Of a stretch of 32,501 nucleotides of DNA, positions 1 to 32,501 are shown in pieces; positions within the stretch are counted from its first letter, which is position 1; every line of letters starts with the position of its first letter. The notes below the pieces were generated by a model. The model saw nothing but the letters and a program-made list of their open reading frames with translations. It ran no database searches and had not been told where the DNA came from. This DNA is from a virus. The stretch covers positions 1-32,501 of the IMG/VR virus record IMGVR_UViG_3300044645_001385. The stretch is one strand, 5' to 3'. Both the position numbers and the translations under genes were made by a program.

Positions 1-527
1 GCACCGAACTCCTCCACGAGCCGGATGATCTCGCTGGAGAGCTCGTCATTGGTCAGCACACCGCCGAGCGAGTTGATGCCGCCAGCCTGGGCACGGCTCT
101 CGACGCCGTGATCCATGCACCACCGCCGAGCCTCGTCATCGTTGAACAGGCCAGCACGAATCGCCATGCCAGCACGGTAGGCACGCTCCTCGGAGCGGAA
201 GCCACGCAGGGGACGCGACGCCTTCGGCACCGCAAACACAGTTCGCTTCTCCACGGGAGTCTCCTCGGTGGTGGCTTCGATCTTCTTGGCGGGAGCGGCA
301 CGCTCCAGAACGCTGCGGAGCTCAAGCTCCTTGGCCTGCACGCGGGTCAGGAACTCGATCCGCTCCTTGAGCTTGTCGGCCCGAACTTCGAGCGACCGGA
401 GCGAAGCCTCCTGCTCTTCGGTCATCGGCTCGGCGGGAGCCTCACCCTCGGGGGCGTCCTCGGTCATCGCCTCCATCTCGGCGACAACGGCGGCCAGTTC
501 TTCGAGCAGTGCCTTGATCTTGTCCAC
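1..527 (-). CDS. HK97-type major capsid protein, N-terminal part (runs off the left edge)
   Basis: Major head subunit; only the first ~175 codons are inside the window. Translating the reverse strand from a GTG at 527 gives an acidic, Glu/Lys-rich helical N-terminus (about residues 1-95), the delta or scaffolding-like domain of HK97-fold capsids. A linker follows with 'EKRTVFAVP' (around residue 99), a plausible maturation cleavage zone. The E-loop/N-arm start is 'GGVLTNDELSSEIIRLVEEF' near the edge, which matches the usual 'GG(Y/V)LVP.E.s.eIIr' signature. The start is supported by AGGAG eight bases upstream. Position after portal and prohead protease is the standard HK97 order. The exact cleavage site is inferred. 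Family assignment is confident; the C-terminal part cannot be checked. Confidence 0.9.
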   Translation of the reverse strand, partial: MDKIKALLEELAAVVAEMEAMTEDAPEGEAPAEPMTEEQEASLRSLEVRADKLKERIEFLTRVQAKELELRSVLERAAPAKKIEATTEETPVEKRTVFAVPKASRPLRGFRSEERAYRAGMAIRAGLFNDDEARRWCMDHGVESRAQAGGINSLGGVLTNDELSSEIIRLVEEFG

Positions 528-613
528 GAGGATCGCTCCTGTATTCGGGTTCACGGCAACGCGATCGCGTTCGCCTATCCCGAAACTAGGAGCCACGCCC
601 CGAAACCATGCAG

Positions 614-796
614 TTAGCGTGCGTCGGCAGTAAAAGACTTCCGACGCACCTCGGCGGCGTGAATGATCTGCTTGTCGGTGCAGCCGCACCGCTGGCACCG
701 CAGATACCGAGTCTGATACTCGCCGCTGCGAACGCTCGACGCGACGGCGTACTTGCCCTCGCGACAACGCGAGCACGAATCACCACTAGCGGCCAT
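614..796 (-). CDS. Small zinc-ribbon protein between protease and capsid genes
   Basis: A 60-residue protein with two CxxC knuckles, 'CSRC' near residue 8 and 'CQRC' followed by a further Cys near residue 34, as expected for a small zinc ribbon. Its ATG overlaps the last codons of the prohead protease gene by 11 bases, so translation is probably coupled. It sits between protease and capsid genes, but I know of no specific head function for it. It could be a nucleic-acid-binding or regulatory zinc protein. About 85 bases separate its end from the capsid start, with no obvious signal beyond the capsid ribosome binding site. Confidence 0.62.
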   Translation of the reverse strand: MAASGDSCSRCREGKYAVASSVRSGEYQTRYLRCQRCGCTDKQIIHAAEVRRKSFTADAR

Positions 797-1445
797 GCTG
801 CCTCAGAACGTCGCGAAAGAACGCGGCCCGATCCGCGAGATACTTGCGGGCTTCCTCGTGCTGCCGCCGCTCCTGGCGGAAGTGACTGAACGAACGCTGC
901 GCCACCGTCACGTCAGCATCGGGGTAGGCCGGGAAACAGACCGGCCCCAAATCGATCAGAGAATCGACCCGCTGAATGGTTCTAACGCTGCGACCGTCCT
1001 CGACCGCCCACGAGTCGCCGCCGCTCGGCACGGTGAAACTGAACGAGGAACCCTTCACGATGCCCGCCCTGATGTTGCTGGCGATGTCCCGCCCATAGGA
1101 CGTGTCGGGCACCGGGAACTCATACCGCAGCCCGACCTCATCGACCGTCATCCGCAGCGTGCCGGGATAACGGGCGAGCGGGTAGTTCGGGTCGTGATTC
1201 CAGAGGGCTCGCGTCTCCAGCGGTTTCTTGCGACCGCGACGCTCGGAGACGATGCCGAAGGCACCGGGGTCAAGCCTCTCGACAAAATCCCCTAAGTCCA
1301 AACTGAGAACTCCAAACTTGGCGGCATAGCCGATAACCCATTCCCGCTCGCTGCCGTCATCCTCGCTGCGGCTCTCGACCGCGAGCAGCGGCACCGCCGA
1401 CTCGATCTCGTCAATCGCCAGAGAACGCCGTTCGATGTTGCCCAT
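786..1445 (-). CDS. HK97-family prohead protease (peptidase U35)
   Basis: Serine protease that cleaves the capsid delta domain and other prohead proteins during head maturation. The 219-residue product has the family hallmarks: catalytic His in 'ALWNHDPNYPLAR' (H84), and the 'GIVKGSSFSF' block with the nucleophilic Ser (S133/S134). Its length is normal for the family. I chose the ATG at 1445 because AGGAG lies just upstream; codons 5' of it remain open back to an amber codon at 1530-1532. That upstream in-frame stretch reads 'LWGGNPGQDW...', which looks like the missing end of the preceding gene's domain. A readthrough fusion is therefore possible and is listed as a finding. It is flanked by portal-side genes and the capsid gene as in HK97-like phages. 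Confidence 0.92.
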   Translation of the reverse strand: MGNIERRSLAIDEIESAVPLLAVESRSEDDGSEREWVIGYAAKFGVLSLDLGDFVERLDPGAFGIVSERRGRKKPLETRALWNHDPNYPLARYPGTLRMTVDEVGLRYEFPVPDTSYGRDIASNIRAGIVKGSSFSFTVPSGGDSWAVEDGRSVRTIQRVDSLIDLGPVCFPAYPDADVTVAQRSFSHFRQERRQHEEARKYLADRAAFFRDVLRQHGR

Positions 1446-1529
1446 GATGCTCCTGCCTTCCTCGTCGGCGGCGTTCATCTGCCGCACCAGTTTGCTTGAC
1501 CAATCTTGACCGGGGTTTCCACCCCAAAG

Positions 1530-1805
1530 CTAAAGTGCCCAGGCGATGCGTCCGGCTGATGGAAAGCCGTCCTCGCCTGGGCTATAGCCCTTTCCTTGCT
1601 TGTCGATCTCGTGCCGGTCGAAATACGCCTTCATCCGCCGAGCGGTCTCGGGGCTGATCTTCACGCCGTTCGAGAGGTCGCGTGCTCGGGCAACGCCGAC
1701 TGCCGTGCCGCCTCGGCCGTGCTCGTCTCGCCACGCGAGCCCCTTCGCTGCTTCCTCACGCACGCCAGCCGGGGGCGTGAAGTCGATGTGGTCGTACCTA
1801 GCCAC
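1530..1805 (-). CDS. Small conserved head-module domain protein, ends at an amber codon
   Basis: A 91-residue protein. From memory it resembles a domain found next to or fused with phage portal and prohead-protease proteins. Visible hallmarks are 'YDHIDFTPPAGV', 'GLAWRDEHGRGGTAVGVARA' and 'GYSPGEDGFPSAGRIAWAL'. The GTG start at 1805 overlaps the portal stop codon (GTGGCTAG), which suggests coupled translation. In relatives I recall, the motif continues as 'ALWGGDxGxxW'. Here TAG at 1530-1532 comes after 'IAWAL', and the same frame then encodes 'LWGGNPGQDWSSK' and runs on into the prohead protease. The gene therefore looks either truncated by a 6-base near-duplication (CTTTAG/CTTTGG) or designed for readthrough. 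Biochemical function unknown. Confidence 0.72.
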   Translation of the reverse strand: MARYDHIDFTPPAGVREEAAKGLAWRDEHGRGGTAVGVARARDLSNGVKISPETARRMKAYFDRHEIDKQGKGYSPGEDGFPSAGRIAWAL

Positions 1806-3891
1806 GCTTCCGCCCCTTCCGCTTCGGCTTGCCGTAGGAGCTCTCCTCAACCGGCGGCGGCTCGGGGAGCGGGTCGATCTTCGTGAGCGTGCTCACCTTG
1901 TGACCGACTTGCGTCTCGGTCGCCCGCCACCCGCCGCTCACCTCTTCGTAAAGCGTGATGAGGGCGGCGGGATCTTCCTCGGTTGCGTCGATCGTGAAAT
2001 CGGTGCCGGGGATGTCCAGCGTGCCGTAGTCCATCACATGGTCGATCCGCCCGCGAGCACGACCGCCCGACGAATCCCACGAAACGAAGTCACCCTCCGC
2101 GACCGCACCCGGTGCGGCACGCTGCTCGCTACGAATGAACTGAGGCGAATCGTCCACCCACACGTCAACGGCGATCCCGGCCGCCTGGGCCGCATCGTCC
2201 TTGAGCGTGTCACTACCCACGAGCAGCACGTCGGAGAAAGCCTCGGCGTAGTCGCCGAGAGATGAGATCACCTCCTCTCGATCCGCCTCGGGCCTGCGAG
2301 AAATCATCACGACACGATTCCCGTCCGCGACCGCCTTGCGGGCGAACTCGCCCCAGAGCCGAGGATCGGCAGAGAACGTCCGGTCGAAATCGACGCTGAT
2401 CGTCATCGCACGGCTCGCGGGGAGCGAGGCCGCGAGGGGCTCGGGGGTGAGGGGCTGCGCGACCGGCTCGGGGGAGGCAGGCTCGGGCTGCTTCACCACC
2501 ACGCCCGCGAGGATCGCGTCAATCATCGCCTCGGGCGTCTGCGGGAACGAGACCATCAGCAACGCCTTCGCACCTTCCAAGGTCAGCGAGCCGCTGCGGT
2601 ACTGGTCGAGCACCTCGATTACCGTGGGGGCGTCTGCCGGCGTCGCCGCCGGCTCTTCGACCGTCACGATCTCCTCGACCACCGCCGGCTCCTCGACCAC
2701 CTGGGCCGCCTTATCGAGCGTGGTCATGTTGAGTTGCACGAACCTGACATCGCCGCTTTCGACCGGGTTCAGATTCTCCAGTGAGCGGATCTCGTTCACG
2801 CTCAACACGCCAAGGTTCCACATCGTGTTGTAGTAGCTCGACCGACCCGCAGCGTCAGCCCGCAGCACGCCACGAGTGTCGAACTCCGCGAAGTATTCGT
2901 CATCGCCTTCCAAGAGATCGCGGGCGATCGAAGACTCGATGCGACGCAGATACGGCATCAGCCCGTTCGTCAGGAAGTCGAGCGATTGCTGTTCGATATT
3001 CGAGAACGACGAACGCGTGAGGTCGCCCACGAGATGCGGCGGCACGCCGAAGAGGCGGCACACTTCTTCGACTTGGAAGCGGCGAGCCTCAAGAAACTGG
3101 CTCTCTTGGTTGTTCCCGCCGAGTTCCGAAACTTTGAGCCCCCCCTGCAGCACCGCCGTTCGGTTGCTGCGATCCGCCCCGCGATGGGCTCGCTCCCACT
3201 GGTTCCGCGTGTTCTCGGCTGCCTCCGGCGAAAGCATCTGATCGGTGGACAAGATCACCCCAGGCCGGGCACCATTCCCGAAGAACGTCGCCCCGTGGAT
3301 CTCGCACGCCCGAGCCAGCCCGATCGCGTCGCGGGCGAGCTCGATCGTGCTCATCCCGTTCACGCCGTCATCCGACATCCCACGCACCGACATCACCGCG
3401 TCTTGCGTGTAGACCGTCGATGATCCCGACGCTTCGCGGTACGTGTACCGCAGCCGGTTGTTTTCGAGTTGCTCGGTCTTCACCCGGCTCGGGTGCAGCG
3501 GCACGATCTCGCTGATCGTCCCCCCGCTGTAGACCTTCTCATCGAGAGCGAACCCATGCGAGAGCAAGTGCAGCATCATCTGCTCTCGCCACTCGAAGCT
3601 CGTCTGCCATGAGTTCGGCTGCGTGTGCAGGATGCGATAGAGCGGATGCTCGCGGGCGATCTCTTTCCCGCCACCCGGCAGCCGGCGGTAGAGATGCAGC
3701 GGGAGCCCCGCGACGCTGGTCGAGAGTACGCGGATGCACGCGAGCACGACCGTCGATCGCAACGCGGTCTCGGCGTCCACCTTCACGCCCGACGGGTTGC
3801 GGTTGCCGCCAGCCCAGCCGCCCGACTCATAATCCCAGTTGCGAGAGTCTTCGCCGGGGAGCCACAGGATGCGAGCGTTTGGGGAGATCAT
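1798..3891 (-). CDS. Portal protein with C-terminal HAD-like and TUDOR-like domains
   Basis: Dodecameric portal through which DNA enters the head. The start at 3891 forms an ATGA overlap with the TerL stop. The 697-residue product is far longer than typical HK97 portals (roughly 400-450). Residues 1 to ~410 are the portal core ('NPSGVKVDAETALRSTVVLA', 'VCRLFGVPPHLVGD', 'SSFSNIEQQSLDFL'). A Glu/Pro/Ala-rich linker follows, then a short helical segment ('LDQYRSGSLTLEGAKALL'). Residues ~496-588 are HAD-like: 'MTISVDFDRTF' carries the DxD nucleophile motif and 'VDVWVDDSP' the late acidic motif. Residues ~597-673 resemble a DUF2945/TUDOR fold ('GDFVSWDSSGGRARG', 'VGHKVSTLTKI'). The tail is Lys/Arg-rich. 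The HAD activity is inferred from motifs only. Confidence 0.93.
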   Translation of the reverse strand: MISPNARILWLPGEDSRNWDYESGGWAGGNRNPSGVKVDAETALRSTVVLACIRVLSTSVAGLPLHLYRRLPGGGKEIAREHPLYRILHTQPNSWQTSFEWREQMMLHLLSHGFALDEKVYSGGTISEIVPLHPSRVKTEQLENNRLRYTYREASGSSTVYTQDAVMSVRGMSDDGVNGMSTIELARDAIGLARACEIHGATFFGNGARPGVILSTDQMLSPEAAENTRNQWERAHRGADRSNRTAVLQGGLKVSELGGNNQESQFLEARRFQVEEVCRLFGVPPHLVGDLTRSSFSNIEQQSLDFLTNGLMPYLRRIESSIARDLLEGDDEYFAEFDTRGVLRADAAGRSSYYNTMWNLGVLSVNEIRSLENLNPVESGDVRFVQLNMTTLDKAAQVVEEPAVVEEIVTVEEPAATPADAPTVIEVLDQYRSGSLTLEGAKALLMVSFPQTPEAMIDAILAGVVVKQPEPASPEPVAQPLTPEPLAASLPASRAMTISVDFDRTFSADPRLWGEFARKAVADGNRVVMISRRPEADREEVISSLGDYAEAFSDVLLVGSDTLKDDAAQAAGIAVDVWVDDSPQFIRSEQRAAPGAVAEGDFVSWDSSGGRARGRIDHVMDYGTLDIPGTDFTIDATEEDPAALITLYEEVSGGWRATETQVGHKVSTLTKIDPLPEPPPVEESSYGKPKRKGRKRG

Positions 3892-5525
3892 ATGAGCAGG
3901 ATGGAGGGTTCTGTGGCTGGCCCTTGGGCCGCTGTCGATGAATGGATGCCCAAGGCCATGACCAGGGCGACGATCCCGTCGATTCGCTCGTTCGACTTCG
4001 CCTTGCTCGGCTTGATGTTTCCGTTGTGGTCGTGCTGTATCGCCACGTTGCCCGCCTGCCACGCCAAGACCGGATGACCGCCGTGCAGCAACTTGCCCGA
4101 CACGGTGAGCGATTCCAGCACTTTCGCGGGGCCGCTCATCGAGCTATAGCCCTGTCCGTAACCTACAACGCTTATGCCGTCTCCTTGCAGTTGATTGGCT
4201 AACTGCGTGGCGTTCCATCGGTCGATTCCGATCTGGCGAATGTTGTATTTCTTCGCCAGTTGGTTGATGTCGGCCCGCACTTGATCGAAGTCAGTGACGT
4301 TCCCCGGCGTCAGGTGCAGATTCCCCTGCCTCGCCCAAACGTCATAGGAAACACGATCCCGTCGCACCCGCTCCCGCATGTTCTCCTCGGGAATCCAGAA
4401 GTGCGGCTCGACCCAGTACCGCCCCTCATCCAGCGGAAACAGCAACACGAAAGCCGTCGTGTCGAACGTGGTCGCCAAATCGAGCCCCGCCCAGCACTCC
4501 CGCTTGTCGAGCGAGACCGGGCACGGGGCATTGCCCTGCGCCCAGTGATCCATTCGCAACCAGCGAATGTCCTGCTCTGTCCACTGGTTCAGATAGAGTT
4601 GCCGAAAAGTGTTTTCGTATGCGGGCATCTCGACCGCCCGCGAGCACTCGCTCCGCAGGAAGTCCGAGTTCACCGAGACGCCGAGGTTCGGGTTCGCGAC
4701 GGCCCAGGTCTTTTCGTCCTTCCAATCGGCCTCCGGGGCGGCACAGAAGATCGCCGGCAGGAACCGATCGTCGGCGATGCCGCCCGACGCGACCGCCTCC
4801 GCGTACCTCCAGATTTCCCAACAAATGCTTTTCCGGTCATACCCCGCCGTCGTGATGTAGATCATGAGCGGCTGCGACCGAGCACCCATCGAAGTCGCCA
4901 TCACATCCACGAGTTCGCGGTTCGGCTGGGCGTGCAACTCGTCAAAGATCACGCCATGCGGGTTCAGCCCGTGCTGGATGCCAGCCTCGGCCGATAGTGC
5001 CTTGTAGGTCGCGTGCGTCTTTTCGCACACGATCGCGGAGCGGTAGACCTTCAGATGCTTCGACAGCACGGGCGACTGCTCGACCGCGATCCTTGCGGTA
5101 TCGAACACGAGCCGGGCTTGATCCCGCGACGCGGCACACGAATAGACTTCGCCGCCCGGCTCGGGTTCCATCAAGAGCTTGAGAGCCAGCCCGGCACAGA
5201 GCGTGCTCTTTCCGTTTTTGCGAGGCACCGCGAGCAGCGACGTTCGCACTTGCCGGCGACCGTCACGCTCGGCGAACAACGCCCGCACGTAGTCGCGTTG
5301 CCACGGTTCGAGCAGGAACGGCTGCCCGCCCTTCTCGCCCTTGGCGTGGGTGAAGAACTTCTCGAAGAACTTCACCGCCCGGCACGATGAGCAGTTGCAG
5401 TCATCCGAACAGGATGGCGGCGTCTTCGTCGTTTTCCGGCGTTTGCTCAATGGCCGAGACCCTGGCGAGTGCGGAGGCAGTGAGCCCGAACTCTGCTGCA
5501 AACTTGAGCATCTGGTTCCGAGCAT
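3888..5525 (-). CDS. terL: Terminase large subunit (packaging ATPase-nuclease)
   Basis: Motor ATPase and headful or site-specific nuclease for DNA packaging. Visible motifs, numbered from the ATG at 5525: Walker A 'VPRKNGKST' (100-108), Walker B 'GVIFDE' (191-196), coupling motif 'ITTAG' (224-228), and RNase-H-like nuclease acidic residues in 'WAGLDLATTFDTTAF' (D349), 'QIGIDRWNA' (D435) and 'RIDGIVALVMALG' near the end. A Cys cluster, 'CSDDCNCSSC' (39-48), precedes the ATPase domain. The start is uncertain: the 5525 ATG gives a 125-base overlap with TerS in another frame, while TTG at 5450 or GTG at 5375 would shorten it. The Cys cluster looks genuine and argues against the 5375 start. It ends in an ATGA overlap with portal. 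Confidence 0.95.
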   Translation of the reverse strand: MLGTRCSSLQQSSGSLPPHSPGSRPLSKRRKTTKTPPSCSDDCNCSSCRAVKFFEKFFTHAKGEKGGQPFLLEPWQRDYVRALFAERDGRRQVRTSLLAVPRKNGKSTLCAGLALKLLMEPEPGGEVYSCAASRDQARLVFDTARIAVEQSPVLSKHLKVYRSAIVCEKTHATYKALSAEAGIQHGLNPHGVIFDELHAQPNRELVDVMATSMGARSQPLMIYITTAGYDRKSICWEIWRYAEAVASGGIADDRFLPAIFCAAPEADWKDEKTWAVANPNLGVSVNSDFLRSECSRAVEMPAYENTFRQLYLNQWTEQDIRWLRMDHWAQGNAPCPVSLDKRECWAGLDLATTFDTTAFVLLFPLDEGRYWVEPHFWIPEENMRERVRRDRVSYDVWARQGNLHLTPGNVTDFDQVRADINQLAKKYNIRQIGIDRWNATQLANQLQGDGISVVGYGQGYSSMSGPAKVLESLTVSGKLLHGGHPVLAWQAGNVAIQHDHNGNIKPSKAKSNERIDGIVALVMALGIHSSTAAQGPATEPSILLI

Positions 5526-5859
5526 CCCGCTTGCGGAGCCATGCCGGGTGATTACTCACCCTACCCTTGTCGTCCATGATGGTCGTGCCGTTCGCCTGGA
5601 GCTCGCGGTCAGCCGTCACCATGTCGGCGAACGCGTCGCAGTACGCCGCGAGCGTCTGCTGATGTCGCGGGCTCATGACCTTCGACGCTTCAAGCATCGG
5701 GGCCACGCGATCCCACTCGGCACGGGCGGTCGGGCACATCCAATCCGGGGCCGGCGGCGAGCCCGGCGGGGCGTCGATGCCCGAGACGTGCGGCCCGCGA
5801 ATGCGGGAGCCCCGAAGCTTCAGGATCGGCTTTGGCGTCGGCTTTCGGCCCCGGCCCAT
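5401..5859 (-). CDS. terS: Terminase small subunit, P27-like
   Basis: DNA-recognition subunit of the packaging terminase. The 152-residue protein starts 'MGRGRKPTPKPILKLRGS', the basic GRxxKP N-terminus typical of P27-type small subunits. It continues with 'PPAPDWMCPTARAEWDRVAPML' and a helical domain ending in an acidic tail ('ENDEDAAILFG'). I chose the ATG at 5859 because AGGAAG lies about eight bases upstream; an ATG eight codons earlier lacks this. It lies directly upstream of TerL and overlaps its 5' end. Confidence 0.87.
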   Translation of the reverse strand: MGRGRKPTPKPILKLRGSRIRGPHVSGIDAPPGSPPAPDWMCPTARAEWDRVAPMLEASKVMSPRHQQTLAAYCDAFADMVTADRELQANGTTIMDDKGRVSNHPAWLRKRDARNQMLKFAAEFGLTASALARVSAIEQTPENDEDAAILFG

Positions 5860-5913
5860 TTTCAAACTTCCTATTTCAACCACGCGTACAGAGGCAGGAA
5901 CTTATGGTTTTCC

Positions 5914-7020
5914 TCAGACGTACCGGCGAGGCAAACCCCCCCTGGCGTGGGGTTCGGCGGCGGCGATCGGGAATCTCATTTGTCCGCCGCCCTTGTTGCT
6001 CTTGAGTGAGTTGCATCGGAAGCAGGCTGTCTGAAGGTTTGCTTCGACATGCTCGCCGCCGCGAGACATCGCAACTATGTGGTCGATGCTTGGAGACCTC
6101 GGGTGAATCTTGCCTGTCTTCGTGTGCATCCTCGCTTTGGGCAAGCACTTCTTCCAGCATATCTGACACGTGTAGTTATCACGCTCATACACCAACTTGA
6201 CCGGAACAGGTTCGTACCTCACGCCATGATGACGAGCTCTCTGCCGATGGTTGCGACCGTACTTCCTTTTTCGTCGCCTGACCTCTTCCTGTCTTGCTCG
6301 TTTCTTGCAAGCCTTGCACACACGAGAGCCAGCTCCATACGCCCCGATAGAAACAAACTGCTCTCCGCAATGCTTGCAAGATCGCTGGCTTGTTTCATGT
6401 GAAGCACATTCGTTGCTACAGAATCGCGACGCAGGCCTTTCATGATGCTTGCCGCACGTTGGGCAGCCGGGGCGATACGCGATGCGGCGGAATGCTTCCA
6501 GCCTTTGCATGAATCCACTGAAGCCGTTCAGTATTTTGCTGAGTGCTCTACTTGATGGCGAGGAGTGATTCGCGACGGCCCGTCTCAATGCCGATCCATT
6601 CTGGTTCGTTCGATCCCACGGTTGGCTCCCGTCTTCTCTCGCGGCGAAAAAGCACTCACGAGAGCAATACTTGCGCTGCCCAGCCTTGAGCATTCTTTCG
6701 CACCGCACGCACTTCCTGCCCTTGCGATTCCTCTGCGACTTCGCCTGCCATTCGCCTGACTTGATCTTGTCCTTGCGGGCCTGGAGGTATTCCCGCCTCG
6801 CAACCCCGGAGCAAGCCGAGCAATGCCGAGCGTGCCTGATCGCATTGCCGCCGCTAGCCGTGAACTCGCAGTCGCACCGCTCGCACCGCCTGCACTCTTC
6901 CGCCGGCAGCCGCCCCTGCTTCCTTGCTTTGCACCGTTGCTGCTTGCAGCACTCGGGGCAGGAAACCATGTCCTTGCCCTTGAGCGTCACCCAATCCGAC
7001 CCGCACTTCATGCACGCCAT
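5914..7020 (-). CDS. Large multi-zinc HNH endonuclease, probable homing endonuclease
   Basis: A 368-residue protein with many paired cysteines in its first two thirds: 'CMKCG', 'CPECC', 'CRRCERCDC', 'CSAC', 'CVRCERML', 'YCSRECFF', 'CPTCGKHH', 'FCSNECASH', 'CKHCGEQF' and 'CKACKK'. It ends in a canonical HNH nuclease domain: 'YERDNYTCQICWKKCL', then 'SIDHIVAMSRGGEHVEANLQ' and 'ACFRCNSLKSN'. The start at 7020 is set by AAGGAGGTG. The string of zinc knuckles suggests extended DNA recognition. It sits between the terminase-adjacent HNH gene and TerS, and its base composition and codon use are visibly more A/T-rich than its neighbours. It therefore looks like an inserted free-standing homing endonuclease. 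No intron is visible around it. Confidence 0.87.
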   Translation of the reverse strand: MACMKCGSDWVTLKGKDMVSCPECCKQQRCKARKQGRLPAEECRRCERCDCEFTASGGNAIRHARHCSACSGVARREYLQARKDKIKSGEWQAKSQRNRKGRKCVRCERMLKAGQRKYCSRECFFAAREDGSQPWDRTNQNGSALRRAVANHSSPSSRALSKILNGFSGFMQRLEAFRRIAYRPGCPTCGKHHERPASRFCSNECASHETSQRSCKHCGEQFVSIGAYGAGSRVCKACKKRARQEEVRRRKRKYGRNHRQRARHHGVRYEPVPVKLVYERDNYTCQICWKKCLPKARMHTKTGKIHPRSPSIDHIVAMSRGGEHVEANLQTACFRCNSLKSNKGGGQMRFPIAAAEPHARGGLPRRYV

Positions 7021-7057
7021 TCGCCACCTCCTTGTGGAGATGGAAGTGTACGGATTT

Positions 7058-7402
7058 TCACGTTGCTTGCGAGCGACTTTCTTTGTTCGTCTTCCGGCTG
7101 TGACATCGCACGCACAAGCACTGCCCACCGGCAACGTCATACCGCGATCGACCATCGAGGCAGACCTCGGTGCCATGCACGACCGGGCTCACATGATCGG
7201 CGTGAGCCTCGCGGCGATCAGCACACAGCCGCCCACAGTCTTGGCACTGCCACGCGTCACGCGTCAGCACCGCGAGCCGCCACGCCTTGTGCCGCGAGTC
7301 GCAGTACCCACGGGCTGCCGCGTTTGGCCTCGTGTGCTCTGCCGCCTGGATGGAAGCGGAGCGGAGACGCAGCGGCCTGTGAGTGGGTATGCGAGTGGGC
7401 AC
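7058..7402 (-). CDS. Small HNH endonuclease of the packaging module
   Basis: A 114-residue HNH nuclease with zinc-binding 'CQDCGRLC', the catalytic 'AHADHVSPVVHG' segment, and 'CLCVRCHSRKTNKES' at the C-terminus. The arrangement matches the small HNH proteins encoded next to terminase genes in HK97-like phages, which assist terminase cleavage; a role here is inferred from family and position. The GTG start at 7402 lies two bases after the stop of the preceding gene. Upstream pairing to the ribosome is weak, so coupling is likely. It differs from the larger neighbour at 5914-7020 in having no extra zinc modules and normal GC-rich composition. Confidence 0.85.
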   Translation of the reverse strand: MPTRIPTHRPLRLRSASIQAAEHTRPNAAARGYCDSRHKAWRLAVLTRDAWQCQDCGRLCADRREAHADHVSPVVHGTEVCLDGRSRYDVAGGQCLCVRCHSRKTNKESRSQAT

Positions 7403-7404
7403 CG

Positions 7405-7761
7405 TTAGCTCTTGAGCACGACCACCGCCGGCACAGCGGTCGCGTGGGTGTTGCCGCTCACGATCCGCACATAGGGCAGAGCGTAGGCAGCATCGGGGAG
7501 CGAGTAGATCCGGCCATCGGCGGTGCTCGGTGCGAGGGTCACATCGGCAGCCGAGCCATCCGCACCATAGACGCGACGATAGGAGCCAGCCTCGTCGGTA
7601 GCCCCGAACATCTGGAGCGTCGATGCCGAGGTCGACATGGTGCCAACCGAGATGATCCCGCCAGCCATGTCATCGAGTCGCAAGACCGTGGCCGCTGCGG
7701 TCGCGGTGCCGAGGGTCAGGGAGATCGTGCGGACGCGACGCTTGATGCGAACTTCGGACAT
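7405..7761 (-). CDS. Unknown small beta-rich protein, possible virion surface or decoration protein
   Basis: A 118-residue protein. Its N-terminus is basic ('MSEVRIKRRVRTISLTLG'), followed by a Thr/Ser/Ala/Val-rich sequence without membrane segments. The C-terminal half ('DGRIYSLPDAAYALPYVRIV', then 'VPAVVVLKS') has the alternating pattern of beta strands. The start is supported by GAGG before the ATG. It lies in the late operon between a coiled-coil protein and the packaging HNH gene. I recognise no family; the beta-rich make-up and location make a structural role plausible, but this is inference. Confidence 0.7.
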   Translation of the reverse strand: MSEVRIKRRVRTISLTLGTATAAATVLRLDDMAGGIISVGTMSTSASTLQMFGATDEAGSYRRVYGADGSAADVTLAPSTADGRIYSLPDAAYALPYVRIVSGNTHATAVPAVVVLKS

Positions 7762-7811
7762 GGTGTTACCTCGTGGTGGCGCGGGTCAGGCCCGACTCGT
7801 GGCCGTTGCTT

Positions 7812-8003
7812 CTAGCCTACGGGCTGGGCCTGCTTGGCTTGCAGTTCTGCCGTGAGTCGCTCGATCTCGTCAGCCGCCTGGGCGAGTGCCTCGCGTTGCT
7901 GACGCTGGAACCGCTCGGCAGCGGTGATCCGGTCGATCAGATCGGTGCCCATGTGGTAGCCACTGAGCAGACGCAGGTGGTTGGTCAGTTCGATGCCTGT
8001 CAT
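7812..8003 (-). CDS. Unknown short coiled-coil protein
   Basis: A 63-residue protein whose second half is a continuous amphipathic helix ('ERFQRQQREALAQAADEIER', then 'LTAELQAKQ'), a probable short coiled coil. The ATG overlaps the previous stop as ATGA, which supports it as a real operon member. No family recognised. About 50 bases separate it from the next gene at 7761. Confidence 0.63.
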   Translation of the reverse strand: MTGIELTNHLRLLSGYHMGTDLIDRITAAERFQRQQREALAQAADEIERLTAELQAKQAQPVG

Positions 8004-8284
8004 GGGACACGCTTTGTGGCGGCGTCGTATCCGGCCGCATCTATCTCCTCAACCACACCGCTGGCAAGCAGGTCAGGCAGGACAGCCGCAGCCGCTGGAA
8101 ACTCTGCAAACTCGTCATGCACTGCCAAGACGATCCGACCTTGGCCGTCGCGTGGTGCCGTGGCCGCCGGCTCGATGCACGTCACTGTAAGGCCGCTCGG
8201 TGTCGGATGGCCCCACGCGGCATCAAGCGAGGAACGCACTTGCTCATACGCCGCATCACTGGCAAGGCAGCGAAAGAAACGCAT
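8000..8284 (-). CDS. Unknown 94-residue late-operon protein
   Basis: The ATG at 8284 overlaps the stop of the LamG-like gene (TAATG) and its own stop overlaps the next gene (ATGA), so it is tightly coupled on both sides. The product starts 'MRFFRCLASDAAYEQVRSSL' and has an Ala-rich, mildly acidic middle with 'GRIVLAVHDEFAEFP'. No signal peptide, membrane segment or catalytic motif is visible. A longer GTG start at 8296 is possible but less likely given the TAATG junction. Function unknown. Because it follows the fibre-like protein it could be a partner or chaperone, but nothing in the sequence proves this. Confidence 0.65.
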   Translation of the reverse strand: MRFFRCLASDAAYEQVRSSLDAAWGHPTPSGLTVTCIEPAATAPRDGQGRIVLAVHDEFAEFPAAAAVLPDLLASGVVEEIDAAGYDAATKRVP

Positions 8285-8979
8285 TACAGCCCCCACTTGG
8301 CTTTGAGGTACTTGTAGGTTGAGGTCAGTTGCGTTGCACTTAGGGCCGACGACGAAAAGATCGCCTCGTAAATCCAGCCCTTGTAAACCGTCCCCAGATC
8401 ATTCAGCCCGAGTCGATGGTTCGTGCCTGCGATGAAGTCTGCCGCAACGTCATGGGCCAGCGTGTCGTTGATATAGACGCGGTAGGCCGAGGAACTAGAA
8501 ACGATGGCTACGACGGCATTGCTGTTGGTTGGCATCAACGGAGAGGCGACGTTGTTAAAGCGGGTGTTTTTAAACGTGCCAATGTAGGTTCGCCCAGTTG
8601 GGTACGCCCAAAACGCAGAGTTGTTGTTCGTCGTGTAGATCGAGTAGGTGTCTTGGTTGTTTGGCTTATAGGCAAAGATCGCCGTGGCGGCGGAAGGGAA
8701 AGATGCCGACAAGTCACCGAGGCTCATGGTGTCATTGGTGCCGTCGAAGTACACGGCATTTTTCCCGTTTTGCTGGGCCGTCTGATAAGCGGGCTGGGCG
8801 TTCGCCGTGACCTGTGCGGCCTTGATCGAACTTCCGCCAGCGTCTCGCCACTGAGCCACGCCCGTCTCGACCGTGATCGTTGAAGACTGCGACGCGTCTA
8901 GCCAGTAGACAAACCCCGGAAGTGACTTCGGGTTGAAGCCGCTCGCCTTGGGCCGAAGGAGTTTCGGGTTCATTGCCAT
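8284..8979 (-). CDS. LamG/concanavalin A-like surface or fibre protein
   Basis: A 231-residue protein with a lectin-like jelly-roll pattern. 'LPGFVYWLDASQSSTI' opens the domain, 'NAVYFDGTNDTMSLGDLS' is the typical LamG_3 'fdGtnd.l' strand, and 'WIYEAIFSSSALSATQLTST' matches the conserved end ('gyIdEvriynraLsa.ei'). Such domains usually bind glycans on the host surface, in fibres or decoration proteins. The ATG at 8979 has GGAGG seven bases upstream; a second ATG at 8973 makes an ATGA overlap. Base composition here is slightly more A/T-rich than the surroundings, common for receptor-binding genes that exchange between phages. Carbohydrate binding is inferred from the fold. Confidence 0.8.
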   Translation of the reverse strand: MAMNPKLLRPKASGFNPKSLPGFVYWLDASQSSTITVETGVAQWRDAGGSSIKAAQVTANAQPAYQTAQQNGKNAVYFDGTNDTMSLGDLSASFPSAATAIFAYKPNNQDTYSIYTTNNNSAFWAYPTGRTYIGTFKNTRFNNVASPLMPTNSNAVVAIVSSSSAYRVYINDTLAHDVAADFIAGTNHRLGLNDLGTVYKGWIYEAIFSSSALSATQLTSTYKYLKAKWGL

Positions 8980-9119
8980 TTCGCGGCCTCCAGTTTTTCT
9001 TTGATCTCGGCCACCTCGGCCGCCAGCCTCTCCACCATCCGCTTGAGTTCGACCACGCCTGCCGCGAACTCAGCGGCGAGGTTGGCCGATGCGGCGATCT
9101 GCTCCAGGGTGGGCGGCAT
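8970..9119 (-). CDS. Short coiled-coil protein (49 residues)
   Basis: An open frame with ATG at 9119 and TGA at 8970-8972, overlapping the start of the LamG-like gene. The product begins 'MPPTLEQIAASANLAAEFAA' and ends as a charged heptad helix 'LKRMVERLAAEVAEIKEKLE'. Ribosome-binding pairing is weak. It fills an otherwise empty 150 bases and is coupled to the next gene, which is why I call it. It may oligomerise as part of a fibre or tail-associated assembly; this is inference. Confidence 0.6.
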   Translation of the reverse strand: MPPTLEQIAASANLAAEFAAGVVELKRMVERLAAEVAEIKEKLEAAKWQ

Positions 9120-9135
9120 TGAACTAGGCAACCCG

Positions 9136-9402
9136 TTATTCGGCGGGCTCCAGCCGTTCGACGGTCATCGTCTTCTCGCCCATCTTGGGCTGCAACGCGT
9201 AGAGCAGCCGCGTCTGCTCCTGCATCGCCTCGGCGATCTCGACTTGGGTTGTCGCGAGCTTGTCAAGAAACGCGGTGTGAGCCTTCACGAGCGGGAGCAG
9301 CACGTCCTGCCTCCCGACATAGAGGCAAGCCAACGCGACCACGGTCGCGAACCCGTAGTCTTTCAGCACCGAGAGGAGCGTATCCTTCGCCGCGTCAGTC
9401 AT
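9136..9402 (-). CDS. Single-pass membrane protein with coiled coil, possible holin-like
   Basis: An 88-residue protein with one predicted membrane segment near the N-terminus ('FATVVALACLYVG', about residues 18-30) followed by an amphipathic helix ('LVKAHTAFLDKLATTQVEIA', then 'EAMQEQTRLLYAL'). The ATG at 9402 makes an ATGA overlap with the preceding gene and has GGAG at good spacing. It belongs to a run of membrane or exported proteins downstream of the papain-like peptidase, so a holin or lysis-accessory role is plausible. No lysis family could be recognised by motif. Confidence 0.66.
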   Translation of the reverse strand: MTDAAKDTLLSVLKDYGFATVVALACLYVGRQDVLLPLVKAHTAFLDKLATTQVEIAEAMQEQTRLLYALQPKMGEKTMTVERLEPAE

Positions 9403-9758
9403 CGCGTGAGCTCCTGCTGCCAGACCAACATCCGCACTTTGTTCATCCGGCTTTCCATCCACCACCGGAGGATGAGTTGCACCACGATCGAGGCGACCGC
9501 CTGGAGCACGAGTGCCCAGAAGAATCCGTACTCCTGGGGCTCCTTGTCGCTCACGACTTGGTAGCCCCGCTTGACGCTCTTCAGCACTTGCTCGGTGACG
9601 ATGGCTTGCTGCTCGGGATCGACGGCGTGCGTGTACGCCTCAATCTCCCAGTGCTGCACCGCGAGCTCGGTGAGGTCATCAATCACCTGACGGCCCACGA
9701 GGTGCCGTCGGATGCCGACGTTCCGCCAGACCCAGAGCTTCAGATCCGCAACCGTCAC
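9399..9758 (-). CDS. Membrane protein of the probable lysis cassette
   Basis: The GTG at 9758 forms a GTGA overlap with the lipoprotein-like gene before it and is preceded by AAGGAG. The 119-residue protein is soluble-looking for about 75 residues ('VADLKLWVWRNVGIRRHLVG', 'LTELAVQHWEIEAYTHAVDP'). A long hydrophobic helix ('GFFWALVLQAVASIVVQLIL', about residues 82-101) and a basic C-terminus ('RWWMESRMNKVRM') follow. One membrane span with a positively charged tail fits an inner-membrane protein. Function unknown; the lysis role is suggested only by neighbours. Confidence 0.68.
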   Translation of the reverse strand: MTVADLKLWVWRNVGIRRHLVGRQVIDDLTELAVQHWEIEAYTHAVDPEQQAIVTEQVLKSVKRGYQVVSDKEPQEYGFFWALVLQAVASIVVQLILRWWMESRMNKVRMLVWQQELTR

Positions 9759-10063
9759 GAGTTGCACTCCTTGCACGGCACGAACGCGGCAGGATGGAGC
9801 ACCGACTTCTCCGCACCCTTCACACCGTCGCCGCCGCATTCGGGGCAAGGCATGACGATTCTTTGATCGCCGATCTTTCCGGTGCCGTTGCAGTTTTCAC
9901 AACGTCCCGCGTCGGGCGTGGGGGCGGGCGGTGCGGCTCGGCTGGCGATCACCATGCGGGCGGTCTCGACCGCGAGATCCGCCGAGATGCCTGGGTCGGT
10001 CGGCAGCGAAGCAACGCAGCCGATCGACGCGATCACGAACACGATGAGCCAGCGAATGTTCAC
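9755..10063 (-). CDS. Exported protein with DnaJ-type zinc finger repeats
   Basis: The GTG at 10063 overlaps the papain-like gene's TGA (GTGA) and has GAGGGG upstream. The 102-residue product starts with a signal sequence 'MNIRWLIVFVIASIGCVA'. The Cys at residue 16 could be a lipobox Cys, though 'ASIGC' is an imperfect box. The remainder carries CxxCxGxG-like knuckles, 'CENCNGTGKIG' and 'CPECGGDG', with a last 'CKEC' at the C-terminus, as in the zinc domain of DnaJ. An exported DnaJ-type zinc protein in a phage late operon is unusual. It may act as an outer-membrane spanin-like partner or a thiol chaperone; both are guesses. Confidence 0.68.
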   Translation of the reverse strand: MNIRWLIVFVIASIGCVASLPTDPGISADLAVETARMVIASRAAPPAPTPDAGRCENCNGTGKIGDQRIVMPCPECGGDGVKGAEKSVLHPAAFVPCKECNS

Positions 10064-10998
10064 AGAATCCCCTCTAGCCAATCGTTCGGGAGTGCGGTCG
10101 GCTTGAAGCCACTGAAGCCCGCGAGAGCGTAGGAATCGAGACCCTTACACATTGAGTCGATCACTTCGGCATCGACCCAACCCGCCGACCGTTGGAATGC
10201 CTCGGGCAACCGTTCATCCACTGCACCGGAGTAACAGTTTCCCCACGAGTTGGGCACAAGGATCGCGGGCCGATCCCATCTCAGGGAGCAGCCCGTCATG
10301 CAGTGCGCCCACTGCCCGGCAGGCGTGAGCCATCCGCCGCCGAGTGATCCGCGATCCGCGAACCTCATCGAGAACCCACGCATCGAGCAGAGAGCGACCG
10401 GGTAGCCATTACTGATCGCTTTTGCACAGTCATCGAATGACCGCACGAGCGTCACCTCGGAGCATCGCCTTTGCTTCGCGTAGGGCTCCAACTCATCCGG
10501 CATCCCATCGCGGCCCCACTGCTTCTCTTGCGTGCCGGTGAACTGGCGATCGAACCGGACGCTGCCGTATTGCTGGCCGTAGTGCAGCACGCCCCAATCC
10601 CGCACCGCCTTCGCGGCGTGGAATCCGGTCGAGCCGTCCCCGCCCGGTGCCGATGTGCGACCGCGAGCTTCGACCCGGCTCACGCCGTAGACGCTCGCCT
10701 CGATCGTGCGACCGCCCCAGGTCTCGGCTTCTTTGCGGAGCACGATGTCTGCCGCAGCCAGCACATCGCAACTCATCGCGAACCCCCAGCCGACGCAGCT
10801 ACCTATTGGCTGCGAGCCCCGCTTCCACGAGGGCGAGCACTGGAGGAGAGCCCGCTCCAGGTGAACGTCTTGCTTCGCCGCCTGGAGGTCAGGCCCAGCC
10901 TCGGCAAGCGTCGGGTGCGGCAGCGAAGCGACGAACGCCTCGGCCCCAGCGGGGTCGGGCGTGTAGCCCATCAACGGGATAAACGCCTCGCCCGCCAT
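10060..10998 (-). CDS. Papain-like (C1-type) cysteine peptidase
   Basis: A 312-residue protein with a papain-fold catalytic triad: Cys68 in 'QPIGSCVGWGFAMSCD', His232 in 'GQWAHCMTGCS', and Asn250 in 'AILVPNSWGNCY', where N-S-W-G is the classic C1 motif. There is no cleavable signal peptide, so release would need a holin-type pore or a place in the virion. It starts three bases after the preceding stop with a G-rich ribosome site, and ends in a GTGA overlap with the exported zinc protein. Position among small membrane proteins suggests an endolysin that cuts peptide cross-links. A capsid- or tail-associated protease, or an anti-defence protease, cannot be excluded. Family is confident, role inferred. 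Confidence 0.86.
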   Translation of the reverse strand: MAGEAFIPLMGYTPDPAGAEAFVASLPHPTLAEAGPDLQAAKQDVHLERALLQCSPSWKRGSQPIGSCVGWGFAMSCDVLAAADIVLRKEAETWGGRTIEASVYGVSRVEARGRTSAPGGDGSTGFHAAKAVRDWGVLHYGQQYGSVRFDRQFTGTQEKQWGRDGMPDELEPYAKQRRCSEVTLVRSFDDCAKAISNGYPVALCSMRGFSMRFADRGSLGGGWLTPAGQWAHCMTGCSLRWDRPAILVPNSWGNCYSGAVDERLPEAFQRSAGWVDAEVIDSMCKGLDSYALAGFSGFKPTALPNDWLEGIL

Positions 10999-11001
10999 CG
11001 C

Positions 11002-11610
11002 TCACCCCCCGTTGACGCCAGCCCATGCCACGGCTTTCGCAAACGCGGCGTAACGGTCGCGGATGTCGCGAGTGACCGGAACCTCGTCGGTGCCCACTGC
11101 CGCCCCGTAGGCGGCTTCCAGAGCCTTCCGCAGCGGCTCGTTTTCGCCCGGCTCGTGCTGCCCGATCCGCCGCCATGCGATGTCGAGGGCCAGCCCCGTG
11201 AACGCCTGGAGGCTACGGGTATCGGTGAACGCCGCCTCGCGGGCGGTCGCATCGCCAGCCACCACGACCGCAGCCTTGCTCCACGTTGAAGCCCAGAGCA
11301 TCCGATCCCCAGCGGGCAGCGACCGCAGGGCGGCAGCGACGGGGGCGACGAACGTCTTCATCTCGGCACTCGGCTCCTCGACCGTCACGGCAGGCACGGC
11401 GGGCACCTCGAACGTCGGCAGCGGGATCTTTCCCCACGCTGCCGCCACGATCAGCCCGGCGGCGGCGATCCGCCCGAGGGTGTGGGCGTGGGCCTGGGCG
11501 GCGGCGACTGCCGCTTGGAGAGCATCAGCCACCACACGCCAATACGGCGCGGCCAAGATCGCCACGGCTGCCCCGACTGCGAGGGTGCGTAGGAGTGTTT
11601 CACGATCCAT
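11002..11610 (-). CDS. Membrane protein with two N-terminal spans, possible holin
   Basis: The ATG at 11610 overlaps the preceding TGA (TGATG). The 202-residue product has two hydrophobic segments in the first 80 residues ('TLAVGAAVAILAAPYW' and 'IAAAGLIVAAAWGKI'). An Ala/Val/Pro-rich spacer and a soluble helical C-terminal domain ('RRIGQHEPGENEPLRKALEA', 'RDIRDRYAAFAKAVAW') follow. It lies immediately before the papain-like peptidase, the usual place for a holin or endolysin helper. It is longer than classical holins, so assignment stays tentative. Confidence 0.68.
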   Translation of the reverse strand: MDRETLLRTLAVGAAVAILAAPYWRVVADALQAAVAAAQAHAHTLGRIAAAGLIVAAAWGKIPLPTFEVPAVPAVTVEEPSAEMKTFVAPVAAALRSLPAGDRMLWASTWSKAAVVVAGDATAREAAFTDTRSLQAFTGLALDIAWRRIGQHEPGENEPLRKALEAAYGAAVGTDEVPVTRDIRDRYAAFAKAVAWAGVNGG

Positions 11611-11909
11611 CACTTCACGCCCGCGAGCCCGAGGCAGAATCGAATCAGGTCTTCGCCTTCCTTCGTGGTGGCGACGGCGGCGAGCTTCCGCACGAGTTGA
11701 TCGTCCACCTCGCTGTCGGTCTTGCTCGCAAGCCACTCAGCCGCCTCGCCCACGATCAAGCCCTTCTGGTACGGGTCGATCGTCTGCACGAACTTCTGCC
11801 CATACGCGAGCAGCGGGCTCCACGTTTGCAGCAGGCGGATCGCCTGCCAGATGTTGAGCGTGTTGCCGTACTCGGCCGCCTCGGCGGCGGTCATCTCATA
11901 CGCGGGCAT
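11610..11909 (-). CDS. Unknown 99-residue protein
   Basis: Start chosen at 11909, where GGAG lies nine bases upstream; an earlier in-frame ATG lacks a ribosome site. The mostly helical sequence begins 'MPAYEMTAAEAAEYGNTLNI' and includes 'TWSPLLAYGQKFVQTIDPYQ', with weakly hydrophobic stretches but no clear membrane span. The stop overlaps the next start (TGATG). No family recognised. It is co-translated with the probable lysis genes. Confidence 0.66.
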   Translation of the reverse strand: MPAYEMTAAEAAEYGNTLNIWQAIRLLQTWSPLLAYGQKFVQTIDPYQKGLIVGEAAEWLASKTDSEVDDQLVRKLAAVATTKEGEDLIRFCLGLAGVK

Positions 11910-11925
11910 GGCTGGCACTCCGGGG

Positions 11926-12186
11926 CTATCCCTCCGGTTTACCATCCGCCTCGCCGTTCCCCGCAGTTGGGAAGTTGATTGTGTCGTTGAGGAAGTCGTA
12001 CAGAACGTCCCACGCCATCTCGGCTTCTTCGCGAGACTCGCGAAGCTCTAACCGGAACGGTTGCTTGAAACTTTCCTCCCGCGTCTTGATGAGTTTCCCG
12101 TCGCCCGTGGTCATGTAGAGATACGCGTACTGCCGCCCGTATTCGAGCACGATCCGCCGCTCTACGTAGTCGGGCAGGCTCTTCAC
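11926..12186 (-). CDS. Unknown 86-residue acidic protein
   Basis: The GTG at 12186 overlaps the preceding TGA (GTGA), and GAGGGCGAG precedes it. The product has a short beta-rich front ('RIVLEYGRQYAYLYMTTGDG') and an acidic helical back ('LRESREEAEMAWDVLYDFLN'), ending in a Gly/Glu tail. No domain recognised. It sits between a probable DNA-binding protein and the lysis-associated block. Confidence 0.65.
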   Translation of the reverse strand: MKSLPDYVERRIVLEYGRQYAYLYMTTGDGKLIKTREESFKQPFRLELRESREEAEMAWDVLYDFLNDTINFPTAGNGEADGKPEG

Positions 12187-12590
12187 CACTCGCCCTCGCT
12201 GGCCTCGTCCACCAGATCGCGGGCTTCGTCGGGCGTGTCGATGCGAGCCAGCCGGAACGGCCCAGGCTTCACCGCCTGACGCTCGGCCCAATCGGCCACC
12301 GTCCATGTCGCCTGCACCACCGTCACCCGCTCGGCGACCATTGGGGCGAGGTCGAGACTCGACTCGCTGGCGGCGAGCTCGTCAGCGTCGGGATCGAGGA
12401 GCCGCTCGTCACGGCTCGGCTTGTAGCGTCGCTTGCGATCGTTGCGGGGATCAAACTCCCATACAACTCGCAGCCGAATCAACTGGTGAACGCTGACAGT
12501 CCAATAGGAAGCGATGGACTGAAGCGGCTGATAGGAGTCCCACTGCGCCTTGAGCGTGGCTCTGTCAATGATCGCCGTGTTGCCCGCCAT
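12183..12590 (-). CDS. Probable DNA-binding protein with helix-turn-helix-like segment
   Basis: A 135-residue protein. After 'MAGNTAIIDRATLKAQWDSY' the segment 'PLQSIASYWTVSVHQLIRLR' has the spacing of a helix-turn-helix and is followed by a basic stretch 'DPRNDRKRRYKPSRD'. The rest is acidic and helical. The ATG at 12590 overlaps the end of the HNH gene by 26 bases. It could be a late-operon regulator or a small terminase-like DNA binder; no family was recognised. Confidence 0.62.
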   Translation of the reverse strand: MAGNTAIIDRATLKAQWDSYQPLQSIASYWTVSVHQLIRLRVVWEFDPRNDRKRRYKPSRDERLLDPDADELAASESSLDLAPMVAERVTVVQATWTVADWAERQAVKPGPFRLARIDTPDEARDLVDEASEGEW

Positions 12591-13407
12591 GCTTGTGCCG
12601 CCTCTTCGGTTTCGCCGATGCCGCATCGGCGATCCTAGCGGCGTAGGCAAACCCGAAGCATTGCTGCCCGGCTACCTTGTCGCTCTTGCGGAGATTGTCC
12701 TTTGCCCAAAGCGGCTGAAGGTTTGTGTAATGAAACGCAGCGGCTTGCTGGGTGGGATCAGACAGATCGAACTTTGCCAGCGGGATGATGTGGTCAATAT
12801 GCCACTGATCGCGGTTTCCCCAAGACATGCCTGCCGTGAACTTCGACTCAATCCAATCCTTCAACTCGTCTCCGGTGCAGCCTAGAAGAACAATCGTTCT
12901 TGATTGCTTTCTGGTCAAAGACTTCTTGATGACTTCACATATGCGACCACGAACCCTGCACACCAAATCAAACACAGGGTCGGCCTTGCGTCGCTCGGCA
13001 TCCCGACGATTCGATGCTTTCCTGACGCGATCTCGGTTAGCTTCTACCCACAGCCTCTTTTGCTTCCCAACCTTGCTGGCGTTTGCTTTTCTCCACGCCC
13101 GCTTTCTTTCGCGAATCGTATTCTTGTTTTGCTGGTGAAAGGTTTTGTTTTGCTCGCGCAGGCGATCTTTGTTTGATTCAGCCCAAGCCTTTGTGGTTGC
13201 CTTGACTCGCTCTCTGTTTTTTCTGTTCCACTCACGACTCGCAAGTCGCATCCTTTCCCTGTTTTGCTCTCTGTATTTTCGTTGACGACAGAGGATTTTT
13301 TCGCGATTGGCTGCATGATAAGCCCTGCAAGCAGCAGCGATCCTAGCTCGCCGTTCGGCGGCCTTCTTGTCTTCCTCGCCCGGCTGTGTAGAGTCAGCCT
13401 TAGCCAT
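12565..13407 (-). CDS. HNH endonuclease with long basic repetitive N-terminus
   Basis: A 280-residue protein. Residues ~20-150 are a run of Asn/Arg/Lys/Glu-rich helical repeats, recurring as '(A)NREKIL', 'QNRERMR', 'KNRERVK', 'SNKDRLR' and 'ANRDRVR' at intervals of roughly 15. A C-terminal HNH domain follows: 'WGNRDQWHIDHIIPLAKFDL', then 'FHYTNLQPLWAKDNLRKSDK'. This is a common layout of phage homing endonucleases, where the basic helices contact DNA. It is markedly more A/T-rich than its neighbours, begins the late block after the hairpin at 13442-13468, and has AGGAG before the ATG. An inserted mobile gene is likely. Confidence 0.87.
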   Translation of the reverse strand: MAKADSTQPGEEDKKAAERRARIAAACRAYHAANREKILCRQRKYREQNRERMRLASREWNRKNRERVKATTKAWAESNKDRLREQNKTFHQQNKNTIRERKRAWRKANASKVGKQKRLWVEANRDRVRKASNRRDAERRKADPVFDLVCRVRGRICEVIKKSLTRKQSRTIVLLGCTGDELKDWIESKFTAGMSWGNRDQWHIDHIIPLAKFDLSDPTQQAAAFHYTNLQPLWAKDNLRKSDKVAGQQCFGFAYAARIADAASAKPKRRHKHGGQHGDH

Positions 13408-13441
13408 CTCTCCTACTCCTATAGGGGACGTTGGTTAGAAG

Positions 13442-13468
13442 CGGCGGCGGGCCACTAACCCGCCGCCG
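13442..13468 (-). terminator. GC-rich hairpin after the modification cassette, terminator-like
   Basis: A perfect 10-bp inverted repeat (13442-13451 with 13459-13468) around a 7-nt loop, starting six bases after the stop of the glycosyltransferase gene on the minus strand. In that direction no U-run follows (GCTTCTAACC). In the plus direction TTTCGTTTATT follows, so it could stop rightward transcripts more efficiently. It separates the modification cassette from the HNH gene and late block. Confidence 0.55.
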
Positions 13469-13474
13469 TTTCGT

Positions 13475-14368
13475 TTATTCTACCCCCTCGCCTGCCGGAT
13501 CACAAGCGTTCACCGCGCGCGGAACCCAGAAGCTGACCACGCGGCTCGAAGGATTGAGCCCAAATCGTCCGCGAGTGTCGGGATGCTCCGCGATCGACTT
13601 GTGGTAAGGGACGTGTTCACACGTCTCGCCTGAGTACCGGCCTCGGAGGTACGCATCGGCTCGGTAGACGGCAAGCTGCCCAAAGGCTGAGTTCATCTCA
13701 ACCGGGCGAGAGCCGACCGGCAAGTGCAGGTGATGAAACCAATCGTGTGACCGTTGGTTCCACCAAGTCCATCGGCAAGCCCAGGCATCGTACCCGGCTG
13801 CGTATGGCCCGATGGCAGTGTTCATCTCGCACCACGAGTATGAAGCAAGTCCCCACCAATCTCCGCGAGTCATGTGGGCGATGCTAGTAAGAAGACCATC
13901 AACGCTCCACCCTCCCCAACTATCTGAATCCACTACGGCAACGTACTCGACAGGCTCGCCGTGGCGCACCCAGTGCTGGCACTGCTCGCGGTATTCGGCT
14001 AAGGCGTGCGTCCGCTCACGCGTCATCGTGTGAGAAAGGTGCGGCCGATGGTTGATGTTCAGAGAAACATCGCGCTGAACGTGATCGCCCCATGCTTTCA
14101 AGACTTCCTTCGTCTCATCAGTGCTATCGTTTTCAAAGGCGAAAGCCTTCCACGACTTGAAACACGCCCCGGTCTTTTCGACAAGATCGAGTGTTCGTGG
14201 GAGCCAGGGCATCGAGTTGCGGCATATCATGACAATCGCGATGCTCGCCTCTGCCGCCGCTTCTCGCCCGAGCCGCACCGCTTCCGCATAGTCCTCGGCG
14301 AACTCAGGATCGGGCGGCAGCAGCACATCGGGCCGATGGGCTTCGACTTCTTCAATCGTGATCTGCAC
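13475..14368 (-). CDS. Glycosyltransferase, CAP59/family 69-like
   Basis: A 297-residue protein. The N-terminal 'SIAIVMICRNSMPWLPRTLD' is a nucleotide-sugar-binding first strand, and 'AFENDSTDETKEVLKAW' is typical of GT-A transferases. 'VEYVAVVDSDSWGGWSVDGL' supplies the DxD-type metal-binding motif. Later conserved-looking blocks are 'PVEMNSAFGQLAVYRADAYL' and 'CEHVPYHKSIAE'. The overall pattern resembles the mannosyltransferase family that includes fungal CAP59. The GTG start at 14368 has GGAGG seven bases upstream and overlaps the preceding gene by 17 bases. It is the last gene of the sugar/radical SAM cassette. Sugar donor and acceptor unknown. Confidence 0.78.
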   Translation of the reverse strand: MQITIEEVEAHRPDVLLPPDPEFAEDYAEAVRLGREAAAEASIAIVMICRNSMPWLPRTLDLVEKTGACFKSWKAFAFENDSTDETKEVLKAWGDHVQRDVSLNINHRPHLSHTMTRERTHALAEYREQCQHWVRHGEPVEYVAVVDSDSWGGWSVDGLLTSIAHMTRGDWWGLASYSWCEMNTAIGPYAAGYDAWACRWTWWNQRSHDWFHHLHLPVGSRPVEMNSAFGQLAVYRADAYLRGRYSGETCEHVPYHKSIAEHPDTRGRFGLNPSSRVVSFWVPRAVNACDPAGEGVE

Positions 14369-15065
14369 GGTCAGCCCTCCGCACTTCCTGCCACGCCTCG
14401 GGCTGCGGCCCGTCGATGTCATCGGCGGTGACCGCCACGCGGTGATGCTCGGTATGCCACTCCGCACTGGGCACATGCGTGCCCTGCTCTGCCCCGATGT
14501 TCTGAATCCGCGAGACCGTGGGGAACGCTTCGTATCGCCCGGCCCGTAGGGCGTGGTTCACGATCACATCCCACGAGGTCGAATCGTCACGAATCCACCC
14601 GAGGTGCAGTCCGAGCCACCGATCCCGCCAGACGCCCCAGCCCCACGGGGTGAACCAGCGACGCAGCCCGCACTCGCCGAGCCGACCGTTGCTCACCCGC
14701 TGGTAGCCCGAGACGTTCATCACGGATGGATCGTCGCGATAGTGATCGCGAGCCCACCGGAACCACCGCAGGCAGTCCCGCGTCGGCACCGTGTCATCCT
14801 CGAAGTGAACGTGGAAGTCGCTCTCCATCTGGTTGAACCCGAACGCGAGGGCATTGCGGATCGCCCGGTTGCAACCGACCCGCTCGGGATACGTGCCCGA
14901 CTCGAAGCCGTACCGAGCCGCGAGAGCGGCTGAGTGAACCGATGCCTCCGACGGGTCGATCAGCACCATCGCCCGGCAGTCGGCGATCCCGTCGCATTCA
15001 CGCAACGCCGCGAGCGTCTGCTCTAGGTACGCCGGGCGGTTGTATGCCGAGACCGTGATGTTCAC
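14352..15065 (-). CDS. Glycosyltransferase family 2-like protein
   Basis: A 237-residue GT-A-type transferase. 'MNITVSAYNRPAYLEQTLAA' is the N-terminal strand-loop-helix, 'GCNRAIRNALAFGF' the middle region, and 'DFHVHFEDDTVPTRDCLRWF' holds the metal-binding ED(D) motif. 'SVMNVSGYQR' and 'RWFTPWGWGVWRDRW' match family patterns seen in GT2 and GNT-I-like enzymes, and 'TSWDVIVNHALRAGRYEAFP' ends the catalytic domain. The GTG start at 15065 overlaps the radical SAM gene's stop (GTGA), with GAGGAG ten bases upstream. Target unknown: virion protein, phage DNA or host surface are all possible. Confidence 0.82.
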   Translation of the reverse strand: MNITVSAYNRPAYLEQTLAALRECDGIADCRAMVLIDPSEASVHSAALAARYGFESGTYPERVGCNRAIRNALAFGFNQMESDFHVHFEDDTVPTRDCLRWFRWARDHYRDDPSVMNVSGYQRVSNGRLGECGLRRWFTPWGWGVWRDRWLGLHLGWIRDDSTSWDVIVNHALRAGRYEAFPTVSRIQNIGAEQGTHVPSAEWHTEHHRVAVTADDIDGPQPEAWQEVRRADRADHD

Positions 15066-16804
15066 GAGTTGCGGAGCTCCTCGGCCAGCATCGCGAACCG
15101 CTTGTTGCCGTCGGTGTGCATCTCGGCATTCGCGTCCAAGCTCGCCCCTTCATAGGCATCGAGGTGCCCGGCAGTTCGCAGCGTGTGCAGCGGCGTGCCT
15201 TCGATCTCGGCGGTACCCGAGAGTTGATGCGAGTCGAGGGGAAGCGACTCGATGAACCGCACCGTGTCTTGCATCTGCTCGCGAGTCTCGCCGGGCAGCC
15301 CGACCGTGAACGTGCCGTGAACGGTCATCCCGATCCGCTTGAGTTCATGCACCACCTCGCGGGCGTACTCCAGATCGAGGTGCTTGTTCACGATCTTGTC
15401 GACTACGTACTGGTTGCCGCTCTCGAATCCGAGCTTCACGCCGAAGCAGCCCGACTCCTTCATGAGCGACCACGTTTCCATCTTGCTCGTGTCGGCCCGG
15501 CACATCGCCGACCACGGCACGCCAACTCGCCGCATGACCTCGCACATCTTCACGACGTGCGAGTTGCCGAGATTGAACGTGTCATCGTCGAAGTAGATCG
15601 ACTGATACCCGTAGTCACGCACGAGCCCGGTTAGGTAGGGCTCCATGTACTCGGGCGAGTAGTGCCGAACCTTGCGGACGTTTGTGCCGTCGGGATCGTT
15701 CCCCGTCATCGCGGCAGGCCACACGCAGAAGCAGCAGTTTTTGACGAGCACGTCGTTCGCGTAGAAGACTCCCGTATCGGGAACCTCCATGCAGTACGTG
15801 TCGTGCAGGCCCGGCAGTTCCTCGACTGCTAGGGTGCGAACGTAAACCTTCCCTGAGACGCGGACGCATTGCATCTCAGGAGAGAGATGCGACGCCTCGA
15901 TTAGTTGACTGTTTTCTCCGTAGTTCCAAACTACGAACCGATGATCGGGAGTGCAGTCGATGTGCGACCCGTCATCGAAGTGAACCCGCACGAGCTTCTG
16001 GTTCTCGCCGGTCTTGGCGATGACTCGGGGCGTCGAGATCTTCGCCCGTTTCGCCTCGCGGTCATACGTGAAGACTCCGACATCGGTGCGGCCCACAAGA
16101 TCGCGGATCGGCACCATGCCTTCGACCGTGTTCACGAGCGTGTCGCCCGCGAGGCACTTGTACGGACATCCCCGGCTCGACCACACATGAGCGTGTGGGT
16201 ACTGCTGCCCGATCGGGTTGTAGTCGAAGTAGCGGTGAGCGATCTCCGCATCCATCCACGGCGGCGGTGCTGCGTTCATCTCCGCGAGCGTGAGCAAGTC
16301 GAAGTCAATCACGCCGCTCCCCCCCTCGATCACCTTCACCGCGTTCTTTTCGTACTCCCCTCGGAGGCACGCGTGAACCGGCAGCGTCGATAGGATCTCG
16401 TCGCTCTTCGTGGTCGTGATCGGCCCGGCGATGACGATCTTCGCCGCGGGCAGCACGTTGTGGATCATCTGCACGAGTTGCGAATCGTGCTGCCAACTCG
16501 GTGTTGCCGTCTCGATCACTACGATGTCGAACTTCCCGACCGCGAGGTAGTCGGCGTAGGTCTGGTAGCTCTCTCGCAGGGCGATCGAATCGCGGAACCG
16601 AACGTCGGCGGTCGTGTTCGCCGCTGCGTAGGTCGCGGCGTACCCTAGAAAAAATGGGTAGGGCAAATAGCCCCCGAACTTGAACTCGCCCGGCATGGAG
16701 TTGGCGGCCATAGTGAACGGCCACCGTGAGCCTGCCCGCACGCCGCAGCGGAGGTACTGCTCGGAGACATCCCACCACGGCGGATTCGAGAACAGAACCT
16801 TCAC
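15062..16804 (-). CDS. B12-binding-type radical SAM enzyme interrupted by a mini-intein
   Basis: A 580-residue precursor. Residues 1-190 resemble a cobalamin-binding/Rossmann N-domain of BchE-type enzymes ('MKVLFSNPPWWDVSEQYLRC', 'KFDIVVIETATPSWQHDSQL', 'KIVIAGPITTT'). The radical SAM motif begins 'SSRGCPYK' (209-216), is broken by a 140-residue intein (217-356), then resumes 'CCFCVWP'. Splicing restores CPYKCCFC, that is CxxxCxxC for the 4Fe-4S cluster. The barrel continues with 'YQSIYFDDDTFNLGNSHVVK', 'GCFGVKLGFESGNQYVVDKI' and 'GTFTVGLPGETREQMQDTVR'. The mature enzyme would be 440 residues. The substrate is unknown; flanking glycosyltransferases suggest a sugar or nucleotide modification. 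It ends in a GTGA overlap with the GT2 gene. Confidence 0.92.
   Translation of the reverse strand: MKVLFSNPPWWDVSEQYLRCGVRAGSRWPFTMAANSMPGEFKFGGYLPYPFFLGYAATYAAANTTADVRFRDSIALRESYQTYADYLAVGKFDIVVIETATPSWQHDSQLVQMIHNVLPAAKIVIAGPITTTKSDEILSTLPVHACLRGEYEKNAVKVIEGGSGVIDFDLLTLAEMNAAPPPWMDAEIAHRYFDYNPIGQQYPHAHVWSSRGCPYKCLAGDTLVNTVEGMVPIRDLVGRTDVGVFTYDREAKRAKISTPRVIAKTGENQKLVRVHFDDGSHIDCTPDHRFVVWNYGENSQLIEASHLSPEMQCVRVSGKVYVRTLAVEELPGLHDTYCMEVPDTGVFYANDVLVKNCCFCVWPAAMTGNDPDGTNVRKVRHYSPEYMEPYLTGLVRDYGYQSIYFDDDTFNLGNSHVVKMCEVMRRVGVPWSAMCRADTSKMETWSLMKESGCFGVKLGFESGNQYVVDKIVNKHLDLEYAREVVHELKRIGMTVHGTFTVGLPGETREQMQDTVRFIESLPLDSHQLSGTAEIEGTPLHTLRTAGHLDAYEGASLDANAEMHTDGNKRFAMLAEELRNS
15737..16156 (-). other. 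Mini-intein coding segment inside the radical SAM gene
   Basis: Encodes precursor residues 217-356. Block A is 'CLAGDTLVNTVEGMVPIRDL' (Cys nucleophile at position 1). Block B is 'DGSHIDCTPDHRFVVW', with the usual T..H. Block F/G is 'TYCMEVPDTGVFYANDVLVK' plus terminal Asn, followed by extein Cys. At 140 residues there is no room for a homing endonuclease. The residue before the terminal Asn is Lys rather than the usual His, and the block F His also appears replaced, so C-terminal cleavage chemistry may be atypical. Confidence 0.9.
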
Positions 16805-17433
16805 GCTACATCTCCCGCGTCAAAGACCCAGACCGGACGATCGAGCGAGCCGTCGGCCCGCAGTGTCGAGAACACTGCCCGCGTGCGAGTCATCTTCACG
16901 CCCTGCATCGCCCACCCGAGGAACGTCTCGGGGTGGAAGATGCCGCCCGCGTCGGTGTACTCATCAAGCCGATCGAGCCGCGTGAAGTACCTTCGCATGG
17001 CAGGCAAGTCGCCGAACGCGTAGCGGTCGTTGAGCCCCCACCAGTTGCAGAACGTGGGCACCCAGAACCCGGAGGCGGGCGGCTCGGGCGGCACGGCGAA
17101 CACGAGATCGGAGCGGCACCGCACGATGCAGTCGGCCTCGATGCCGCTCGCCTCGAAGACTTGCCAGACGCGACGCAGCCCCCAGAGTTGCTTGAGCACC
17201 CGCTGTACCCCGTGGCAGCCGCGCCCCATCTGCCACGAATACTCCCGCCGCTCGGGCATCTCGTGCTGCGGCTCGATGACCGTCACCGCCGGGCGAAAGA
17301 GAAACGCTTTCTCGGCGTCATCGTCGGCGACGGCGTGAACCACGAACGTCGCGTCGGGGTAGATCTCGCGGATGCCAGCGGCACACTGGTCGGCCGTTCG
17401 CATCTGCCCGCTGACGAGCACGACGGTCTTCAT
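16801..17433 (-). CDS. WavE-like / glycosyltransferase-like protein
   Basis: A 210-residue protein. The start 'MKTVVLVSGQMRTADQCAAG' resembles the 'SGQxRT' opening of WavE-type and related sugar-transfer proteins encoded in polysaccharide loci and some large phages. 'EADCIVRCRSDLVFAVPP' matches their 'vvRlRsDl.f' motif. A Trp/Phe-rich block ('GFWVPTFCNWWGLNDRYAFG') and 'YTDAGGIFHPETFLGWAM' follow. The ATG at 17433 overlaps the methyltransferase-like stop (ATGA). A glycan-related role fits both motifs and neighbours. No activity has been deduced directly from the sequence. Confidence 0.7.
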   Translation of the reverse strand: MKTVVLVSGQMRTADQCAAGIREIYPDATFVVHAVADDDAEKAFLFRPAVTVIEPQHEMPERREYSWQMGRGCHGVQRVLKQLWGLRRVWQVFEASGIEADCIVRCRSDLVFAVPPEPPASGFWVPTFCNWWGLNDRYAFGDLPAMRRYFTRLDRLDEYTDAGGIFHPETFLGWAMQGVKMTRTRAVFSTLRADGSLDRPVWVFDAGDVA

Positions 17434-18056
17434 GGCAGCCGCATCCAGATACTCGCCCCCTGCCGCACGAACGTGGAGCACCAGAGGCAGAGCCACGCGG
17501 GGTCGCGGCCGAGCTCGGCGTGAGCCTGGGCACACTTGAACGCGTGGTACGCGTCATCGAGCATCAGCACCCGCACGCGATCCTTGAGCAGCCGGAAGTC
17601 ATCCCAGCCCGCGAACTCACACCCGTCGATGAGGGCGGCATCCCATCGCTCGGTAGTGAGCGTCTCCAGATACCCACGCTCACCGGGGCGGTCGGCGGGC
17701 ATCTCGTTCCACCACTCCCGCACGAGGTGCTCGGGGTACGGCAGATGGTTGTACGGGGATTCCCACACGTCCTCGAACCGCTGCGGCGTCATTGCCGCCC
17801 GCGAGACGCTGCGGCGGCAGACGGTCGTGACCCACGGCAGCCCCGCCACGATCCGCTGCAATGCCGCGTGCCGGTGAATGTCAGGCTCCACGCACACGAG
17901 CCGGGGCTCGGGCATATCCCGCAGAGCCGACGCGATGACGGCAGTCGAGCCCGTGCCATCCCACGAGCCGATCTCGATGACGCTCTGGATGTTGAGCCGT
18001 TGAATCGTGAGCACGATCGCCCGGCCGAACTCGTCATCAAGAGTGATCTCGGGCAT
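17430..18056 (-). CDS. SAM-dependent methyltransferase-like protein
   Basis: A 208-residue Rossmann-type protein. 'VIEIGSWDGTGSTAVIASAL' is motif I (E/DxGxxxGxS) and 'RLVCVEPDIHRHAALQRIV' is motif II with its acidic end. 'WDAALIDGCEFAGWDDFRLL' and 'RVLMLDDAYHAFKC' resemble Methyltransf_24/FkbM-type and cephalosporin-hydroxylase-like enzymes of sugar pathways. Start ambiguous: ATG at 18056 (TGATG overlap with rusA) or GTG at 18059 (GTGA overlap). It is the first gene of the modification cassette. Possible roles are O-methylation of a sugar or of another small substrate. Confidence 0.8.
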   Translation of the reverse strand: MPEITLDDEFGRAIVLTIQRLNIQSVIEIGSWDGTGSTAVIASALRDMPEPRLVCVEPDIHRHAALQRIVAGLPWVTTVCRRSVSRAAMTPQRFEDVWESPYNHLPYPEHLVREWWNEMPADRPGERGYLETLTTERWDAALIDGCEFAGWDDFRLLKDRVRVLMLDDAYHAFKCAQAHAELGRDPAWLCLWCSTFVRQGASIWMRLP

Positions 18057-18463
18057 CACGAAATCCGCACGGTCGTGCGGCCCTCCGTTCCGTAACTTTT
18101 TTCCAGCACGAGCCGCGAGACCTGCGAATCGTCATCCCACGCGACGCCGTTCAGCGAATCGAGTACGCCCTTGGCGCAGTTGTCGAGGTCGGCTCGCGGC
18201 AGAACTGGGGCTCCTGCTCGGAGCCCGGTCTTGCGGAGGTGTGACTTGGGGCGAGCGAACACAAAGTCGATCACGACGTTGACCGGCTCGGGGTGCGACT
18301 CGCAGCCGGCGGCCTTCGCCGCCTGGGCCACCGCCTGCCGGTACGCGTGAACCGCGTGGGTCTTCGGCACATACGCCCGGCCGAACCCGCCCACGGTCGA
18401 GACGCGGGCTCGGGGCTGGGGCACGGGGTCGCCGGGTACGGAGAACGCTATCGCGGTTGGCAT
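18056..18463 (-). CDS. rusA: RusA-family Holliday junction resolvase
   Basis: A 135-residue endonuclease that cuts branched DNA during recombination and before packaging. Family signatures: 'FSVPGDPVPQPRARV' at the N-terminus and the acidic catalytic cluster 'PRADLDNCAKGVLDSLNGVA', followed by 'WDDDSQV'. Length is normal. It overlaps the end of the protease gene by 16 bases and the next gene by TGATG. It pairs functionally with the Sak4-like recombinase and SSB encoded upstream. Confidence 0.93.
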   Translation of the reverse strand: MPTAIAFSVPGDPVPQPRARVSTVGGFGRAYVPKTHAVHAYRQAVAQAAKAAGCESHPEPVNVVIDFVFARPKSHLRKTGLRAGAPVLPRADLDNCAKGVLDSLNGVAWDDDSQVSRLVLEKSYGTEGRTTVRIS

Positions 18464-19233
18464 GAGGCGAGGTTGCAGGGCGTGTCAAGTTCGCCCGCGA
18501 CTTCGCGAATCCAATCGAGATACAACGCCACGCGGGTATGCCCGCTCTCCTCACCGACCTGAGACCGAACCGGCGACTTGCCGACCTTCGCCGTGTAGGA
18601 GTTCACACCCACCAGCACGGTGCGACCATCCGACGCCCGTGCCCAGAGCGGCCCGCCGGAGTCACCGGGGGCGATACAGAACGGCAGCGGGCTGCCGCCT
18701 CGCTGGATCTTGCACACCCATACGCTCTTTTCGATCGCGGTCAGTCGCATCGTGCCCGCTCGGATCTCGTTGTCGCCTGTCGCGAAGCCCGCCGAGAGCC
18801 TCCCCGTCACGCCGTAGCCCGCTGCGGTGCAGACTTCACCGAGCCGCTCGCTGCCGTCACTCAGCGGCGGATACCACGCAAGCTCGAACGGCCGGGCCAC
18901 ATGCACGAGGGCGATGTCGTGCTCGGCAAACTCACCCGCGTATTCGCGGTAGGCGAACGTCTGGTCGATCCGGTGATGCCCGGCCGCAGTCCACACGCCG
19001 CACTCGGTCATATCCTTGATCACATGGGCGGCGGTCAGAGCCCAGTGAGGCGAGATCAGCGTGCAAGTGCCGACCTGGGGATTGCCGTCGGTGTTCGTGC
19101 CCACGAGGCGACACGTATACGCGGCGAACGTCTCGCCGTACTGACGGTAGCGGGCGTCGGGGATACCGTCCTCGATGGTGCCAGCGGCAACCACCGCACA
19201 CCACGCGGCGAATACCAGCCACAATCCCCGCAT
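18448..19233 (-). CDS. Secreted trypsin-like serine protease (S1 family)
   Basis: A 261-residue protein with signal peptide 'MRGLWLVFAAWCAVVAAG' and a complete S1 triad: His70 in 'HWALTAAHVIKD', Asp106 in 'EHDIALVHVARP' and Ser192 in 'CIAPGDSGGPLWA'. Several cysteines (41, 57, 78, 135, 174, 186) could form disulfides outside the cytoplasm. The mature protein would start near 'GTIEDGIPDARYRQYGETFA'; 'I-x-x-G' is not an exact trypsin activation site. Exported chymotrypsin-fold proteases are rare in phages. A role in superinfection, host-surface cleavage or lysis is possible. It overlaps rusA. No ribosome site is evident before the ATG. Confidence 0.9.
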   Translation of the reverse strand: MRGLWLVFAAWCAVVAAGTIEDGIPDARYRQYGETFAAYTCRLVGTNTDGNPQVGTCTLISPHWALTAAHVIKDMTECGVWTAAGHHRIDQTFAYREYAGEFAEHDIALVHVARPFELAWYPPLSDGSERLGEVCTAAGYGVTGRLSAGFATGDNEIRAGTMRLTAIEKSVWVCKIQRGGSPLPFCIAPGDSGGPLWARASDGRTVLVGVNSYTAKVGKSPVRSQVGEESGHTRVALYLDWIREVAGELDTPCNLASCQPR

Positions 19234-19266
19234 ATCGCCATCGTGCCACGCTGGGCAACGATGCGG

Positions 19267-19413
19267 TCAGTTCTTCGCCGCGAGGTAGAGCCCGATGTTC
19301 GCGAAACTGTACCCCAGATATGCGGTTGCGAGGTCATACCTCCCACTCATCGCAAGGTCGATCGCGACCCACGCGTAGATCAGACCGGTGAGTGCGATCA
19401 GCGGTGCAGCCAT
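19267..19413 (-). CDS. Small two-span membrane protein (48 residues)
   Basis: ATG at 19413 overlaps the preceding TGA (TGATG); the frame closes with TGA at 19267-19269. The product is almost wholly hydrophobic, 'MAAPLIALTGLIYAWVAIDL' then 'YDLATAYLGYSFANIGLYLA', ending in 'AKN'. This makes two short helices joined by 'AMSGR'. Size and topology fit a small phage membrane protein. It is placed between a helix-turn-helix protein and the secreted protease. Function unknown. Confidence 0.62.
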   Translation of the reverse strand: MAAPLIALTGLIYAWVAIDLAMSGRYDLATAYLGYSFANIGLYLAAKN

Positions 19414-19733
19414 CAGCCGGCGTAGACCTCACCAAACTCCCGCAGCACACGCTCGGCGGTCTCTTGAGGAGTCTCGACGCGCAGCTTCGCGAGCTTCTTC
19501 CGCCAGATTTCTTCCTTTAGCCGCTCGATCTCGTCTGGCGTGGGGTCACGCCAAGTGATCTCGGTGCCATCGTCGACCGACCGCTGCTTCTTGCGCGGCC
19601 CTTTGCGGCGACCGAGCCCGTGCCGGGCGGCAAGTTTGTAGAGCATGGGCAGCGAGCATCCCAGTTGCTCCGCAACTTCATCCGTTCGCAGAGTCCTGTC
19701 TTCCCACAACGCGATCAATCGGGCGAGATCCAT
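19413..19733 (-). CDS. Helix-turn-helix DNA-binding protein
   Basis: A 106-residue protein with a recognisable HTH ('RTDEVAEQLGCSLPMLYKLA', about residues 16-35). A very basic patch 'GLGRRKGPRKKQR' and a charged helical tail ('DEIERLKEEIWRKKLAKLRV') follow. The start at 19733 is set by GAGGAGG; earlier in-frame codons reach back into the dnaN hairpin region. It stands after the hairpin at 19765-19790 and could begin a separate transcription or processing unit. A phage transcription regulator is the simplest reading. Confidence 0.75.
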   Translation of the reverse strand: MDLARLIALWEDRTLRTDEVAEQLGCSLPMLYKLAARHGLGRRKGPRKKQRSVDDGTEITWRDPTPDEIERLKEEIWRKKLAKLRVETPQETAERVLREFGEVYAG

Positions 19734-19764
19734 CTCTGCCTCCTCTCGTGATGAGCCGGGGGCC

Positions 19765-19790
19765 GGCTGGCGGGAACTGCCCCGCCAGCC
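19765..19790 (-). terminator. GC-rich hairpin after the sliding clamp gene, terminator-like
   Basis: A perfect 10-bp stem (19765-19774 with 19781-19790) and 6-nt loop, starting 14 bases after the dnaN-like stop on the minus strand. No U-run follows. It resembles the hairpins at 13442-13468 and 31404-31429 in stem length, loop size and position after a stop codon. Confidence 0.5.
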
Positions 19791-19804
19791 GCCGCCGGCA
19801 AGAG

Positions 19805-20983
19805 TCACTCAGCCATCGGCATGATGATCGTGCGGCAATGGTCGCCGCACCGGAGCACGACCGCCGACTGCGGATCGACCGCTTCGAGCCGCACCGTCTC
19901 TGCGAGATCGAACGAGCCGCACGCCAGCCACTGCGACGCGAATCGCGGATCGATCCTGACCGTCACCGGCTGCCCCGCCGTCACGAGATCGCAGTGAACC
20001 TGCGCCTGCCCGGTCTCGGCAGCCTGGGCCGCGAGGTCGATGCCGTCAGGCGTCACCGTCAACGTGACGCTCTTGCTGCTCTCGCTCGTGCAGATTTCCG
20101 CCATGCGGATCGCATGGAGGAGATCGCCGATCACCGCCGTGCTCGCGGGCACGTCGTGCTTCTGGTCAACGTCACGCCACCGAGGGAACCGGCCCTCAGT
20201 CAGCCGAGCGTGGAGAGTCGTGCCCGTCACGCCCGTCTCCTCGTCATACGTGCCGACGATCGCAACGAACTCGGTGTCGGTCGCGAGCATCTGCACCGCC
20301 TCGCCCCCGCCCGCGAGCCGCACCAAGGCGGCGATCGCCCGCGAAGGCACCAGCGTCTGCGAGTTGTCGAGATCCTGACTCGCGACCTCGGCAGCCGCCA
20401 CGCTCATTCGCCGCCCGTCGGTCGCGATGAACGAGATCAACCCGGTCTCGGAATCCGCCTTGCCCCGCTCAAACTCCACGCACACCGCCCCGAGGGCGTA
20501 GCGGCTGCTCTCGGTGTCGGTCGAGAACCGCACCGCGTTCACGAGGCTCACCAACTGATCCGCCGGCAGCCGGCCGATGCTCGTGCCGCCCGTGGCGGTC
20601 GCGGGGGGGAACTCGGCGGCATCCTCGACGGGAATCGTCCACTCGCCCCCGCGAGCCTCGATCTTGCACTTCGTCCCGTCGGCGGTGATGTGAACCGCAT
20701 CGGTCGGGTGCAAGGTCGAGACGATCGCCTTCAGCCGGGCGAACGGCAGGAGCATCGCCGGGCCGGTCGCCTCGGGCAGCGGCACTGAAATCCGCAGTTC
20801 GAGGTCGGTGCCCGTCAGGTGCCCGTCGGCGAGCAGTACGTTCTGGAGCACCGGCTTCGGGCTGCGGCTGGGCACCGCCGGCTCGACTTCACGAATCGCT
20901 CGGGCGAGCGTCGCGGCGTTGAGGCTTATGCCACCAGTTCGGCTCTTGCGAGACTTTGCGGGCTTTGTTGCGGTCGCGGTCAT
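19805..20983 (-). CDS. dnaN: DNA polymerase III beta subunit (sliding clamp)
   Basis: A 392-residue ring-forming processivity clamp. Clamp-like blocks are 'VPSRSPKPVLQNVLLADG' (start of domain 1), 'LTGTDLELRISVPLPEATGP', 'SSRYALGAVCVEFERG', 'LISFIATDGRRMSVAAAEV' (domain 2), and the C-terminal strand ending 'RTIIMPMAE', which corresponds to the bacterial 'yvIMPmr' end. AAAGGA lies upstream of the ATG. Its 5' end overlaps a small membrane-protein gene by 95 bases in another frame. No phage polymerase is visible in the window, so the clamp probably recruits host enzymes. Confidence 0.92.
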   Translation of the reverse strand: MTATATKPAKSRKSRTGGISLNAATLARAIREVEPAVPSRSPKPVLQNVLLADGHLTGTDLELRISVPLPEATGPAMLLPFARLKAIVSTLHPTDAVHITADGTKCKIEARGGEWTIPVEDAAEFPPATATGGTSIGRLPADQLVSLVNAVRFSTDTESSRYALGAVCVEFERGKADSETGLISFIATDGRRMSVAAAEVASQDLDNSQTLVPSRAIAALVRLAGGGEAVQMLATDTEFVAIVGTYDEETGVTGTTLHARLTEGRFPRWRDVDQKHDVPASTAVIGDLLHAIRMAEICTSESSKSVTLTVTPDGIDLAAQAAETGQAQVHCDLVTAGQPVTVRIDPRFASQWLACGSFDLAETVRLEAVDPQSAVVLRCGDHCRTIIMPMAE

Positions 20984-21092
20984 TTGTCAAATCCTTTCGA
21001 CGTAGGGAAGCCCCCGAGAGAAGCCCGAGGGCGAAGGTCAATCCGTTCACCAGCACTCCCACGCAGATCAGCGTGAGTTGTTCGATGGTCAT
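20889..21092 (-). CDS. Small single-span membrane protein overlapping dnaN
   Basis: A 67-residue protein with one hydrophobic segment, 'LICVGVLVNGLTFALGLLSG' (about residues 8-27), and a charged hydrophilic tail ('LRRKDLTNDRDRNKARKVSQ'). Its ATG overlaps the dcm stop (ATGA), with AAGGCGGTG upstream, so translation is coupled. Its 3' 95 bases also encode the start of dnaN in a different frame. The dnaN ribosome site therefore lies inside this gene. Function unknown. Confidence 0.6.
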   Translation of the reverse strand: MTIEQLTLICVGVLVNGLTFALGLLSGASLRRKDLTNDRDRNKARKVSQEPNWWHKPQRRDARPSDS

Positions 21093-22426
21093 GCGGCACC
21101 GCCTTTCGTGTTCATGTTCTCAACCTTGGCAATCCGCTCACCGATCCACCGCATGACGGGAACCGCCATCGAGTTGCCTAACGCCCGGTATCGCGGCCCG
21201 TCCGCGGCGGGCTTCTTCCGATACTCGACCATCGTGTAATCGTCGGGGAAGCCTTGGAGTCGCTCGCGCTCGCGGGGCGTGAGGCGGCGGACGGCCATTG
21301 CCTGCTGAATACCGCAGTAGCCTTGACCGGGCTTTCCGCCACCGCTTACCAGCGCGTGGGGCGGGTCAACGTAAGCGACCTCGCCACGCTGGTTCTCGCG
21401 GAACGCCACCACCGTCGTAGCCCGCGTGTCACCCTGGTCGAAGCAGCTCATCGTCGGACTGACCTCACCCGGCACCCATGTCTCGTCGTCGGTGGTGCTT
21501 TGGGCTCGCTTGGATTTGGTAAAGGCCACTGCCAACTGCCCGCCCCCGTTGGCATGGCTCCCGCTATGGCCCATAGTCCGCATCGTCGGGGCGACATCTT
21601 GCGACGCATCGCTTCCGCAATCTTTTGCGGTGAAGGCAACGGTCACCGCTGGCGGATTTCCGCCCCCGTCACTGCCAATCTTTAGCGGGGGCGAGAGGCC
21701 CGCAGGCGGGATGTTGTCGCATCGGCTTTCGTTGGAGTAGATGGCGTGCGGCTCTGCGACGAGGTTGTAGCACTCATCCCCGGCTGGGCCTCCGGTTCCC
21801 TTGGCCCATTTGCTGCTGACATTTCCAGCGATGCCTTCAGGGCTGGAGGTAATGCCTTGCCCCTTCGCTCCGCGCGTCGGAGGATTCCCGAACACGCTTT
21901 CGCGCTCAAATAGTACCGCTGCGGCACGTCGCCAGTCTCCAAGGTGGCCGACAACGAACACACGACGGCGACGCTGGGCGACTCCAAACCATTGAGCGTC
22001 AAGAATTCTGTAGGCGAACCCATACCCGAGTTGGCCCAACGCCCCGAGGAAGGTTCCAAAATCCCGTCCTTTGCCGCTACTGAGGACGCCCGGCACGTTT
22101 TCCCAAACGATCCATTTGGGCTGCATGACCGCAGCAAGCTGGACGAATCGGAGGGCCAGGTTGCCACGCGGATCAGCCAATCCGCCTCGAAGTCCTGCGA
22201 CCGAGAATGATTGGCATGGGGTGCCTCCGACCAGAAGTTCAACTGGCGCATCTAGCATTTCCTCCGTGATAGCCGTCATGTCCCCGAGGTTGCGGAATCC
22301 GTAGTGGTGTTCAACCACCGCAGCCGGAAACGGTTCAATCTCGCTCGTCCACTGGCACTGCCAGCCGAGGGTTTGCCAAGCAACGTGAGCCGCACCGATG
22401 CCGTCACAAACGCTGGCATACCTCAT
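21089..22426 (-). CDS. dcm: DNA (cytosine-5) methyltransferase
   Basis: A 445-residue C5-MTase. Motif I is 'YASVCDGIGAAHVAW', motif IV 'GGTPCQSFSVAGLRGG' with catalytic Cys71, and motif VI 'WENVPGVLSS'. Motif VIII is 'WFGVAQRRRRVFVVG', and motifs IX/X are 'RRLTPRERERLQGFP' and 'YRALGNSMAVPVMRW'. The segment between motifs VIII and IX is long, repetitive in Gly/Ser/Thr and lower in GC, and would contain target recognition. The ATG at 22426 forms ATGA with the preceding gene. It probably protects phage DNA from host restriction. A second open frame is nested within its first half (see 21682-22251). Confidence 0.93.
   Translation of the reverse strand: MRYASVCDGIGAAHVAWQTLGWQCQWTSEIEPFPAAVVEHHYGFRNLGDMTAITEEMLDAPVELLVGGTPCQSFSVAGLRGGLADPRGNLALRFVQLAAVMQPKWIVWENVPGVLSSGKGRDFGTFLGALGQLGYGFAYRILDAQWFGVAQRRRRVFVVGHLGDWRRAAAVLFERESVFGNPPTRGAKGQGITSSPEGIAGNVSSKWAKGTGGPAGDECYNLVAEPHAIYSNESRCDNIPPAGLSPPLKIGSDGGGNPPAVTVAFTAKDCGSDASQDVAPTMRTMGHSGSHANGGGQLAVAFTKSKRAQSTTDDETWVPGEVSPTMSCFDQGDTRATTVVAFRENQRGEVAYVDPPHALVSGGGKPGQGYCGIQQAMAVRRLTPRERERLQGFPDDYTMVEYRKKPAADGPRYRALGNSMAVPVMRWIGERIAKVENMNTKGGAA
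21682..22251 (-). CDS. Candidate overprinted gene nested in dcm (known phage protein family, unknown function)
   Basis: A 189-codon frame on the same strand as dcm but in a different reading frame, wholly inside it (dcm residues ~59-248). Its product contains 'GKTCRASSVAAKDGILEPSS', 'GRWANSGMGSPTEFLTLNG', 'VCSLSATLETGDVPQRYYLS' and 'AKACSGILRRAERRGKALPP'. From memory this pattern recurs as a standalone phage protein ('CSLSDxLETGxVPQRYFLSxKACxGILRRAEKRGKxLPP'). The ATG is preceded by GGAGG at nine bases. Frame-neutral chance would not be expected to reproduce a known family. The risk is that database copies are themselves miscalled dcm shadows. Confidence 0.5.
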   Translation of the reverse strand: MRQLNFWSEAPHANHSRSQDFEADWLIRVATWPSDSSSLLRSCSPNGSFGKTCRASSVAAKDGILEPSSGRWANSGMGSPTEFLTLNGLESPSVAVVCSLSATLETGDVPQRYYLSAKACSGILRRAERRGKALPPALKASLEMSAANGPREPEAQPGMSATTSSQSRTPSTPTKADATTSRLRASRPR

Positions 22427-22680
22427 GCGGCACCGCCTTTCTGGGCGAGCAGTGCCTGGAGGTACTTCGCCATCCGGCGGTTCTCTTCTTCGAGCCGCTC
22501 GCACTTCGCCTCGAAGTGCTCGGCCCTCATCGCACACCGCGAGGCTCGGGCCGCGAGCCGTCGGATGTGGTGGTGGGCGAGCTCCAAGGTTCGGCGGGCA
22601 CCGTCGGAAAGATCGTCATCCCACGAGTGAGCCTCGCAGAGATTGGCAACCACCGAGGAGGCAAGGGGGCGGCGTTTCAT
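22423..22680 (-). CDS. Unknown coiled-coil protein (85 residues)
   Basis: ATG at 22680 overlaps the preceding stop (ATGA) and has GGAGGTGA at ideal spacing; it ends in ATGA with dcm. The product is helical: 'WDDDLSDGARRTLELAHHHI' then a coiled coil 'KCERLEEENRRMAKYLQALL'. The Glu/Arg-rich heptads recall the small protein at 24534-24719 ('LEAENERLREENRRLL'), so the two could be partners or diverged copies. Function unknown. Confidence 0.68.
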   Translation of the reverse strand: MKRRPLASSVVANLCEAHSWDDDLSDGARRTLELAHHHIRRLAARASRCAMRAEHFEAKCERLEEENRRMAKYLQALLAQKGGAA

Positions 22681-22913
22681 GCGTCACCTCCGATCGGCAC
22701 GATGCTGTTCGCACGACCAGGGGCACGCGTCACATATCCCCGCTTTTCGAGAGCGGCGAGGTGGCAGTAGGCGGCTGTCGGCGACGCCCACCCAAACGCT
22801 TCGCCGATCTCGCGAACGCCGATGCCGTAGCCTCGCTCCGCGTAGGTATTCGAGATCCAGCGGTAGACCGCTTTCTGCCGCTTTGTCAGCGGCGGACGTT
22901 CCATCGTCTTCAT
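22677..22913 (-). CDS. LexA-like winged-helix DNA-binding protein without protease domain
   Basis: A 78-residue protein. 'LTKRQKAVYRWISNTYAERG' and 'GVREIGEAFGWASPTAAYCH', then 'LAALEKRGYVTRAPGRANSI', follow the N-terminal winged-helix domain of LexA residue for residue in layout. The self-cleaving S24 peptidase domain is absent: the protein ends right after the wing. It would bind operators but could not be inactivated by RecA-stimulated self-cleavage. The start has AAGGAGGTGAC and ATGA overlaps on both sides. It could compete with host LexA or control a phage promoter; both are inference. Confidence 0.8.
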   Translation of the reverse strand: MKTMERPPLTKRQKAVYRWISNTYAERGYGIGVREIGEAFGWASPTAAYCHLAALEKRGYVTRAPGRANSIVPIGGDA

Positions 22914-23425
22914 GTCACCTCCTTGCGAAGAACTCGAACGGGCTCGATGTCGCCCGACTTTGTGATGCGGCCGAACTGGGTCTCTTGCCCCAGCAATCGC
23001 GACCGTGCGTAACTCAAAACCTTGAGGGCAGACAGCGAGTGCATCTGCGGAAGTTTGTGGAGCACCTTCGCCTCGACATCGCCGAAGTCGCCGGGCTCGC
23101 ACCCGTCGATCCACGCGACGAAATCCGCCGACAGCTTGCGGTCGAGATCGTCATCAATGCTGATCTGGAGCTTCGGGTCTGTCGGCTTGGTCGCTTTCAA
23201 CGCGTGACGCTTCGCCGAAGCCAGTTCCCGATACTCATCGAGCAGCCACTTGAGATGCACGAACGGGGTGTCGTGCTTCCGCTTGGCGTTGCGGATCGCG
23301 TCATAGAGCGTCGGCTGATCGAGCGGGGAGAGATCCTCCCGCACGAGCTTCGCCTCTTCGACGCTCCACTCGTGGCTGGGCCAGAGTTGGTTGATCGCGG
23401 TCTTGTTCTCATCCCACGTTCTCAC
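22910..23425 (-). CDS. Unknown protein next to the replication initiator
   Basis: A 171-residue protein starting with GTG at 23425 (AGGAGG upstream, GTGA overlap with the initiator gene). Visible segments are 'WPSHEWSVEEAKLVREDLSP', 'YDAIRNAKRKHDTPFVHLKW', 'DFVAWIDGCEPGDFGDVEAK' and a basic C-terminus. No Walker motif or zinc site is visible. Placement directly after the DUF1376 initiator is where phages often carry a helicase loader or second replication factor, but the sequence shows no loader motif. Function unknown. Confidence 0.7.
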   Translation of the reverse strand: MRTWDENKTAINQLWPSHEWSVEEAKLVREDLSPLDQPTLYDAIRNAKRKHDTPFVHLKWLLDEYRELASAKRHALKATKPTDPKLQISIDDDLDRKLSADFVAWIDGCEPGDFGDVEAKVLHKLPQMHSLSALKVLSYARSRLLGQETQFGRITKSGDIEPVRVLRKEVT

Positions 23426-24210
23426 AGGTTGCCTCCTGTCCGTTGCTTGGCCCGCCGTCCATCCTGCCGCTGCCTGTCAAACTCGCCCGCGAGGATGCGA
23501 TCCACGAACTCGAAGAACTTGGTCACAGCCAGCGGCGTCTCGAAGAACTCGCACCCCGGCAGACGCTCCAGGGCTGCGTATGCCCGCTGCTGCCAGCCGG
23601 GCGACGCGGCATAGTCCACAAACGCCGACGGGGCTATGAGGGGCTCCCAGCGGGCTGCACGGCCCGTCTGGTTCCAGACCGCGACGAACCGCTCCCACTC
23701 GTCGGCTGCCCAGCCAGGGTTCCGAAAATCGTCGCCGCAGGCGGTGTGTGTGTGTGTGTTTTCTTCTGGGGATGGAGATGGGGATGGGGATGGGGATGGG
23801 GATGGAGGCGATGTTTTTGCGATGCCGTTTGCGATCGCCTTGCGATCGCTTTGCGATCCGTTTGCGATCGCCTTGCGATCGCCCCACCGCTTTTCGTTGC
23901 CAATCCTGCCAGCCTCTGACCGGGCTGCCTGGAGTTCCGCCGCCCGAAGCCGGTGCTCCTCCATCCGGTGGTTTCGCCGCAGCCCGTCCCCTCCGAGGGG
24001 GAACTTCTCGACAAGCAGATCCCAGACCCGGCCGACGCCTGGGGAGACGAGCTCCAAGCGGCTGAGATCCGACGGCAGGCTCCCAGCATCCCACTGGATG
24101 ATGAGGAGCCGCATGTAGTGCCCGACCTCTTCCGCCGTCCACATGGCGGTGCTCGCGTAGAAGTCGCGACCGAAGAACGGGATGTAGTGGTCAACCGTCG
24201 CCCGTGCCAT
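23422..24210 (-). CDS. DUF1376-type replication initiator-like protein
   Basis: A 262-residue protein. The N-terminal 'DHYIPFFGRDFYASTAMWTA', then 'EEVGHYMRLLIIQWDAGSLP', is a DUF1376 domain, found in phage replication initiator or organiser proteins. The middle (residues ~110-155) is low complexity: two 11-residue repeats ('DRKAIANGSQS', 'DRKAIANGIAK'), then Ser-Pro repeats and Thr-His repeats. The C-terminal domain ('WAADEWERFVAVWNQTGRAA', 'FFEFVDRILAGEFDRQRQ') is conserved-looking. The linker DNA is a set of iterons and simple repeats, suggesting that the origin lies inside the gene as in lambda O. The start at 24210 is chosen for AGGAG; an ATG at 24234 is also possible. Confidence 0.8.
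   Translation of the reverse strand: MARATVDHYIPFFGRDFYASTAMWTAEEVGHYMRLLIIQWDAGSLPSDLSRLELVSPGVGRVWDLLVEKFPLGGDGLRRNHRMEEHRLRAAELQAARSEAGRIGNEKRWGDRKAIANGSQSDRKAIANGIAKTSPPSPSPSPSPSPSPEENTHTHTACGDDFRNPGWAADEWERFVAVWNQTGRAARWEPLIAPSAFVDYAASPGWQQRAYAALERLPGCEFFETPLAVTKFFEFVDRILAGEFDRQRQDGRRAKQRTGGNL
23744..23759. repeat. (GT)8 dinucleotide tract beside the iterons
   Basis: Sixteen bases of alternating G and T on the plus strand, encoding the Thr-His repeat of the initiator. Alternating purine-pyrimidine tracts can unwind or form Z-DNA. It forms the left end of the repeat cluster ending at 23882. Confidence 0.9.
23780..23801 (+). repeat. Four G4 tracts: G-quadruplex motif
   Basis: Plus strand carries GGGG at 23780-23783, 23786-23789, 23792-23795 and 23798-23801, each separated by AT, with another GGGG at 23768-23771. 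This matches a stable four-tetrad quadruplex pattern with 2-nt loops. In the minus-strand gene it encodes Ser-Pro repeats. Confidence 0.88.
23829..23882. repeat. Five 11-bp iterons with GCGATCGC palindromes: putative replication origin
   Basis: TTGCGATCGC starts at 23829, 23840, 23851 (variant ending CCG), 23862 and 23873, an exact 11-bp period close to one helical turn. A degenerate copy lies just before (23817). The array sits in the linker of the initiator gene, next to the G-quadruplex and GT tracts. Iterons inside an initiator gene are the lambdoid origin layout; origin function is inferred. Confidence 0.75.
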
Positions 24211-24243
24211 CCGTTGGCTCCTGTTCGTATTCATTCCTGACGA

Positions 24244-24537
24244 TCAACCCCGCAACGCCCACTTCACCGCCCGCCGTCCGCTAGCGGTCTTCCCTTCGCC
24301 CGCCTGCACGATCATTCCTTTCTCCACAAGCTCGCCCCGCCTGGGCCGCTGGGTGCTCGGCGACATCGGGATACCGAGTTGCATCTGCTCATCGGTCGCC
24401 CCTTCGGGGTGATCGGCGAGGTAGTCGAGTACCTTCCTGTGGCACGCGTTGATGGTGGTCGGCGTGAGCGACTCGGCAGCGGCCCGGCTGGTGCGGCTGT
24501 GCCGCTGGAAAAGCGGCATATCGGCGAGCGTCTTCAT
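24244..24537 (-). CDS. Winged-helix DNA-binding protein (97 residues)
   Basis: ATG at 24537 with GGAGGAGA upstream and an ATGA overlap with the preceding gene. The product has an N-terminal tail 'MKTLADMPLFQRHSRTSRAA' and then a winged helix: 'ACHRKVLDYLADHPEGATDE', 'QMQLGIPMSPSTQRPRRGEL' and the wing 'GMIVQAGEGKTASGRRAVKW'. The 'S.sTq.pRr.eL...G.i' pattern is that of phage and host proteins that read a recognition helix before a short wing. Probable regulator or replication accessory, just upstream of the initiator gene. The long upstream continuation of this frame inside the PAPS-reductase gene is a shadow. Confidence 0.78.
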   Translation of the reverse strand: MKTLADMPLFQRHSRTSRAAAESLTPTTINACHRKVLDYLADHPEGATDEQMQLGIPMSPSTQRPRRGELVEKGMIVQAGEGKTASGRRAVKWALRG

Positions 24538-24719
24538 CGGGTCTCCTCCGAGAGCAGCCTCTTGTCTAGGTGTTCGTTGACATCGCGAAGGCACCGGCAG
24601 AGTGAGAGCAGTCGCCGGTTCTCTTCGCGGAGCCGTTCGTTCTCGGCCTCCAGCGACTCGGCGAGTTGCCGCAGATCGCGGGAGGGACGGGGCCGGAAAA
24701 GCGAGAGGAGCCAGTTCAT
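24534..24719 (-). CDS. Small coiled-coil protein (61 residues)
   Basis: ATGA overlaps both with the PAPS-reductase-like gene and with the winged-helix gene. The product has an aromatic N-terminus 'MNWLLSLFRPRPSRDLRQLA' and a long heptad helix 'LEAENERLREENRRLLSLCR'. The first residues could touch the membrane. Similar in style to the coiled-coil protein at 22423-22680. Function unknown. Confidence 0.64.
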   Translation of the reverse strand: MNWLLSLFRPRPSRDLRQLAESLEAENERLREENRRLLSLCRCLRDVNEHLDKRLLSEETR

Positions 24720-25993
24720 GCCACGGCCTCCGCGTCGAAGAGTCGCCGTTGCGCCCGCTCCTGCCGTTTCCGCTCTTGCTCTTGCCGCTTGGCTTCCGCA
24801 CGGCGAGCATCACGCAGCCGGATGTACGTTCCGTAGGCTTCCGACTTTGGCTGCGTCTGCCCGAGCCCCTTGCACCAGTAGTCGTTCCGCAGGAGCACCT
24901 TGCACATCCGCCGCCAAGACGGTGCCCAGCACTTCGACTCCAACTCGGGCGGTGCTTCTTCGGGGATGCCCGTGTAGCCCCGCTGGTGCCAGCCCCAGAT
25001 GAACTTCTTGAACCGGGCCGCGTAGTGGTCGCGAGTCTTCTTCGGCATGGTCTGCAACAAGAGGTTGCAGAACGACTTCCACGTATGCCCCTCGGGCTTC
25101 GTGATCTTGTGGTAGCCGTTGATGTTGCCTTTCTCTTCGATGTAGAGCGATCCGCTGTTCGCGCCGTTGACGCGGGCCACGAGCTTGAACCACGTCTGAG
25201 GCTCAAGAATGTGATACAGCCAGAGCCCGCGTCGCTGGTCATCGCCGAACGGCTGGCAGAGCCGTTGCTGCGAGAGCTTCACGCCCGCTTGATTCATGCG
25301 GTCGTAAATGTTGTTGTGCGGCTTGTCGGGATGCTTGGCGTGATACCGCCAAATATCCTCGGTCAGCCAATCGTAGATCGGGTAGACGTTGAACACGCGA
25401 TCCACGATGTTCGTTGTCCACCGCCGCCCGCCGAACGTCTTGCCTCGCTTCTCCCAGGTCGCAATCGCACAGTAGCGGTGCAGGCTTTCTTGCGCCCGAA
25501 TGCCGATAAACCCGGCAGTGAGCTCGCCTTGCCCGTACCACTCGCCGAATAGAACGATAAACTCCTCGAACTCCATGCCAGCCACGGCAAACGGGTAGTC
25601 GCGTTCTGTCCTGCAAGCCATCGGCTTGTCGCGAACCCATGCCTCCCGCTTCGTCTCATCCCAGCACGTCCACCTGGGCTCGTAGTTCGTCACCGCGTTA
25701 CGAAGCAGCATCGGCATACAGATCCAATGCGGGTCGATGTTGTCGCGGTAGAGGTGGAACATCTCATCTATGTGGGCAATCGTGTCGGCGTACTGAGCCT
25801 CGAAGTCGATGAACATCACCGCGACCTTGCGACCCCGCTTGATGGCCTCCTCCATCACGAGGTGCATCATCACGCTCGAATCCTTGCCGCCGCTGAACGC
25901 GACGTAGATTCGAGGGAAGTTGTCGAAGGTCTCGGCGATGCGTCGCCTTGCGGCCGTCAGCACGTCGATGTCGCTGAATCTCTTGACGCCCAT
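24716..25993 (-). CDS. PAPS-reductase-family (IbrA-like, DUF3440) protein
   Basis: A 425-residue protein with the PP-loop 'YVAFSGGKDSSVMMHLVM' (residues 30-47) that binds an adenylated substrate in PAPS reductases, DndC and related enzymes. 'VAVMFIDFEAQYADTIAHID', 'WDETKREAWVRDKP' and 'GFIGIRAQESLHRY' follow. The C-terminal half ('HKITKPEGHTWKSFCNLLLQ', 'RFKKFIWGWHQRGYTGIPEE') matches DUF3440 of IbrA, a prophage-linked regulator of E. coli. The TAATG junction couples it to the ParB-like gene, the same pairing as ibrB-ibrA. No Fe-S Cys pattern of classical PAPS reductase is obvious. Reaction unknown; roles in gene control or DNA modification/anti-defence have support only by analogy. Confidence 0.88.
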   Translation of the reverse strand: MGVKRFSDIDVLTAARRRIAETFDNFPRIYVAFSGGKDSSVMMHLVMEEAIKRGRKVAVMFIDFEAQYADTIAHIDEMFHLYRDNIDPHWICMPMLLRNAVTNYEPRWTCWDETKREAWVRDKPMACRTERDYPFAVAGMEFEEFIVLFGEWYGQGELTAGFIGIRAQESLHRYCAIATWEKRGKTFGGRRWTTNIVDRVFNVYPIYDWLTEDIWRYHAKHPDKPHNNIYDRMNQAGVKLSQQRLCQPFGDDQRRGLWLYHILEPQTWFKLVARVNGANSGSLYIEEKGNINGYHKITKPEGHTWKSFCNLLLQTMPKKTRDHYAARFKKFIWGWHQRGYTGIPEEAPPELESKCWAPSWRRMCKVLLRNDYWCKGLGQTQPKSEAYGTYIRLRDARRAEAKRQEQERKRQERAQRRLFDAEAVA

Positions 25994-27132
25994 TAGTAAA
26001 TCTCCATCTCGCGGTCGGGAGCGGCGGTGCTCATGTCCACCGGCTTGCGACCATTTGCTTTTAGCCACTTGTTCAGAGCCGCCAGGGCCGCAGCATTCGC
26101 TGCTTCTTGCTGGTCGCTGGTCAGCAGGTAGAAGCCGCCGCGATAGGTCGCAGGGATGCCGATGGCGTAGCACGCCGCCGCTTGCCCCAGCCATGCAATG
26201 CGGTTCATGGCAGCGTTGGTCAGGTAGTGCTCACACGAGTTCTTCCACTTCGTGATGACGCCTCGCAACGCTTTCTTGAACGCAGGGATGTCGGCCAGGA
26301 GATCCCGCATTGCGGCTTCGCATTCCGCTTTGTTCATGCCTTCCTTGGTGGTGGCGTAGAACCCTGCCTTGTGGCACTCCCACTTGTCGTAGGTATGGAA
26401 GATGCGACCTTCGTCGGACGTGTTGACAGTGCGAAAGCCAGCGGTCTCGTCTTCCCCGTAGCTCTGAACATCGTCGGTCAGTTCGGCGAAGTCGGCCTCA
26501 GTGACCGAGCCTTCAACGTCCCACGATTTTGAGAACTCTTGATCGGTGAATAGTTCCGCTAGTCCGCTGATCTGGCAGAGCCGCAGGATCTCGTCTTGAT
26601 CCATGCCGAGCTCGCGGCCGATCTTTTCGTCTGCCCAGTTGCGACGCTTCAGCTCGATCACGATGTCGCTCATCGCCGACACCGCGTGCTTGCCGCGAGC
26701 CCGGTTGTGCCGGATCGTCGAAGCGATGCGGTCGCCGCGATCCTGTCGCTCGGTGTTGATGATCGTGAGGGGAAGGTAGCCGCGAATCCGCTGCCGAACC
26801 TCCATGCACTCGCGGCCTACGCGGTTGCGGTGGAATCCGTCTACGACTTCGTGGACGTATTCACGCTTCCACGAGACGATCGGCTGCGTGTATCCGTCTT
26901 CGAGGATGGACAACTTGAGCAGTTCCATCTCTGGCGGCGCGACGCTGTTCGGGTTGTAGTCGTTCGCCTGGATGTTCTCAGTGTGAATCCACTGAATGCA
27001 GTCCACAGGCTCCCGCTTGAACGGGCCTGCGTCGTGCATCATCCGCCGAGCGGCATTGAGTTCCTCGACTTGCTGGGCAAGTGGCAGTCGCTCTAACTGC
27101 TTGCACCAATCGGCAATGAAATCAAGCATCAT
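25993..27132 (-). CDS. ParB/sulfiredoxin-like (IbrB-like) protein
   Basis: A 379-residue protein with a ParB N-terminal fold: 'NIQANDYNPNSVAPPEMELL', 'LSILEDGYTQPIVSWKREYV' and 'EVVDGFHRNRVG', the ParB-type GxxR-like nucleotide loop. An HTH-like region 'DIVIELKRRNWADEKIGREL', then 'GMDQDEILRLCQISGLAELF', follows. The long C-terminal domain ('TYDKWECHKAGFYATTKEGM', 'AWLGQAAACYAIGIPATYRG') is not part of plain ParB. The ATG at 27132 has GGAG upstream. No parA is nearby, so plasmid partition is unlikely. The partner is the PAPS-reductase-like protein. Confidence 0.88.
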   Translation of the reverse strand: MMLDFIADWCKQLERLPLAQQVEELNAARRMMHDAGPFKREPVDCIQWIHTENIQANDYNPNSVAPPEMELLKLSILEDGYTQPIVSWKREYVHEVVDGFHRNRVGRECMEVRQRIRGYLPLTIINTERQDRGDRIASTIRHNRARGKHAVSAMSDIVIELKRRNWADEKIGRELGMDQDEILRLCQISGLAELFTDQEFSKSWDVEGSVTEADFAELTDDVQSYGEDETAGFRTVNTSDEGRIFHTYDKWECHKAGFYATTKEGMNKAECEAAMRDLLADIPAFKKALRGVITKWKNSCEHYLTNAAMNRIAWLGQAAACYAIGIPATYRGGFYLLTSDQQEAANAAALAALNKWLKANGRKPVDMSTAAPDREMEIY

Positions 27133-27144
27133 GGGTTTGCTCCT

Positions 27145-27378
27145 TCAATCCCCTCTCCACCGCTTCGGCGGCACGTATCGCTCGGTCTCTGGGTTCTCTG
27201 CCCGCCACGCGGCGAACTTGATCGCCGCGAGCTCCCGCAACGCGTCGGCCACCTCGGGCACAAGTGCTGCGTAGTCGCAATCGCCTCGCTGCCGCTTCTC
27301 GGCTTCGATCGCCACGAGACGATCGGCCAGAGCCTTGAGCCGAACGATGGGCCTCGTGCCTAGGTAGGCGTCGCTCAT
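27145..27378 (-). CDS. Unknown 77-residue protein
   Basis: ATG at 27378 overlaps the preceding stop (ATGA). The product is helical and charged: 'IVRLKALADRLVAIEAEKRQ', then 'LVPEVADALRELAAIKFAAW', with a basic end 'YVPPKRWRGD'. No motif recognised. It lies directly before the ParB-like gene. Confidence 0.66.
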   Translation of the reverse strand: MSDAYLGTRPIVRLKALADRLVAIEAEKRQRGDCDYAALVPEVADALRELAAIKFAAWRAENPETERYVPPKRWRGD

Positions 27379-27653
27379 GCAGGCACCGCCTTCGACGCGT
27401 CTGCCATGTCGCGGCAGTCCTGGGCACGATCCCGCAGGCCGCACGCGATGCTGTCGATGCTGATGGATGCCATGCTCCACGCAGATGACTCGCTATCGCT
27501 CCACTCGGCACCGTGGTGCGTCATATGCCCGCCGGGCATCTCCACCCACCACTGCCCGGCGATCGCTCGCAGGGTGCCGCTCTGGATCGTGATGCTCACG
27601 TACTTCGGGTGTGCCGAACCGACTTGCAAAATCGCTCGATAGACCGTCTTCAT
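27375..27653 (-). CDS. Unknown 92-residue protein
   Basis: Start at 27653 with GAGGGA about nine bases upstream; ends in ATGA with the next gene. The N-terminal part looks beta-rich ('KTVYRAILQVGSAHPKYVSI', 'GTLRAIAGQWWVEMPGGHMT') and the C-terminal part helical ('IACGLRDRAQDCRDMADASK'). No domain recognised. The 164 bases upstream of it (27654-27817) hold no supported gene. Confidence 0.64.
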   Translation of the reverse strand: MKTVYRAILQVGSAHPKYVSITIQSGTLRAIAGQWWVEMPGGHMTHHGAEWSDSESSAWSMASISIDSIACGLRDRAQDCRDMADASKAVPA

Positions 27654-27817
27654 GCTTCGTCCCTCGGGGTGTATTGGCGGCGTAACGTGCCGCATCCGGT
27701 CGAGTCACTCGCGAGCAAGGGAGGTATGAGCCTCGACTGCACCGATACATCGCCTCTGCGTGCGTGGCGGCGGATGTGGCTTGGCAGCCACCAGGGCAAC
27801 CGCGTGCCGCTGTACTG

Positions 27818-28288
27818 CTAGAACGGGATGTCATCGCCCGGCAGTCGCTCGACCACCGGCTTCGGGTTGGGCTTGATCGCGGGCGGCTTCGCGGCGACCG
27901 TCGCGGGCACGTACCGCTTCACGACCGCACTCGTCTTGCCAGCCTTCGATGTGTAGTGGCTGATCTCCACCACGAGCGTCTGCCCCTCGATGTCGCTCGG
28001 CGTCAGCGAGAGGCGACCATCGACCGGCTTGATGCCTAGAGCGTCCGCGAGGTTCGCGGCCCGCCACGCCAAGTGATGCGGAATGTCATCGAAGACGAAC
28101 CGATAGTCGCCCTCGACCGTCGCGAGCCGCAGCTTGAGGCAGTTCCCGTGCGGGTTCGTCTCGTGACGCTTGTACTCGTTCGTGCCTTCCTCGCACAGCT
28201 TCACGAACATCTCGTGCCGCCCAGGCGGCACAATCGCCCGCTCATGCGTCACGGTCTCGGTCGGCTGATCTTCAATCACGAAATCCAT
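27818..28288 (-). CDS. Single-stranded DNA-binding-like protein (DUF669-type) with SSB acidic tip
   Basis: A 156-residue protein starting 'MDFVIEDQPTETVTHERAIV', with beta-rich core segments 'RHEMFVKLCEEGTNEYKRHE', 'GNCLKLRLATVEGDYRFVFD' and 'LVVEISHYTSKAGKTSAVVK'. A Pro/Lys-rich linker ends in 'ERLPGDDIPF', the same kind of acidic-hydrophobic tip with which bacterial SSB recruits partner proteins. The ATG at 28288 has AAAGGAA upstream. It follows the Sak4-like recombinase gene, consistent with an SSB-recombinase pair. The OB fold itself is inferred rather than visible. Confidence 0.75.
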   Translation of the reverse strand: MDFVIEDQPTETVTHERAIVPPGRHEMFVKLCEEGTNEYKRHETNPHGNCLKLRLATVEGDYRFVFDDIPHHLAWRAANLADALGIKPVDGRLSLTPSDIEGQTLVVEISHYTSKAGKTSAVVKRYVPATVAAKPPAIKPNPKPVVERLPGDDIPF

Positions 28289-28328
28289 CTCGTCGTTCCT
28301 TTCCGTAGGGGTGTCGATTCCGTTCCGT

Positions 28329-29237
28329 TCACTCAGTCGCAGCGGGCTCGCCCGCCGTGGTCTCGATCGCGGCCAGCCGCTGGTTGATCGCGTCGGTGAG
28401 ACGCGACCACTCATCGCTGGTCAGTTGCCCGGCGACCACGTACCCGTCGATCGCTCGGGTCGCCTTCGTCAGATCCGCCTCGGTGCTCGCCTTGGCGATG
28501 TAGTCGCCCGCCTGGAGGTACTTCTCGCTGGGCGGCGTCACGGTCGGCGTGCCGCCCGCGAGCCACTCGGCGAAAGCCTTGCCGGTCTCGACGCCGATCG
28601 GCTTGGGATCGCCGCCGAAGATGCCGGTGCGATCCTTGCTCGCGACCGCGAAGTGCCCGTCATGAACGATGTCCAGAACGGTCGTGAACTCATACTCGGC
28701 ACCGTCGCGGCTTTCGAGCTTCATGCCGAGCTTGACCACCTTCTTCCGCCCGTGGTCATCGACCTGCGCCGTCTCGGTTTTCGCCCGACCTGTCGCGATG
28801 ATGTGGGCCGAACTGCGGAGCATCCGGTCGATGAACGCTCGGTGACGCGGGGTGAGCTCGCTCCAGGCACTCCATGTGTTGCCCTTGAACTTCGCCCTCG
28901 CGATCTCATCCACGAGTTCCAAGCAGCCCCCCTTCCCGTTCCACTCGTGACTGATCGAGTCGATCACGATGCAGTCGGCACCGGCCGCTTCGGCCGCGTC
29001 GATCGCCTCGATGTACGCCTCGGGCGTAAACGGCGGGGCGACATCGATCACATCGAAGTCGTGCAGCCGGTCGTAGAGATCGCTCGAACCCTGCTCGGTG
29101 TCGATGACGATCGTCCGCTGGGAGCCGAGCCCCTTCGCCACGAGCAAGGCTCCGAACGTCTTGCCCGCACCACTCGGGCCGGTGAGCAAGAGCCGCAGTT
29201 TCGTAGCCGAGCGGCGGGCTTTTCTGATCTGAACCAT
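28329..29237 (-). CDS. Sak4-like RecA-fold ATPase (phage recombinase)
   Basis: A 302-residue P-loop ATPase. The N-terminal 'MVQIRKARRSATKLRLLLTG' leads into Walker A 'GPSGAGKT' (20-27). 'RTIVIDTEQGSSDLYDRLHD' and Walker B 'DCIVIDSISHEWNGKGGCLE' (D93) follow, then 'HIIATGRAKTETAQVDDHGR' and 'GMKLESRDGAEYEFTTVLDI'. These fit Sak4-type single-strand annealing/recombination ATPases of phages. The C-terminal ~70 residues are helical. The start at 29237 has AAAGGA. A role in recombination-dependent replication together with the SSB-like protein and RusA is likely. Confidence 0.87.
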   Translation of the reverse strand: MVQIRKARRSATKLRLLLTGPSGAGKTFGALLVAKGLGSQRTIVIDTEQGSSDLYDRLHDFDVIDVAPPFTPEAYIEAIDAAEAAGADCIVIDSISHEWNGKGGCLELVDEIARAKFKGNTWSAWSELTPRHRAFIDRMLRSSAHIIATGRAKTETAQVDDHGRKKVVKLGMKLESRDGAEYEFTTVLDIVHDGHFAVASKDRTGIFGGDPKPIGVETGKAFAEWLAGGTPTVTPPSEKYLQAGDYIAKASTEADLTKATRAIDGYVVAGQLTSDEWSRLTDAINQRLAAIETTAGEPAATE

Positions 29238-29351
29238 CTGTCGAGTTCCTTTCGTTTCTGTCGTTCCGCTGATGAAAAGCCGCATCCCCGTCCCTAGGTC
29301 AGCGGCCCGATCCCTTCCTGGGCGTCGCCGGTTCCACCGGCTCTCCTGTGT

Positions 29352-29579
29352 TCAGTTCGTGAGCGGCTCAAGCTCTTCGAGGTACATCAAGAGCCGCCCC
29401 TCTGCGGTATCCACGAGGTAGGCGTCGCCCTCGGGAGCGGCGACAACGCCCGGCTGGTAGCCACCGCCGAATGCCTTCGGGCACATCACGCGGTCGCCGG
29501 GCTTCGGGCGGTAGCGAGTGCCATAGAAATCAGCGATAGCGGCTTCGGCAGCGGCGGCTTCGCGGTGGTGAGCGTCCAT
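29352..29579 (-). CDS. Small SH3-like/KOW-like protein (75 residues)
   Basis: The start at 29579 has GGGAG at good spacing. The product has a helical N-terminus ('MDAHHREAAAAEAAIADFYG') and a small beta barrel-like part: 'RYRPKPGDRVMCPKAFGGGY', then 'GVVAAPEGDAYLVDTAEGRL'. This resembles proteins of about 60 residues with an SH3-type 'PGDxV' strand. It is the first gene after a promoter region with a 100-150 base leader. Function unknown. Confidence 0.68.
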   Translation of the reverse strand: MDAHHREAAAAEAAIADFYGTRYRPKPGDRVMCPKAFGGGYQPGVVAAPEGDAYLVDTAEGRLLMYLEELEPLTN

Positions 29580-29626
29580 GCTTTCGACTCCCTTCAAGGT
29601 GCTGTACTGGTCATCTGTCCATCGGT

Positions 29627-29650
29627 GAGGGGGCGTATCCTACCCCCCTC
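29627..29650 (-). promoter_or_regulatory. Leader hairpin upstream of the 29579 gene
   Basis: A 7-bp stem GAGGGGG/CCCCCTC (29627-29633 with 29644-29650) and 10-nt loop on the route from the promoter region to the start codon at 29579. It overlaps the candidate promoter -10 at 29637-29642. It might affect transcript start or stability; this is inference. Confidence 0.35.
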
Positions 29651-29664
29651 GTTTGCTCGGTCAA
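29637..29664 (-). promoter_or_regulatory. Candidate sigma70 promoter for the Sak4/SSB operon
   Basis: Minus strand TTGACC (29664-29659), 16-base spacer, TAGGAT (29642-29637), about 55 bases before the start at 29579. It fits consensus better than the TTGACG-N17-TAGCCT set overlapping the operators at 29727-29767. Confidence 0.42.
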
Positions 29665-29726
29665 GCGACTTTTTCTCTCGTCGTTTCGCTCTAGGAAATG
29701 AGGCGTTTTCGTTCGTGCCGTATGGT

Positions 29727-29767
29727 CTATCGGCAGTTAGGCTATTGGCTATCGGTAGTTTCGTCAA
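29727..29767 (-). promoter_or_regulatory. Two operator copies with TTGACG -35 element
   Basis: CTATCGGCAG at 29727-29736 and CTATCGGTAG at 29749-29758 lie 22 bp apart, two helical turns. The second is part of CTATTGGCTATCGGTAGT (29742-29759), which differs by one base from the 18-bp motif at 31988-32005. The minus-strand TTGACG (29767-29762) directly abuts it; the -10 at 17 bases, TAGCCT, is poor. Confidence 0.6.
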
Positions 29768-29835
29768 CCAGAAATCCCGGCAGCGAGAATCCGAAGCAAA
29801 ACGATCGCGAGCTCGATCCAGATTTCAGCGTTCAT
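29764..29835 (-). CDS. Possible 23-residue hydrophobic peptide
   Basis: ATG at 29835 is preceded by GGAGGGCACC, a strong ribosome site, and the frame ends with TGA at 29764-29766. The peptide 'MNAEIWIELAIVLLRILAAG' plus 'ISG' is one amphipathic or membrane helix. It lies after the primase-polymerase gene and just before the operator region. Called for its ribosome site and fit to the gap; the small size keeps confidence low. Confidence 0.4.
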   Translation of the reverse strand: MNAEIWIELAIVLLRILAAGISG

Positions 29836-29857
29836 GGTGCCCTCCTTGGCGTGTGAA

Positions 29858-30343
29858 CTACGTCGCGAGCCCGAGGTCGGCGAGCGTCACCACTGCCGGG
29901 CTGCATTGCAGGGGAGACACGATCCATGTGTACGGTCTGCCGCTTTGGTGGCGGCTCGGCGGCAGCACGCTCTGTGCAGGCTTGCCACCGATGCGGATCT
30001 CGGCACCGCCTACCTTGCGCCAGCCCATCGCTGGCAGCGGGTCGGCAAGGCGGAAGAGTCGATGCTCGCCCCGGCCGCTCGCCCAGGTCGGCGTCTCGAT
30101 GTCGAGCAGACCGCGAGCAGCGAGCACGGCCCGCCCATCGGCATCGTCATACTCAACGTCGATCAGATTGCCGTGCCCGAGCAAGATGCCGAGGTTGTAG
30201 CCCTGGTCGAGCCAGCCGTCGATGACATCGGCGACGCTGGTCGCGAGGGTCTGCCACGCGTTGCCGAGCGGTCGCTTGTCGCCGGGGGCGACGCGAACGC
30301 AGGCGGCACCGTATTCGAGGAGGGCGGAGAGTTCGGGGGTCAT
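29858..30343 (-). CDS. Compact primase-polymerase (prim-pol/AEP) domain protein
   Basis: A 161-residue archaeo-eukaryotic-type primase domain. 'VRVAPGDKRPLGNAWQTLAT' is the 'hh.. KrP' opening, and 'GHGNLIDVEYDDADGRAVLA' the acidic metal site (D62 region). 'TWASGRGEHRLFRLADPL' is the 's.rGgHh.yF' motif (H94), and 'QSVLPPSRHQSGRPYTWIVS' the 'vlpPS.H..G..Y.w' motif (H132). Typical bifunctional prim-pols are much longer and carry a helicase; here the protein ends straight after the domain. The ATG at 30343 overlaps the previous stop (ATGA). It likely makes primers for phage replication. Confidence 0.85.
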   Translation of the reverse strand: MTPELSALLEYGAACVRVAPGDKRPLGNAWQTLATSVADVIDGWLDQGYNLGILLGHGNLIDVEYDDADGRAVLAARGLLDIETPTWASGRGEHRLFRLADPLPAMGWRKVGGAEIRIGGKPAQSVLPPSRHQSGRPYTWIVSPLQCSPAVVTLADLGLAT

Positions 30344-30540
30344 GGTTGGTTCTTTGGGGCTGAAGGTGTGAAGCGTTGCGCGGCGGGCAGTACGCCCGGC
30401 GGCTGCACTATGCTCGATGGCTGAGTGTGATTGACATGAACTCGCAAGCACGCCAGAAAGCACGAACGACTGTGGAAATCGTAAAGCACTCGGCCGCAAG
30501 AACGGCATCTCGGAATCACTAGAGTCGGCATTGCACTCAT
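30340..30540 (-). CDS. Small Cys-rich protein (66 residues)
   Basis: ATG at 30540 with GGAGGAAG upstream; overlaps on both sides are ATGA. The product 'MSAMPTLVIPRCRSCGRVLY', then 'DFHSRSCFLACLR', has a Cys/His set (CxxC, H, C, C) that could bind zinc. The C-terminal half ('VHVNHTQPSSIVQPPGVLPA') is Pro-rich and unstructured-looking. Coupled to the primase-polymerase gene, so a replication accessory is possible. Confidence 0.65.
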   Translation of the reverse strand: MSAMPTLVIPRCRSCGRVLYDFHSRSCFLACLRVHVNHTQPSSIVQPPGVLPAAQRFTPSAPKNQP

Positions 30541-30731
30541 GTTGCCGACTTCCTCCAGATGACAGTTCCTCGCACGACTCGATAGCACAGAAACCAGTCA
30601 TGCACCGTCCAGTCGCATCGGCCGTTTCGCACTTGCCTAATGCCGCCCGCTATAGGTTTGCCGCAAGCACACAAGCGTGGCGTGGCGGCTGCACTATCAA
30701 CCTGTGGCTTCTGTGAATCAGTGGCGTGCAT
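30537..30731 (-). CDS. Small Cys-containing protein (64 residues)
   Basis: ATG at 30731 with GAGGAACG upstream; ends in ATGA with the next gene. After 'MHATDSQKPQVDSAAATPRL' comes 'CACGKPIAGGIRQVRNGRCD', then 'WTVHDWFLCYRVVRG'. Cys and His spacing again suggests a small zinc site. No family recognised. The 82 bases upstream hold only the ribosome site and a short GGGTG/CACCC inverted repeat. Confidence 0.62.
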   Translation of the reverse strand: MHATDSQKPQVDSAAATPRLCACGKPIAGGIRQVRNGRCDWTVHDWFLCYRVVRGTVIWRKSAT

Positions 30732-30813
30732 CGTTCGTTCCTCGTTGGTTGAAGTTGAAAGTGCCACCCGTTTCGCGGCTGTCGGCGGGCCGGGTGGCCC
30801 CACCCTTGTGCGG

Positions 30814-31011
30814 TTAGGGGCAGTGAGAAGGTGAGCACTTTCGGATCAGCGATCCGATGCGGTTGTTGTGACGCTGGATAGCGTCGGCCTGCCCCTCGTT
30901 GCCCCTGTCACGCTCGGTGCGGGTGTAGCTTGCCAACAGTCGCGATGCCGTCCGCAGTTCGTGCAAGAGTTCGGCAACGGATCTCTCGGCAATCGTTCGT
31001 CCATCGCTCAT
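30814..31011 (-). CDS. Unknown 65-residue helical protein
   Basis: ATG at 31011 with GAGGAG at good spacing. The product is a single charged helical unit: 'TIAERSVAELLHELRTASRL', 'LASYTRTERDRGNEGQADAI', 'QRHNNRIGSLIRK'. No motif recognised. Early-region gene between two other small unknown genes. Confidence 0.66.
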   Translation of the reverse strand: MSDGRTIAERSVAELLHELRTASRLLASYTRTERDRGNEGQADAIQRHNNRIGSLIRKCSPSHCP

Positions 31012-31040
31012 CGTCTCGTCTCCTCTCGTGGGGTGGTGGG

Positions 31041-31373
31041 TCAGTTGTCGATGCCGTGGCGGCAGAGGTGCTGCTCGGGGCAGTCGGTGGTCTCGCAGTC
31101 AAGCTCATTCGCCATTCGCATGAGGTGAGTGGCCTGTTCTCGGAGTTGCCGCGACAACTCAACCTTGGCGTCCCGCTCGGTGGCAAAAAGTTTGTCGTGC
31201 TTGACCCAGGCACCGTTTCGGCGATCCCACCGGACGTAGCAGTCACTGCCGTCGCGGGCTGCAACGTAGGGGCGTCCGTCGCCAGTGCAAACATCTTTCA
31301 CAGTTTTGGCGATGACGTAGTTGTTGTAGACGATCCAAACTTGCTGCATCGGCTTGAGGTCTTCGGCGTTCAT
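31041..31373 (-). CDS. Unknown 110-residue early protein
   Basis: ATG at 31373 with AAAGGGAACG upstream. The first 65 residues look like a small beta barrel ('MQQVWIVYNNYVIAKTVKDV', 'YVAARDGSDCYVRWDRRNGA'). A helix ('AKVELSRQLREQATHLMRMA') and a Cys/His-rich C-terminus ('CETTDCPEQHLCRHG') that may bind metal follow. No family recognised. Confidence 0.66.
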   Translation of the reverse strand: MNAEDLKPMQQVWIVYNNYVIAKTVKDVCTGDGRPYVAARDGSDCYVRWDRRNGAWVKHDKLFATERDAKVELSRQLREQATHLMRMANELDCETTDCPEQHLCRHGIDN

Positions 31374-31403
31374 CGTTCGTTCCCTTTCGTCTCGTGGTGT
31401 CGT

Positions 31404-31429
31404 GCCCGCTGGCCCAGGTGCCAGCGGGC
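31404..31429 (-). terminator. GC-rich hairpin after the LPD29-like gene, terminator-like
   Basis: A perfect 10-bp stem (31404-31413 with 31420-31429) and 6-nt loop, starting nine bases after the stop of the LPD29-like gene on the minus strand. No U-run follows. It could attenuate transcription between the first strongly expressed gene and the rest of the early region. Confidence 0.5.
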
Positions 31430-31438
31430 GGTAGTTCG

Positions 31439-31930
31439 TCAGGCGGCGACCAAGATCGACTCGCCAGCATTGTCGGCGTACTGCAACTTGGCAGCCTTCA
31501 CGCCACGCAAGTCAGACTTGCGGAGGATGCGGTAGACCCGCTCATCACGCTCGTAGTCGGCGAGGCTCGCCCAATCGGCCCAGTAGGTTTCGCAAGCCGC
31601 GAGGCAGGCAGCCCGAGCGTCATCGGAGATGCGGCGATTGTTGAAGATGTAGGAAGCACCGCCGAGCTTCATGATCTCGCCGTCTTCAGCAACCACGAGC
31701 GTGGGGTCGTAGTGGTAGGAGTCGGTCATCCCGTCGAAGTGACCGAGGGCGTACTTGCCCGTCACGGCAGCGACCTGCTCATCGGTCGGGCCATCCGTCC
31801 AGCCGATGTCGATGCTGGAGCCGCGACCGGCGTCGGATCGCACCGAGAACTTGATGCCGGGGAACTTGACCTTGAGCTCGCTGCGAATCGCCTTGGCGGC
31901 ACTCTTCGGGTTTTCGTGAATCGTCTTCAT
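31439..31930 (-). CDS. LPD29-like early protein
   Basis: A 163-residue protein. 'KAIRSELKVKFPGIKFSVRS', then 'GSSIDIGWTDGPTDEQVAAV' and 'GHFDGMTDSYHY', match the LPD29-type domain found in phage, plasmid and polyvalent proteins. The C-terminal part ('SDDARAACLAACETYWADWA', 'DERVYRILRKSDLRGVKAAK') is helical. It stands directly downstream of the best promoter in the window and is probably among the first and most strongly expressed phage proteins. That fits a host-takeover or anti-defence role, but function is not known. Confidence 0.8.
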   Translation of the reverse strand: MKTIHENPKSAAKAIRSELKVKFPGIKFSVRSDAGRGSSIDIGWTDGPTDEQVAAVTGKYALGHFDGMTDSYHYDPTLVVAEDGEIMKLGGASYIFNNRRISDDARAACLAACETYWADWASLADYERDERVYRILRKSDLRGVKAAKLQYADNAGESILVAA

Positions 31931-31986
31931 GGCTTCGGTCTCCCTTGCGTTTGTCCCGCGAGTCTCATTCGCTCGCGTCTGGGGGT

Positions 31987-32015
31987 ACTATAGGCTATCG
32001 GTAGTTGGGCGTCAA
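31987..32015 (-). promoter_or_regulatory. Strong sigma70-type promoter with embedded operator
   Basis: Minus strand TTGACG (32015-32010), 17-base spacer, TATAGT (31992-31987), about 57 bases before the LPD29-like start. The spacer contains CTACCGATAG, part of the 18-bp motif CTATAGGCTATCGGTAGT on the plus strand at 31988-32005. A bound regulator would block RNA polymerase. Confidence 0.7.
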
Positions 32016-32062
32016 GGGCATGAGGAAAGATTTTTTTGGGGCGTTTTCCCCCGCGAAAAACG

Positions 32063-32323
32063 CTACTTTCGCCGCTTGGCGGCTTTTTTCCGCCGGGCGG
32101 CTGGCCGCTTGGCGAGGTGCTTCTTGCCCGTCGCCCTGGTCGTGAGGCTGTCGCGGATCTCGGTGGCCGAGCGTTTCTCGACCAGCCGCAGCCGTAGGCC
32201 GAGCATCCGGCTCGCGAGCTTCTTCTCGCGGCAGAGATGCCGCACCCAGCCGTCGGTGCAGCCGATGTACTCGACCGCCTCCGCAACCGTGAGGTAATCC
32301 ACGCCGTCGATGTTGTAAGCCAT
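32063..32323 (-). CDS. Helix-turn-helix (excisionase/MerR-like) DNA-binding protein
   Basis: An 86-residue protein. 'MAYNIDGVDYLTVAEAVEYI', then 'GCTDGWVRHLCREKKLASRM' and 'LGLRLRLVEKRSATEIRDSL', form a typical HTH_17/excisionase-type domain. A Lys/Arg/Ala-rich tail ('KKHLAKRPAARRKKAAKRRK') probably adds non-specific DNA affinity. The start could be 32323 (GAGG ten bases upstream) or ATG at 32332, which would lie at or next to the predicted transcription start. First leftward gene after the divergent promoters; a good candidate for the protein that reads the 18-bp operator. Confidence 0.8.
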   Translation of the reverse strand: MAYNIDGVDYLTVAEAVEYIGCTDGWVRHLCREKKLASRMLGLRLRLVEKRSATEIRDSLTTRATGKKHLAKRPAARRKKAAKRRK

Positions 32324-32339
32324 GCTGACCATGCCTCGA

Positions 32340-32368
32340 ATACTACCGCTAGCCTATAGACGCGTCAA
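32340..32368 (-). promoter_or_regulatory. Promoter of the helix-turn-helix gene with inverted operator copy
   Basis: Minus strand TTGACG (32368-32363), 17-base spacer, TAGTAT (32345-32340). The minus strand at 32359-32342 reads CTATAGGCTAGCGGTAGT, one mismatch from the copy at 31988-32005 but in the opposite orientation. The operator covers the spacer and part of the -10. Confidence 0.65.
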
Positions 32369-32404
32369 ATAATCGAAGCCTTTTGCCCCGCGAAAACGCA
32401 TCTT

Positions 32405-32434
32405 TTGCCGATCTCGGATGCCGCCGCGTAAGAT
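32405..32434 (+). promoter_or_regulatory. Candidate rightward promoter, divergent
   Basis: Plus strand TTGCCG (32405-32410), 18-base spacer, TAAGAT (32429-32434), about 30 bases before an ATG at 32465. It is back to back with the leftward promoter at 32340-32368. No copy of the 18-bp operator overlaps it. Confidence 0.4.
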
Positions 32435-32464
32435 GCACTACTGAACAGAACGCGAGTGGAGACG

Positions 32465-32501
32465 ATGGGGGTTCACATATGTACAGGTGTGATACCGTCT
32501 T
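32465..32501 (+). CDS. Possible start of a rightward gene (cut by the right edge)
   Basis: ATG at 32465 after GTGGAGACG opens a frame 'MGVHICTGVIPS' that is still open at the edge. The GGAG is only three bases from the ATG, which is short. Support comes from the candidate promoter just upstream and the divergent layout. Twelve residues do not allow a family call. It might be a lysogeny or integration gene by position only. Confidence 0.35.
   Translation, partial: MGVHICTGVIPS

Follow-up and report, generated by a model that had tools for sequence, protein, structure and literature searches.

The window, a stretch of 32,501 nucleotides covering positions 1 to 32,501 of the IMG/VR virus record IMGVR_UViG_3300044645_001385, carries on its minus strand a run of tightly spaced genes, five of which the initial annotation had described as a coupled cluster and possible non-canonical lysis cassette. 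These are preceded by g11610 (11610-11909), which encodes a soluble protein of 99 amino acids and is the first gene coupled to the cassette. It is followed by tm2 (11002-11613), encoding 203 amino acids with one or two N-terminal transmembrane spans and a conserved soluble C-terminal domain; by the gene of a predicted papain-like C1A cysteine peptidase of 312 amino acids (10060-10998); by that of a CxxCxGxG-type zinc-motif protein of 102 amino acids (9755-10063), which is lipoprotein-like and has a Pro/Ala-rich linker; by tm9399 (9399-9758), a tail-anchored protein of 119 amino acids with a single C-terminal transmembrane span and a basic tail; and by tm9136 (9136-9402), a small single-span protein of 88 amino acids with an N-terminal transmembrane span and a helical tail. 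GTGA overlaps connect g11610 with tm2 (11610-11613), the peptidase with the zinc-motif gene (10060-10063) and the latter with tm9399 (9755-9758), and an ATGA overlap connects tm9399 with tm9136 (9399-9402). A 3-bp gap (10999-11001) separates tm2 from the peptidase, and the coupled unit gains a sixth, upstream gene, g11610.

Conservation of this arrangement was analysed in 116 loci with distinct peptidases, no two of which were identical over the last 250 residues (type A). Since these loci were retrieved via the peptidase, they show which partners travel with it and not how frequent or ubiquitous the cassette is. The zinc-motif, tail-anchored and small transmembrane proteins were each found in 116/116 loci, g11610 in all 97 loci with room upstream, and tm2 in 108 of 109 such loci, the sole miss (L004) being an artefact of start picking at a locus where tm2 is present. 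Gene order was constant in the 105 loci having all six genes (105/105), the zinc-motif and tail-anchored genes overlapped by 4 bp (-4) in 115/116 loci, and a 4-bp overlap joined g11610 to tm2 in 83 of 105 loci containing the two. The six-gene arrangement is kept far beyond chance, and gene calls, junctions and the fixed order across relatives all bear out the coupled cluster first described.

Structure prediction with AlphaFold2 from a 62-sequence alignment gave a papain (C1A) fold for the peptidase (pLDDT 88, pTM 0.89); this alignment replaced an earlier one of 13 close sequences, the model of which was unusable (pLDDT 49.5). Foldseek comparison with the PDB returned 220 matches at E <= 0.001, the best 50 of which were papain/cathepsin-type chains, and VIA-align/Foldseek matched the model to xylellain, papain, cathepsins and Cwp84, with VIA Z up to 20.6. 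The closest solved fold among those listed was xylellain, a C1A peptidase of Xylella fastidiosa (PDB 3ois; Z 20.6 over 241 residues, rmsd 3.1, Foldseek E 3.9e-11), with an alignment that extends into the N-terminal extension, although sequence identity was 14% and xylellain is a non-phage protein outside any lysis setting. The S-layer-associated cysteine protease Cwp84 of Clostridioides difficile (PDB 4ci7; Z 17.0) shares the C1A fold and has a cell-surface protein as target, but is a multidomain host enzyme with 15% identity. The predicted triad is Cys68-His232-Asn250, plus Gln63; Gln63, Cys68 and His232 were present in 116/116 unique homologues and Asn250 in 115/116, with one gap. The order Gln-Cys...His...Asn and an NSWG-like motif are present, and the same four residues occur in 41/41 peptidases of a second cassette type (type B) and in a homologue on plasmid pPLIM01, which reads NVW where other homologues read NSW. 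By its modelled fold, the 312-amino-acid protein is a C1A papain-like cysteine peptidase of predicted activity, and the C1-type peptidase with a Cys/His/Asn triad proposed at the outset is confirmed to that extent. Hydropathy of the first 45 residues fell below the cut-off in 116/116 type A peptidases, which have no N-terminal signal or anchor.

At the sequence level the family stands apart. The window peptidase matched no Pfam family at E <= 1, and membership of NlpC/P60 (PF00877) or CHAP (PF05257) was accordingly rejected on sequence; both families were likewise missing from the ten Pfam families listed for the 62 relatives and from the listed PDB fold matches, where the C1 family was recovered. 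Relatives gave weak matches only, with Peptidase_C39_2 in 5/13 (best E 0.11) and 6/62 (best E 0.09). A PDB sequence search yielded no meaningful match, the family was not found in Pfam, PHROGs, PDB sequences or 50,697 phages, queries of named phages with the peptidases of type A, type B and pPLIM01 returned nothing, and the protein carries no recognisable wall-binding domain. In BFVD, one phage protein of matching fold (E 1.4e-5) is named 'Peptidoglycan binding-like', and weak matches annotated as Lysin A, Lysozyme or Endolysin had E values of 2e-3 to 1.4e-2 and TM scores of 0.21-0.25.

The zinc-motif protein had one transmembrane-like span in 101/116 loci and at least two CxxC motifs in 116/116, and it matched PF15777 and PF00684, both below their curated cut-offs. 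A lipobox-like motif was found in 86/116 copies by a loose pattern and in only 55/116 by a strict one. The protein therefore keeps the zinc motif of the exported DnaJ-zinc protein named initially, but looks like a lipoprotein rather than a simply exported protein; with a single-span partner it may form a spanin-like pair of outer-membrane lipoprotein and inner-membrane coiled-coil protein, within the limit set by the strict lipobox count. The two single-span membrane proteins were recovered as such, with one span in 116/116 copies of tm9399, which matched no Pfam family at E <= 1, and in 114/116 copies of tm9136, whose Pfam match was at chance level and whose helical tail appears coiled coil-like by eye. 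The latter, which we presume to resemble BhlA/YvrJ-type small proteins, is a candidate holin-like protein. By the hydropathy cut-off, tm2 had two spans in 59, one in 48 and none in 2 of 109 relatives, so that its description as a two-span protein fits 59 of them, while the window copy has a weak second span. The upstream protein g11610 weakly matched phrog_402 (E 2.6e-4).

Genomic context analyses revealed that the cassette is flanked by RusA/glycosyltransferase genes and by fibre-HNH-terminase genes. A set of membrane proteins beside late genes, as seen in the window and its relatives, is a lysis-type position. In the window, in the complete genome G004 and in G027, the genes right after the cassette are fibre, LamG and decoration-like ones, a neighbourhood that would also suit a virion-associated or fibre-linked surface depolymerase acting at entry; this reading is very improbable, as the coupled partners carry membrane anchors or lipoprotein signals and the peptidases of type B and pPLIM01 have a membrane anchor of their own, which fits virion proteins poorly. 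Integrases were identified in the complete type A genomes, by Pfam in G001 (PF00589) and by homology in G004.

The type B cassette, represented by 41 unique loci, occupies the same slot as type A, including in G027, a genome of the same plan. Profile comparison of the type A and type B peptidases gave a probability of 100 (E 2e-42) and that of the zinc proteins a probability of 96.4%, while tm2 showed a weak profile likeness to the type B protein c1013 (probability 39, E 3e-4) and the remaining proteins did not match, with no homology of tm9136 and tm9399 to the type B membrane proteins. By these profiles, the conserved peptidase is surrounded in the two types by mostly unrelated membrane proteins. 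The zinc protein is kept in 35/41 type B loci; besides the peptidase, it is the other component clearly common to both types. By hydropathy, 36/41 type B peptidases have an N-terminal anchor, against 0/116 of type A, and its composition was 42% Ala/Gly/Ser/Thr in the four copies measured. A type B protein of 75 amino acids with two or three spans was recovered at 35 loci and overlapped the peptidase gene by 4 bp in 32 of them, and one such protein matched PF04226 at E 0.0027, with 18.4 bits against a cut-off of 25.3. PF04226 is described as a transglycosylase-associated holin family, TC 1.E.43 (PMC6281302).

The initial annotation had seen no muramidase, amidase or transglycosylase, and a wider check for another lysin also found none. 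Six-frame searches recovered Amidase_2 in 0/19 type A records and SLT, Phage_lysozyme, M23, NlpC/P60 (PF00877) and M15_4 in 0/24 each; Amidase_2 and Phage_lysozyme were also absent from another 19 records, of which 12 were type B. Pfam scans found no lysin family among the 46 proteins of G001, the 35 of G004 (25 of 28 matched families listed) or the 37 of pPLIM01. Many proteins of the genomes searched have no assigned function, and an unrecognised hydrolase may be among them. Within the data searched, neither an endolysin-holin pair outside the cassette nor a virion role of the peptidase was found. As the genes occupy a lysis-gene position and ordinary wall-cutting enzymes were looked for without success, host cells are probably opened by the protease. 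We consider it fairly probable that the cassette serves lysis in a phage group whose hosts are probably Planctomycetota, and that a C1A protease replaces the murein hydrolase there. The proposal that the papain-like enzyme may be the endolysin is partly supported, by its fold and catalytic set, lysis-type position, coupling, the exchange of most small membrane proteins around it between types A and B, the anchored peptidases of type B and pPLIM01, and the lack of a recognised murein hydrolase in complete relatives; since a C1A fold makes protein the likely substrate, the enzyme may or may not be a strictly muralytic 'endolysin'.

The same genes might instead form an envelope-modifying or superinfection-exclusion module that remodels or destroys surface receptors, with lysis left to an unrecognised gene. 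Exclusion modules often contain lipoproteins and small transmembrane proteins, and the integrases of G001, G004 and pPLIM01 suggest lysogeny. The module may moreover be patchy, since 10 of 15 portal-related records gave no C1 match, including G026, which covers the pre-terminase region and has no cassette there; these ten are, however, partial contigs of 10-35 kb, and the 116 loci, fetched by the peptidase, cannot decide ubiquity. A trypsin-like gene (18448-19233) also occurs in 10/83 source records. Because holin-like small proteins accompany the module at the place customary for lysis genes, and the complete genomes G001 and G004 offered no further recognisable lysis candidate, an exclusion role appears unlikely. 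The trypsin-like gene, considered separately as a second lysis protease, was rejected on its presence in only those 10 records, some of the 83 being too short to contain it.

If the cassette acts in lysis, its position suggests that late transcription would yield it together with fibre, terminase and head genes, and topology suggests that the small single-span proteins and tm2 would enter the inner membrane as holin or holin partners. The signal-less type A peptidase would then pass through the damaged membrane, and, having no export signal, needs a holin that is itself conjectural; the type B and pPLIM01 peptidases, with an N-terminal anchor of their own by hydropathy, could be exported in the manner of SAR endolysins. 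Judged by its fold, the exported peptidase would cut proteins on which envelope integrity depends, for example a protein-rich wall coat, linkers between wall and outer membrane or possibly peptide stems, while the zinc-motif lipoprotein on the outer envelope might aid outer-membrane disruption, or dock or activate the peptidase. It is conceivable, and we propose it tentatively, that Planctomycetota phages lyse by proteolysis, a papain-type enzyme and a zinc lipoprotein dismantling envelope protein with no murein hydrolase; the enzyme may be delivered via a holin in type A and signal-anchored in type B and pPLIM01.

The canonical holin-endolysin-spanin cassette, S-R-Rz/Rz1 of lambda, likewise combines a pre-terminase position, small overlapping genes, small membrane proteins, a lipoprotein and one soluble hydrolase; here, in contrast, there are a papain-type protease, a zinc-motif lipoprotein and another gene order, and muramidase, amidase and transglycosylase were not found. 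The anchor of the type B and pPLIM01 enzymes recalls the SAR endolysins P1 Lyz and R21, from which they differ in being proteases instead of having a lysozyme fold, and the anchor is missing from the window copy, which is of type A. Lysis might also proceed through a C1A fold recruited to cut peptidoglycan stem peptides, that is, a classical endolysin of unusual fold, for which the position and export logic would be the same. CHAP and NlpC/P60 are presented in PMC10318531 as papain-superfamily relatives that act as wall or phage lysins, and the pseudomurein endopeptidases PeiW/PeiP are cited in the same paper; PMC2812497 describes PeiR, an endoisopeptidase of a methanogen (archaeal) prophage lysis module that lyses its pseudomurein host, and proposes wall turnover for host PF00112 proteins; and planctomycete sacculi are peptidoglycan according to PMC4432640. 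The window peptidase nevertheless belongs to a different family from CHAP and NlpC/P60, with no sequence match to their Pfam models, its listed PDB matches are papain/cathepsin-type proteinases and no wall-binding domain is recognised, which makes stem-peptide cleavage a somewhat unlikely variant. The sacculi of Planctopirus limnophila are described as lysozyme-sensitive peptidoglycan (PMC4432640), so that a protease alone might not lyse the cell.

The lead to this host came from a search of 72,556 plasmids with the type B peptidase as query, which gave one match, pPLIM01, a plasmid of phage-like make-up with annotated integrases in the planctomycete P. limnophila. Its homologue, PLIM_RS21800, is membrane-anchored and lies directly before HNH-TerL-portal. 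Identity of this peptidase amounts to only about 25%, and its partner proteins gave no profile match above 5% probability to those of types A and B, so that the host of the window phage is inferred, with this type B match as the sole lead; the phage group is tailed, apparently temperate and probably infects Planctomycetota. The named phages closest in TerL and portal have hosts in other phyla, and TerL, portal, beta-clamp and trypsin relatives came from mixed phyla. The integrase had no match among plasmids, and no tRNA genes were present in the nine stretches scanned.

The nature of the planctomycete wall has been debated, and our literature search found no account of host escape by Planctomycetota phages. 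If lysis is carried out by the protease, this would add an enzyme class to those of phage lysis, imply that protein is load-bearing in the planctomycete envelope, provide a tool for breaking planctomycete cells and explain why standard annotation misses a lysin in this phage group. With the related gene PLIM_RS21800 in a cultured strain, the idea of proteolytic lysis is directly testable. The cassette itself is carried by the uncultured window phage and many of its relatives.

The genes of the window, a 32,501-base IMG/VR virus record, lie on the minus strand, beginning with a truncated capsid gene, protease, portal, TerL, TerS, HNH and LamG-like genes, followed by the cassette and, beyond it, by glycosyltransferase-like genes, a radical SAM gene, RusA, a beta clamp and replication genes. 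The cassette, termed type A, comprises six minus-strand genes: g11610 (11610-11909), tm2 (11002-11613), the peptidase (10060-10998), a zinc-motif protein (9755-10063), a tail-anchored protein (9399-9758) and a small single-span protein (9136-9402). From g11610 to the small single-span gene, the junctions in the sequence are GTGA, a 3-bp gap, GTGA, GTGA and ATGA.

At E ≤ 1 the peptidase had no match among Pfam or PHROGs families, nor did it match any PDB sequence or any of 50,697 phage records. Relatives were collected in five viral-contig scans, whose queries were the window protein, a pair of alignments and a pair of divergent members; two of these scans contributed the best 80 of 165 and the best 80 of 267 relatives. 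Removal of identical sequences and of fragments of 280 aa or less left 116 peptidases including that of the window, all pairs of which differ in the last 250 residues. All 116 have Gln63, Cys68 and His232; Asn250 was found in 115, the remaining sequence having a gap at that position. A first model built from a 13-sequence alignment was poor (pLDDT 49.5), while the AlphaFold2 model from 62 sequences reached pLDDT 88.0 and pTM 0.89. Foldseek comparison of this model with the PDB ranked xylellain best (E 3.9e-11), then cathepsins and papain, and with VIA-align xylellain scored Z 20.6 (241 residues aligned) and Cwp84 Z 17.0. In a virus structure library, the top row (E 2e-9) came from an uncultured tailed phage and was an uncharacterised protein; several rows were named Peptidase C1, others were giant-virus cathepsins, and one phage row was named "Peptidoglycan binding-like" (E 1.4e-5). 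The sole recurrent papain-like family match was Peptidase_C39_2, which was weak (6 of 62 relatives, best E 0.09). Because its predicted structure matches papain-type proteins while sequence models give none, the peptidase is modelled as a C1A-fold enzyme that has diverged beyond their reach, in agreement with the C1-type peptidase with Cys, His and Asn proposed in the initial annotation.

Of 83 sources (the window and 82 loci, one of which is the window's own copy), all held the peptidase and the zinc protein, 82 held each of the small TM proteins and 81 held tm2; by contrast, 33 had a LamG homologue and 54 had a TerL homologue, some loci being too short for every gene. The three genes downstream of the peptidase were present in all 116 distinct loci, every one of which was retrieved via its peptidase, and gene order was kept in all 105 loci holding the six genes. 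Where there was room upstream, tm2 was found in 108 of 109 loci and g11610 in 97 of 97, the single tm2 miss being a start-picking artefact, as tm2 was seen there in the 83-source comparison. The junction between the zinc and tail-anchored genes was -4 in 115 of 116 loci, and that between the tail-anchored and small TM genes was -4 in 80 and -8 in 28. The zinc proteins showed at least two CxxC motifs (116/116), a hydrophobic N-terminal span (101/116) and a lipobox-like motif (loose, 86/116; strict, 55/116). The type A cassette is one unit.

A portal scan, from which the best 80 of 213 relatives were kept, provided 15 records that were tested for the peptidase family; it was present in five, two of type A and three of a distant form. 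Scanning with the distant form yielded 53 loci, 41 of them having unique proteins longer than 300 aa (type B), and Gln, Cys, His and Asn were present in all 41. In profile comparison, the peptidases of types A and B matched at a probability of 100 and their zinc proteins at 96.4; tm2 and c1013 reached 39, and all remaining pairs of partner proteins stayed below 5. By hydropathy only, an N-terminal hydrophobic span was found in 36 of 41 type B and 0 of 116 type A peptidases; beyond residue 45 the top type A value, 1.95, exceeds the same cut-off. Of the 41 type B loci, 35 held the zinc protein. A protein of 75 aa, with two or three membrane spans, was likewise found in 35 of the 41, and its gene overlaps that of the peptidase by 4 bases in 32 of those 35. 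This small protein resembles, below the cut-off, PF04226, a family reported as putative holins in TCDB (PMC6281302). In the type B genome G027, whose ends overlap, the cassette occupies the same slot and the gene plan is that of type A: HP-like and g11926-like genes (both identified by eye), cassette, fibre-like genes, HNH, TerS, TerL and portal.

The search for another lysin included two type A relatives that hold virtually whole genomes, since the two ends of G001 (46,891 bases) overlap exactly over 123 bases, and G004 (52,453 bases) carries TerL at either end and shows matching 25-mers close to each end. Six-frame searches detected no Amidase_2 in 19 type A records and no SLT, Phage_lysozyme, M23, NlpC/P60 or M15_4 in 24. 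A further 19 records, of which 12 are type B, likewise yielded neither Amidase_2 nor Phage_lysozyme. Each lysin search matched between 1 (M15_4) and 10 (M23) of 14 control genomes. Pfam scans of simple codon-score gene calls revealed no listed lysin family in 46 of 66 G001 genes, and none in 35 of 77 G004 genes among 25 of 28 matched families listed; capsid, connector, tail, integrase, helicase and similar families were seen. The lack of a visible muramidase, amidase or transglycosylase, noted initially, extended to these records and scanned proteins. Since many proteins have no known family and the gene calls were simple, an unrecognised hydrolase may be among the family-less proteins of type A genomes.

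The type B peptidase matched one of 72,556 plasmids, pPLIM01 of Planctopirus limnophila DSM 3776 (NC_014149.1, L373; 37 kb; E 1e-6, 25.5%). Genes for TerL, portal, protease, capsid, tape measure and integrases are present on this plasmid, which because of its head, tail and integrase genes looks like a phage-plasmid of a cultured planctomycete. Homology of the matching protein, PLIM_RS21800, annotated as hypothetical, to the peptidases was confirmed (profile probabilities 95.7 and 97.2; HMM E 2.5e-10). The protein has an N-terminal TM span and keeps Gln, Cys, His and Asn, and its gene directly precedes HNH-TerL-portal and overlaps by 4 bases the next gene, whose proline-rich product has a signal/TM segment and cysteines. 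Its two neighbours matched no type A or type B partner in profile comparison, and Pfam scans of 37 of the 54 annotated features of pPLIM01 revealed no lysin. The anchored homologue before HNH-TerL-portal on a planctomycete plasmid points to Planctomycetota as the host phylum of the phage group. For the window phage itself this phylum is a candidate: the named phages whose TerL and portal are closest infect other phyla, and by the sequence patterns used no relative was encoded in the searched genome contigs.

Lysis modules typically swap unrelated small membrane proteins around a retained enzyme, and we consider it reasonably probable that the six-gene cluster is a lysis cassette. Against this reading, the C1 match was missing in 10 of the 15 portal-related records (10-35 kb contigs), one of which, G026, spans the region upstream of the terminase with no cassette there. 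Judging from the modelled fold, protein would be a more likely substrate than peptidoglycan; P. limnophila sacculi are reported to contain lysozyme-sensitive peptidoglycan (PMC4432640), and protein cleavage alone may therefore not suffice. In a limited literature search, neither planctomycete phage lysis nor an endolysin of the C1A papain type was found described, and in a classification of papain-like proteins phage lysins fall with NlpC/P60, CHAP and amidases (PMC10318531). The nearest precedent in the papers searched is archaeal: PeiR, a lytic endoisopeptidase from a prophage of a methanogen that itself also has PF00112 proteins with a proposed role in wall turnover (PMC2812497). The cassette would be categorically new only if lysis proves proteolytic.

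Elsewhere on the minus strand, a trypsin-like gene (18448-19233; PF00089, E 1.8e-13) with an apparent signal peptide, also found in 10 of the 83 sources and in G004, could encode a second envelope protease. The radical SAM gene (15062-16804; PF04055, and PF14890 below the cut-off) contains a mini-intein at about residues 218-355 that splits the CxxxCxxC cluster motif; relatives were found without the insert (L004) and with a longer one (L051). A phage-encoded DNA polymerase III beta clamp lies at 19805-20983. At 24716-27132, a PAPS-reductase/DUF3440 gene adjoins one that reads as ParB-like, with no Pfam match at E ≤ 0.001, a pair that we take to resemble IbrA/IbrB. In G004, fibre-like and GDP-mannose dehydratase/epimerase genes lie between cassette and terminase (L223:2529-5705, L223:7072-8852), the family matches being pooled across proteins rather than assigned protein by protein. 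The terminase genes (3888-5883, minus strand, and the equivalent place in relatives) have been exchanged among close relatives: in L002 and L005 identity is 37% for TerL, 27-30% for TerS and 85-86% for portal, and in L003 it is 99% for TerL and TerS and 89% for portal.
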